DNA of 64,000 bases from NCBI GenBank assembly GCA_023078555.1, contig CM041202.1, positions 5,876,522 to 5,940,521 of the forward strand, in the 5' to 3' direction. The notes beneath the pieces were generated by a model that saw only the letters and a list, made by a program, of their open reading frames with translations, searched no databases and was not told the DNA's origin. Shown one piece after another: positions 1 to 64,000 of the stretch. How positions within the stretch are numbered: the stretch's first letter is position 1; every line of letters starts with the position of its first letter. Source of the stretch: Ulva prolifera. Lineage: Eukaryota > Chlorophyta > Ulvophyceae > Ulvales > Ulvaceae. The translations under genes and the position numbers were made by a program.

Positions 1-176
1 CGGGGACCGCAGGGGCGGGAGGTAGTCGCGCGTGCACTGGAGGGGCTCACGCGCCTGCAGCAGCTCGCGCTGCCAGGGTATAAGGGGGATCTGGACCGGC
101 TGTGGCAGGCGGTGCGGTACCTGCCTCTGCAGGGGGGGGTGTCTGGGGTTGCTTTGCCGGGCGCGAATCGCTGCTG
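1..176 (+). CDS. 3' end of a leucine-rich-repeat-like protein (partial, cut by the left edge)
   Basis: Frame 1 is open from the first base to a TGA at 174-176 and gives 58 residues. The segment ALEGLTRLQQLALPGYKGDL, at about residues 13-32, has the leucine spacing of one leucine-rich repeat, and a second amphipathic stretch (LDRLWQAVRYLPLQ) follows. This suggests the C-terminal end of an LRR protein, probably a protein-protein interaction module. A 34-base poly-C run begins ten bases after the stop, so it would lie in the 3' UTR. Only one repeat is visible and the rest of the gene is outside the window, so the family call is tentative. The segment could also be read-through from an upstream exon. 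Confidence 0.4.
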
Positions 177-184
177 ATCCAGGA

Positions 185-185
<1 letters not shown>

Positions 186-219
<34 letters not shown>
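186..219. repeat. Poly-C homopolymer, 34 bases
   Basis: An uninterrupted run of C just downstream of the stop at 174-176. Three similar G runs occur elsewhere in the window: 40202-40221, 48252-48274 and 54411-54439. Run lengths this long are easily mis-sequenced. Confidence 0.95.
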
Positions 220-2781
220 ACGTCCACGCTCCTCCCCTCGGCTGTGACGCCGTGTGGTCTACATGCTGAGCTTGCTGCGCTCGGCCGGGAGGCGACTGGC
301 ATTGTGTGGACACAAGATATCCCAGTCTGGACTAGGGGGTTATGCAGCTTTGCAGCGGGGCAGGCTGCTTCGTCTGTTGGTGTGTCCCGTCGAGAGAAGG
401 GTCAAGAGTAGTGCATGAGCCATGTGCGTGGGTAGGCATCTAGCGGTCAACAGTGTGGGCACGAGGCAGCTGCAGTCGTTGCCTTTGCAGATGTACTTGA
501 GTGTGTGCAGCGGGGTGTCCTTAGGCGCAGCACGCTCAGACATGTTCTGGCGTGGCTCGGGAAGCGCCTTCTGGGGGACCGGCCAGGCAGTGTCGAGAGA
601 GTAGCAGACTACTAGCAGTGCACTTCGTCGGAACATGGGTGTTACAAGGACAAAGCAAGCAAGGGGCATGTGTGTGTGCGTCATCAATCAGAGAGGCTGT
701 GGGGCTGGGTTGATGAGGCTGTTTGTCTCATTTCTTTGTATGTGTACAATGGGGCAGTGCTGAAGAGTGTGGCTGGCACTCCGTGGACGCAAGACAGTCG
801 GACTATCAGCGGTGCGGGTGGGGACATGAGATGAAAAACAGCATTGTGTTGCAGGCTGTGTAGTGGCCGCAGCGTACTAATAGTCATGCGGAGTGTTTCA
901 GAGTAGCTTGTCCTGACCTGTAAGCGTACATGTATTAAGAGCTTGTAACAGTGTGCGTGCAGCATTTGGGTCATGCGAGATCAACCTTGACACACCATGT
1001 CGTCAGATTCATGATGCGTCACAGCTATGATTCTGGTGTGCTGCACAGTCCCGGTTTGATGGCCATGATGTATACGTCCCAACACTTGCTCAGTCGGAGT
1101 GTACACTCCAAGATGCAAAGTTCCGGGCAGCAACATGTTAAGCACAAACGGCCCTGACACACATGTGCCACGCATGTGCGAGACATGTCTACACAGTCAG
1201 GTCTTCGCCATGGAGAAAACAATACAGTGTTACTGCACTGAGATCAGTGTTTACATTCCCAATGCATCACTACAGCCAAAATCCTGGGATAGTGTACACC
1301 CTAAGCACCATCCTGACATACGTTCACATTCGTGGCCAGGAGACAGCTGTGCCACTTTCAATACGTTGGGACTACATACGGCAGCTCTTATGCCCTCAAC
1401 GTCCATGCTGCACAAGCACAGCTCACAAAACATCTGGCATGAAAGCGTGCCAGGTCAGGCCGACCATCTGCACGACCTCACTGCCATCCACATGCATGCC
1501 TCATCCACATGCATGCCTCATCCTGCACTCCTGATCTCAGAACAAAATACACGAGAACCCTGAAATCTACTCTAACTCTAGGCACGCTCAGGGTTCCGAC
1601 AAAAATAGTGACCTGCCTTTGCACAATCAACACCATGCCAAAGAAAAGTATACATTCGTACAATCATACGTGCCGCGCAAGCCCCCGCTACCTGGAGGGG
1701 TGCTGGACGCAGTGATGCATAAACGGCATCGTAGAATATCACACATCATGCTTCTCAGCACAGCACACAACAATGCACCCCGAGTACCATCGCAGCCCTT
1801 CGCCTGTGTCACTGCCGGCCGCAGCGCCATACACACCAAACATGCACAGACACCGTGCCCGGCCATACGAGAACCATTCACAAATCGGGTTGAATTTGCA
1901 GATCAAACAACGCAGTTGCGCCGCTTGAAATACCCCCGCACATCGTGGACCACATCTCCATCCGCCTCCTCCCCAACAGGCTGCAGGGGAGCGGTGCGGG
2001 TGACGCATAACTTCGGTGATTTGATGCTGCAGCTGCGGTGACTGCCCGCCGCACACCGCGTTTTCCAGGCTGACCGAGCATCGATGGTGGGCGGAGGGTG
2101 TCAGCTATGTCAGCCGCGCTGAGATGGCCCTTCTGCGCGTGGAATGCGCAGCATAGGCCCGCGTGGAAGCCTGTGCTGCAACTACACCACAGTCAAGTGC
2201 CGGTCGTAGATCTCTGCCCCCAACCGCCCCGCAGCCGTGGCCATGCTGAGCCGTGCTGTGGTGTCAAGAACTCACATGAGGCCGCCTCCATCGGGCCGCA
2301 CACATACATGTGCTGGCCTGGAGGAAGATCATGCTGCGACAACCACAGCACACCCAGCACGTGAAACACACCTGGCGGGCGGGAGAAGGTACCAGCCCAA
2401 TGGCATCTTAAGCAGCGTCGATGGGAGTGTGCAGGGCGCCAAGCTGATGCTGCTGAAGCTGGTCCAGATGCATGATGGATGCGGTGAGTCTCGATCTACA
2501 CCCTGCAGTGTGGACCTATCGTTGGTCATTCGTCCGAAAATTAAACTGGCTTCAAGCGGGACCACGATGCAGCATCCACAACAGGCCCCATTGCTGCTGG
2601 AAACGTCCCTGTGCAGATGGCTGCGCAGGAATGCATGGCTGCGCAGGAATGCATGGATGCATGCAAGCGGCGCAACGACTCAGGATGTACCGGTCAGCAT
2701 GGAGGCATGCACGTAGACCAGGACCGTGTGGCTGCAGACATCAAGCCAAGCAGATGGCGCACCGTGACAATCAGTGGAACT
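220..2781. other. Intergenic stretch with no supported gene
   Basis: Open frames here are short, overlap on both strands and show no recognisable motif. It holds an inverted copy of the TTGTCCTTGTAAC motif at about 640-655 and an 18-bp unit (ATGGCTGCGCAGGAATGC) repeated in tandem at 2617-2634 and 2635-2652. The right end should contain the 3' flank of the minus-strand kinase that stops at 2782. Confidence 0.6.
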
Positions 2782-5700
2782 TCAGCCAAGGGCGGCACTC
2801 ACAAGCTCCACACGGCGCGGCTTGTGCGCTGCGTGCTGCGCAAACCCGTCCATGCACACCCCGCCCAGCAGCGCTGCAGCGCATGTGCCCGCATCGCAGC
2901 ATGACATTCCGTTCTGTGCTGCCGGCCCCGCCACTGGCGCCGCCTCGCCCAGATCCATCGCCTTCGAACCGGCACGTTTGGTGCCAGCGTGGGCTTGCCA
3001 GTTGTTGCGCGCTGCGCTGCGACGCGATGCATTTCCAGCCGGCTGGCCAGCAGGCACATCCTCCGGCACCGGGAGGTTGTCGGAGCCGCCGCTGCAGAGC
3101 CCGTGCTGTGCGGGCTCTTCATCTTCCGGCAGCGGATCCGCAGCGCGGCTCATGATTGACGTCTGTGCGCTTGGAGGCTCGCAGCAGGAGGGGAAGGCCT
3201 GGTGCAATGACGTCAAGGGGCCACTGGGCATGGATGCAGACTCGCACATCCGATTTTCCCGCGGGAACGCTGGCAAGCAGCCTGGGGACGAGAGGCCGGG
3301 CGTCGCCATGAACCATGCGCTGTCCGTGCAGTGCGCCATGCTGTCCACATACGTAGTGCGGAGCATGCTGGTGGGCTGTGAAGTGTGCTGCGGCCCTTCG
3401 TCTGCCGACGGAACAACCGTCGAGCTGTCTTCGCGGAAGCGGGTGCCTTTGGACCGTGCAGACGGTGGAGGCTGGAAGAACGGCGTCTCAAACAACCTGT
3501 CAGTCTCGCCGTCACCACGCCATGACCGCACTCGCGCTGGAAGGTCTCCCATGCAAGGCACACATACATTCGCCATGGTGTCAACGGCGGTGAGGGACCC
3601 GTCGTGCGAAGGCAAGTGCACCTCCGGCCACTCCATGCTGTCACTGTGGAGCAGCACCGGTGGCGCACGGGGCAAAGCGAGCACGTCATGCGTGCACGCT
3701 TCCAGCCCCTGTGGCCACATCACGTCTCCCGGCGCCATGCCGGCCTGTGGCCCGATCGCTGGCTCGACCTGTGCAGGGAACAGCGCCAGCTTGGGGTGGG
3801 GGGGCATGCCCCAGCGCTGCAGCAGGCGCGTCGGGCAGAGGTGGCCGTGTGCCCAGAGGTCCTCCTGAAGCCACGCAAAGATGCATCGGGCCGTCACGGC
3901 CGGTGGCCGCGCAGCGGGGTCAGTGTCGGTCATCCACAGCAGCACAGTCAGGAGTGTTGGGTCGGAGGGGACCGCGTGCAGAGCAAGGTTGTCCACAATC
4001 TCACCCTGCACAGGGTGTGCCACCGTCAGGATCCCAAAATGCCACGCGACCACGAGCAATCAGGTGGCGCTTTCATGCACACATCTGTATCTGTCAGATG
4101 ATTTATGCACTCTTGCAACGCTCCCCATCTCCCCGGTCGTTGCACCACACAGCATGCAGATGGGAATAACGCATACATGCAGTGCTGGCGGCGCTGACAT
4201 GTACATGCAGACACACAGCAGCATGCACATCCCAATGCGCAAAGGTGGCTACGCACCTGCATCACCCAACGGCGCGTGTCCGCGCCCGGCAGCTGCCACG
4301 GGAACATCTTGACGCCGAGCAGCAGCAGCGTCACTCCGGCCGAGTAAACGTCTGCAGCCGGGGAGGCAGCGATGCGAGCCCCAGCGGCCGCGGCCCCCGC
4401 AACCTCCGGCGCCGTGTACGGCAGCGTGCCAACGATCGCTGCAGTGCCTCCGGCCAGCGGCTGTGCGATGCCACGGGCCGCCCCCGCATCGCCAAGCGCG
4501 ACGTCGTCATGGTTCCACACGCCGTCGATGGCTGCGGCGGCGGCTGCCCGGCGGAGGAAGAGGTTCTCAGGCTTCACATCGTTGTGCACGAGTCCCGCGG
4601 CCGCAAACGCGGCGATCGCGCTGCAAACCTGGACGCCGATGCGGAGACGGGAAGCTGCCCGTGCGGAGGGTGCGTAGTGGTGGGGGTCTGTTAGGGTTGG
4701 GCTGACGGACAGCACATCAAAGAGATCTCCACCTGAACAACGCTGATGGTCAGGCCTCCACTACAAGGCGCTCCCGATGCACCACTCGAAGGGCATGTCA
4801 TATGCAGGCACACATGCGATAGAAAGGAACAGTCTCCGGAACTCAGAATCAGCGGTTACACTCACGTTCTTGGGCAGCTGCCGGTTGAGAAATGAGGACT
4901 GTGAGGCGACAGCCCTCTCACACAAGGATACTTCAAGAAAAATGCAAGCGGGTGGCGAAGCACGACATGGGACGGGGGCGCACCACCGCAGTGCTCCATG
5001 AGAAGGCCAACCGGCAGCGTGAGGCCCTGCTCTGGCGGGGCGAACAAGCAACCGTGCAGCGCGGCGACATTGCCCTGACCTGAACCTCTCGCCACAGCGT
5101 CGGCGCGCGCCTCTGCGCCAGCGTGCCACAGGCTGTACGCCTCGTGGCTGAAGTGCACACCCGCATGCAGCCGCGCCTCATGGGATTCATGCATGCCAGA
5201 GATCTTCACGGCGGCTAGGCTGTCACCTAATCCACGCACTCCCGAAGTGAATACCTGCAGCGGCGCGTGCAAGATCAGCTGCCTGATGTCTGCAACTGTG
5301 CACTGCACCTAATCACAGTGAATTGGGATATACCTGGCCATCTATGCATAGAGCCATGTCAGCAGGATCTCCAACAGCCGGCATTTGCCCAATGTACGAT
5401 GGAAGCAACCGGGCATCTTGCCTTGGGCAAAGCATCGGCTACTCTACGACAAATGAAGAAAAACCCACATAAATCACCATTTACAGCGCGCTTGCCAAAG
5501 GCATGCAACCTGTCTTCTCTCAGCGTGTGTTTTTTGAAAAATGCATTTTGCATGGGGGATGTCGGATGGGGGGAGTTGATAACATCTACAGCTGTGTGAC
5601 CAGGCCAATGGCAGAGAGACTCCACAGCTGTGACGAAACAGGTCATGTGGGGCTATGTCATGACAGCAGCGGCACAGGAGCCCTTGGCTTGCTGCAACAT

Positions 5701-6795
5701 GCTGTACCTCCACAGGGGAGCTTTCACAGAAGCTGAGGTGCCTTGTTCACAATGTACCTATCAGCCCCAAAGCTGACTAAAACAAAGCAAGGCTCCAGTT
5801 TGTGGTTCACTATGCTAGCTTCTTGTGTAGTTTTCTGATGTAAATTACCATGTTGCGGGCCTTGGCATTCAAACACCTCAACCATAAACCTGATCAAACA
5901 CACAATAGATAAACCGTGCGCCTGGTCTGCTGTGGCCATGCAGTGACGACGGCACCCAAAAGTCCACAGGGAATGTAGAATTCCTGGCCTCACAGTATTG
6001 TTGCAAGGCAGTGGGGACAATTTGCACATGACCATTGCACCAGGGTTGAAAAGACATGACCATTTACGTCAGCACCCTGCTGCAGCAGCAACCCTGACTC
6101 AGCTGCAGCACCTATCCTGATGCTTGTAGTCTGTCCTGGTGTTCTTTCATACATGGCCCATGCCTATGTATGGCCTGTATTGCTTGAATTGGTATGGCCA
6201 TGATGCATCAGTTCATCACAGCTATGCTTGATTCACCACCATGTGATCAGTTGTGGATGTAATTAAGCTGAAGACCAGCTGCCAAGATGCCTGGAGACTA
6301 CATCTGTGGGTCTACAAAAGCTAACGTGACCCACAAATATGTGACAAGGACAAGGACAAAGGCAACAAGGCAGGCAGATCCGCGAACGCAAAAACTTATG
6401 ATGAAACAGCGAGCTGCAGACGATCATGAAGGTACAAACAGTATTGCAGCTGCTCAACACTGAAGGCAACACCGTGTCCAGCAGCACGCGGGGAGGTCTC
6501 CCAGAGAGGGTGAGCAACGCACCGTGCCATATGTGCCCCTCCCGATGCACTCCACCAGGTGAATGTCATCTGTGCTGACTGCTGGGAGGTGAGGTGGATG
6601 AGGCAACGGCCAGGCGCTGCCGAGTCCAACGACCTCGGGACAGGAATGTGGGGATGGAGTGGTTCCTGGAACATCATATGCGCTGGCAGCACTGACCGCA
6701 GCCTGCCCCGCACATTGATGACCACGACGTTCCTCGATCACTGCACAAAAATGGACGTGATCAGTTCGTGGAGCTACACATGCGGGCGCTGCCAT
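2782..6795 (-). CDS. Divergent protein kinase with long C-terminal tail (4 exons)
   Basis: Exons read on the minus strand: 6795-6523, 5254-4924, 4687-4257 and 4005-2782. Phases match at every junction (0, 1, 0), giving about 752 aa. The kinase domain crosses all four exons: the glycine loop GRGTYGT ends exon 1, the ATP-binding lysine is in AAVKI (about residue 108), the hinge is LLMEHCGG, the catalytic loop is HNDVKPEN (about 236-243), then GDAG in place of DFG (about 268-270), APE, DVYSAGV and finally DPAARP in exon 4. The Arg of HRD is Asn and the Phe of DFG is Ala, so this is a non-RD, unusual kinase; activity cannot be judged. A six-alanine insert precedes the DAG. The tail of about 360 residues has no known domain. 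The ATG at 6795 is the first in frame, but an acceptor-like CTCCCAG inside exon 1 leaves room for an upstream exon. Substrate and pathway are unknown. Confidence 0.8.
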
Positions 6796-8489
6796 GCCGT
6801 AGTCATATCATGCAGCGCCACGAACTGTCAATGACAGAGCAGGCGTGGCCACGGCCGTAACAAAGCGAACGAGCGCCAATATGCCAACACAGATGATCAT
6901 ATACTCATGATGAGTCTCGATGCGCCATCAGCGTGTCCGATGGCAAGCACGGCGCAAGGCATGGCAAGTTGCGAACGTGTGTTCACAGCCCCGTTGCGGT
7001 AACGCTACAGCCCAAAAGCAGGGCCCTGGTCATATGAACAAGCAACGACAAATGCAGTATACCAGAGCTGCGCTTCCCGAAGATTGTAAGTTCTGCTTCT
7101 TAGGCATGTTCGGCACTGACAGCGCTCATCGCCAACTCGCACATCGATGCAGATGACCCAGTACAACATTGCAATACGGTAGCGCAATACCATGCCAACC
7201 ATAACGATCACAAACATAAGGTGGGGCGATCTGACTGGGTGAACATTTCATAGCCTGGCTGCAAGGCGGAATTTGCCGCCCTGCGGTCAAGGACATGAGC
7301 GCTGCATGGTCGAAGTGACCACAGCTACTTCGACAGAGAGTCGAAGCACCTGCTGAATATAATGGAACTGTCTGCTGTACTAAAGCCGGCAGAGTGCTCG
7401 TGCAGCGGCAAGTATTGCCGTCTGATTTCCGATGCCATGAATCGCGGCATGAAACACGCGCGGCTCGATTCAGCCATTTAAACCGCACACATCGTTATTC
7501 CGCTCCACGGAATCTTTGGGCACACTCAAGGCAAAATCAGCCACTTTCCGGCATAATTCAAATGTGCGGTGTGCCGTCGGGCTGGACTCTCGTGCACCAC
7601 AGGCTCAGTGAAGTGTCGCGCTCGCTGCGTCGGTATCGTCACCACGCCTCGACGTGAACAGCAGCCTATGAAATCTGGCTCAACCTTCAAAGCAGGCCAT
7701 TCAGTTCCCTTGCGCACCTGTGTGAGTGTAGCGCATCCACTTCTGTGCCTGGGACAGTGAATCAACTGGCACGACGGGAACGATGCCCGGCGACTGCTCT
7801 AAGCGCTCACTCTACTGAGTAGATAGCTGGCCCTCTTCTTTGCTGATAAATCTTTTTATGATTTTGGATGTGTACGTGCAGGGCTAGTTGAGAGAGGTGG
7901 TGAAAGCAGTGTTCGAACGGAAGTGACTTCGACAAGACGTATCAATTTGTACTGCACCAACTGTGAACCGGACTGGTAGCATACTGCTGATAGCATGTTC
8001 ATATGTGCACGTCTGTGCATGCGGATGGGCACGGTCAACGGCCGGCTCCAATGCACGAAAGCTCATGGCTTGTTGGTGGATCGGGCACGGTCATGCATGG
8101 ATACGCCTCGAGCGTAAACCCGTGGAGCTGGTGCGGGTTTGCGTGGCCTGAATTTCGGGATGCGGGCTGACGGCGAATCTGCCACGTGGACGATATTTGT
8201 GCGCCGCGCATGTGGCAGAGATGCCGCGCGCTGTCGTCGCGACGATGGGCGCACAGACGAGCTGTGCGTGGCCATGTACGCGCGACGTTCACTCAGCCAC
8301 AAGTCAACAGGCGTCACTTGCACGCGGCCTCCCATAAATATATAATGGCGCCCGGAGTATTTTCGGGTTGGATTCGCACCTTCCGCTGGGCGGCAACGCC
8401 ATCGCTGCAGTCATGCCTTGTCCGCTTGTCGACCGCGATCAACACCATGGTGCACCCGCCACGTGTGTGGCGTATCTACGGGATATTCT

Positions 8490-8658
8490 CCAGGGCTCTA
8501 CATGCCGATCGGTTTCCCGACATATTATGAGAGAAGGGGCGAATTACCGACGGCCAGCGAAGCGAGCCGTCGGTTTTCCCGGCGACGAGAGGGGCCTTTC
8601 GGTGCAAACCGATCGTATTCCCGCCAAAATTCGGAAGCTTTGGCAAAATCCCACTGGG
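8490..8658 (-). mobile_element. MITE-like repeat, family 2, copy a
   Basis: The reverse complement of this segment matches 19560-19736 closely. Shared blocks are the end TGTCGGGAAACCGATCGG, an internal hairpin built around GGCTCGCTTCGCTGGCC, and GGGAAAACCGA. The ends read CCAGGG and CACTGGG, which would form a short inverted repeat. No open reading frame is carried, so this looks like a non-autonomous DNA element. Confidence 0.6.
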
Positions 8659-9377
8659 ACCATGCATGTTGCACACAGCCACGGATAATGCTGTCCAGAA
8701 GTCATCGCATCGCTGTCTGCACGGAACCGCGCATGCGAGCAGCATGAAAGGTGAGAGTGTTGCAACCAATTGGGAGATGGTGTCGTATGCCCGAGGCGTC
8801 TGGCGCAGCCGCGCCGGCCGCGCAGGCAGACGTCGGCGCTTTTCGGTTAGCCCATCAAGTTGTCGTCAAGTTGTCAACAAGCGCGGGGCCGCAAGTAGGG
8901 CTGCGCCATGCATGTGGCGATGGCCACAGCGCCTGACACCACATTAGAGATCTCGAGCAGATGTTGGTGAAGACGGTGCTGGCTAGGGCAGACTGCAGCT
9001 TCAAGACAAAGAAAGCCTGAGCAGACAGCAACACAAAGACAGCTGAGCTGACTTAGCCCTTGCGCATGCTACACGTGCACGGAGACCGCTGGCAGTCAAC
9101 TCATGACTTGCAATTGCAAGCTCGGTCAAAGGAAAGGCCTGCTGCAGCTGCTACTGCTGCAGCTGCTGCACAGGGGAAACGGAACATGCTCTGGAGCTGC
9201 TTGCTGATTTCGTGGAGCTGTCTGCTTCGTCTCCTGTGTTCGTGACACTGGGATCACTCGGCACTCACTGGTCGGCTGCCTTAAGTATCTGCGCTGCAGC
9301 GCCCCACGATGCATGTGGCAGCTCGGCAGAGGCTGCTGACCGGCACATGGGTGACAATGTGTGGCCGTGACGGTGCA

Positions 9378-9480
9378 GGAGCGTTGGGTCGTTTTGCAGC
9401 ATTTCCAGGTCTTCCACCAAGAAATTAGACCTGCAAATTCGGAATTGTTATCTATGATCGGACCCGACGACTCAACACTG
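9378..9480 (-). mobile_element. MITE-like repeat, family 1, copy R1
   Basis: A 103-bp segment flanked by the direct repeat CGGTGCA (9371-9377 and 9481-9487). Its ends form an imperfect inverted repeat: GTGTTGAGTCGT at one end against GCGTTGGGTCGT at the other. The reverse complement is about 80% identical to 20636-20735 by eye. A 7-8 bp target duplication with short inverted ends resembles hAT-type MITEs (inference). There is no coding capacity. Confidence 0.6.
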
Positions 9481-9860
9481 CGGTGCATGCCCCTTCCCCT
9501 GGCCTCGCTATTGCATATGCAACGTACGGGAACGTCCGCCCCCCGCTGCGTCCGCGTTCCGCAACAGGCCGGCAACGCGCAAGGATCATCCGCCGCTCCC
9601 AATGACTATTACTATTATGCATTCCGCAAGAGCACGAGGCATGTTCTTTCCACGACGCCCTTGCGTATGGTCGCCCGCCAAGTCCGCGCCGCGGTCCCGC
9701 TGATGACCTCGCCACGTGGACAAGGCAGTTTCCGGCGGGAGTCACGGTGCTGTCCGATGATCCCTCGCCGCTCACGGGCCATCCTCCCGGAGGGGTGTGC
9801 CGCAGCTCTCGGTCCACAGGGACCCGGCAGTACAGGTCGGCCATCGGCCTAGGCCGACGC

Positions 9861-9896
9861 AGGATGGCGGAGGCCTCCGGAGGCCTCCGCCATCCT
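9861..9896. repeat. 36-bp perfect palindrome
   Basis: Two 18-base arms, AGGATGGCGGAGGCCTCC and its exact reverse complement, meet with no spacer. A second palindrome (TCGGCCTAGGCCGA, 9844-9857) lies three bases to the left. Neither is in a recognised gene. Confidence 0.9.
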
Positions 9897-10153
9897 ACTG
9901 TTCAGCGCTGTCCGCCATGCGGTGTGGTGAGTGCCTGCTTCGCCTGGGATTGCTGTACCAAGGCCCTGATGCGGCGCGGTGCGGGCTGTCGTGGGTAGAC
10001 TGGAGAGTGGGGAGGGCCACGAGGCGGTGAGTCTGCTGCCGGGAGGGGGGGTTGTAAGGTATACATTCAGGCGGCCCCAGGTGGGCCTTGAGTGCAGCTG
10101 TTGTCAATATTTTCATGAGTATTTATGTGCGTGTGAGGATGTGAGCATGTGTT

Positions 10154-10247
10154 AGGCCATGGGTGGGTGTATTTGCAGGGTTGTAGGTGTGTTGGTGTTT
10201 AGGCCATGGGTGGGTGTATTTGCAGGGTTGTAGGTGTGTTGGTGTTT
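10154..10247. repeat. 47-bp unit in exact tandem duplicate
   Basis: The unit starting AGGCCATGGGTGGGTGTATT occurs at 10154-10200 and again at 10201-10247 without differences, so the duplication is recent or maintained by slippage. Confidence 0.9.
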
Positions 10248-10370
10248 CTTGCAAGTAAATGCACATGCATAGGGTTTCGCTTCTGTGAGGTGGTTCGCAT
10301 GATGGTGATAAAGGAAATCAAATCTTGACTGACTTCGCCACATCCTTGCCACATCCTTGCCGGCCATCGC

Positions 10371-10420
10371 CATCCATCGCCATCCATCGCCATCCATCGC
10401 CATCCATCGCCATCCATCGC
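10371..10420. repeat. Minisatellite of 10-bp unit CATCCATCGC, 5 copies
   Basis: Five exact copies of CATCCATCGC, flanked by degenerate CATCTGC and CGGCCATCGC units. There is no gene around it. Open frames across it are an effect of the repeat and not evidence of coding. Confidence 0.9.
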
Positions 10421-13400
10421 CATCTGCCATCTGCCATCTCGCCATCTGCGGAGAATCGGGATCACAAGCCTTGGCTTTGCTGTGGCGGATCCTGTCCTCC
10501 CGCTGTCCTTGTCCTTGTGCTGCATGCTGTTTGTTCTGTCCTTGTGGTACCTGCCTCCTTGCCTTGGTCCTTGCAACACAAACAACCACAATCCCAATCA
10601 CACAGGTTCACAGGTGTGGCATTGCTATTCGGAGCAGGGGTTGGTGTGGTTTGATCCATTGGTGCTACAGACCTGCATATCTGTCTTATCCTGTCCACGC
10701 AGACTCACACACCCTTGCACGCCCACTGCTCCCACACTGACACTGCCACCACAGAGCGTGCGCCCTGCGGGTCGGTTGATGGCAGCTGGTGTATGTCTTG
10801 CAAGGCCAAAGCTGGTAAATGCGTTTACTATGGCCCTGCTTGGATCCCATACAAAGCCTGATGTTGGGCATGGGCAAGGTTTGGATCCAGGCTTTGTGTA
10901 CACAGCACTGGTGCATACAACCCTGGATGACCATCTGCTGCCTCATGCCACACAAGACTTCTCCATAGTGCAAACAAACGGGATACAACGTGAATTGGAC
11001 CTATGGAGTCCTTATTGTCCATCTGACCTTTGCCTGACTTGCACCAGCGGCTTTGCCTCAAGCCATGTCTTGGCCCAAACTGACGGGGCCATAACAACCC
11101 CAATTGGGCCCAAAAGCAGGATGCATAGATACAGGGCCTCGCTTGAAGTATGGTGTATCTGAATGGTTGTGCAGACTCAGGTTTCGCACTCTCTGCTGCA
11201 GATCACGATGGCAACATGTAATCAGCTCCAGTCACAGGAACGTCTGACTCAGACGCAATACAACTGAGGCGTAATGTAAGTCCGAGCTATTTTTGACCGT
11301 CGTAGGTCGATCTATCATCGTCGTATACCGTTTTGCTTCCATGCTGACGCCAAAAACGAGAAGAAAACTGTTGTCAACACGAGCAGTACAGGAGCAGTGA
11401 AGCGAACGTTCGGGTGGCTTGAAACATCTTCCATAGAGAATTGAACGCCTCAATGTCTGGCGGCCGTTGGCGACATCAACGAACATCTTCCCGATCCTCG
11501 TGCCACTACGCGTTCCCAGCGACAAAGGACACTGCGTCCACCATAGACAGTGTCAGGCGCCGGCAGCTGATGTTCAAGGCAGTATCAGGCATTTCACTAG
11601 CTTACGTCACGACATATGTGCAACCAATCGACAGCTCCTCGCATTCGACATTGCAGGAGCTCTGGCAGAGCTGCGCTCACACTCAGGCGTCCGTCAAGTA
11701 TTCTGACAAGCAGCCTGTGACGTATCGCGCAAGCATGATCGCTGAGATCACCGGGTCTTCAAGGAGTGTGTCTGTGCTGGTGCCGTCAAGATCCAGGCGC
11801 GGTGCGTGTGTTGGCCACGCATTGGTGCCCTGTGCTCGATGCATTTCAAGCAAGGTTTTCCGATGCAAGCGATCACACAGCTAGCTCACTTTGAGTCTTT
11901 CTGCTACACAAGACAATATAGTGCTGTCGTGTTTACTGTTCCACGCTTTGTGGACTGTGGTATGCCCCACAGTGTCCTTAAGCCAATGTCGCCTTGTATG
12001 CCCTCAAACGATCAGCAAACGACTTATGGAGTCCGTTACCTGGTACGAAATTACTGCTCTCACACGCTTCGGCGAATTGGTGTAAGTAAAAATGCTCGCG
12101 CAGCAGTACTGCGCTGACATCTGCATCCCCTTTCAAGCCATGCTGTCTTGCCTTCGTGAGGCAGACATCAACTGTCATACCCAGTTCTTGTGGCCTTCAT
12201 CTTCATCAAATCGTGCGGCCACCCAGCGATGTTTGCCGTTGCAGCCATTCACTGCCCAGTGGTATGCCCACCACATCATGCTGCAGCTGGGCTCGATATC
12301 ATCTGTCAATCCAGGGACAGCAGGTCACAGACACTGTGCCTGGTCACTCAGACATTCTGCTGAAGCTGAACTCCTTGCAGAGGCTCCTCAAACGATGCTG
12401 TTGGGCAGAGCTGGGACTGATGGCCCTGACCTGGGGCGCAGGCGTCCCCTCTCTGCCGCAGGGCCCCACCCGACCCCATGAAAAGGCAGTCAGCACATAC
12501 ACCACAGGACCCGACAGGCCATTTCCCACAATGATGCTTCCTGTGGGCTCTGCCTATCGGCCCGCCACAAATCTGGTACGGCCTGCAACATGTAGCAGAC
12601 ACCTTTGCCCTGTAGCATCTGGCGTATGAGCATAGCTGAAGCCAATTGCAATCGCGGATGCAAACCAGCAGCAAAACGTAGGTGACAGTGTTGCGCCGTC
12701 GTTGATCTCGAGAGACGAAATAGTCCGTTGTATGGTTGTACAGATTTCGACCCTCTGTTGTGGCCAGTGCTGAGGCTTCCTGCTGGGTGGCTGGTGGCTG
12801 TGATGTCCGAACACATGTGCCTGCCTGCTGCTGGTCAACCATCTGGGCTCTGGAGGCCACACGTTTGACCAGTAGCGCTGCAACGCAATTGCTCAAATGG
12901 TGAAGATTTCTCTTGGTCTCACTGTGGGCATTGAGTATATACCATGTTCATAACTTGTTAAATTGTTGTTACTGTATACAATGTTAATGACGTGTTAACT
13001 GTAATCGGAATTGGAGATCTGTCGTAAGCGCGGAGACAGATGCACCACAGTCCAGAATTGGTCAATGATCATGGTACATGTCTCGTACGAGACTGAGACT
13101 GAGAAGCCTGAGACTGAGAAGCGTGCAGAAGCCTGCATACGGACTATCTTGCAGAAACTTCTCTTGCAGAAACTCTTCTTGAAGATGCATCAGAGAGCTC
13201 AGAAACAGTTTATGATTCAGGCAATACAGTATGGCTCAGACATCACTGGCAATGTATAATTCAGACATCAACTGGCACGTGGCAGTTGTGCCAGTTGTGC
13301 GATATGACCGCTGAACAATTGGACCCTTGGACCAGAACATGTCCCATCATCAATTACAGATTCAGATTTGCTTGACTTTACAAAGCCCTGGCAGGTCCAT

Positions 13401-13619
13401 CCATGCACACACTAACAGTACCCAGTCCAGCTGGCTGCGGTGTGGCGTTCCTGCAGACAACTTTCCTGCAGACAAACAGGAGACCACACTTCAGGCACAC
13501 CTGGCCATGTAGGGCTACTTGCTACTTTAGTAAAGTTGAAGCCATGCTGTGTGCCCCTTCTGAGCAGCTGTTGAAGTTCTGAGTGGCTGTGTTCTCAAGT
13601 TCCTGAGAATGTGCCAAAA

Positions 13620-13697
13620 CCTGTGCTTATGGGTGTGCATAGGTATGGGGAGTATGTTTCTGTGCTTATGTGTGTGCATATATATGGGGAGTATGTT
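13620..13697. repeat. 39-bp tandem duplicate
   Basis: The unit CTGTGCTTATGGGTGTGCAT... ending GGGGAGTATGTTT occurs twice in a row with three or four differences. Confidence 0.8.
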
Positions 13698-15895
13698 TGT
13701 GGGGAGTGTTCTGCAAGGATGCAGTGTGGCTGGGGTGATGTTGTGTGAGGCTGTTGCATGCTTGTAGCACCTCCAGCACCTGCAGCCTCCGGCGTTGGTG
13801 TGGTGTGGTTGGTGTGCTCACGTTGTGCTGTGTCACTGTATGATGCCACCTCGCCAACTGCGTCCTTACAGCACAGAGTCGACGTGCAACACCGCACCGA
13901 CGAAGTCAACGTGGCCCCAGCTGTCAGCTCGCCATCAGCTACCTCGTACGCGTCACGTGCACACTCTATGATTATGACCACCAACGGCCTGCTGCTCCGG
14001 CGAGCGCTGCGCGCGAGGGAAGCTGCTACGCCCCCCGGAAGCGGTTCTCGCCTCCCAGCTGGAAGCGGTCTGGTGCCTTCAGGAGAAGAAGCTTCCAGCT
14101 GTGGTTCCGGAGTGCTCGATCGAGACCCGGGGATCCATCAACATCACTGTTCCGGAACCCCTTCGACACTCTCACGTATGTATCACCCTTGCGAGGCCCC
14201 GCCCGTAACCATTCATATGTGTAGGCTGCGCGCTACCGGTGTATACACGTTCACGGTGCCGGTGCCACGCCGGCCGTTTGTGATTACGGTCGGCACGGGA
14301 GGTGGTTATTCGAATTCGAATCCGCGGTGCGTGCGCGTGAGGCAAGCACGTGCCACCGAGATGCAGGCATCATGCAGCGCACAGGCACGCAACATGCTGT
14401 CAAGACCAGCGTGCGTTATGCACGCACACAGCACCTGCCACGTCAGCTTTGCTCAGCGGCCAGTGCAGGGTAGCGATCAGTCGTCGCGTGGCTGTCAACC
14501 GGTGCTATAGATTTCGCCACCGCTTGCCGTCCGGATGATGTGCGCTGACCGCGAGGAATCTGGAGGTTGTCGGCTGATGACGCATGCTGGCAGTACAGGG
14601 TGGGCTCGAGTGATACCTCTCACACGCGGCCGCGGCGCGTGGGGCGTTTGTGTTCAGCGGGCATATGCTCGTGTATGCTAGCTACGCCCAGGCCAGCTGG
14701 GCCCAGTATCTACCCCAGGGGATGGTGGCACATGCATATATAGTGCATCACTCATGCCTGTGTCTGACACACACACATACCTGGTTGCTGCTGGGGCATT
14801 AAAGAGACAAAGCTTAGCACACATCAGCTACATGCTATACAGTGCACTTGATGGGCCTGGGAGGATCTGCTTGGGGCTGTGCATGGGGTGGTGCCATAGT
14901 GCCTTGGCCTGCTGTGCACTGGTGTGGCTTGATTTCTGGACAGTTGCTGCTGCATGCTAACGCTGTTAACGCTTGTGTCGTATGTGGCATTGGCTATGTC
15001 CTACTTATGACACCACGCTGCAGCCAGAGGCTGGAGCCTGGCCAACACAGGGACATCGATGCAGAAGCAGGCCATCCTAGCTCACCTCACTTGTGCAGAG
15101 CATCAAGCATCGACTGCGACTGCATCAACTTTCACATCTGCTGCACATCTGCTGCACATGAGCTTACTGTGCTCGGCCATGCTGTCAAACTGGGCCTCTG
15201 CAATTGCGTGCGTATGAGAGACCCCCTCATGCCGCATGATCTACAGCCTCACCTGCTGGGAGACAGGAGGTGAAGCTCTACAAGCATGCATGTCTGGCAG
15301 CACACAGCTGTGGCCACTCTAGATATGCCAGTGTGGTCTATACAATGAGCTCACCATAGATCAGTACAGATCTGATGACATGGTTTACGTGCATGATGTG
15401 CATGCGTGCTGCTGCTCTTGTTGTGTCCAGTCTGCCCCGAACCTGTCATCTCAGATTCCTCAAAACAACGTGTGGGTTCAGCAAGGAGGAATGAACTACG
15501 TGAACATCCAGTAGTGCCCACCTCCAACAGTTCCAATCTCTGGTGATGCAGGAGCTCCTGTACTCGTGATGCATACTTTGGGCCTGGTACCACTGTAGTA
15601 TGGTCATGGCATGTGACAGACTCCTCCAAAAGATAAATCTACACAAAACTAAGCGGAGCAAGAAGTGTCCAGCAGCGTGCTGATCTGAGCAACAAGGGGA
15701 TCCTGCTGTGTGCTGTGACTGCCTGCTAGCTTGCTACGCCTGTCTAGTGGAGTGCCTTGCGGAGTGCCGAGTGGAGTGAGGCAGGTAGCATGCGGGGGCT
15801 GTGTGCACTTCCACCTGCACATTCCACTTGCTGGTGTCCCCGAAGGTGTCTCACCCCAACAAACACACACGCACACATGCACACACAATGTGTAA

Positions 15896-15920
15896 CCGCC
15901 TCACCACCTTTGTCCTTGTA
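15896..15920 (+). mobile_element. Short TGTAA-ended insertion flanked by 13-bp direct repeat
   Basis: The insert ends CCTTTGTCCTTGTA. It is bracketed by ACACAATGTGTAA (15883-15895) and ACACAATTTGTAA (15921-15933), a 12 of 13 match. The 3' end is shared with inserts at 29028-29055, 39248-39295, 42756-42817, 42832-42908, 56398-56468 and 63009-63063. The flanking repeat suggests a target-site duplication from retroposition. Confidence 0.55.
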
Positions 15921-18607
15921 ACACAATTTGTAAGTTGGGCCTGCATCTCATCGGTTCCCGGGCACTCTCCTGTCTCCTGGTAGGCGTGCATGTCACACGT
16001 TGGACCTGTGGCCAGGATGGCTGCCCCCCTGTAGGTGTGGACCTGTTGCGTTGGAGCTGTCAAGTTACTGCACCTGTTGACATGCAACTGGTGCAGGCTA
16101 CCACAGGCTAGCTGCAGTGTCAAGGCATGCTGTCATGGTGTTACACGGTCATGGTGGGACAGCGCCTGAAGGTGTAAGGCATGCCTCCCTCCCCCGGGAT
16201 CAGCAGCCCCTGGATCAGCAGAAGCTTCACACTGGCACTGCTCCTAATTACAAAAGCGTAAACGGGAGAAGACAAATACAGCAAAAGAATCTCATCCGAA
16301 TCAATAGCAGCATACACACAATCACACTACAACCAGCACTGCTCCCATATCTGGAACACTTCTCAGTCACCCACAACCACAAGGTGTGTGCTGTCTGCCT
16401 AGGCAGTGCACAACACTGTGATGCTGGTGCCTGTAGCGCTACCTCAGATCAACCCAACCCACGTTTCAATGCATTTGCATCAGCCTCTAGCACAGCAACT
16501 CTCGCCACAGCTCTGCCAAACACACACAACCCACACGACCCATCCCAATTGAGTCAAGGACCCGCAAACGATGCAAACGACTCGCAGTCAATGCGCAGTC
16601 AACACACTGTAGTGTACGTGCCTGATGTACGTGCCTGATGGCAGACAGTCATACATGGAATACAAGACAGTTTACATATGCATGCTGGTATCTCTATCTG
16701 GATACACGTGTATCAAATTGGGAGCTGGCACACACATCTTGCAAACATGTTGTCCATCTCCATGACATTGCCATGATTGTGCACAAGTGTTATATCAGCA
16801 CAAGAGGTTCAAGGACAAGCACAAGAGTCAGCAACAGCAGGTAGCACCACAGCAGGCGCATCCAAGCCACATCAGTGATGTGACATCACAGATGCGTATG
16901 ATGTATCGTGTCACACTGTGTACGATACTGGAGGAATATCAGACTGTCCCCAGTGAGTGGCACAAGCTAGCCAGCCCGCCAAGACTTTGTGGCCAAGACT
17001 CGGCATGCACAGATCTAGCCCATCCGTCACGAACCCGTCAGCTCTTCCATAGCAGCATCCGTCACGTATCGGTCCAGTTACTCCGTGCTAGCTGCGCCAC
17101 GCGGCTTCCAGCTTGCCCTCGGTCCCGGCTCCCATTGATAGCCCGCGTTTTAGTCTGACTCAGGCTGCAGCGCCGAGGAGGTCTCCTATATAATTCCTTC
17201 GTCAGTATATCATGCCGTCGCGAAGTGCACCACGTGGTGGCGCGGCTATGCTTCCATTCGGAGTACTTGCTGTCAGCCGTCGCGGCAGAGCTCAGGCTCT
17301 CGGAGACGCACCACGAGGCCCCACGATGCTGATTCACTTCCGTCTGCGTCACAGGATTCTCCACGCACATGTCTCGCCGATGTCGTGAGAACCTGCCCGC
17401 GGCAAGGCGTCACCTAGGCTGCCAGTGCTCTGTTCTGCTGGCCTCGGCGGTAAGCTGCAGTGCTACTTGCCGCGCTTGCCCAGAGCAGCACGTCGCAGTG
17501 CGAGGGAGGTATTCGTGGGTGTGCTCTTCATTGCAGGGCCGTGGCAGGTCAACGGTGCGTTAATCCATCAACCACGCGCACACCAGTAGCTGCTCCGCAT
17601 GCATCAATTGATGCAGGCCCAGCTCTAGCTTGGTGGTCGGCCAGGCGTGCGCTGTGGGATTCGCCAGATCTCCTGATGGTGTAAGCACGTATCTCTCTGT
17701 GCTGTAAGCCGGTGCAGATTCCAAACGACAAGCAGCTGCACTGCATGCATACTCCGGGCCTGTGACATGCATCTCCGCATGCAGGGCGGTGGCTTTGGGG
17801 CGCCTGTGTTTGCTGCCGGTGGGCCCTGCAGTGCAGCTGCATCCGCCCCGGCATGTTGGATATATACCCGGCTGTCTCGCTGCAACAGACATCACTGGTC
17901 TCTCTCTGAAGGCAGCGAAGCGAGAGCGCGTCAGAAGCTGAAGCACCAAGGCATCAGCGATTTGATTCTCCAGCCTCGAGGTGTGCAGCCCATAGCTTCC
18001 TCACCATCCTTCGCAGGCGCATCTGTGCGGTGGCCGTCCGCACCCGGCCTGACCCAAACAGACATGCGTTCTTGTGTTGCGGATTAATGTTGGCTTGAGG
18101 GTGGAGGCTGTGGCAGGCCAGTGCTTCACAGTGTGTCGGCCAGTGCCACAGGAACAGCCATGCAGCTGCGGGCTCGTGTGCCGTCCGAGGCAGTCAGCTG
18201 CAGCGCTTTGCAACTCGTTGAGCCCACGAAAGGCTCCCTATTGGAAGATGTAGCGCAGGCTCAGCGCCTCGGGTTGTGCGCCGAACGCGGGGAGGCTTCC
18301 GACATGCTGGGCGTGCGCGTGCATGTCACTCCACGGTGTCCGGCGCCACGACGTCACCCAGTCGTTCACGCGATTTGACCTTGCTGCGGGTCCGTGCGAG
18401 CTACTAGATTGTGCTGCTGCTCCATGGAGATGCTCCCAGTGTCGTCGCGGAACCCCTAGGCGAGTTGGGATTTTGAAATTTCGGTGATCACCCGGTGTTC
18501 TTTTGAGCCCGTCTACCCCTCTGCGATAGAATCGTGCATTCGAAGAGCATACCTTGTTTCTTCTTTGGTCGCCCATTTGTCAGCTGTGCCTGGCACAGCC
18601 TGGGCTG

Positions 18608-18657
18608 TGTAGTTCCGTATGTTTGTGTCTAGCTCTGCGTAGCTGCTCCATCGCATG
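18608..18657 (+). mobile_element. Degenerate MITE-like repeat, family 1, copy R4
   Basis: A stretch of about 50 bp (TAGTTCCGTATGTTTGTGTC...GTAGCTGCTCC) aligns with the core of copies R1 and R2 at roughly 65% by eye. No clear flanking duplication remains. Confidence 0.35.
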
Positions 18658-18869
18658 GTGCGCGCTGGCGTTCGTGAGAGGCCTTCGCGACATTGCTTAC
18701 TACAACCTCGGCCTGTATCGCTGCAGCTCTGCAGTCTGTGGATAGCACAGCGCGAGTGCACGTGGGCGCTGCAGCTATTGGCACCTGCACTCGCCATGCG
18801 AGCTGCGAGCCCAAGATCCCCAGCGCGCTCGCACTGCGCGGAGCGCAGAGCAGTGCTCTACAGTTGGGT

Positions 18870-18985
18870 TTTTTCTTGGCGGGAAAACCGATGCCAAATC
18901 CTTGTTTTGGTCGGGCTGCCCCCTCCAAGACGGTCGGTAGATGTCGGGGTTTCCCGCCAACGCTGTGGCAATCTGTCGGGGGTGT
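18870..18985. mobile_element. Partial MITE-like repeat, family 2, copy c
   Basis: It shares the blocks TTGGCGGGAAAACCGATG and TCGGGGTTTCCCGCCAACG with copies at 8490-8658 and 19560-19736, but lacks the full hairpin. Confidence 0.45.
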
Positions 18986-19559
18986 TCAAACCAAATTACG
19001 GGGTCATTTGCATTACAGCATTTGCCAACTGATTATTGCACGAAGTCTAATCAATTCAAGAATGGGTGCGGCACAGCTCTGTGCGCATCTTTGTGCGCAT
19101 CTTTGAACTTGTACTTCGTAAAGTCGCTGTTCTTACAAGAGTCACATATCGTACAGTGCCACTGGTGAGAATTGTTGACCACGCCTTCGTTTTTGTCTTC
19201 TCCCGTTCACTAATTTGTGATCGTACTTCGTATTCCACCCATGGAAACTCAAGCTGGCGTGCGTGCACTTTGGTATCAGACAACCTTTACCGAACGACAG
19301 AGCCATCCGCAGCTACTCTTTTCGAACAACTGGCTTCGTTCCTGTCTTTGTCAGCTGCTGATGAAGCATTATCATGATTATCATGATCAGCTGTGCGCTT
19401 GGGCACTCGGCCGGTAAACCCGAAGTTATGCAAGGTCATTCTCGCAACACTCAAGCAACAGGTAACACCGATGTCAGCAATAGTTCATTCCGTTTAGTGT
19501 TCTTCTGGCCGGACCAGGCCCGACAAGCTGTCGGGACTCCCGAGTCTTGACCAGGCCCG

Positions 19560-19736
19560 CCGAGCTGTCGGAATTCTGTCGGGGTTCCCGCCATGCCTCG
19601 GTGGCGGCCGGCGGGCTTCGCCCGCCAGCCCCCCCGTGGCTTGACGGGAAAACCGATGGCTCGCTTCGCTGGCCATCGGTTTTTTCGCCTTTTTTTCAAT
19701 TTTTGTCGGGAAACCGATCGGTCTGTAGAGCACTGG
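19560..19736 (+). mobile_element. MITE-like repeat, family 2, copy b
   Basis: The inverted partner of 8490-8658. It contains two hairpins: CGGCGGGCTTCGCCCGCC, and CCGATGGC with GCCATCGG around the loop TCGCTTCGCTG (about 19653-19679). The second hairpin is followed at once by six T residues, which mimics a bacterial terminator. In a nuclear genome this is more likely a structural feature of the element. Confidence 0.6.
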
Positions 19737-20230
19737 CGCAGAGTCCTGCTGCCCCCGCTTGACCGATAGCATCACGCCTGCACAAACCTCGTGGCTTGCT
19801 GCATCTGCACATGTGCTGTCCAGCTGCTTCTCGTGAAGGCCAGGTTAACCCCGCGGCTGCAGGCCCAATCGTGCGATTAGGTAGCTCCGCCAGCGAGTCA
19901 CTGCCACACATGCATGGGCAGGTAGCGATGCATAGGTGTAGGTCGCACAGTGTGTTACTGATGTCCATCTCCTGTCTCTCGCGAGCTCCTCACTGCCGGC
20001 AGGTATGGAAGCAGCTGAACCACGTCATCGGGTGCATGCATGCGGTGGGTATGACACATGTAGCGCACATGCATTGCGTGCCAGCTGGGCCCCGTGATGC
20101 GTCGCAAGGCGCGTATTGAGCCGTCAGACGTCGTTGCGCGGACAGTCAAGCACGAGTATGGCCGTCATCAGATGCAATGACTCTGCTGTTCTGTGCAGAT
20201 TTCATCTGATCTTTCATCGCAACAAGCGAC

Positions 20231-23200
20231 ATGAACAGGCATCTGTCCGCCCGCGCTTGCGCGGCTGCGGTGCTCGGTGCCCTCGTGGCCACCTCATCCG
20301 TCACTGCCTTCGAGTATAAGAGTGCGTCCAGCACCTCATCTCAATTGCTGCGTGGTAAAATCAACCCCTGCCGCCTCTCCACCACAGCATCTGGCATGCC
20401 CTAGCTAGCTCCGTAGCTCCTTGACCGCCACAGCGCCTTGACCGCCACAGCATCCGAAGCATAACCGGTACATGGCCTGTACATGATGTCATTTCCATAC
20501 ACATGTGACGTTGGCAGCGGACAAAACATGTTATCTCATGCCACAGGCGGGGGCCGGCAGGCCAGAACAGCAGTGCAGAAAGGTCTGCCAGTCCCCCGTG
20601 CTGTGCACGCACTGCCAGCCAGTACTAGGGTTTGTCATCTGGCCCGATCAGATAGAACAATTCCGAATATTCAGGTCTAATTTCTGGGTAGCAGTCCTGA
20701 AAATGCTGCAAAGCGACCCAACACTGCCGCCAGCCACCTGTCCTCTGGTCACGCGCCACGCAGCTCCAACCTCTAGCAGGGAGGCAAGGTTTGATGGAAT
20801 CGCAAAATATGCGGCCTTTCCCCTTCGGACCCAGCGCAGCACACAGGCTGTCCCACCCACACCTGCACAAGCTGATACCAGGCATGCATGCAGAGTTCCC
20901 CGGCGGCAGCGGCAGCGGCACCGGCGGCACCCTCAGCCGCTGCGGTGACAACTTTGTCACCGGCGGCGAGGAGTGCGAGCCCCCAAACACCAGCGTCTGC
21001 TCCAGCACCTGCGCCATCATCGAGCCCGAGGGCCCCGGCGACTGCCCCGCATGCCCCGACCCCGCGGACCCTGACTGCCCGGCATGCCCTCCCCCCGGCC
21101 CCGACTGCCCGCCCCCGGGCCCCGACTGCCCGCCCGTGCCTGAGCCAGGCTGCGGCAACGACATTATTGAGGGTGATGAGGAGTGTGAGCCCCCGAGCGA
21201 GGGCTTCTGCACCCCCGACTGTAAGATCGGTGTGCCTTCAAAGTCGCGCGTCTGTTCGCAAGCTGCGTGCTGTGCGTGATTCGGCCGTATTTGCATGCTG
21301 GGTTCTGCCCTGCAGCGATCATGAGTGAAGCACTGGCCAGGAACTTTTCCAGTGTGCACCCACATCTCGAATCTGAGTGTTCCAACAGGTTCAATCTGAG
21401 TACTCCGTGTCTGTTGCAGTCATTCCCGGCCCGGACCCGACCCCACCCGACTCCCCGGCACCCGACTGCGGTGACCTGATCGTCCAGCCTGACGCGGGCG
21501 AGGAGTGTGAGCCCCCGAGCGAGGGCTTCTGCACCCCCGACTGCAAGATCGGTGTGCTACATATGCTGTGCATGCCGTGCGCGGCACACGCAGCTGCCAT
21601 TTGACATTTGACCCCTATGGATTGATGCGAGTGCCCTGCTTGCTGTAATTTTCTTGTGTGCATTTAGCTACCCCGTTGGTCGCTCCAGTCCTAAGCCTGC
21701 AGTCACTGCTAGGATTGAAGAGAGAAATCAATTTCAGCTCCGCAAACTAATGCTTTCACCTATGAGGCCTGTGCTGCAGTCATCCCGGGCCCCGACCCGA
21801 CCCCACCCGACACCCCAGCACCTTCCTGCGGTGACCTCATCGTCCAGGCGGGCGAGCAGTGCGAGCCCCCCTCCGAGGGCGGCTGCGACGCAAACTGCCA
21901 GTTCGGTGTGCCTCCCTCCTCTGTGCCAGCCCCCGAGACGCAAACTGCCTGTGTTCAGCAACGTTGCATTCCAATTCACATGCCGTGAAACTGTTGAGCG
22001 GAATCACATCAAGCCACTGCCTTGTCAGCAGAGTACAGCACTCTCCTGCCATTGTCACGACTGTTTCATACAGCTGTATGGGCTCCGGCATGGACATGTT
22101 GAGCATTTCATTTCCGCCCGCGTGACGGGGTGAGCATGAACAACCTCACCCGTTCTCTCACCATGCAGCGCCTCCCCCACCACCCCCCGACGTCCCAACC
22201 CCAACCGAGCCAGAGTGCGGTGACCTAATCGTCCAGCCTGACGCCGGCGAGGAGTGCGAGCCCCCCGGCACCGGCGACTGCGGCCCTGACTGCAAGGTCA
22301 TCGGTACGCTCTGCCACACCCCACCTCCTTCTGGCCCGTCCTTCTGACCCTCTTCTGACCCTTTCTTCTCAAAGCATCATCATGATGAAGCAGGTATCTG
22401 GACCCCTGCACCTCCGCAGCCGCCTCATGTTGCTCGCATATGCGGTTCTCACTGATATTATCATGCACCGCCTAGACACAATGTGCCCCGCCCACAATCC
22501 CGGCTGCGTGCGTCCATGCCATCGGCATGTCCTTCAACTCTGCCTGGCTGACCGTGTCCTCTGTGCTTCGCCTCGAGCATGCCTATGATTGAGCAGGTGC
22601 CCTACCGAGAGTGCGGCCGCTCCGAAACACGGCGCCCCCTCATGGCATGCTTGTTGCCGGGCTGTGCTGGCGTGCTGTGTGCTGACGTGCTGTGTGCTGT
22701 GTGCTGACGTGCTGTGCTGCCGTGCAGTGCCCCCTCCCGCACCGGAGTGCGGTGACCTCACCGTCCAGGAGCCTGAGGTGTGCGAGCCCCCGGGCGTCGG
22801 CAACTGTGACGAGAACTGCCAGATCACCGAGACCCCCCCTCCCGATCGTGCGCCCCTCTGTGCCCCACACCCCCCAATTATAATAATCTACACCTAAGAG
22901 AATAGCACCTGTCACGGGTGGTAGTCAGCATGCATCACAGTAGGGTGGCTGAGGGGCCCAGGAACTCCACACCTGGCTGAAGGGGTCCCTCGCTGCTGTT
23001 GTTACCGCAATACGAGTTGTGAGATGTTTGTGATGTGTGCCAAAGGATTTGGGCTGAATATCCGTATGTTCGGGTCATTCTCAGTGTTACTTCAGGCGTC
23101 ACCGCGGCCAATTTTTTAACACCGGACTGTGTGTGCAGCGGTTGAGCCAGCCTGCGGCGACGGCATCATCCAGCCCCCAGAGGACTGCGAGCCCCCGAAC

Positions 23201-24342
23201 GTGGGCAGCTGCGGCCCAGACTGCCGCCTGAGTGCGCCCCCCCCCCCTGCTTCCCCCACACTGCCGTAGCCCGCCATTCAGACTAGAACACTGTGCACAC
23301 TGTGTGCCAGCACCCTGCATCAACGTACCTTTCGTAACGGCAGCTGCAGCAGCGTATCCAGCTGGCTGTTGCGTGACTTTATGACTGTATGCCCTAGCGA
23401 CCGCGGCGCCCCCGGGCCTCACACCCCCGAGGCCCTGACTGAGCGTGGGCGACTGGTGTGCAGTCCCCGACCCCTTCTGCGGTGACGGCATCATCCAGCC
23501 CCCGGAGGAGTGCGACCCACCAGGCGAGGGCGACTGCCAGGCTGACTGCACCATCCGTACGCTCCCGCCACCACCTCCTGCCACCATGCACCAAACCGGC
23601 CAGTCATTGCACCACCGCTTCATGCTGGTTAATCCTGGTGGGCTGACACCGCCCCGTTACCTCACGTCGGGCTCACACCGCCGCATTCATTACAGCCCGG
23701 TTCCCGTCACATGTCTTGTACCCGTTCTTCAGCCGTAGTGCCCAGTTCTAGACTGAGGCGTGTGTACATGCACTGCTGTGCTGTGGCCGTGTGTGTCTAC
23801 GTCCAACTGTTGATCCGAAAAGATTCTCCCGATGTGTGTGTCTACGTCCGCCACTCTCCTGCAATCGGCATACTCAGCGTCTGCCATGCTGTGCAGGCAC
23901 CATTGTCCCCCGCACACCTCCCCCAGGCTGCGTCACCTGCGAGGACAAGGCCGGCAAGCCCGTCCAGGTCACCCTCACCTGGGCCTGCCAGGGCCCTCCC
24001 CCCGCCTCTGTCACCGGCGGCGGCAAGAAGGGCGGCTCCGCGCAGTACGACCCCGCCACCGGTGTCGCTGTCTTCGGCAGCGGCGGAGACAGCCTCGGCA
24101 GCCAGATCGACTTTGAGTACGACGGCGTGGAGAACTCCATCCACACCAGCTGCTCGTCCGAGTTCGGCCCCGGCCTCCGCACCTTCACCTCAAGCCAGGA
24201 CAAGAAATGCCAGAACGACTGCACGTGCAGCGGCTGCTTCGTCGTGACCGATGCGGTGCCGGAGGACGGCGGCGAGTACTGCCCCTTCTGCAACATCGAG
24301 TTCCTGGAGCAGGCGGCCGCCGGCCTCCCGATCGGGCGCTAG
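20231..24342 (+). CDS. Secreted modular cysteine-rich protein (9 exons, 523 aa)
   Basis: Exons: 20231-20321, 20894-21229, 21420-21551, 21780-21905, 22169-22303, 22728-22847, 23139-23231, 23464-23556 and 23897-24342. Phases fit throughout and every intron is phase 1. Exon 1 encodes a signal peptide (MNRHLSARACAAAVLGALVA, then ...TAFEYK). Eight copies follow of a roughly 30-residue module of form CGDxIxxGEECEPPxxxxCxxxC, two in exon 2 and one in each of exons 3-8, joined by Pro-rich linkers. The module resembles the Myxococcus-type disulfide repeat / DUF4215 repeats of extracellular proteins, with CEPP in place of the usual CDDGN. The last exon gives a 147-residue domain with ten Cys (CVTC, CQNDCTCSGC, CPFC), which I do not recognise. 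The product is probably a disulfide-rich extracellular or cell-wall protein. The start is supported by the signal peptide. Intron 1 carries a MITE-like copy. Confidence 0.88.
20636..20735 (+). mobile_element. MITE-like repeat, family 1, copy R2 (inside intron 1 of the Cys-rich gene)
   Basis: It aligns with the reverse complement of 9378-9480 over its whole length, including the core AGGTCTAATTTCTGGGTAGC. GCCAGCCA occurs on both sides (about 20613-20620 and 20737-20745), a possible 8-bp target duplication. It lies wholly within the intron 20322-20893. Confidence 0.6.
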
Positions 24343-24590
24343 ATGCGCTGAATGCTGCGGCGCTGCTGCGGCATTGCCGCGCAGCAGCAGCCCAGCGTGG
24401 CTTGCTGTCGGCAGCCGTTCATAAGCCCAGCTGGCCGCCTAGCAGGGGTCCTGCTGTGCCATGGAATGGTCAGAGATGGAGTGGGGAGTGTATACAATGT
24501 ATAGATGGCCTGGCTGGTGGGACCGTGACGATTCCTGCGGCAGTCCGCCGTTGGCGTTCTGCTGGGCGGGAGCTTCCACACCGCGCTGCT
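24343..24590. other. 3' flank of the Cys-rich gene
   Basis: GC-rich sequence directly after the stop codon at 24340-24342. It should hold the 3' UTR. The first TGTAA I see downstream is at about 24845, already inside the duplicated segment. No gene is visible. Confidence 0.5.
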
Positions 24591-27480
24591 GGACTGGCTC
24601 TCGCACTTGCACATTCCCGCTCTTGCCGGGCCGTGTGCGTGGCAGGTGGAGCTGGGTGCTTGTGCTGGGTGTGGGCGAGGGTGGTGCACTGGCGTTTACT
24701 TTTTTTTACACATTCCTCTCTAGCGTAGGGTTTTCTGCTTTTTCGTGACAGCTATGCAATGCCACAGATGACGTCTCGGGCAGAGTGAGCTCTGCATCAC
24801 GCCGCTGCAGCTGTGCAGCACAGGCTGGGGGTGTTGATGGTTGTAACTGCACCGTTCTTCCACTCATGGACTCATGTTGATATTGAACTCATCCATGTCC
24901 ATGTTCATGGAAGGGAATCTTTCCGAACAGGCACATCTGGTTGTGTTCTGCAGCACATCTGGCATTGCTGCAGCTTCTGCCACAGCCCTGCCTTCAGGTC
25001 ATGTGCTTGCAGCTGCACTGGTGGAATCTTTTGTGGCTGCACTGTCATAATGCTGCCACAGTGCATAGCCACACTTGTCACCTGCAGCCCTCGTAAAAAA
25101 CAAAAAAATTTGGAGTTCAGACACCTCCGCTAGACTCTGCACAGTGTCGAAGTTGCATGTGACCTTTGATGAACCTTATATGCGTCAAACAAGTAGTATG
25201 AAAACGCTGAACCTATTGGTGCATTGATGCCAGCGGAGTACCCGCTGTATGCTGGGCCTGCATGCTCTTGCCGCTCAAGACTTTCGGCACGTTGTGCTGA
25301 CGCTTGCAGCTCAACCACGGTCTCCTACATACATGCGCTGCAGGCATCGGGATTGTAGTCCACTGGCTTGTCCCACCCACAGTACGTGGCATCTGGGCCT
25401 GCTTGTCGCAGCCAGCCACTGCGAACGACTTTCTCACGGGGCAGTATATGACCTTGCAGCACGACAAGTCTTCTGAATGGCCCTGACGTTACCGGCTTGC
25501 AGCAACGACATCTTGGCATAATGCAATTGGTTATGTTGTGGCGTGTGCGACCACCATCCATGTATCGGGATACCTAGGGCAGGCCGATCGATGAAAACAA
25601 GCGGATCACGTCCATAGTTCTAGATTGCTATTGCTGCTCGAGATTTCGTCGTTTGGCTCCCGGTCCCACAGTGGACCTTCTCTGGCACAGGGACCGGCCC
25701 GTGACACTGGGTCTCCTTCTGGGCTCCATCGTGGGAGTCGAAAAGTTGAAAAGCTGAGTCTCGCAGACCCGACATACTGCTTCGCGTTCATATTGCCGTA
25801 TAAGCGGGCGGTGAGCGTGTTGTATTCAGTGAGATTTCCTCTCAGAACCCGTTGCATGCCCATTGCTTCTCCAGAATGTCTCCGTGTGGTAGAAGTAATG
25901 ACAGTCATCAGCTACAGCAAGATGACCACACATAAAATCATGAGACTACCTTGTTCGACCCGGAATGTCTACCGTGCGCGATACTCTCACTTGCAAATGC
26001 CGAGCCGTCTCAGGTAGCACGACCATGCGGGAATGTGGCGTACATGCCGCGATGTGCCATCTTTTCAGCATTTTGATTCATATGCAACACCATCAGCGGC
26101 CCACGCATCAGCATTGTGATTCGCGTGCAACACCATCAGCGGCCCACGCACGAGGTGGACGTCGTAGACACACGAAACAAGCGTACATGGGTACTTCGGC
26201 AATGTGAAGCCGTCTAGCTCCATCAGGCTGTACCATGAATGACATCTGTGACTGCATGCGTCTGCACACATGCCGCAGAAAGCTGTGCCAGATTGTTCAC
26301 TCGCAAGATATCACCCCGGCGCGAGTCCACCGAAGCCATTCTGAGCTGCATCATACTTTTGGTGGCACTGGTGAACAGGCTGTACACCAGTGCCACAACG
26401 CTGCATAGGATAATATCTATGGATCCTGCCTATGCAGTTCTCACGTGTATCGGAGTATATGATCATCATCCTCATGTACGCAGTCCACACGAGGTAGGGC
26501 GCGATACCACGACGTCGTTGTGAAACAAATATATATCTAGCGGACTGAAGCACAGGCATGAGTGCAGACTCACTGCTGTTCAGAGACGAGCCTTGAAAGG
26601 ACGGGGAGCCCTACTGTGCCTTCGTGAGACCCCACCGTAGCTCTGCCGGAATACACGAGCTGCTTCCTACGATGCTCGAGTGTACACTTATTGTCCAACG
26701 TGACAACTGCAGATATGGCGCTTCTATCATTGACGTGCTCTGGAGTCCCGGCCAATCAGGCTGCGACGCGTCGGTATCGCGCGCATCGACAACGAACTAG
26801 ATCGCAGGGTCACTTGTGTACTGATAACTGTCAGGAATTCTGCTGGAGCATGGCCAGCTCTAGTTTGGCGCAAGGTATCGCTGCTGTACGCCATCCTGAC
26901 GCACTGCGACACGTGGCGGTGTCGAACCTCACGGTCCTCGTTCGGTGTCTCTCTCACAGCACGTGAGCCCCAAGTGCACCGCCCGTAGTTCCAGCCCCAC
27001 TGGGAGACGGTGCGCCGTCAACACATGCGTGTGTTTTTCGGTGTGATATGCCGGTGTCACACCTCTTTTCCATGTTGTCCCGTACGAGGGTCATGGTCAC
27101 CACAAGCTGTGGTGCATTCGGCCTAGCCGAATAGGCTGGTACGCCGGTCCGGAGGATTGCCAGTTGAACCGCTGAACGTGAGCGGGGTGGCCTCCGAAGC
27201 AGTCTACTACGAGACTGTATGATCTGATGAGCATGGTTCTGCCTGCCGAAGTCAGATCGTCGCCAGGATATGGCGAAGCAGGAGGGTTCCGCGCCGTTGT
27301 GGGCGCGTATACAAATACACTCCATTGCACCATATCCCATCTCATCCCCGACATGCCATTGCAATGCATCGGCATGCACCACTCTGCACTGCTTTCATCT
27401 TGACCATGGCCTCGCAGTGTTATTGTCACTGCCACGTCCGCCGAAGTGGCATGCACCTGTACAAAACATCACACCATTTT
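24590..27480. repeat. Segmental duplication, unit A
   Basis: Blocks of this unit recur in the same order about 4.0-4.3 kb to the right. Anchors: 24648-24845 with 28680-28870, 25483-25530 with 29778-29820, 25855-25915 with 30150-30205, 26084-26150 with 30402-30430, 27025-27105 with 31310-31385, and 27270-27345 with 31575-31650. Translations of the minus strand also match in places: RCRCCKPVTSGPF against YRCCNPLTSGLF, and TRRHSGEAM against TRRQSGEAM. The shared minus-strand frame is broken by stops and shifts, so an old minus-strand gene may have decayed in both copies. Unit A also has a 43-bp internal tandem duplicate (GCAACACCATCAGCGGCCCA at 26086 and 26129). Confidence 0.6.
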
Positions 27481-27564
27481 TGAAAGCCCGGGGCAAGCAC
27501 TGAAATGGCCAGGCACTCGTGTTGCATGCGTGTAGCATTCTCAGATTGGTACTCACCTGCGTGT

Positions 27565-28240
27565 CCATGCTGCTAGGCAATGACCATGTTGGTCCAACTC
27601 CTTGGTCACCTGGTACCAGCAATGGACACCAGTCGCACCGCACATCGGTGGCATTGACCCGCAAAAAAAAAAATGGCCACCGAGCAGCATCAGCCCGCAT
27701 ACACAGCACACCATGCTCAAACTGGAGTCGCTGCAACCCTGGGCACTGTCCAATGGACAGGTACTTGCGCCTCAAGCTCACAGCACCAACCTCCGGAGGC
27801 CACATCGATCCGCAAGCTGCGGGCATCCTGACAGTGGGTTGGACACTCACATGCCCCTGAGGCTGTGCGGCTGAGCTGGAGCCACCAGGGTACAGCCAAG
27901 TACAAACTGTGCTCAGATTTCGCATGGCCGGGAGGACGAGGTGTCTGTCATAGGCAGGAAGCTCCTCTGGCTGGGAGCGCGGCCAGTGCAAGGGCATGCT
28001 ATTTTGTATCCACACCGCGATGCTGCCGGTTACCGCAAGGTTTCCACATGGGCTCCGTTCGTGAGAGTATTTGCGAGGAGCCTGATCAGGTCCATGTGTG
28101 TCTCTTCTAGCTGCTCCTGGGTCGTGAGGCGAATGCTGCACATGTGGTTGACAGCTATGGCGTGGGCGGCATTGAGGCACCAGTGCAGGAGAACAAATAA
28201 AACTTCTCGCGATGGCAGTTTGTGAGCCCAAGCGATGCAT
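27565..28240 (-). pseudogene. Coding-like fragments of an unidentified protein
   Basis: Two minus-strand segments read like protein. The first, about 28239-28037, gives 66-68 residues (HKLPSREVLFVLLHWCLNAA... ending THMDLIRLLANTLTNGAHVE), helical and amphipathic, and then meets TAA, which could instead be the splice donor G|GTAACC. The second, about 27890-27566, contains RRKYLSIGQCPGLQRLQFEH and ends at CAG followed by GTGAGT, a strong donor. I do not recognise either, and no start codon or clear acceptor links them. They may be exons of a live gene or remnants belonging to unit A of the local duplication. Confidence 0.25.
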
Positions 28241-28639
28241 AATTATCAATATTGGTCATGCTGGCGGCAACGCCATCCCGCGCCTGCCTTGGCCGGCAAT
28301 CACCTCAAAGCTGCGAGGGGCGTGAAGACTCTCGCTGAAGAGGTGTTTCTGTGCGTGGCAATCTGGGTGTGCACAGCCCTGCAGGCGCGGCTGGGCAACA
28401 GCAAGGGCGTCGCTCTGCATGATGAACCCGTGCTGCAGGGAGCTCCGCCGGGCCAGCTGGGCAACTCCAGCAAACAACAAAACAATAAAGTGTCCGCCAC
28501 GGAGGCGCTGAGGCTTGAGGTGGCGCTGGGTGTGATGCTGTGCTGTAGACCCAGCAAGCATCGCTGTGGGCACACCATTTCCTGTATTTGCTCAGGTCTA
28601 GCACCCACAGCTGCTGAACTGCCTCTGGCACTTGAACGC

Positions 28640-31600
28640 AGCGGCGCTTGCTGGCCGCGTGGATTGCAGGTGGAGCTGGGTGGTGGGTGTGGGCGAGGGT
28701 GGTGTACTGGCGTTTGTTTTTTTTCTACACATTCCTTTCTAGCCTGGGCAATTGTGCTTTTTCGCGACAGGTATGAAATGCCACAGAGGATCTCGGGTGC
28801 ACTGTGTTGTGCATCACGCCGCTGCAGCCGCTGCAGCACAGGCGGGGGGTGTGGATGGGTGTATACAACAGCAGCTTACGTATCAGCACCGTCCTTGAAA
28901 CTCTGGTGATGTCGTCCGTGTCCATGCACGCAACAGCAGTTTCCACTGACTGTCACGCATCTTCTCTCTCAGCAAGGCCAACATTCGCTGCAGTCATGGG
29001 CTCTTGTGTGGGTGCACAGAGGCCTTGTGCCGCCTTGCTGCCTTTGTCCTTGTAACACAGTGGCCATGCTGCTGTGATACATAGCAGCTAGCGTGCGTGA
29101 CAACATTTTGGGTTCAAAGGCTGGCAAAACAGCAGTCACATCCGCAGGTTGTTGCTGCTGCTGCTGTGTACTGTTGTGTGTGCATGATGTTTTGATGCCG
29201 TGTACATTCTGTGAACATCATCTGCTCTCGGCCCACTTGGCTTGGGATGGTGAATACAGTTGTTCCGTGAATACATATGGTGAACTTCATATACAACCAT
29301 GGTGGTTGTGCCATGAGTATGGAGTGCACTCGACCACCAGCTCAGACACTACATCAGCAGCACTACCATCTGCTGCGTTGCGTCGAGTCAGCAACAGATG
29401 TTTCACAGGCATCCTGATGCCGCAGTGATACGAGGTAGGCTTCGCCTTGTGGTGGGGCGTTGTCTTTTTGTAGGCAAAGCCTAGGCAGCGGGAGGACGAG
29501 CCTCGCTCTGGGACAAAAAACTTCAGAGACCTGTGCCATCAGTTTGACTTGAAGGCATCATGTCAAACAAGCTGAACAAATGTTTGCCACATCTCAACAA
29601 GTAGCTGAGGTACATCTGCATGCACTGCAGGCATCTGGACGTCAGTCTGATGCACAGTTGACGTCCATCACACAGTTGATGTCTGGGCGACATTTGCCAC
29701 TGCCTACCACTAAGGATGGCCTTCTTGCCGGGTAGCCTGTGACCTTAAAGCTCTAGAGGCTTGTTGAATAAGCCTGATGTCAGCGGATTGCAGCACCGAT
29801 AGTTGGCACGTTGCAGTCGGTCGTGTCGTGGAGTGTGACCGCCATCTACATCACGGCACAGCTGGGGCAAGTAGATCCACATGAGCACGTCGATTGCGTC
29901 CATACTGCTTCTTTGCTGGTGCTGTTTGAAATCTCGTTCTGTGGCTCCCGCTTCCCCGGTGGACCTGCTCTGGAACTGGCAATGGCACTGGCATGTGCTA
30001 CTGGGAGGATGCCTTATCACAACACTGTCCCTAGTAAGCTGCAGTCCTCAGCCACGCCATCACAATCAGCCTCACGCGTTCAGCAAAATTTAAATTATGG
30101 GCCGGCGGTGAATGTGCTGCTTCCGGCGAGGTTCTATCTCTTGGCATGGGCTGCCATAGCTTCTCCAGACTGTCTCCGTGTGCCAAAAGTATCGGCGATC
30201 ATTGGCTAAAAACAGAGACAGGCACACAAAACTGTGAAACAAACAGGTTGGCCAAGGGGTATGCACCTTGAGCGATGCTCCGACTTGCTACAGTCGAAGC
30301 GGGCAATACCGAGACCGAGACAGAGCGGGTCAGGTAGCATGATTATGCGGGGCGCCTGAAATCTCCCCGGGTGACTTATCGGTATAGCATTGTGCTGTGA
30401 ATGCAACGGCATCAGCGGCCCACATACGAGGGGGACGTCTACACAAAGCAACCTTGCCGTGAACGAGCCTCTTCAGTATTATGAAGCCGCCCAGCTTCAG
30501 TTGTAAAGCTTGATTATGCCATCTCTGCTGCAGGCGTGTGTACGTGCCGTGGTATCTCGAGACATGCTGTAGCAGGTCTTGCAATCGCAAGGCACCACCC
30601 CACTCCGCGTCCACTGAAGGCAATTAGCAGCACGCTGTAACTCCAGGCTGTCTTCCAGCGCCGCCACAATTGCAAGTTAAATCTTCTGTGCGTTGCACTA
30701 CCCACGATCGTTGTAGTCTAGCATCATCCTCAAGACGCATGCAGTTGACACCAGGCAGTCCATCAAACCACAACGTGGTTGTAAGCACAACTTGATACCT
30801 GGCGCACTGAACATCAGATATCGATTGCAAGCTCACTACTCAGCAGAAACGATCTGGTAGACGATGGGGCTCGATGGCGTGCCTTTGCGAGACGCCACCG
30901 AGCATCTCCGAGACAGCCCTGCCTCCCAGGTTCACTCGATGGCAGCAGTCCATGTGACACGCATCATTCAACTCATGCAAGTCACTGCACAGGTGGCGCA
31001 TCTACTACTGGCGTCTGCCGGAGACCCGGCCCATCACATTTCGACTCTTCGACTCGACTCGTATCGGTAACAGACTGGATTGCCAGGTCCGTTGTGCACT
31101 CTTAGGCATCCTGGCCGGCTCTACGATACGCCAGAATAAAGCATCGCTGCTTCACGAAACGGTAACGCATTGCGACACGTGGCGGTACGAGACCTCCGAC
31201 TGCTAGTTCGCTGTCACTCTCGGAGCACGCACATTCCACCTGGGCTCACCACCTCACCAGTCTCTCTTGCAATGCGACGGTTCGCCTTCGAACACACGTG
31301 GTGTGCCAGCGTGTTTCGGTGTGATGCGACGGTGTCGCACCATTTCCATGTTGCCCAACGAGGATCATGGACACTGCATGTGATGCGGTGCATTCGGCTG
31401 ATCCAGGCCGGATGGACCGGCGACAAGTCGCCGGTGTGGGGGGCTGCCAGCACTGCTGAACGTGAGCGGGGTGGCCCCTGGGGCCGTCTACCTGATAGGC
31501 GGCCTCATGTCTGATGAGCATGGCCCTGCATGCCATCGGCCTGCCGCCAAGAAGTCTGCTGGCCAGGGAGCTGCAGCAATGGCGGAGCAGAGAGGTTCCG

Positions 31601-31785
31601 CGCCGTTGTGGGCGCGCAAAAAAATACACTCCATTGCAATGCATCCAGCACATGCCACTGCCACCTAGCCATACTGCACTGCTCTCCCTCTGGCTCTGCC
31701 TCCCCGCTGTCGTTGTCACTGCCACAGGGCCAGGCTTGGTAGACATGCAGATAGCTCTCTGCTTGTGCTGGTGCATTGCAGGGAG
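28640..31785. repeat. Segmental duplication, unit B
   Basis: The partner of 24590-27480 (see the anchors there). The left border is fused to a segment, 28380-28620, whose own second copy lies at about 31745-31960. The blocks around GTAGACCCAGCA at 28546 and 31889 show this. The array therefore looks like two and a fraction units. The minus-strand frames here hold more stops than unit A. Confidence 0.6.
29028..29055 (+). mobile_element. Short TGTAA-ended insertion flanked by direct repeat
   Basis: The insert ends GCCTTTGTCCTTGTAA. It is bracketed by CACAGAGGCCTTG (29015-29027) and CACAGTGGCCATG (29056-29068), an 11 of 13 match. It belongs to the same family as 15896-15920. Confidence 0.5.
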
Positions 31786-31960
31786 CTCTGCCCTGGCCTG
31801 CTGGAGCATCCCAGCAACGTGTCTGCCTCAGGGGCTGAGACTGTTTGCACTCGCTAGTGCAAGTGGCAGAGTAAACTGCTGTAATGTAGACCCAGCAGAC
31901 ACCGCTGTGTGCGTTCAATTGCCTGCTCTGGCTCACAGCTGGCACCAACAACTTCGGTGC
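31745..31960. repeat. Partial third copy of the duplicated segment
   Basis: This aligns with 28380-28620 (for example GGAGCTC..., then TGCTGTAGACCCAGCA) and marks the right end of the duplicated array. Confidence 0.4.
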
Positions 31961-34943
31961 GATTGCCAGTGGCGAGCTGAGCAGGCTCCGATGTGCCAGG
32001 CAGTGATACAGTCCGAGCCTGCCCTCCAGACCAAAAGACCTTGGCAGGTGGCAACCACATGGTCACGGCCATTCTCAGTGCTACCCCTTTTTTGGTGTTG
32101 TGGCATAACATCCCCGCAGGCTGCTGTGGGATGCCGTTTGCATTCTTGGAAGTGCTGCAGTGAAGCGTTCCCCGGTGTGGCTTCGAGCCCCAATCAGACC
32201 CGCTGTGCCATTGCAGAGTGCCTACGCCATAGCTGCCAGGCACATCGTTGAAGCAGGCTGATGCATCGCTGATACAGCTTGGATTGAGTCATAGTACATC
32301 AATGCACCTGAAAGTTTGAGTGTGCGGGACACAGTGCAGCAAAAGGATGATAAGTCCACCTGATTGACAAGCATGCTGCATACAGTCCCATCGCATTTGG
32401 CGTGTCTCAAACCTACAGGAATCACGACAGGAGCTCATTCGTACCAAACACGCCCGAAAATGTATGATCCTTCACCCTGAAGAGAATAATAGACTTGAGA
32501 CAACATCTACACATGATTATTTGGCAATCGGTCGCCACGAGCCGTTGCTTCGAGCCCCAAACTGCATCTGGACTGTCACCTTTGCTTCCCAGTTTTGCAG
32601 GACCGGGCATAGAAAACCATCGGTCACCGGTAGCATGGGTGGTATACTCTGAAATCACGACGGAAAGCATCAGCGTGGAAGGCTGTGTCTCCGTATACAT
32701 ACCGAGCTGCTGGCAAAGGGCCAACAGCGATGTACAGGTGGAGGCCCTGCGAGAGAACAAGCTGTAGTGATGTATTCGGGCAGCACAGAATGTCATACAC
32801 TGTATGCATGCGTTGATCGCTTCGCGTGTGAGAAAGGGAATACGGAGGTTGTGCACCATGAGGACACGAGGTCCGAGAGCCGCGACAGAACCGTGGAATA
32901 CGCCGCGCTGATAAAGCTGGGACATTCTATCAGCATCCGATTAAGCGTGGGACATACACTGCGCAACTGCATGCTGTCGCATGACCGAGATTAGGGCTCG
33001 TCAGGCGACTGTAAGCCTCGATGGCCCCAATGCCACAATCAAGCGAATCAGGCAGCGGCGTGGCCATGTAGCTTGACCTCGCATCGACGGATGCACGCGC
33101 ACTGCGACATCTGGTGCCAAATGTCGTGATTTAATGTCAGGTGGATAGGCTAGGTCACGTTGGCTGATCCGGATGGGTACCTGCGCTTCGAAGCGTTCTC
33201 GTGACAAAATTGCGTCCAAGAGAGGTTTGCCTTCCTGTCATGCGGCAGAATCTCGGAGCAGCATTCCCTAGAACTCTACACGTGCCGTATCGCCCTGCGA
33301 ATAGGATCAGGGACGCACTGCGGGATGCGATGTCGTGCAGTATTTGAACACGCGAGGACCATATAGAAGTCATGGCCTCGAGACAAGTGAGTATCATGAA
33401 AGGGGCCGCTGGAGCATCTAGCTCGAAGGCATTGATCCTTTCCGGACGGCTGTCACGGGTCTCGCAGGCATGCCGCGCAACTCGGCACAAACGCTGTGTA
33501 GACAGCAGTGCGGAGGCGAAGGAGCAAACAGCGTCGCAAAACAAGTACGCAGTTATCATGTGGCCCTTTAATTCTACACTACGTATCATGATGGAAGAAA
33601 GAGCTCAACCATTCATGCAGGCTGCATGCGCGACACCTGCTCGCGACTTCGATATCGACTTTGAAAAAGGGCCTTTGGCCGATCTGCTGGGTCTATATCG
33701 CACAATCTGCACTACTCTTTACTATTGAGCGCTGCACGCAGAGGCTGACGAATGCGTGTACGTTTCTGCTGCTGGCTCAATAGGTACATACGCCAACATG
33801 CCTCACCATTGGCGCCTCAGATCCAACAGCATCTGTTCCGCAAGCTATGGCAAGCCACTCATAAACCTCTCCGTCAAAGACTTTGCCATGTCTTCGCAAA
33901 CACAGTGCCGTCGGGTGTGGCACAGTGGCCCACATGTGCATTCTGGTCGAATCTGTAGCATGTTTCACAGAAGATAGGAGGAGCTCTGCTCCTATCCCGT
34001 GTCCTGTTCATTGTTGTCAGAATCAGTGCCAGAACGTGAGCGCATGTCCCGTGTGCAGGCTTCCTGCTGTTGAAAGGCAGTAGCTTCAGCGCACCACAGA
34101 TGGGATCGCTATGGTGGCTCTCAGTCGACCCTGCTGTCACGGACTTCAGCACAGGCGTGTTTTCTTCTCTAACAGCACATCAGGGCACTGCCTTTGCCTG
34201 CCTCATCCATGTCAAGTGATGTAAGTCACATCCAGAGGCACACGGCTGACCTGGAAAGCATCGTTAAAGTAGCGTCTTTAAATGCCGCTCGAGCTTAGAA
34301 CGGAGTCAAGGAATATGACCTTGAAAGGCACGTATGAGGGGGACTATCAGACATCTTCCGAAGAAGCTCGATGACACTGGTCGCTCCTAGTCTGCTCCAT
34401 ACGAAGCACACACCGAGCATGGCCGCACACCCCCATGGCCTCTGTGCATCACTCAAGCAATGCCCTCTGTTAGTGTGGCAGCTGGGAAAAGGCCAGAGTC
34501 CTTGATATTGTAGCTATCAGATGAACACACCTGCCATCTTACAGGCCCAACTTCGCTTTCCCACCCTTGTGTACAACAAAGTATGTCACATGTCTGTGCA
34601 CCTTACTTGCTGCCTGCTTTGACTTTGTTCGGCATCTGTGCTCAGCTATCGGACTCTGCTCAGTGTGGTGGGCTGGATTGCATCCGCTGCTGTCTCTCGC
34701 CGATACAACTAACCCAGCTGGGGCCAGCACTCCTGCCCTGCTCCTCCATGCTGGTGCCACAACCCCTGCTGCACACTGCAAACACATCCATTTCAACTCG
34801 TTCCTGAGCTGTGCAGACATGCACAAGCAACATCCCATGGCAACTTTGAGCTCTCTGACTCGATCTCCCATCACAGCTCCCACATGCAAGCTTAATTTCG
34901 CAGAACACAGCCCCAAGAAACCACTACAGCAACTGCTGTGCAG
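31961..34943. other. Stretch with no supported gene
   Basis: Open frames at 33372-33728 (+, 118 codons, ATG start) and 33155-33589 (-, 144 codons) overlap on opposite strands, and neither shows a motif I recognise. Exons upstream of the membrane protein at 34944 probably lie in this region, because its first visible exon starts in phase 1, but I could not find them. Confidence 0.5.
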
Positions 34944-37900
34944 GCTACAGCTACATTTCCTTCGCCTTTATGTGCCTATCCTTCCCAGTCGCCTGCCTCG
35001 TGTCTTGTGTCGGGCTGCTCGCCCTCTTCCGCATCGCCTCTGAAGCCATCAACAGCAAGGCAGGTACCAACCTCGCCAGCACAGCAGCGGCTCCACAGCC
35101 ACAGCCCCCCACCCCCCTCGCCCCTCCCACCGATAGGCCATCGGGCGGCCAGCCAGCCTCGGCCCAAGCCAGCGCCAGCAGCTCCACACACAGCCCCACC
35201 GCTGCTGCAGCAGCACAGGCGGAGCCGAGCAGTAAAGCAAACAGCCAGACGCCAGCTGCGCTTGGAGCGGTGGCTGTTGCGTCTGGCCAAGACTCCCAGG
35301 TGAACACCCATGGCGGTTTCGATACTGGAATGCCATGCCAACATCTCCCCCTGCCTCAAAGTGTGTGTCAGATGGCGCCAAAATCGATTACTATGGGTGA
35401 ATTACTATCGGTGAAGATGTCCGTCGCGAGCGCAAGTCCCACGACTAGAATGTGCTGCCGTATGCACCTGCTGCCATATGCACCGTGCAGCTTATTCGAT
35501 TCGTCCGGGGGTGCTGCTTCTCCCTCGTCTTGCTGATGCTGGTGCCCTGGCGGCGACAGGCTTGCCTGCTTCCCCGTGTCTCCTCCTGTGCCGTTCTGGT
35601 CTGCTGTTTGAGATACCATACTGAATCGTCAGGCTGTACATGTCTTTTCCTTTTTCTTTCAGCATGTGTAACGCAGTGCCTAGGTGCCACAGATGCCCCT
35701 CTTGATGACAGGCAATGCGCTCACGAGCCGTTTTTTCTGGACGGTTCTACTTGCCGGTAACGGCCTCTTTTTTTGCGCGCGCTACGCCTATCTGTGCCTC
35801 TGCGTGCTCCACAGCAGCGTCATTGTCTGATTCACACGTGCAACACGCTGCATGTAGGGATGCAAAGTGTGCCTGGCATGCTAGGTGTCATTGCTGTTGA
35901 CTGCAGTTTGCTTCTGCGCGCGTCTGTGCAGGCTAGCACGCGCTGTACTTCAATGCACCGCCCGGCCTAAGTGTCCTGCCTCCGGGAAATCATATATGGA
36001 TATTGCGAATACACACACATTATTGCCGCTTCGCAGCCAAACAGCAGTCTTGCGGCGTGCAGGGCACTAAGGCAGCAGATACAGCAGCTCCCCCAGGCAT
36101 GCCCCCTCCCCAAACCACACACAATTCCCCTAGTAAACCCAGCACCGGCGGCAAATCGGCAGTCCGACGCCAGGATGGCCTTGTGGCCGCCGCGCAGGCT
36201 GCCTACACGCTGCTGGCGGACGACTCCGAGTCCGGCAGCGGCTCCGACTCCTCCCTCGGAGGCGCTCAGGGTTCCGTGGGTGCAGCAGAGCAGCAGATCA
36301 CGGTCGAGGCCGACGGGAGCGATAAGTCGGCGCCGGTGAAGCAGCGCGCAAAGGCGGCCGGCGCGGAGGCGCGCGCGGCGGCTGCGGGCGGCGTGGCGGC
36401 CTCGGGCGCAGCCGCGGCCGGAGATGGCGCGGGAGGCGGGGCTGTGGCCGTCAGGGGGGCCGCGGCGGGGGGCGCCGGCACGCGGCGTCGGCCGCGGCTG
36501 TGGAGCTTGAAGAAAGCCGGCGCGACGGTCGCTGCGGTGCGGCTGCTGAAGCTTCTGCAGCGTTTGTGCACGGCGGGCATGTGTGCTGCAACGGCTGGCA
36601 CTGTGATTGTTGGAAGCATGTCAGGCGCCGCACAGCTGCAGTGGGAGCGCCTGGGTGCATATCAGGTCCACAGCTGCAGTGGGAGCACAGCTGCCGGAAG
36701 ATCGCGATCGCAGGATGCCACTGCCCATTGCTGACATGCAGTCGCGCCATGCACACCAGCCAAACCCGTTCGTGAGTGCCTGTCGCTCGCCGTATGCATG
36801 GTCGTGCCACCCTGGAACCCGCGACGTCCTTGAGTGGCTCGTCTGCTGGTGCATCAAAGCATTGATACATGGACTGCAGGGGGTGCTGCCGGGATGAACG
36901 GGGAAGCCCGAATCACTCCCAGCTGCGCGGATCCTCGCTTCTGTGGTGATTCCGATAATGCCACGTCATTATGCTCACATCCATGCATTCTAGGGCAGAG
37001 CTTGCACCGCGAGGCTTCCGGGGGATGCGCTGGACCCACACTGGACCCACAGCACTGTATCACCGTACAAGAGCTGACGGCGCGCAACGCACTGACGACA
37101 TAGCGCCCATAGCGCTGACGTGACAGCCAGGGGGCGCTGCCATGAGGCCATGGGGCGCAGGTGGCGTGGGAGGACGTGCGCCGTGAACAAATCCAAACAT
37201 TTAGATCTAATTTCTGGGGGGCAGCCCTTAAAAGGCTGCCATGCGACGCAGCACGGGGGTGCAGGTAGTGCGGGAGGACGTGCGCCGCGTCTTCTCGACG
37301 TACCTCCTCGTGTCGGTCTTCGAGGCCGCGGCGCTGCTCGCGAGCACCGTCTTTGTGACGCTGCCGCTGACCATCCCACGCCTGCTCAACGTGCAGCTCG
37401 CGGTGCCCCTCGCCGCGATGGAGGGCGCGCGCGGCCGCGACGCGATGCGCGCCTCCAAGGCGCGCATGCTCGGCTACCGCCGCTCCGCCGCCGCCATGCT
37501 CGGCCTGGTGCGCCCGCAACCCTGCCCGCCGCGCCCTGTGTGTGTTCAGAGTGGCTGCAGCGCAAGCAGGCGCGAGGTCGCCGGTGGTGTGATCTGCGGA
37601 CGTGGTGCGGCGAGGTGCTCCATGCGGTTGCGGTGGGAAAGGCCGCTTGCACATTCGTATGGCGGGGAGGGTCAGTATGGGCGGGGACAGCTGCGGGTAC
37701 CTGGCAGCTGACGCCAAGGTGCTGCTCCACCCTGAGGCCCCCCCCCCGAAGGCATCCACCTACAGGAATGTCAACCGTATCCGGCCCCCCTGTGCACACG
37801 GGTCTGCGCTAGACATTGAAATTCAACAGATGAGTGGGCATATCCTCTTTGCATTGATTTACAAAGTTCTGTTGGCACCGTTAGACACCGGCCAGATGAC

Positions 37901-38429
37901 CATTGGCAACGGGAATGTTGAGAACGGACGTGTGAGAATTGCATGCATGTGCATGCGTGCACAGCTGCTTGTGCCACCCAGACAACTTGCCCCCCAAGCG
38001 GCCGACCGTGTACATGAGTGCATGTATGCGGTACAATGCCCAGGTGAACGGGCACGTAGCGCCTCATGGACAGCATGCAGCTCACGCACTGGTGCACCAA
38101 CACCCGCACACGCATGCATGTGCATGGGCTTCTTTGCATGACTGTCAGCAGCCTCACAACATGCACCCACGAGCGTGTGTGTGCAGGTGTTTGTGCTGCA
38201 GAAGGCGCTGCCGCCGGCGAGCGCCGTGCTCATCGCCGCGCTGCCGCCGGCCGTCATCGTGCAGGTCCCCGAGGCCGTCGTCCTCGTCCTCCTCGCCGGC
38301 CAGGCCCTCCTCTTCGGCGCCTCGCAGCTCAAGGGCCTCGCCGCGCTGCTCATCTACAACCACACAGCACAGCACGCACATCACGAGGCGCCGGACGCGC
38401 CTCAGGGCGGCGCTCCGGCCGCGGCGTGA
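34944..38429 (+). CDS. Multi-pass membrane protein, 3' exons (5' end not found)
   Basis: Exons: 34944-35299, 36063-36536, 37265-37507 and 38187-38429 (stop TGA). All three junctions are phase 0 with TGCAG acceptors. The first exon holds a hydrophobic segment (FMCLSFPVACLVSCVGLLAL) and then a Pro/Ala/Ser-rich linker that continues into exon 2, which is acidic-serine and Ala/Gly rich and ends with a basic helix. Exon 3 has a strong membrane segment (FSTYLLVSVFEAAALLASTV) and the motif AMEGARGRDAMRASKARMLG, a pattern seen after a membrane helix in some plant multi-pass proteins with a conserved E-x-x-x-G-x-x-A-x-x-x-S block. Exon 4 has two more hydrophobic segments and a His/Ala-rich tail. An upstream exon is required because exon 34944 starts in phase 1. 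Function unknown; location is a membrane, which one I cannot say. Confidence 0.6.
37149..37297 (+). mobile_element. MITE-like repeat, family 1, copy R3, flanked by duplicated exon start
   Basis: The core 37187-37250 aligns with copy R2 (ATCTAATTTCTGGG and neighbours, about 70% by eye). On its left, about 37150-37182, is a near copy of the intron-exon boundary on its right, about 37257-37290. Both read GCAG, then a GTGG/GTAG block, then GGGAGGACGTGCGCCG. The true acceptor is the right copy at 37262-37264. The left copy could be a long target duplication or a relic acceptor. Confidence 0.5.
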
Positions 38430-39457
38430 GCTGCGCGCGTCCGCCCGGCACCATACCTCCATTGGTGTGTGCTGGGCATGACGCCAAGACTGACGCAGCT
38501 GCTGGCGGAGCGCCGGTGCTGTGCCAGCGTCGTGGCTGTGTGTAGTGCCGGGGATCTTGTGTACGGGTGGAGGAGTTGAGTTCAGATCGGTGGGGTGCTG
38601 TTGTGTGCATAGCGGTGAGCCGTGTGAGTGTTGAGTACTGTTGACCGGAGGCCGCTGGACCGTGATGTTGATGTAATGTCGTCCGTTGACGTGGTGAACA
38701 TGCGGCTGAACGGGTCGCCCAGGTTTGCACACACCCCGAACAGTGCAGCACCGCCCACCGAGTTCAGGGGCACGCATGCATGATCTGCCAGTGCATTTGT
38801 TCCATCACGGCAGCCTGCAGGTAATGAGCCCACATGTCACACACCGACAGATGGCCGGACCAACCAGCCCTGACAGCGGTCAGTGCAGACAAGGCCGGAC
38901 GCTCCTCAAAGCCGCAACACTGCCCAAAGCTGCAGGCAGGGATGGAGCTGCCACGCCATACTGCGTGAGTGGTGCATCTGCCTTGTTCAACAGACAGATT
39001 TGGGATGGAGGTCCACCCATTCGGCGATGTATAATCCAGTATCAAGGCGATGTTCATGCACGTTACAAGAACTGGGATGTTTTGACAAAGTCGCACATGT
39101 ACCGCACCGTATGCCACACCCACACGCAGTCACCATGGCGGCCGAGCAGCATTCCGCAGGCGGCTGATACAAATTCGGCGCACACATAACCGACCACCCC
39201 GCCACATTCGGAATGCATCAACACACAGCGCCACACTATCCCCCAGCAGTGTGCCCTGGCGGTGCTACCGGCCTGTCCAACTTTGTCCGTGTGACACAAT
39301 CCCCAAGCGATCTCACACGTACCACTTTGCTGCATGCTCTTCGAGCCTTGTTCACGCTCGAGAGGCATACTAGCACACGCGTCTCTAGAGAAGACACATC
39401 CAGCAAAAACTGCTCAGGGCCTCGAGAGGCACTGGGAGATGCCGCCAAACGCGTCCC
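38430..39457. other. Convergent intergenic region between membrane-protein and S1 genes
   Basis: The two genes converge on this 1-kb region, so it should hold both 3' ends. A TGTAA lies at 38670-38674, about 240 bases after the membrane-protein stop. The region contains the TGTAA-family insertion at 39248-39295. I see no further gene. Confidence 0.5.
39248..39295 (+). mobile_element. Short insertion of the TGTAA family, flanked by direct repeat
   Basis: The insert ends CTTTGTCCGTGTGAC, a mutated form of the family end. It is bracketed by ACTATCCCCCAGC (39235-39247) and ACAATCCCCAAGC (39296-39308), an 11 of 13 match. Confidence 0.45.
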
Positions 39458-41742
39458 TCAGCCGAGGTGCCGGGAGAGGGCTTCATTGGCGAGCATGGTG
39501 TCGACATCCATGATGTGCTCCTCATCCGAGTCGCTGTCCTCCTCCTCGATCTCCTCCGGCGTGAGCTCCCCGCGCTCCTCCCGCATGAGGTACGGCATCT
39601 CCGTGCCCGGCCCGAAGCGGTCCCGGAACGCCAGCTTCTCCTGCACACGCACAGGATCTGCTACACACACGCACAGAATCCGCTGCAGCGAGTATATCGG
39701 ATGCCTCGTTTGGTCCCGGATATCGGACTTGTCAATGTCCATGAAATCGTGGCGCGCAGCAAGAGCCGCGGGGAGAACTCCGCGAAGGCTGCAAGGGCTG
39801 CACAGGTTCCATACTGAGGGCGCTGTACATGGATCAGTCCAGCAGCTCAAGCTCCAAGCGAGACGCGGGCCTGTCCCTGGACATGCCATACCGGGGGGGC
39901 GTGGCAAGGGGGGCTGGCTGAGGTCCGCTGAGCGCCACTGCCGCAGGCCGCCGTGTCGGTACGAGAGCAGCATCGGCGTTGCAGGCCGCACCTGCGACGC
40001 CGGCGTGGTGCCTGCGGACACCGGTCGCGCAAGGCGCGCCAGTGGGGCGCGCCTTGCGCGACCGGTAACCGCAGGCACCACGTAGCACCCCAGCGGAGCC
40101 CCCGTCACCGCTGCCTTGTGCAAGCAGCAGCGCGTAGCGCTTGGGCAGGCTGTTGGTGTATGCATTGGTGTATTGCACCATTGGTGTGACTTGAGGGTAG
40201 AGGGGGGGGGGGGGGGGGGGGAGATGGGGAGGGGGCGCACGATGATGGGGTCTGGGTCATGTTCTGGGGACTCAGAGTAGAAGGAGCCCGGCTGGTAGTT
40301 GCGCTCCGACTTGGCGATGACCTCCATGGGGTCCATGTCAGGGTGCAGCGTCATCGGCGGCTCGTACTCGTCCGCCGGAGTCCTGCACACCGCCGCAGCG
40401 CCGCTGTGTTTGTGTGGTGGCACGGCCGAGGCCGAACGGGCCCGGGGCTGCAGCTCTGGGGAACAGGCGCACGCAGCCATGAGGAACAGGCTGCGGATGC
40501 TCCTGCCGTGAGACAATCATTGACCGCTGCAGGGCTGCATTGCCGCATAGAGTAGGGCGCGGGAGTCCCGTGGTCGGCTATTCTGGCGGGTGTACAACGT
40601 CACACTGTGCATGTCTATTGATGGGTCTGCAATGCCGGGTGATGTCGGGATTTGAACATGCAGGGGTGCAGCTGCTCGTGTATGAGGAGGAGCTGCAGCG
40701 GGGCGCACAGGAATTCGGAGCAGTCTGGCTCGAGGACGTCCAGTTGGATCGGAAAGCGGAAGAATTTGGGGTCTCGGATCTGCAGAGCACGGGTAGCTGT
40801 GAGCTTGGCTGACAGGCTGTGGATGATGGGATCCAGGCTGTCATGACCAGATGACGATGTTCTGGAGGTCAGCCGCGACTTCGCACAAGCAGCAAGCAAT
40901 CTCTAGTATGTGAGTCTGGGTATAGCAGACGGAGGATGCTTGGCTGTTTTCAGGTTTTGAGGGTCAGGTGGAGTCGCCGTTGATGAGCAGCATCACCAGA
41001 CAAAGTCACTCTTGTGTGAAATCAGAAGGCATCCTCAATGGAGCAGGGCATGGTGTATCGCAGTGAGGCCTTGATTGTCTGGCGGCCACAAGCAAAGCTG
41101 GAACATGCCTTGTGTACCCGAACCTTGACCTTTGCCCCTAGTTCCAGAAGGTCAAGCACAAATGGCCACTGCTCTTCCATGACAGGAATGACGCCATGGT
41201 ACTGCGTCCCCAAATCAATGACAGCTCCGTGGTAGAGATGTGTCCCATCGACCTCCGCAGTGAGTATGTCGCCTTCAGTCAGTGTCCCGATTGGAGCCTG
41301 CACAACAGACTTGTGGCTGAGGACAGCAGTTTGCGCAGCAGACAAGCTGCACAAGTGATCGAAGGTGCTCTTATATCCTACAGGCGGGGCACTGATTTTG
41401 GTGGCGAGCGTGAATAACGCAGGCATCGAACAGTACATGCTGCTGCAACAAGGAAGGGGCGTACGCTGTCCCAAGCCTCATTTCGCACGGTGAAATCCGT
41501 GTTGGGGATCTCTTCAAGTGTTTCAACAAACCTTTCCTTTATGATATCTTCAGGATTGTCGCGAAACCAGTACTCCATATCCGCATGGCTGATGGTCTCA
41601 TCCCTCACGCCTTCGAACATGTCGACCATGATCTCATTTCGCAACGGCTTCCCGTCGCGAATGAACTGCTGCGTGATCCGGACATCCTTCGGTGGCGGTG
41701 GCTTCTCTTCATTCAAGTTCGTAACACGGCAGATATGTGTAC
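39458..41742 (-). CDS. S1-domain RNA-binding protein, 3' exons (5' end not found)
   Basis: Exons: 41742-41465, 41297-41109, 40779-40709, 40382-40241 and 39640-39458. Phases fit at all four junctions. The second exon is an S1 (OB-fold) domain: GTLTEGDILTAEVDGTHLYH, then GAVIDLGTQYHGVIP, ending GAKVKVRVHK. S1 domains bind RNA, as in ribosomal protein S1 or plastid pTAC10. It is followed by RDPKFFRFPIQLDVLEPD and an Asp/Glu-rich C-terminus (TPEEIEEEDSDSDEEH) ending in a helix. The layout of one S1 domain followed by an RDP-x-FRFPI block reminds me of pTAC10-like chloroplast proteins, but I could not confirm this. Intron 2 needs a GC donor (AAG|GCATGT) to keep the end of the S1 domain. The first exon shown starts in phase 1, so at least one upstream exon is missing. 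A weak candidate start exon lies near 42150 (MELNLSSSR then a GTGCGC donor). Confidence 0.78.
40004..40082. repeat. Long hairpin inside the last intron of the S1 gene
   Basis: The inner arms CCGGTCGCGCAAGGCGCGCC and its exact reverse complement are separated by about five bases. The outer arms (CGTGGTGCCTGCGG) also match, with a short mismatch between, making arms of about 37 bases. It sits in the intron between exons 40382-40241 and 39640-39458. Confidence 0.85.
40202..40221. repeat. Poly-G homopolymer, 20 bases (intronic)
   Basis: It lies just inside the same S1-gene intron, 20 bases from the splice donor at 40240. On the coding strand it is a C run. Confidence 0.95.
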
Positions 41743-42755
41743 CTGCACAAGACGCCGAAAAGCAAATTCATGTGTGCAGTCGGGCTCGTCCGTGCGGAGC
41801 AAAGCGACATGCACGCAATACCGCAGAGCCACTGAGCCGTAGCGAGATCTATTCAGTCAATAAGCGCAAATCGGCATATTTGCTACGGCACACCTAGATT
41901 GTGCCTGCCGAGCTGGCAGCGTCGCAGATGTCGCCACGCTGTAAGCGAGCGCCCCGTTCCAACTTTCATCACCCCCGTGGCCATGTAAATTACTCAGATT
42001 TCAATACTGTATACGGGAAATACCGCAAGGCCATAAATGCATCATGTGTGCTGTGAGTACGGCACGGCAGTCAGGTTGGTTGTGAACGCCGAACGCAGAT
42101 TTACCAGCTCCTCACTTCAAAGCGCACGGCGACTACTGGATAAGTTCAGTTCCATTGCTAGTGCCTATTCTTTGTTTCAGTGGGAGACAAGGACGACCTT
42201 CGCGTGTGTTCTGCGCTGAACGCTGCCAATGTGCCCTCAAGACCCTGGTGGCCATGCAGAGCTGTGCCTCTTCCGCGAAGCCTGTGCAACGCAGCTATCT
42301 CTGAGATATGCGCTCAAAACCAAGCCGGGATGAGAAATAATACTCGGCAATAGAGCTCAGACACAAGTGACAATCACAAAGTCATATAATGTGACCTCAC
42401 GCAGACTGGACATGCTGTTCACGAAGCAGAATTGTACACGTGCAAGAGCTTGAAGACCAACTCTTGCGTGTCGCATCAGACCTGCATATGCCTGCAACAG
42501 TAATGATACCCCACCTATAGGGCGACTCGACTGCCTTGTGTCTATGAATGACAACCCACCTAATCATCTGCAAGCTCTGCTAGTGAACACTGCATTGCAA
42601 CATCCATGAAATAGCAGCTCAATGGACCCCAGTCACTAGATCCTGCATAAACTCTGCCTCTGGACATGGCACATGCGGTGCGCACCAACGCCACCCCATG
42701 TTGAGATTTGCAGCAGACATCCTGAGCACTGTAATCATGCATACCTACATACTGC

Positions 42756-42817
42756 GTGAGCGGATTTGCGTGTGTATTCCTGGCAACGGCTCGCTGCCCG
42801 GCCTCTGTCCTTTGTCA
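42756..42817 (+). mobile_element. 62-bp TGTAA-family insertion, first of two in series
   Basis: It contains GCGTGTGTATTCCTGGCAAC, then GGCTCGCTGCCCGGCCTC, then TGTCCTTTGTCA. The perfect 11-bp repeat CTACATACTGC brackets it at 42745-42755 and 42818-42828. Confidence 0.65.
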
Positions 42818-42831
42818 CTACATACTGCAGT

Positions 42832-42908
42832 GCACTGACCTGGTGAATGAGTGGATTTGCGTGTGAGTTCCTAGCAATGGCTCGATGCCCGGCCTCTGTC
42901 CTTTGTAA
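42832..42908 (+). mobile_element. TGTAA-family insertion, second of two in series
   Basis: It is about 85% identical to the copy at 42756-42817 and ends GGCCTCTGTCCTTTGTAA. It is bracketed by a perfect 14-bp repeat CTACATACTGCAGT (42818-42831 and 42909-42922). The same target was therefore used twice, leaving three copies of CTACATACTGC. Confidence 0.65.
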
Positions 42909-44068
42909 CTACATACTGCAGTCATGACCAGTCATGAGTCTCTGTCATAGAGTCTATGATCTCGAGCGCATGATGTACAAAAACAGCAGCAGGAACCCAG
43001 CACCAGTGCCGCATAGTTACTCTGTGTGCGATTATTCACTGTCCGCTGCCTGAGCATCAATGCTGCCTGCGGTGTTACCCGCCTCGCGGCCTGTCTGCTT
43101 CCTACAGATCTGTCTTCGAAGTGCTGTGCGATTCCTCTACAGCTGGAACTGCGCGTCCAGCGTTACAACGTACACAGATTGGGGAGAGGTAAAACGCGAT
43201 CCAGGAGTCGAGATCTCTTTCTAGAAAGACAAAACACCCCACCATACACTAGCAGCTCTCTGCATGTAACCTGGAGACAGGAAAGGATTCATACGGCATG
43301 GCGGTGCCTATTCCAGCACAGACTCCAGCCAATGGCTCGATATACACTGTTGCCTCATTCCAGCTTCAGATTGACCCTGCACCAATCACAGCATGGTCAT
43401 CTCAACAAATCTGTCTCATCTCGTCGCAACCTTCGCTTCCACATCCAGAGCGAATCCAACGCATGCGTGCGCCGCATCGGCTAGCGCCCCTGGAAGTGTT
43501 CCACGCTGCCCATGCACCCGGCCTGGACCAGACCATGTGACGCGAGGATGCTCTTACCAGCTGAAGAAAGCTGCCACTGCCACGCTGACGGCTCTGACCG
43601 CTGGTGCAGCCACATGCATGCCTCATCACCTCGCCTCCGTTCAGACACCCGGCCACAGCACAGGTGCCGTGCCCAGTTGATGCCGTGCCTGCAGCCACCG
43701 CCACCGACGTCCGTTGGCAAACGGCCTGTCACATGGGAATAAAAGTAATACCACGGTATATGCGGATCGGCCTGGCCCCTGGAATGTGCCAACACATCGC
43801 CCTCAGATGCAGCCAAGCCCTGGTTTCATGCGCGCCACCAACACCATGCCCGCCCCATCTGTGTACGAAGTTTCCATGCCACTGAACAATGTCATCCAGT
43901 CCGTTCCTACTCAGAAGCATCATCCAGCTCCCATGCTACGCCGGCGCAGCGCATGCTCCCACCCCCTGCCAAACAACACGCCCAGTCCTGCCGAACCGCA
44001 ATCTCTCCCGAGTCCAGCGCCGCCACGCCATCGCCACCGCCAGAGCCGACCGTCATGTGCGCAGGCGC

Positions 44069-47000
44069 TCACGCGCCACCGCCGCCGCCGTTGCCGGCCG
44101 CGGAGCATGCATGCATGACCTCCTCGCTGACAATCAGCTGGTGCGCAAGCTGCAGGTAGCCCTCCTGGCCGGGGCCGACGAGCGCACGGAGGCGGTCCGC
44201 GGCGGCGGCGGCGTCGGCGCCGTCGTGCAGGCGCTCCATGCAGCGGTACACAGCGAGGAAGGCGTCCGTGCCGAGCGCGGCCTCCAGCAGCATGCGCAGC
44301 GATTCAACCTTCTGTGGCAGCGACGCGGAGCTGCCGACCGGCAGCTCCACCTGCAGCAGCGGCCCGGCCTTTGAGGCATGCATGCATGTGCTGGTGTGCC
44401 TGTGTGTGGTGCGTGACGGAGTACCGCAGCAGAAACAGAAGGTGACGGCTCATGAGAGCTCTCACTTGGTCTCGCTGCGCTGGCGATGCAGGCGCGTCAT
44501 CGCCATGCAAATGGGGTGGCCACGACTGGTGTGCAGCATGCTGCCAAGGCGCGTTCTTGCAGCAGCGGCGTGCATGCATGCATCGTGCGGGCGCCGCAGT
44601 CCACCTGGGTGCCATTGAACAGTCCAGTACCATCTGCCGCAGTCGGCAGTGCCCTCGTGGCGCGCGATGGGGTACTGCATACACACCGATTGCAAGCAGT
44701 CTATCCATGTACGCACCAACACACGCGTGTGTTGGGAAAATGCACGCATGTGTGCCAGCAAAATACAGTGAGGGTGCAGACGAGTGGCCGGGTCGCACCT
44801 TCTCCCCGTTCATCATGAAGTGGCCGTCGGACACACGCTCCTGCAGCTCCTGCACTGCGCTGCCGCCTCCGCCGCCACCCTGGGAGGAGCCGCTGCTACC
44901 CTCGAGGCTGCTCCCCTCGCTGCCGCCGCCGCCGCACAACGCCGCGGCCATGTCCCGCACCATCGCCTCGTACGCCCCCATGCCACCGCTGCTGCGGCGG
45001 CCGCCGCCACGACCACGGCTGCCGTCGCCGCTTGCGGGCCGCTCCCGCGCATCGCATTCGGCAGCATTCAATGTCCCTGCGCCTCCCGCTTCACTCTCGT
45101 TCCGTGAGCTGCCGCGGTCCACTGCAGCACATGCTGTGCCCGCTGTGTGCTCTGCGCTGCCCGGCCTCTCCCCGGTGCGACCGGTGCACCCCTGGCCGCC
45201 TGCACTTGCGGTGTGTCCTGTCGCGCGCCACGGCACTAAGGCAGCGGCGCCGCCCTGGCCACGCGCCAGCGTGATCTCCGACTGGCTGCTTAGACTCGGG
45301 CCGTGCTCGGCACCATCTGCCGCACTCCGGCTGCTCTCTCTGTCGTGCGGCCCGTCGGCAGCACCCCCGTCCGTGATGTCTTCCTGCTGGAGCTGGCAGC
45401 CGTTAGCGTCACTCGCACAAACCTGCGCAGCGGGCACGCATGCAGGGGCTGCAGCAGTGGCGAGCAACCCTGCTGTGTCGTCAACGAAGCCTGCTGTAGC
45501 CTCGACCGCGGCTGCGCCTGCATCCGCTGTGGCTGCAGGTGCGGTGTCTGGAGCGGCCGCCGTCGTAGGCTGCGAGGCCGCCACCCCCGGGGACATGTCA
45601 GCCACTCCCGCCAGCCTGACCGCGGGCTCCGCAATGTCCAACACAGCCGCAGTCTGCCCGGGCGTGTCCCACTGCCCAGTCCCCGCCGTCAGCATGCGCC
45701 CGGTGCCCTGCCCAACTGCCGGCTCTGCCGCCCGGCCCCACCGGAAACCTGTTGTGTCTGACACTGGCAATATTGCCCGTGAAGCCCCCTCGGCTGCGCC
45801 GATTTGGGGTGAGCCCGGATGTAAGTCCCCAGACATCCCAGAGTGCGCATGAACCTCTGCCGCAGGCTGCCAGCCGCCCGGGTCCACATCCGCCACCTGT
45901 GGCCACGGCGAAACGCTGCGATCCCCAGCCGACACACGCTCACCCCCACCAAGCAGCCCGGCTTCACCACACGCATGTGGCCCCTTCATAGGGGAGTCGT
46001 CCACTGTTCCTGTCAGCTCCCCAGAGCCATCCTGCTCCCGCGCCGCGGCGTCCTGTTGCGCAAGGAGATGCGACAGGCCTGTGACCACATCACCGGCGCC
46101 GCTCCAGCTACGCCGTGCCGGCCGCGCCGGCGCCTCTTCGCTGCGCAAATCCACGGGCCGTGCCTGCCATGCTGCGGCATCGGTCCCCTCCGTCCCATCG
46201 GCATCTGACCGCGGCTCCTCCCGCCGGCCCCACGCGCCGTCAGCCGCAACCTGAAACACATTCAGCTCCGTGCCAGCTGACACAGCCCCGGCAGAGTCGC
46301 CGGGTGCAGCACCACTGTAGCCGCACGGCGCGTTCGCCGGCACCACGTGCGGCGGCAGACCCGGCAGGATCCGGGACAGCTCCACAGGGGGGTCCACGCT
46401 CCAGGGTGACCGGGACGGCCGGTCCGCTGGGGGGAGCAGTGGTGGTCGGCGCTGCTCGGTGCCGTCTGCCGGGTCGAGCCGCGGCGAGAACGCGGCTGTG
46501 CAGGTTGGGCCACCCCAGGTCGACTGCGGCGCCCACGCCACTGAGCCCGCTGCTCGTGCCGAGGGGCCGTCGGACTCTCCGCCAGAGCTGTAGCGGGGGC
46601 CCCAGGCCGCTGGGGGTGGGGGCGGGGGAGGAGTGGCGTAGCCGGCCGCGGGGGCAGCTTTCGTGTCGTCCGGCACGCCGACGAACGCGGCGAGGGCACC
46701 CGCGCCGGCCTCCGCCAGCAGGGCCTCCCGGTTGCGCCGTGCGGCGCACTTGTTCTCGAGGTACACAGCCCGCCTGTAGGGCGGACACGCACTTGAGTGT
46801 CGTCCGGGAGGATAGACGGAGTGACAAAACTCATTCATTCGCCAGCAGGGCGAGGACGGAGGCGTGGATGTAGGGTACGCGTCATGCATGACCGCACAAA
46901 GCATCCATCTGCTACCAGGTGCACCTGTGCGTGCCTACCTACAACGACCGTGCAAAGCACGGGAACATGATCCACGGCCGTGCTGTTGGGATCGCCAGAT

Positions 47001-50000
47001 TGGTGTGCCAATGTGCGGCCCGGGCGTCGAGTCACAGGGAAGAAACAACACAACACCAGGCGCACATGCATAAGAGGAATGGAGTCTGCATATGTATGGC
47101 GCACACCGTTGCTCCGGGGACAGCTGCTCATTAGCAGACATCCGCCCCCCGACGGGCTGCGCATCCTCCGTCCGCCGCCGCCCCGCCGCAGCGTTGCGCA
47201 CCCCCGCGGCCTCCATCCCGCCGCCGCGAGCCCCAGGAGAACCGGCGACGCCATCGGCACTCTGCCTACGCAGGCCGTGCTGATTTGACGGTTCCGGCGA
47301 AGGCGGGCCGGGGCGACGCTGTGGCTGAGGAGCGGGCGGAAGGCCCGGGGGAGCGGGGGGCTGTGCGGCGGCGGGCCGGGGCCGGGGGGGCATGTAGATG
47401 GCGACGTGGCCGCGGTCGGCCTCCGCGGCCGCCTTGTTGCGTAACGCCTGCGCCTGCCGGTTCGCAAACTCCTCACGCATCATCTGCGCCGCCTCGCGGC
47501 TGCGCCGCCTCTCCTCCGCCTACAGGGTGTCACCGCGTCAGCCCAACCGAGGTTGTGTCCACTATGTCTGCCATATTGAGTCTGCCATGGGTACTAGATC
47601 ATCGGCAGCAGGTGCCGCCATCTTTAGTCTCGTCGTGATCCGCACAGGTTTCACTTGTGCATATCGCCCAGAGCCAAACACTGCAGAGTGCTGTGATAGC
47701 CGAAGTGCACAGCTGAAGCAGCGGCGGGCAGTACTCAGCCGCCCCCTACGGTGCAGCACTACAAGCATGTACATGCCACCAAACAATTCGCCAGAGGCAG
47801 GTGCTGACCCGCCACCTCGCCAAGAGGAATTCGCCACATGTGCATGGGGCGCATCATGGCACACAGACATCCTGTATAATACTACGATAGCATTGCAGAC
47901 ACCAAGGCGTGCAAAGGCGTGCAAACAATGGAAGGCATGGCTTCCGGGTGGAGGTGGGGCGGACCCGGGCCTCTCGCTGCCGCTGCAGCACCTCCTCCGC
48001 CCGCTCGCGATCGCGTTGAAGCCGCTCCTGCTGCTGCTCCTGCCGCCGTGCCGCCAGCCGCCTCGCCTGCACGCCAGACCCCCCATGAACCATGCTTTCA
48101 CCCACCAAGCTACCAAAGCGCATGCACGGCTTACTGAGGATCCACATTCCTGGCAGCAGGACACCGTAAACAGCACCTCTACATCGCACAAAGCCAAGAG
48201 GATAATGCGGGGTGTCATGTGCCATGATGTGCTGATCGCATTGAAGGGGAAGGGGGGGGGGGGGGGGGGGGGGGTGTCGGTTGTGGGGGTTTGCGTGTGT
48301 GCGGTGGCCTACCGATGTGAGGGCGCACCTGCTGGGCTATCGCTGCATGGTCCGGGGGCGGCGCATGCATGGGCCGCCCCCCAGGAGCCGCAGCTGCTGC
48401 TGCGGCGAGTAGCGGCGAGTCACGAGCTCCCCCTGCATAGCTTCGCTGCTGCATTCACACCATGCCTCCTCCAACTGAGTTCAAGCGCAGCAGCATAGTC
48501 AGACCTTCATGTGGGGCAGGTCTGCATTGCATCGCGACAATGCAGAGGTGCGATAATCAGTGAAGGTCCCTAATTGTCTCCACAACACTGCATGTTCACA
48601 GTGGGGACTACAGCACCGCTTGCGTAAGCGCGGCTGTGAAGCGCGTGCACACATGGGCGGCACTGCGGCTTGTGCCGCTGTCAAGCAGCTTAGGCATCTC
48701 CCAGTGACGCAACCTGATCATCCACACAGCATCCCCGATCTCAAGGGAGATCTTCAGATTTTGCTGGAGAGCACCACTCTCAGCAGTTGTCAGTGCAAGT
48801 CCTGAAGTAAAGGCAGGTAAAATTGGTTTGAATAGCAGGATCCTTGTGGGGCATTAACAAATCCGGACTACCGGACATATGCAGTACCGGAGGATACAGT
48901 TGCGGGGCTGCACCAGGCGGTGCCAAAGCTGACCAGCACAATAATGCAGCAGCCGCACAGCACCGCACCTCCCAACGGGTTCAGCGGTGGCCGCAGATCC
49001 ACGGGCGGCCTCCGTAATCCCCCCGCAGGCGCGGCGGCCGGTGCCGGCGGCGGCAGCGCACCTGCCGCCGTGGCCCCCAGCTGCCCCTGCGCCGCCGACT
49101 CCGACAGGAACTTGCGGATGCGCGCCTGCATGACGGGCCGGCGCAGCACGGCGCCGATGCTGAGGCGCTGCGCGGGGTCGCGGCGCAGCATGGCGTCAAT
49201 GAGGGCGCGGAGGTCCGCGGAGTACCGCGGCGGCGGCGGCGGGTATGCCCCGCGGACGATCTTGCTGATGAGCGTGCGCATGTCTGGGCCCTCGAACGGG
49301 CGGCGGAGGCACGTGAGCTCGTAGAGCACGCAGCCCGCGCTCCAGACGTCGGTCTTGAAGTTGTACCGGCGGCCGTGGCAGATCTCTGCGGCAGCGCTAG
49401 CAGCCTGAAGAGGATGCCGGAAGCGTGTATGAGGAATAACGAACAACCGGCAGGGGACATCACACATCGCTGACAAGGGTACATCCATCTCAGATCTGGT
49501 GAGCTATGGCACGGCTCAGCGGTTTGTGTGGTGTTGGACTGCTCTGCCTCAGGAGAAAAGGACCTGCTGTGGTGCTGTGTACTGATGGAAATTGGAGGTA
49601 TACTGACGCAGCATGGTGCTCCAGCAGAGCGATGTGGGCAAGGTCATGGGCAGCGACTGGGGACGTGCCGATGCTCAGGTGGCGATTTGGGCATGAGCAT
49701 GTTCACAACACTGCACTCGGTTTCAGGTCATTTTCTCTTGCAGGTCGTGGTTTTCAAGCTGTGCGGCTGGTCGGGATGTTTGGGGTGCTGTGCAGCCCTA
49801 ATGACCCGGTCGAAGCGCCAGCCATTCACACAGAGGAGGGGGCTAGTGTCAGCTTCCTTATCGCTGACAACACAACCGGATAGCAAGTGGCGGCAATGTA
49901 GGTACAGAGGGGGATTGTACCTGGGCTGAGGTAGTATGGAGTCCCAACACCGGTTGCTGCAAGGGCTGTTGTACTGTCAAGGACCTTGGATACACCTAAG

Positions 50001-50525
50001 TCGCCGACCTTCACGATACCAGTTCGGCCAAGGAAAATATTCTGTGTTTTCACATCTCGATGCAGAATCTTCTTGTCGTGCAAGTGCTTGAGAGCTAGGC
50101 ACAGTTGAACAAAGTAGTCCAGAATGGCAGACTCTGTCAGTGCTGCACCTCGGCGCTGTTGCAGGGCCACATGAAGGTCACCTCCATCGCAGTAGTCCAT
50201 GACAATGCAGAGCGTCGTGCCTTCCACGAAGCTTTCGTGACAACTGACGATGTTGGGGTGCTGCAACGCTTTCAGGAGCTGCAAGCGGGGCGAACGTTGA
50301 CAATGCCACCAAGCTGACGCACATGCTGCGATCCAACATCCACAACGGTTATGACGGCAGGCATGCCTCTGCTTCTTGCTTAGCTGCTTCTCTTTCTGCT
50401 GGTTTCATGCTGCGCATAGACACTTCCTTTATGACCACTTGCGATCCATCGGAACGCTTCGTTGCAAGGACAGCACGACCGAAGCTGCCTTTCCCCAGAA
50501 CCTTCCCTCGATCATATTTGTGCAT
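44069..50525 (-). CDS. NEK: NEK1-type NIMA-related protein kinase (8 exons, 1238 aa)
   Basis: Exons: 50525-50367, 50278-49921, 49385-49062, 48432-48329, 48066-47965, 47519-47107, 46773-44799 and 44350-44069. All phases fit. The Ser/Thr kinase domain has loop GKGSFG (11-16), Lys33 in VIKEV, catalytic HRDVKTQN (126-133), DLG (146-148), GTPYYLSPE and DVWSAGC, and ends RPVMQARIRKFLSE. A Gln/Arg-rich coiled coil follows (ARRLAARRQEQQQERLQRDR), then MMREEFANRQAQALRNKAAA and YLENKCAARRNREALLAEAG, matching the basic coiled coil after the NEK1 kinase domain. Next comes a long Ala/Gly/Ser-rich region, then a C-terminal helical block (LVGPGQEGYLQLAHQLIVSE) typical of NEK1/NEK5. Total length is close to animal NEK1. 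NEK1 relatives act at cilia and centrosomes and in DNA-damage signalling, so a role at basal bodies is likely but inferred. Intron 1 (88 bp) uses a GC donor (GAG|GCATGC). The start is the first in-frame ATG ahead of the kinase domain. Confidence 0.92.
48252..48274. repeat. Poly-G homopolymer, 23 bases (intron 4 of the NEK gene)
   Basis: It lies between exons 48432-48329 and 48066-47965, so it does not affect the reading frame. Confidence 0.95.
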
Positions 50526-50999
50526 GATCAACTGATCAAAGCTGCACTTTCAATGGATGCTCAAGTTTAAGTCCTGTACAGGTCTTATTCTATTCGCTAA
50601 GGTTGGCCATCAAGTCGGCAGCAATTTCCGCGATCCCGTCACACGGATGACTATCCGCCATGGGCAGATGCTGCATGAATTGTTGTGGGGATATGCTTGT
50701 ATGGATCAGATCTGTTGCACACGCGGCATTGCGGATACAGATGGGTGCTACCTGTTGGACCCATGAAGCCACTGCTGCACTAGCGGGTGTTCATCGAGCT
50801 GGAGCGTTCACAGTCTGCAGATTGCGACATATACACACATTATACCATTCTACTGTAGTGCTTCCATCTCGGGGTAATCGTGTTCACGCGCCTGCACGCC
50901 AAACGCCTGGCCATCTTCACATCGCACTTCCTCGGTCACCTTCTGACTTCACGAAAGTATCGAACAGCGTATCAAATGGACACCTGATTCCCCAGGACC
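50526..50999. promoter_or_regulatory. Region between the RRM gene stop and the NEK start
   Basis: This 474-bp gap must carry the 3' UTR of the two-RRM gene and the promoter and 5' UTR of the NEK gene, both on the minus strand. I see no clear TATA box or defined element. Confidence 0.4.
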
Positions 51000-53394
51000 T
51001 CAGATGCCTTCCTCAATCACATCTTTTGTCTCGCTTGCCTTCGTTGTTTTAGCTTTTGGTTTGGACTTTTGCTTCTTGGACGGTTGTGCGTACATCACCT
51101 TGAGCTTCCGACCCATCACGCTGGCTCCGTCCATGGACATTGCCCTGCAGAAATGTGTTGACTTCAGCTCCGGCTGGCCAATTTGCATGCAGAGGCCTGC
51201 TCTCTCAAAGCATTTGAAAAAACACCATATGCCCCATGCTGGCCGCGGACCGCCGTTCCTATAATCATCAGCAATCAAAGCAGTCTGAAGTAGCCAGGCT
51301 GTTCAGCACGGTCGCCTGTGCACCTTTTCACGGAATCAAACGAGACACAGCGACGCCCAAGCTGCAGAAGGGCAACCACATCCTGCACTGCACACAGGTC
51401 AAGACTACATCTACAAACATGCAGTGTCGACACGCAGTCTGACAGGATTCCACGACAGTTCCACGCTACAGCTTATCTGGGATGGCGCCAGCCGTACCAT
51501 GTCGCCACAGTCAACATGACACACTGTTACACGCGAGCTTTGAGAACAGCACCAATGTCCAGTGCATGTCAGAGCAGCCAGAGCAGCGCACTTGTCCACA
51601 GCGCCTTCGTCCTCAAAGTGCACGTGAGCAAACCCCTTGTGCTGCCTCGTGCCAGGCTTGTCAAACATGCGCACGAGCTTCGGATGGAAGTCTTCAAAGA
51701 GCTCCGTCACTGCGCCCCGGCTGAGCTCCCATGGGATGTTGCCTACAAACAGCACATTGTAGCCCTTCACCCGCCCCGGTGGACCTTCATGCTCCTTCCG
51801 AGGCTTCTTTGGACCTGTACCAGGTGCGATGTGTGTGACGCTTGCACCGAGACTCACGAGCGCAGTTCTCATGGCTGAATTCATGCGAAGACGACAACGA
51901 CGGTGTATAATGAGGCTAAGGTGCACTGCACCGACGCGGAAAGGCGACGTGCATCTCAGCAACTCAGCATGCCTCTCCGACCTCACATAGGTGAGTGATT
52001 TCACCAATCAATCAAGCAGCGTGGTAGCTGAGCTCCTAGAAGACAAGCTGCGTTATTGACTCAGCAGGTCAGACTTGAAGGCCATTGCCTTGTGCCCGAA
52101 AGCATGAGATCCTGGACAAGATGCCTACAAGACTGTCCATCTGGCAGAGTTGGGCCGTGTCCATCATTCATCGCGGCCTCCAGAACACAATCTCAGAGGA
52201 AATTCATGTCAATCTCAACGTGATTGGGCTCAAACTCCCAGCACCGCCGTGTGGGTGCCCCTTTCAGTTCTCGGTGTATATTTATCATCTCGACTATGCA
52301 GGGCGGCCGGGTTACCGCGTTCAAACCAGTCATGAACGTGTGCTCGACAGATGTCATCATACATCATGTGAATGTAAGGGATTCAAGCGAGAGCCACAGT
52401 TATGTTGAATCACACCTTTCTGGTCGCCCTGAGCGTGTCCCCCAGGCGAGGCTGCACCGTGGGCATCGTTCCTTCCAGCTGCACCTTCACTTCGCCGCCG
52501 CTTGTGCCCCACATCCCCACTGGTCCCATCTTCACTGGCCTTGCCTCCACCCTTCTGGTGGCCATCGGGTCCACCCTCACGGTGCCCGCCCCGCTGTTGC
52601 TGCCCCATCCTGCCCTCACGTGCAGCAGCGCCTGGAGCTGGGACAGGAGCCTTGCAGCGCTGCACAACTAGGTGCTTGCCATCGAGCTCGTCGCCGTTGA
52701 ACTTAAGAGCCGCATCGAAGCCCTCCTCTGTGGCAAACGTGATGAACACGATGCCTCGGAAGTTGCCTGTATCTGGGAACGTCAGCATTGTAAGATCTGA
52801 GATCTCCCCGCACTCTGCCCAGCACTGCCGGATCTCGTCTTCAGTGTACCAGAAAGGCATGCCTCCGATGAAAGCCCTTCGTGGGATGAAACCAGACTCA
52901 TCTGGCTGCATGGAAGGTTTGGCCTTGACATGCCTGGCTGGAGGCTCTTTTATGGGTTTAGAATCGGCCTTACCATGCTTAGATTTCGCTGGATCTGGCT
53001 CGGGGGGTTTTGGCGGGCTAGCGGCGCGTGTATCTATGTTGGTCTGCACATCTGCATCATCATGGTTCCCAGCCTCGGTGCCTGGGCAGGGCTCTTCAAC
53101 AGAGAACGCGAACTGGAAGCCAACACGGGTCTGAGTGGACTTGACGTCTTCAGCTTTGATCCCCAGCCGTTGGCGGATCAGCTCAGCTTCAGCCCTGTTT
53201 CCTTCTTTCGGCCGTGCTGGCGGAGGCTGTGCTGCACCGTCGTCAGCATGCGCTAACACTGCTGACTCCCCGCCCTTGCCCTTCTTCAACTTCTTAGGCT
53301 TTTTGCGTTTAGGCTTCGCCGCTTTTGCGCTTTCATGATCTGGAGGTTGGATGCCAGGCGGGGAGGCTGCATCTTGTGATTTAGCGCCAGCCAT
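51000..53394 (-). CDS. Two-RRM RNA-binding protein, PHIP1/nucleolin-like (3 exons, 448 aa)
   Basis: Exons: 53394-52416, 51814-51592 and 51144-51000. Junction phases are 1 and 2, both consistent. The N-terminus is Lys-rich (KPKRKKPKKLKKGKGG, about 28-42), like a nucleolar or nuclear signal. RRM1 (about 173-250) has RNP2 AFIGGMPFW and RNP1 FRGIVFITF. A Gly/His/Lys-rich linker follows. RRM2 (about 345-420) has RNP2 VLFVGNIPW and RNP1 HKGFAHVHF and finishes across the second intron with MDGASVMGRKLKV. The C-terminus is basic (KKQKSKPKAKTTK), then acidic. The RRM1 pattern GGMPFWYTEDEIRQCWAECG is very like plant phragmoplastin-interacting protein PHIP1 and yeast/plant nucleolar RRM proteins. The likely role is ribosome biogenesis or mRNA handling (inference). 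The ATG at 53394 is used; the codon before it is GTG. Confidence 0.88.
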
Positions 53395-54409
53395 CACGAA
53401 ACGAAACGCACAGGCGCACGTCAGGCTTCCTGGCCGTAGAATATACTATTTACAGTTCTATGGAGCCGATGCCGGGGAACGATGTCAGCGGGAAGACCTA
53501 AATTAGGTGCCAAACAGTTGACACTACTTGAATCGAGAATCAACGGTGATGTGACGCCCACACGTATGTACGAGTGAGATGAATTTTGCACTTGTGTGCT
53601 ACACAATTTGCACTCAGGTCGGTCCTTTGACACTCACGCATCGCAGCTACATGAGCCTGGCTGGAAGCGTTCGTTAAGCCGGCACGGTCATTCGCAATCA
53701 AAACGTCACACCGCGCCGTAAAGCAAAGGGGCTGCACAACGATCAGAGAAAACCCTTCAGGCGCAGCGAACAGACTCGGAATACTCATGCATATCCCGTG
53801 GCCTCATAGCGTAACTGGCAAGCCTGTAAAGTGGAAATTCGATACCGGATGGCGAAGATTAGAGCTCTCGAGAGGGTGAGCCACCACCAAATCCTGGCAT
53901 CAGTACATACTGTGTCATATAATACATCAGGATCGTTGCTTTGTGCGTCCGCGAGGACTCCTTGGGTCAGATTTGATCGAAGGAGCTGCGTCTGGGAGAT
54001 ACCAGTCTGCAGCGGGCAATTCAACAAGGTTGGTTGTGTCCACATCACCGAACAGAAAATGTCGCTTATCGTTTTGGTTATCATTGTTGCAGTTGTGGCA
54101 TTTCCTTGTTCGTATATGTTCCATGTGCTTCCTTTGTTTGCGGGGTTGCGTTTGTTCTAAATCTGGCAGTGTGCTGGCATTCTCGCCGATGCATGTTCGC
54201 GTCGCCGGGTGCAAGTGTTGGTAATTGCAATCACTCAATTGTCTGGTGTGTTCGAACGTAGCCAGTACTCTTCGGTCCGTGTACATGCCTCTTTGGTACC
54301 TGCAGAGCCACAGTGCCACTGTTGTTGAGTCAAAGGGACAGATGACGACACAGAACACGTAACATCCCCTCTTTCGTGAGGCTCAGCTTGTGCTACCACA
54401 GGGGGGGGA

Positions 54410-54442
<33 letters not shown>

Positions 54443-55690
54443 CAGCCCGGGCCTGTGAATGTGCTATCTACTCGGACCATTGCAACACATCTCGCTGAAC
54501 GTGTTCTGGACACAACCATGTTTGACAGAGAGACATCACGGAGAGAGCGGACCACCACATGCCACAATTCGGCATTGGCCGCTAACGCTCGACCGGAATG
54601 TTTCCATACGTCTCGCGAGCTGGTGAACAAGTACAGGCCAGCGGTGTTGCCAATGTCACTACAGCCTTCGCGACAGAGGACGCTGTTCCTGTGAAGGGTG
54701 TGCATAAGGATGTTTTGACATGACCTAGGCGATCGGGCATGGACAGGCAACCAATGGCAGATCTGCAACACATCACAAAGCTTCAAAATGACTGTGCTTA
54801 TGTCTAACAACATTCGTTCGAGCACCATGCACAGCCTGTCGTGTATGCAATGATGTATCGGCTGTTGCATGGACGACGTGTGGGATGCAGCAGTTGATGT
54901 ATTTTGGAGAAAACAAAACCAGGCACTTCTTCAAGGAGGTGATCACAAGACCAGGCACCACACCTTCCGGGTATAGGCCTGCACATGAGTGTGGCCATTC
55001 ATGAACAACGTAGAACCTCATTTGCAAGACATGTGCGATGGCAAGACACTGGTGCAACAATTCAAATACCGATGCATCATCAAGGTGGAGATCTCGATTC
55101 GAATGGTGCGCCTGTTGGGGCAGGGCTTTCATCAAATGATGTCCTGCTACTACTCCCTGCCAAAACTGCAGCACTTGCCATTCCACAGTGTACTGTATTT
55201 GGCTTGGTATATGATCAACCCCTCCTTGACAAGTCCATGGAGGCTGCACACTGTTTGCACACTGTGCGTTACTGCTTTTGAAACACCGCAACCCAGAAGT
55301 CGTTGCAACAAAGCCATTGCAGTCATGTTACCGAATCAATGGAGTGAACGTATCTCAAGTTGTGCTCAATCTCAACTTTTTCGGAATACAACAGCTTGGT
55401 GTCACACTGCAGCAGTGCACATTGGCATATATAATTCGGGTTGATTTACAAATCTGTGGGCCCGGCCACCTACAATCTCAATTGACCGTACAATTCAACT
55501 ATCTTTATTGAATCAGCTACCACCCACAAAGGGACCCAATGCGGACGGAGCCAGCTGCCGCATCCACCCTCACACCACGAGGGTACTGACAGTCAACCAC
55601 TACACCTCACGTACATCTGCCTCAGTGGCAAGGCAAAGACAGTACGGTCCATGGCATAAAGAAAGCTGCCACAGCCAAGGTCCTGGCTAT
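53395..55690. other. Stretch with no confirmed gene
   Basis: It holds the promoter side of the two-RRM gene at the left, a 29-base poly-G run (54411-54439) and a region (about 54773-55444) where several frames on both strands are open for 100-170 codons. None of those translations matches a family I know, so no CDS is called. A tRNA-like pair of boxes at 53801-53848 is discussed under rejected items. Confidence 0.5.
54411..54439. repeat. Poly-G homopolymer, 29 bases
   Basis: Preceded by GGGGGGGGAA, which makes a 39-base purine tract from 54401. No gene overlaps it. Confidence 0.95.
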
Positions 55691-57043
55691 TTACAGGCCT
55701 CGGGGGCGGCGGGAGCGGGGGCCGTCCTGCAATACAATAACACGAGTCAGCATCAGCCTCGCCTAATGATCTTGGATCTTGTTTTGAGGAACAGGAGGAC
55801 ACAGACTTCCATGGCAGAACTGCAGAACTGGATCACAAGCCACAGGCCAGCACACTATGGCCACAATGAAGCAGCATTGCCACCAACCACTCCAGCACAA
55901 CCTCCACGAATCATCAATCATGAAGATCTACGAAGCAATCGATTGGCAACAGGTCCTAGGAGACACAAAATGAAACGGGAGTATGAGGGGGAAGCGCACA
56001 GATGGGCGGCCACGGCGGGTGCCGCGGGTGCCGCGGTCACGAGGGGGGTCTTCAGGGCGGGGGTCGCGCACGCCACGGGGGTCACGGGAGTCGACACGCA
56101 CGCGGTCATCGTCCTCAGGGCGGGGGTCGCGGGGGCCACGGGGGTCGCGCATACGCTCCTCCTCCTCGCCGTAGCCGTAGCCCATCTCCTCCTCGCCGTA
56201 CATGCCGTCGTCTGCATACACCACGAAGGCTATGAATAAGATGTATATGTGGGGGAGATGGGAATGAGCATTGTTGTTCCCTGACGAAGACACCGAAGGA
56301 GTTTGTGCAGAACCGCCAGGGACGATCACCGAGTCAGCAGGACGGCAAGTGTTGGTGGCAACATGAGATATGTCGGTCTTGGTATGCACACCCACACTCT
56401 GGGTGTGTGCTTGCTCTGCTTGATTCCTTCGCGGTGCTGCCCGCCCTGGTACCTTTATCCTTGTAACACACACCGACACACAGAGAGTACGTACTCTGTA
56501 CACTGGAAGCACACGCACAGGAGAGGGGGGAGGGGGGGGGCTCACCACGCTCACGAGGGGGGTCCTCAGGGCGGGGGTCGCGGGGGCCGCGGGGGCCACG
56601 AGGGTCGCGGGGGTCGCGGGGGTCGCGCACGCCGCGGACACCACGCTCGCCACGCTCACGGGGAGGCAGGTCGCGCACACGTCCGGGGTCCTGCGCACGT
56701 GTCCACAAGGGTGTGAGATGAAATGGTGCAGTACTTCATCAGAGGAGATGCACGGCTCATAGGCTTTACTCGCGGGCATGTAGGAGTAAGAATTACACAG
56801 GATCTTCCATGTGCAAATTGTTGAATTGGCAAGGTGCACTGACATAAGCCGGACATCAGCTTTCCGCTGATGAAACAGAATATAATGTCACCATATTCCA
56901 ACGACGTGGAGCTGGAGGGGGTGAGGGCGCACGGTGGGGCGGCCTCCGCGAGGGCGGCGCATACGACCATCGCGGGCGTCAGCGCCGGAGGCGATGGCCA
57001 GAGAGGCCACAGCAGCGAAGAGGATAGACTTGAAGGAAACCAT
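55691..57043 (-). CDS. Small secreted protein of Arg-Asp-Pro repeats (4 exons, 167 aa)
   Basis: Exons: 57043-56933, 56690-56546, 56211-56000 and 55726-55691. Phases 0, 1, 0 fit, and the acceptors are GCGCAG, ATGCAG and TTGCAG. The N-terminus MVSFKSILFAAVASLAIASG followed by ADA is a clear signal peptide. The mature protein begins with a basic stretch (RDGRMRRPRGGRPT) and then consists mostly of units such as RDPRGPRDPRPED and RDPRGVRDPRPEDPPR. One acidic Tyr/Gly insert (MYGEEEMGYGYGEEEE) lies in the middle, and the end is basic (GPRSRRPRGL). It has no Cys after the signal peptide. I know no family with this composition. Charge-rich repeats on a secreted protein could bind polyanions, mineral or wall polymers (speculation). 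Donors of exons 1 and 3 are GTGCGC; if exon 3 instead reads through, the protein ends 22 codons later at an in-frame stop at 55928. Confidence 0.68.
56398..56468 (+). mobile_element. TGTAA-family insertion within intron 2 of the RDP-repeat gene
   Basis: It ends CCTTTATCCTTGTAAC. CACACCCACAC (56387-56397) and CACACCGACAC (56469-56479) bracket it, a 10 of 11 match. It lies in the intron between exons 56690-56546 and 56211-56000, in antisense orientation to the gene. Confidence 0.45.
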
Positions 57044-59771
57044 ACCTACATAACAGAGGAACCATGAAGGTCGGCCTGTGAGCTCAGGACGAGACCTTGC
57101 CCGCCCCTCGATGGGCAGATGGGGGGATATGGAGAATACATAATCTCAACTTAAGTTACACATATCGGGCCATTGTATGGCAAAGCAAACAAATACACCA
57201 AGTCAAAGAGCAACCGGCTTCCACAATAGCAACAACAAAATCTCATCACAGCAAAAGATATGGAGAATGGGTCCACAATGGTCAGGTTACCTAGACTGAT
57301 CTGATCTCTCAGATCAACAGTTGGATTGAGTGGTGTGAATCAGTGCCCAATTTTTTTTGCAGGACTCAGTCATGGCAGCAGTGTGTATGTGACACCTGCC
57401 TATCTGCCTGTTGCTCCTGTCCGCTGAAGCTGGGGAGGTAGGAGCTGGGATCCTGGACAGGAATAACTAATCACACAGAACAGGACCTCCTGGTGGCTTC
57501 CAGATGGCCCTGGACGTAGTTGTGGTACTCAGGGCTGGGCTCAGCGACATGCATGCCAGGACAGCACCGTGTTATTATTAGTACACCGCACAGTCATGCT
57601 TGCGGCAGAATTCGAGGCTAACGATAAGCCGCCGCATCTGATCCTGCGGAAGTGCCACCACCTGTGGCACAACGCTAGGCAGTGGTTCCAAGCCAGGGCT
57701 ACGGCACAGACAGCCTCTATATGGCACGAGTCGGTGCAGTATGCATTCGCGGTTCAAGCTGCGCAGTGATTGACGAAGAACAGCTCAAGCGAAGATGCGA
57801 GGGGGTGGCGCGTGGAGATCGTCAGGGCAGCGTAGGCGCGTCATGAGCATGACCCTCGACTGCACGGGGGTATAGTTCTCGGGCGTCAAGCCGTGGATTC
57901 GGATGCATGCAGATGCACCCTCCAACGACAGAAATGCTGAACAGATCTGCATTCACTGGGATGAGATGCAGACGTGATGGGGCCGAGCTGAATGGGTGGA
58001 CATAGAGCGATTCGCGGAGTTGGCGTGGCTTCACACGAGGCGTGATGTGCACCTCAGTGCATGACATGCGTCAAATCATGCATGGCGGGAGATCTCGACT
58101 CGGCGTAGGCGGCGCGTGGAAGTTGTACACGTGGCGGAGGGGGACTCATGCACAACGCATCACGGAATTTGGACAGCGCCTTCTGATGGACAAGGAACCC
58201 TCCCTGCCACGCGGGGCTCCTCGCGGAGGCCCTGGAACTGAACACTGTGAGAGCCTGACTTGGGACCTGGACAGAGGCATCATCACAGTTGTGTTGAGCA
58301 CTACTTCTCCGCAGAACCTGCAGCGTTCGGGAGCGCGTGCGACCGTCGTTGATGCACAGCATGATGCTGACCGAGCTGATCGCGGTAATTGGAACCCAAC
58401 AACGACCAACCGATGCTGAGCAGTCCCTGATAAATCCTTGAATCATTCTGTGCGACTTGTGACGGGCTCGAGACCCCGCCGTGCTGTAGTGCCGCACCAA
58501 GGGCAGAGGAAATCGGTTACCTAACCGCGTGCGCAGCTGAACGCACGACCGTGCATCGCGCGATTTCAACAGCAGAGCGGGAAGCGCTGAGCGCTCGACA
58601 AAGAACACACAAGCAAGACATTTGTTCTGCGCGTTGACCTGGGGACGAAGCAGTTGAGACTGCTAGGATAGACCAGAGCATGAGCTTGCAATTGCGGCAG
58701 GCGTTCTGTTCGCACCTGTGGGAATTCTTCAAAGGAGAAGGAGAGATGCAGGCAGCGATAAATTAAATTGACGGGATGGACAGACCTGCTGGCTGCGGCT
58801 GCTTAAGTACTAAAAGCTTGGCCAAGAAGCTCCCAAGCGCCGGCATCCGAATGTGTAAAGATTCGCTCGTGCCGGTGTCCACAGGGACCTTTCAGCTTCA
58901 TGCATGTGCGGTGATGTCACCAAGATATCGTGCTGTATTGTCTCGGGGACGGCATTTAGCCGTGCCCACTGCCATCGTTTCGTTCGACCTTGGACCGCAT
59001 GCCAACGAGGCTGGCACGCATGCATTACAAACTGTCAACTCTGCACACACAACATGTGCTCTACGGCGCTCGGACACCCAAGGCACGCGCGTCTCGTGCG
59101 TTGGCGAAATACTGCGCGAGCCGGCCGTGCACACCAGCCGTGTTCATCACCCTTTACGTCAACCGCCATACAGGTGCGGCCATGATGTAACCTGGTGGCA
59201 CTACGTACTTGTGCACCGCGCAGCAAACACACATAAACATTGCGACACGATGCCGCTAAAGGTAAACAACTGCACCGTAAGATATGCAGATGTAGATCCT
59301 CGGCGGGCTCGGGCATGCACGTACGTAGGCGAACAGTAGTCGCGCCAGACACGCATACATTCGAATTCAAAGGCATGCGGCTGCCATGGCTCGACAGGTG
59401 CGCACGCGCGGCATGAAGCAGCGGCAATTTATGGTCCTCCAGCACAGAATGCGTAGTGCGGACGCCTTGACACGCAGCTGCTGCGATGCCTCCGTATACG
59501 CTCGTTTCGCGAGCGCGGGTGTACGCGTTCTTTGCAGCGAGCTGTGGGGACGTGGACGGAGCAAGGTTGGAGCACCGTTCACGCCGGCGTGACCACCGCG
59601 GCATACCGGTCAGTCAGGCTGCGCCCACATGGGGTAACAACGCATTGACATGTTTGCAGGTGTGCCGCATCCGTCCCGTTGCGCCGTGGTGTTGACGCCT
59701 GCTATGCCCTGCGGATGCGCATGCGCTTGCGCTGTGCACAGCCGCGAGCTAGCTATAGCACCATCAGCTCT

Positions 59772-59791
59772 TCCGTTCATTCTTTTGTAAA
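59772..59791 (+). mobile_element. 20-bp insertion ending TTTTGTAAA with 9-bp direct repeats
   Basis: The insert TCCGTTCATTCTTTTGTAAA is bracketed by ATCAGCTCT at 59763-59771 and 59792-59800. It is the shortest member of subfamily D. Confidence 0.55.
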
Positions 59792-59941
59792 ATCAGCTCT
59801 AGATCTCTCCTGAGATAGCTGGGGATTCAGCTTCATACTGCACACGACATCCCCAGACTCCGCTTGGGGGCGCAGTCTTCGTGGATCGGGTAAAGGTGGC
59901 GTGTGTGCTGCGGGTTCGAGGATGAGTGTGAAGCCGCTTCG

Positions 59942-59980
59942 GTTTCAGTGTTTCTTTTCTCCCGTTCACTCTTTTGTAAA
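59942..59980 (+). mobile_element. 39-bp insertion ending TTTTGTAAA with 16-bp direct repeats
   Basis: The insert ends TCTCCCGTTCACTCTTTTGT then AAA. GTGTGAAGCCGCTTCG brackets it perfectly at 59926-59941 and 59981-59996. Confidence 0.65.
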
Positions 59981-61553
59981 GTGTGAAGCCGCTTCGTATC
60001 TCAGAGATATGATCATGACATACCCGACGACTTGCAATTGTGTCCCCTCAGCTGTGCACCCGAGAGTTAGCTATAGTATTCGCCTGTACACGTGTCTGCA
60101 GAATCGACAAGCAAGTGTATCGCTGCTACTTACTCCGTTCTGCAGTGCCTGCGCCTGTCATCAAGTTGTACGGCTGCGCCAGCTTCTGCGCTCGGTCAAA
60201 GCCCCAACTCCCGGGTGCGGTGCCGCGGCCATGCAAGCACTTGCTTGCGCCAGAGTCATGGCTCAAGCATACTTGCTGTGCACATGTATGCGGATTTAGA
60301 TTGCTCTGCAGATCTGGGATCAGCTGAACTCAGGTGCATGTCTCTGGTACAACATCCGAGCGCTTCGATCGACCGCTTCCAGCGCAAATTTAAACAGTAG
60401 CTTCTGGATGGTGAGGATCGGCCCTTTTGCAGCGCCCGTGGCAGCTGCGAGAGCTGAGGGGCAGCACGCTGCAGCATGACCTTTGCATGAATTACATAAG
60501 TATGCACACACGTGTGGCACCCGTACCGGCGAGATGAAGGTCCAGGCCAGATTGTACGAACGTTCGTTGTGCGGTGTCAGAAGTGGCCGAGTTGTGAATC
60601 CGATAGGCGCTTAAGTATGCTTGTGTGAGAACAATTTTGCTTCTCGACGTATCGCATCGGCGTGACGCAGCATTATTGCGGTCATCGAACCCGCCGCATC
60701 ATGCAATGCTTTGCGGAATATGCGCTCGGCAGCAACGACATGCCAGCATCCACTCGACTCCATCTCACGTGAGCGCAACACCTGCCGAAAATGTATGCAT
60801 GCTTCCACGCAATGCGTTTTCCCTGCGCGCATCGCATGCGTATCGTGCAATGTCGCCTCGAGGCTCCTACGCTGTTCGACGCTACCCCGGACCCATTTGA
60901 AGCGTCACATGGATTGGCGGGCGGCATCATCAAAGCTGCGCAAAGGCATGTCATGCTGTGGCATCGTTGTATCGAGGCCACCTCGTACAACCGGCCTGCC
61001 GGTGTCCTGCTGAGACATGTTAGCTGGCGGGCATACGCTGCGTGTGCACCAGCGTCGAGATCGATGTGTGTCGTGGGTATATACATAACCTGCGAGGACT
61101 GCTGCGGTGAGGGATGATCGGCATCCCGTATGGGTGCTTCGCAGCAGGACATCTTCGTGTCAGTCGGAAGGCATCCCTAGGCCTCCGGATCCGGAGATGC
61201 GGGATGTGGCTCTCCGGGTGGCGCCTACTTGGAGGCGGCATGCATGGACGGCCCCGATGGTCAGGCGAGGCATCGCGATTCCAAAGCCTCCAATCGCGCA
61301 ATCGATATCGCCTACCTCACATCGCGATGCATCCCCAGTGGATTCACCCACTCAGCACACCTGCAGGCCAACACCAGGCGGCCCTTGGGCTGCGCTGGGT
61401 CCAAGCTTGGACCCTTAAGGTAACGGTCGCGCAGGGGATTCGGACATCGATTCTGCGCAGATCTATACCCGAGCTGTATTGGATGTCCGTTCCGTGGCCT
61501 TACTCCGAACAGCGGGCTCAGGCTGAACTACAGCGTCTATGGATACGTATGGT

Positions 61554-61605
61554 CTCTCGCCGCCGCGCTTGCAGATGTATACATCTGCAAGCGCGGCGGC
61601 GAGAG
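61554..61605. repeat. 52-bp perfect palindrome
   Basis: Two 26-base arms meet with no spacer at 61579/61580, the centre being GCAGATGTA|TACATCTGC. The outer parts are CTCTCGCCGCCGCGC. Two more pairs match beyond a single mismatch. Confidence 0.95.
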
Positions 61606-62433
61606 GCCTTCGCCAGTGCTCCCAGGCCGTGCGCAGCCTGCTGCCGAGTTCGAGCCGTGCAGGTCATTCAACGCTCCAGGGCGACGCTTCACACGGCTTT
61701 CTGATAGCTCCCTTGAAAGCTTGCCGCCGGCACATGCAGTTCCTTCCAACAGCGCCCGCGTGCGACGACAGTGCCGGCATCTTTTCTTGGCACTGCACCG
61801 GCGAACCATCATTTGTATTATTTATGCAAGCTTCCAGTGGATGTGAATCGGGCGCGCGTTGGCCAGAAGGATGCAGCCTAGACTGATCGCCTGGTCTCAA
61901 GTATCTCAACGATACAGCGCCGTTATGCATGTGATCATGATCAACGAGCCCGTGGCATCGTTGCCACGAGGAGGACACCGGCGCGCCGCGGCGCGCGTGG
62001 AATGGGTTATGGTGACATGTCATAACAGCTGCAGAATTCCGTGTGAATAGTCGAGCAGTTTCAGGCCACATACATGACATCGTCGGCTCCGAATACCTGT
62101 GGCGCGCCGCCAGATCTGCCTCGCGAGGCGTCGACATTGATGCATCCACAGAGCTTGTAATACAAGCCTTGTATGCATGCATGAAAGGTGCAGAAGCCGT
62201 TGAAGACTTTCCGCGGCGCCGGTCACCGGCAACCGGCACCACATCACCACCCAGGACGCATCCATGCTTGGATCCACACCGTGGCGTGATCTGATAACGA
62301 TGCCGTCAACGTTGGTATTGGCTTTGGTGCACGCTACGTACACGCTACTATAGTAGCCGTGGGTGGGCTGGTGGTTGTGTTTGGTGCTCGCTGCTAGCCG
62401 TGGGTGGGCTATGGCGCGGTTGTAGTGTGATTG

Positions 62434-62498
62434 CTGATCCGGATGAGATTCGGTTTTGGTGTTTGCAATTGTCTTCTCTCGTTCACTGTTTTGTAAAC
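62434..62498 (+). mobile_element. 65-bp insertion ending TTTTGTAAAC with 10-bp direct repeats
   Basis: AGTGTGATTG brackets it at 62424-62433 and 62499-62508. It shares GATGAGATTC, GGTGTTTG and TCTTCTCTCGTTCACT with the neighbouring copy at about 62531-62590, where AGATCTTTTGTAACGTCA is itself duplicated (62573-62590 and 62594-62611). Confidence 0.6.
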
Positions 62499-62782
62499 AG
62501 TGTGATTGTGTGTAAGTTGCTGTTGTTTCGAATGAGATTCTTTGGTGGTGTTTGTCTTCTCCCGTGTACTCTAGATCTTTTGTAACGTCAAGAAGATCTT
62601 TTGTAACGTCACTGTTGCACCCCAGCCATATATGGCTATAGCACAGCAGCACACTCCAGCCATAGCGCACACGCACCGCGCTCGCTACGGTGTTAGATCT
62701 GCAGTCTCGCGGGGCAAGGCCGAGATGTCCGGCAGCGGGCGGCATGCATGCAGCGGGCGGCATGCACCATATATATATATAT

Positions 62783-62852
62783 CCGTGCTCATGCGCGGGA
62801 TGCTTACGGCACCATATATATGGTGCCGTAAGCATCCCGCGCATGAGCACGG
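62783..62852. repeat. 70-bp perfect palindrome with AT-rich centre
   Basis: The two 35-base arms start CCGTGCTCATGCGCGGGATG and run to the centre ACCATAT|ATATGGT at 62817/62818 with no mismatch. An (AT)n tract abuts the left side. Confidence 0.95.
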
Positions 62853-63008
62853 GCTGCACAACAAGGATGCGGGGTACGTACGTGGGACGTCGACGGTCCT
62901 GTGTGGAAAACCCAATGATAACAAGGACGCAGACGGAAGGCAGGTAGCACAGCAGAGACCGCGAGCAGAGCTCATGATTGATCATGAACAACGCCGTGTG
63001 TACATGTA

Positions 63009-63063
63009 GTTACAAAGGACAGAGGCCGGGAAGCGAGCCGTTGCCAGGAATACACACGCTTAT
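63009..63063 (-). mobile_element. 55-bp TGTAA-family insertion, inverted, with perfect 20-bp direct repeats
   Basis: Read on the minus strand it is nearly identical to 42756-42817: GTGTGTATTCCTGGCAACGG, then CTCGCTTCCCGGCCTCTGTC, then CTTTGTAAC. CAACGCCGTGTGTACATGTA occurs on both sides, at 62989-63008 and 63064-63083, without mismatch. This is the clearest case of insertion with target duplication in the window. Confidence 0.75.
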
Positions 63064-63527
63064 CAACGCCGTGTGTACATGTACACGTGCGCATATGCAT
63101 GTACATACTAGAGGGGTGGGGCTGGGGGTTCCGTTCGTGCGCTTGGCCGATATATAGGGCCCTATACATGATTAATGCGGGGCACGATCGTTTTGGGCCG
63201 CCCCGGGAGGCCCCTCCGCAAGATGAGCTCATGCGCCGCCGCCCCTGCGGTGAGGGTTCCTGCCGGCCTTATACAAATGTTTCAAGGATCCTCCATCGAC
63301 AAGTTGGGAGAACCCGATAGCCCCACATGCATGAATCGCCCGCGTACCATAAGAACAGGCCGGGGACCCAGACGTGCATGCTGCAGCCGTCACTCCGCAA
63401 ATCACACCTCCTAGACACGGCAGTGCGGCAACACCACTTGCGCACACTGGCACCTTCACGAAACCACTGCGCGCACTCGGCACGCACCCACACGTGTGCA
63501 CGCATTCATGGTGCACCCCACCACCTG

Positions 63528-63640
63528 CGGCACATGCCCCAGGAACCCCACCGGGCACAAACATTTGCATGTATTTTGGTGCAGTGCACCAAAATACGTT
63601 TCAATGTTTGTGCACGGTGGCAGGGAGTGCCAAGCCCCAT
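63528..63640. repeat. Imperfect palindrome of about 110 bp
   Basis: The core arms GTATTTTGGTGCA and TGCACCAAAATAC flank a single G at 63584. The match continues outward with mismatches (CCACCG-GCACAAACATT against its reverse complement). As a result the two strands give similar translations here. Confidence 0.8.
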
Positions 63641-63964
63641 GGCCAGCAGACCTGGGTGTGTGCACACACGTGTTTCAATGTGAAAGGCGAGGTAGATGGC
63701 ACGTATTGGTCCATGGTCCGTGCACCACAGGACCAGCGAGTGACATACGGCAGCATCGACGCCGGCCGTACAACCAAGCCGTACGTGGCGAGCATCCCAC
63801 GCCGAACAGCTGCCCACAGTCACCACCATGCACATTCAAACCAACCCGCGCTTCACAAATGTCATATTGAAATATGTACACGCAGTCACGCGCGCACCCA
63901 CCCACTTCAAGTTGCACATACTATAAGCACCAACACACCCGTGGCCACCAACGCGGCGTGCAAG

Positions 63965-64000
63965 GGTCCAGTGGTATAGCGGTCATATCACTGGAATGCC
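63965..64000 (+). tRNA. Probable tRNA-Gly(GCC), 5' half, cut by the right edge
   Basis: Positions 1-7 would be GGTCCAG. TG follows, then a D-arm (GTAT-AGCGGTC-ATAT) and an anticodon stem CTGGA with loop beginning ATGCC. With 26 bases before the stem, T falls at position 33 and GCC at 34-36. The A-box-like segment TGGTATAGCGG agrees. The 3' half is outside the window, so the T-arm and acceptor pairing cannot be checked. Confidence 0.6.

Follow-up and report, generated by a model that had tools for sequence, protein, structure and literature searches.

The short segments bracketed by direct repeats in a 64,000-nucleotide stretch of Ulva prolifera DNA (hereafter, the window) are best explained as dead-on-arrival, 5'-truncated copies of the retrotransposons LINE-A, LINE-C and, less certainly, LINE-B, together with a non-autonomous element of about 908 bp, termed NA, all left by target-primed reverse transcription that aborted early, and we give this reading a probability of roughly 0.87. 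Most of the segments are real insertions, and they do not form an independent class of micro-retroposons; being LINE tails, they are ordinary in kind, and it is in their length and their stacking that they are unusual in degree.

All ten segments of the original prediction lie where it had placed them. The six flanking repeats described as perfect were confirmed, and equally high scores were reached at fractions of 0, 0.0007, 0.003, 0.009, 0.013 and 0.02 of 1500 random window positions (0-2%). The four imperfect repeats also occur, but they are individually weak, as 0.013-0.064 of 1500 random positions scored equally. When TTGTAA sites with 8 or more pyrimidines among the 12 bases upstream, a cut-off taken from the description in that prediction, were compared with the other TTGTAA sites in the window, a repeat scoring at least 9 was found at 7 of 12 and at 0 of 16, respectively. 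BLAST (E ≤ 2e-4) identified six of the ten segments as LINE or NA tails, namely those starting at 63009, 42832, 42756, 62434, 59942 and 39248; the reversed window, used as a control, gave four weak matches, none of them at a 3' tail. The segments had been taken for a single family; instead, they fall into at least three (LINE-A/NA, LINE-C and LINE-B-like).

The segment at 63009-63063 (minus strand) is a 5'-truncated LINE-A 3' tail of 55 bp, matched by BLAST at 93% over 58 bp, and its 20-bp duplication occupies 62989-63008 and 63064-63083, with a score that none of the 1500 random positions attained. A second LINE-A tail, of 62 bp, was found on the plus strand at 42756-42817 (98.5% over 65 bp, BLAST), between the two copies of the duplication CTACATACTGC at 42745-42755 and 42818-42828. 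Stacked on this preceding copy is a 77-bp NA tail at 42832-42908 (plus strand; 97.5% over 79 bp, BLAST), flanked by CTACATACTGCAGT at 42818-42831 and 42909-42922.

The LINE-C tail at 62434-62498 (plus strand, 65 bp, BLAST) sits within an older LINE-C tail of the same strand (62413-62572), which it splits into two parts still detected by BLAST at 62413-62431 (E = 0.008) and 62499-62572; its duplication, AGTGTGATTG, lies at 62424-62433 and 62499-62508. When the flanks were joined minus one copy of this duplication, they aligned better than the filled site with four of the four uninterrupted paralogues tried, with joined/filled scores of 103/86, 101/89, 98/89 and 90/82, the comparators being paralogues and not empty alleles. 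Another LINE-C tail, of 39 bp, was detected at 59942-59980 (plus strand; 88% over 42 bp, BLAST), and the score of its 16-bp duplication (59926-59941 and 59981-59996) was reached by 0.07% of random positions. The segment at 59772-59791 (plus strand) is a probable LINE-C 3' end, since 18 of its 20 bases agreed by eye; at 20 bp it is below the length usable in BLAST, which gave no match, and for its 9-bp duplication ATCAGCTCT (59763-59771 and 59792-59800) a score as high was seen at 2% of random positions. Two further LINE-C matches were absent from the original list, a 3' tail at 16248-16339 (minus strand; 84.7% over 98 bp, BLAST), with a candidate 12-bp duplication containing one mismatch, and a 3'-end fragment at 19186-19218 (plus strand; 84.8% over 33 bp, BLAST). 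Overall, the LINE-A and NA tails of the window matched at 93-98%, and the LINE-C tails at 83-88%.

The remaining features, all on the plus strand, are LINE-B-like or possibly so. A diverged 3' end was found at 39248-39295 (85% over 34 bp, E = 1.6e-4, BLAST), with an imperfect duplication whose score 2% of random positions attained, and a fragment at 9649-9803 resembled positions 871-1023 of a 1573-bp stretch terminating with the 3' end of LINE-B (73.5% over 155 bp). The CA-flanked segments at 15896-15920, 29028-29055 and 56398-56468 are possible LINE-B-like ends; the first has an imperfect duplication (12/13) scoring at a level reached by 1.3% of random positions, the corresponding values for the others are 6.4% and 3.1%, and BLAST against the LINE and NA tails gave no match for any of the three. 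Separately, three long palindromes or hairpins were observed in the window within 2.1 kb of one another, at 62783-62852, 63548-63620 and 61551-61608 (arms of 38, 36 and 29 nt, 100, 86 and 97% complementary), and two 110-bp direct repeats with 70% identity stand 514 bp apart at 56031-56140 and 56545-56654.

A full-length LINE sharing the 3' end, which the original prediction had proposed to look for, was found in LINE-A. It was discovered because longer copies of the tail extend upstream into an open reading frame (ORF), and its unit of about 4.2 kb encodes a protein of 1197 aa. One locus (L071, 1-9101) contains two units head to tail, 4191 bp apart, each with an open 1197-aa ORF. The reverse transcriptase (RT) was recognized by Pfam (RVT_1, E = 1.9e-10), and among solved structures the ORF product was closest to R2 proteins (best E = 6.7e-6). 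For its last 487 aa, in the version from locus L069, 91 matches were listed in the genome (88 of 1675 candidates scored), most of which covered nearly the full query with 90-100% identity and without stops; the family therefore looks young, and LINE-A has probably been active recently. Among the matches listed, several further same-strand pairs were spaced 4.0-4.3 kb apart.

The LINE-C parent was traced from one long copy (L142), and a protein search of the genome revealed that the family is large, its open frames reaching about 1200 aa. The last domain of its ORF is homologous to those of LINE-A (BLASTP, E = 7e-16) and LINE-B (E = 1e-14), and LINE-A and LINE-B match each other behind the RT (E = 1e-14, LINE-A residues 698-919). 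The link between tail and ORF was analyzed with 40 of about 150 listed protein places, comprising all 13 on contig 1 and others that were partly hand-picked. A tail exactly 165 bp past the end of a LINE-C ORF was found for 4 of the 47 contig 1 tails among the 100 LINE-C tails listed, and the control gave 0; a second set of tails (40 of 42 places), which unlike contig 1 was partly hand-picked, gave 7 of 40 at an ORF end and 1 in the control. In L142, a 5S rRNA match (RF00001, 56.7 bits) at 931-1048 on the minus strand, upstream of the LINE-C copy, is probably a neighbouring gene, and a LINE-C/5S chimera appears less likely, as a T run and other DNA stand between the 5S gene and the ORF. The detection of an RT rests on LINE-A, and the LINE-B ORF as read is without the RT part. 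Insertion of LINE-B at CA repeats was seen in few copies only, one of them (L095) preceded by a long (CA)n run. LINE-A, LINE-C and LINE-B are related LINEs, LINE-B being less certain as a source of segments. At another locus (L093, about 1300-3060), we observed a GC-rich repeat array whose three forward frames are all open and in which an Ala/Gly-rich motif recurs.

The extent of truncation was determined in 40 LINE-A copies from contig 1, on which all 100 listed ends lie, by taking alternate entries among the first 80; copies shorter than 22 bp are absent from this sample because it rests on exact 22-base ends. By gapped alignment, 12 of the 40 were no longer than 60 bp, 17 no longer than 80 bp and 20 no longer than 120 bp, and 10 filled the entire fetched stretch of 472 bp and ran beyond it; three (L103, L124 and L134) aligned at only 77-81%. 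The constant 3' end and variable 5' end that had been predicted were thus borne out within LINE-A/NA, with break points scattered and short copies colinear with the LINE or NA up to the break.

The flanks of these copies were analyzed against a mismatched control, in which upstream and downstream flanks from different copies were combined (1560 pairs). Repeat scores of at least 7, 9, 11 and 13 were obtained in 17, 15, 12 and 7 of the 40 copies, and the mismatched flanks gave expectations per 40 of 8.5, 4.1, 1.4 and 0.7, respectively. The shared target motif therefore explains about half of the weakest class (8.5 of 17), and the case for duplication relies on scores of at least 11, where 12 were found against 1.4 expected. 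The long flanking repeats are true target-site duplications, and the predicted origin by 5'-truncated retroposition stands beyond chance. The other 23 copies had no duplication scoring at least 7, and a looser search of LINE-A ends found several without one.

The six bases that follow TTTGTAA in the 40 sampled copies were C (38), T (38), A (39), C (38), A (38) and T (36), and LINE-A lands at CTACATAC. In 5 of the 17 copies with a repeat score of at least 7 (L098, L107, L111, L112 and L128), the upstream copy of the duplication starts with TGCAT and the downstream copy with TACAT; for this reason, LINE-A is taken to end in TTTGTAACTA, its probable true end as judged from these junctions, with a duplication that would begin at CAT. 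A search with PF14529 for an APE nuclease in the LINEs of this genome led to a different element, LINE-T (L136, 222-4946), which has a 1574-aa ORF with an APE endonuclease and an RT, and a 3' end of the form TGTAATCATG(CATA)n. For 6 of the 40 LINE-A copies, a match to this end immediately precedes the copy or is found at most about 80 bp away (one at 80% identity), and LINE-T tails are therefore taken as one landing pad.

Copies of LINE-A are strongly oriented with respect to each other. Among the 100 listed ends of contig 1, 25 of the 26 pairs of neighbours less than 1 kb apart shared a strand, and the remaining pair did not. The fetched loci held 26 distinct close pairs with units of 40-176 bp, the length of 44 bp occurring three times and those of 72, 99 and 172 bp twice each, and the second copy was LINE-type in 18 and NA-type in 8. 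In two pairs (L021 and L029), the spacer contained a further copy. At least 10 bases were common after both ends in 13 of the 26 pairs, and fewer in the other 13. If head-to-tail copies had arisen by tandem duplication of single insertions, through slippage or unequal crossing-over, equal units followed by the same bases would be accounted for; the L027 array has two successive 172-bp units whose ends are both followed by the same 40 or more bases, which may be a local duplication, and the 13 pairs with fewer than 10 common bases are beyond the support of insertion at a restored site. Nevertheless, unit lengths vary and both copy types are found in second place, the successive inserts scored in L024 measured 60, 286, 940, 200 and 155 bp, and duplications also flank sampled copies outside close pairs. 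This mixture of copy types and lengths favours repeated insertion at a restored site, making tandem duplication an unlikely general origin of the arrays; the stacking probably comes from a landing site that is restored.

Beyond this, we tentatively suggest, at somewhat less than even odds, that LINE-A is a self-reseeding builder of minisatellites, with a share of its arrays seeded at the (CATA)n tail of the unrelated LINE-T. An aborted insertion would duplicate CTACATAC, and the retained TTTGTAAC-TACATAC junction would be hit again on the same strand, so that retrotransposition, without unequal crossing-over, would make tandem arrays of 40-176 bp units, and LINE-A would parasitise a landing pad left by another retroelement.

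The NA element was present in many of the 30 fetched loci, which, like a second batch of loci, had been selected for their long matches, so that longer copies are over-represented. It has its last ~60 bp in common with LINE-A, the two ends being 93% identical over 70 bases, eight of which are flank, and partners mobilised in trans therefore probably exist. An element of this kind is also what would be expected if the short tails formed a separate SINE-like family that had a promoter of its own and merely an end in common with the LINEs. However, the scattered starts of short copies, colinear with the LINE or NA, argue against such a family, and no tRNA was found by a tRNA search in four NA-holding loci (L033, L016, L011 and L026), nor any Rfam match in L033 or L071, so that we consider it very improbable. 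With respect to the features of a SINE, a head derived from tRNA, 5S or 7SL RNA and a short length, NA showed neither, as no head was found in the loci searched and its length is about 908 bp. According to the sections of PMC3747384 drawn on here, Chlamydomonas SINEX shares its 3' end with RandI/Dualen or L1 LINEs, and the 3' repeats listed for algal L1 elements are (CATA)n and (CA)n, those for algal RTEX elements (CTTGTAA)n and (CA)n. NA is similar to SINEX in being a non-autonomous element with the 3' end of a LINE, and differs from it in its length and in the tRNA result for the four loci.

The tails of all the families end in TTTGTAA. The genome-wide pattern search for YYYYYTTTGTAAC that had been proposed returned 404 places (192 + 212) in the 88.9-Mb genome, against 52 (28 + 24) for the backwards pattern. 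Whole-genome searches with the family ends found 1079 LINE-A tails (531 + 548; 22-base end, at most one mismatch), 1743 LINE-C tails (879 + 864; at most three mismatches) and 317 LINE-B tails (151 + 166; at most three mismatches), and each reversed control gave 0. The original prediction had suggested that the inserts, ending at the TGTAA poly(A) signal, may be copies of RNA 3' ends that lost the A tail; in this reading, 3' ends of assorted host mRNAs would have been copied into DNA. UGUAA is indeed given as the poly(A) signal of derived chlorophytes in the part of PMC1868727 relied on, and it stands at the ends of the tails; yet the sequence upstream is not assorted, the 22-base LINE-A end recurring at its 1079 places, a LINE-C end at 1743 and a LINE-B end at 317, and the proposal is contradicted for the LINE-A and LINE-C tails (the segments at 15896, 29028 and 56398 are not covered by this argument), which leaves it with hardly any probability. 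For the same families, the idea of a self-standing family of micro-retroposons has to be given up, as both the LINE-A/NA tails and those of LINE-C run colinear with the 3' ends of ORF-bearing LINEs. Chance repeats around a common pyrimidine-rich motif would suit the four imperfect repeats, each within 1-6% of random positions, and the many short matches that the target motif alone produces in mismatched flanks, but they are contradicted for the perfect repeats, by the empty reversed-pattern controls (0 against 317-1743), by the repeats found at 7 of the 12 pyrimidine-rich TTGTAA sites and at none of the 16 others, and by the excess at scores of at least 11, and can practically be dismissed.

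Target-primed reverse transcription is the mechanism that probably gave rise to the shared ends, the colinearity of ORF and 3' end, the truncation, the duplications, the target consensus and the strand bias observed here. The LINE protein would nick its target, CTACATAC for LINE-A and CA repeats for LINE-B, and reverse transcription would be primed at one defined position, where the RNA ends in TTTGTAA. Synthesis of cDNA would very often stop after only 20-120 nt, and the second strand would be made across staggered nicks, so that about 9-22 bp become duplicated. In the case of LINE-A, this duplication would restore the CTACATAC landing site, so that later copies could hit the same spot on the same strand and build head-to-tail micro-arrays.

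The least certain part of this mechanism is the nuclease. Pfam found no APE domain in LINE-A (E ≤ 1), and the ORF may instead carry a putative restriction-like endonuclease (RLE) of the PD-(D/E)XK type, as judged from its C-terminal domain, in which a three-sequence alignment of LINE-A, LINE-B and LINE-C showed invariant GDI, DV, KR and E columns. The C-terminus of LINE-C gave a sub-threshold match to the restriction-endonuclease family PF18741 (E = 0.041), the three-sequence C-terminal profile had no R2 match among solved chains, and structure models of the domain from three-sequence alignments were of low confidence (pLDDT 50.9 and 46.6). An N-terminal zinc finger (zf-C2H2) scored below the Pfam cut-off in LINE-A (E = 0.52), and a Cys-His motif, CECG..H..C, was read in the ORF by eye.

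With its single ORF and an RT in the middle, LINE-A resembles the RLE group (R2, NeSL, R4, HERO and Utopia), the likeness being less certain for the N-terminal zinc finger, the C-terminal Cys-His motif and the nuclease; a preference for a short or microsatellite target, a precise 3' end and a variable 5' end are also found in this group. In the portions of PMC4640811 considered, Utopia is described with one ORF containing N-terminal zinc fingers, an RT, and a C-terminal zinc finger with an RLE, reptile Utopia makes 20-bp duplications, and HERO and Togen families are microsatellite-specific, whereas the CTACATAC target and copies of 20-120 bp are not described in those portions. For Blattella germanica, 5'-truncated R2 copies have been explained by a first strand left unfinished during target-primed reverse transcription (PMC7650587, in the part cited here). 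LINE-A is similar in its truncated copies, for which we propose the same explanation, but its copies are dispersed and stacked at CTACATAC, while R2 occupies one rDNA site.

Nested arrays of 3' ends are the feature that LINE-A has in common with Zepp. Zepp is an element of the APE type; LINE-A differs from it in the Pfam result for this domain and in its end, TTTGTAAC, which is not poly(A). Zepp is placed among L1 elements in the relevant part of PMC8226300, where, citing Higashiyama 1997, nested insertion with frequent 5' truncation is said to produce tandem arrays mostly of 3' ends. The original statement that nothing of the kind had been described was thus too strong, as nested LINE 3'-end arrays are known for Zepp from that part of PMC8226300. 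Searches of open-access PMC, with queries that did not contain the motif, found no LINE targeted to CTACATAC and no algal LINE tails of 20-60 bp.

The points of interest are the shortness of the copies and a landing site that each insertion would restore. For annotators, inserts of 20-80 bp between direct repeats can be LINE tails. Read in this manner, short repeats become a record of aborted retrotransposition, in which a single genome holds about 3100 tail ends and cDNA synthesis probably stopped in many cases before passing ~100 nt, and this alga offers a clear case for asking whether LINEs build minisatellites by insertion at a self-restored site.
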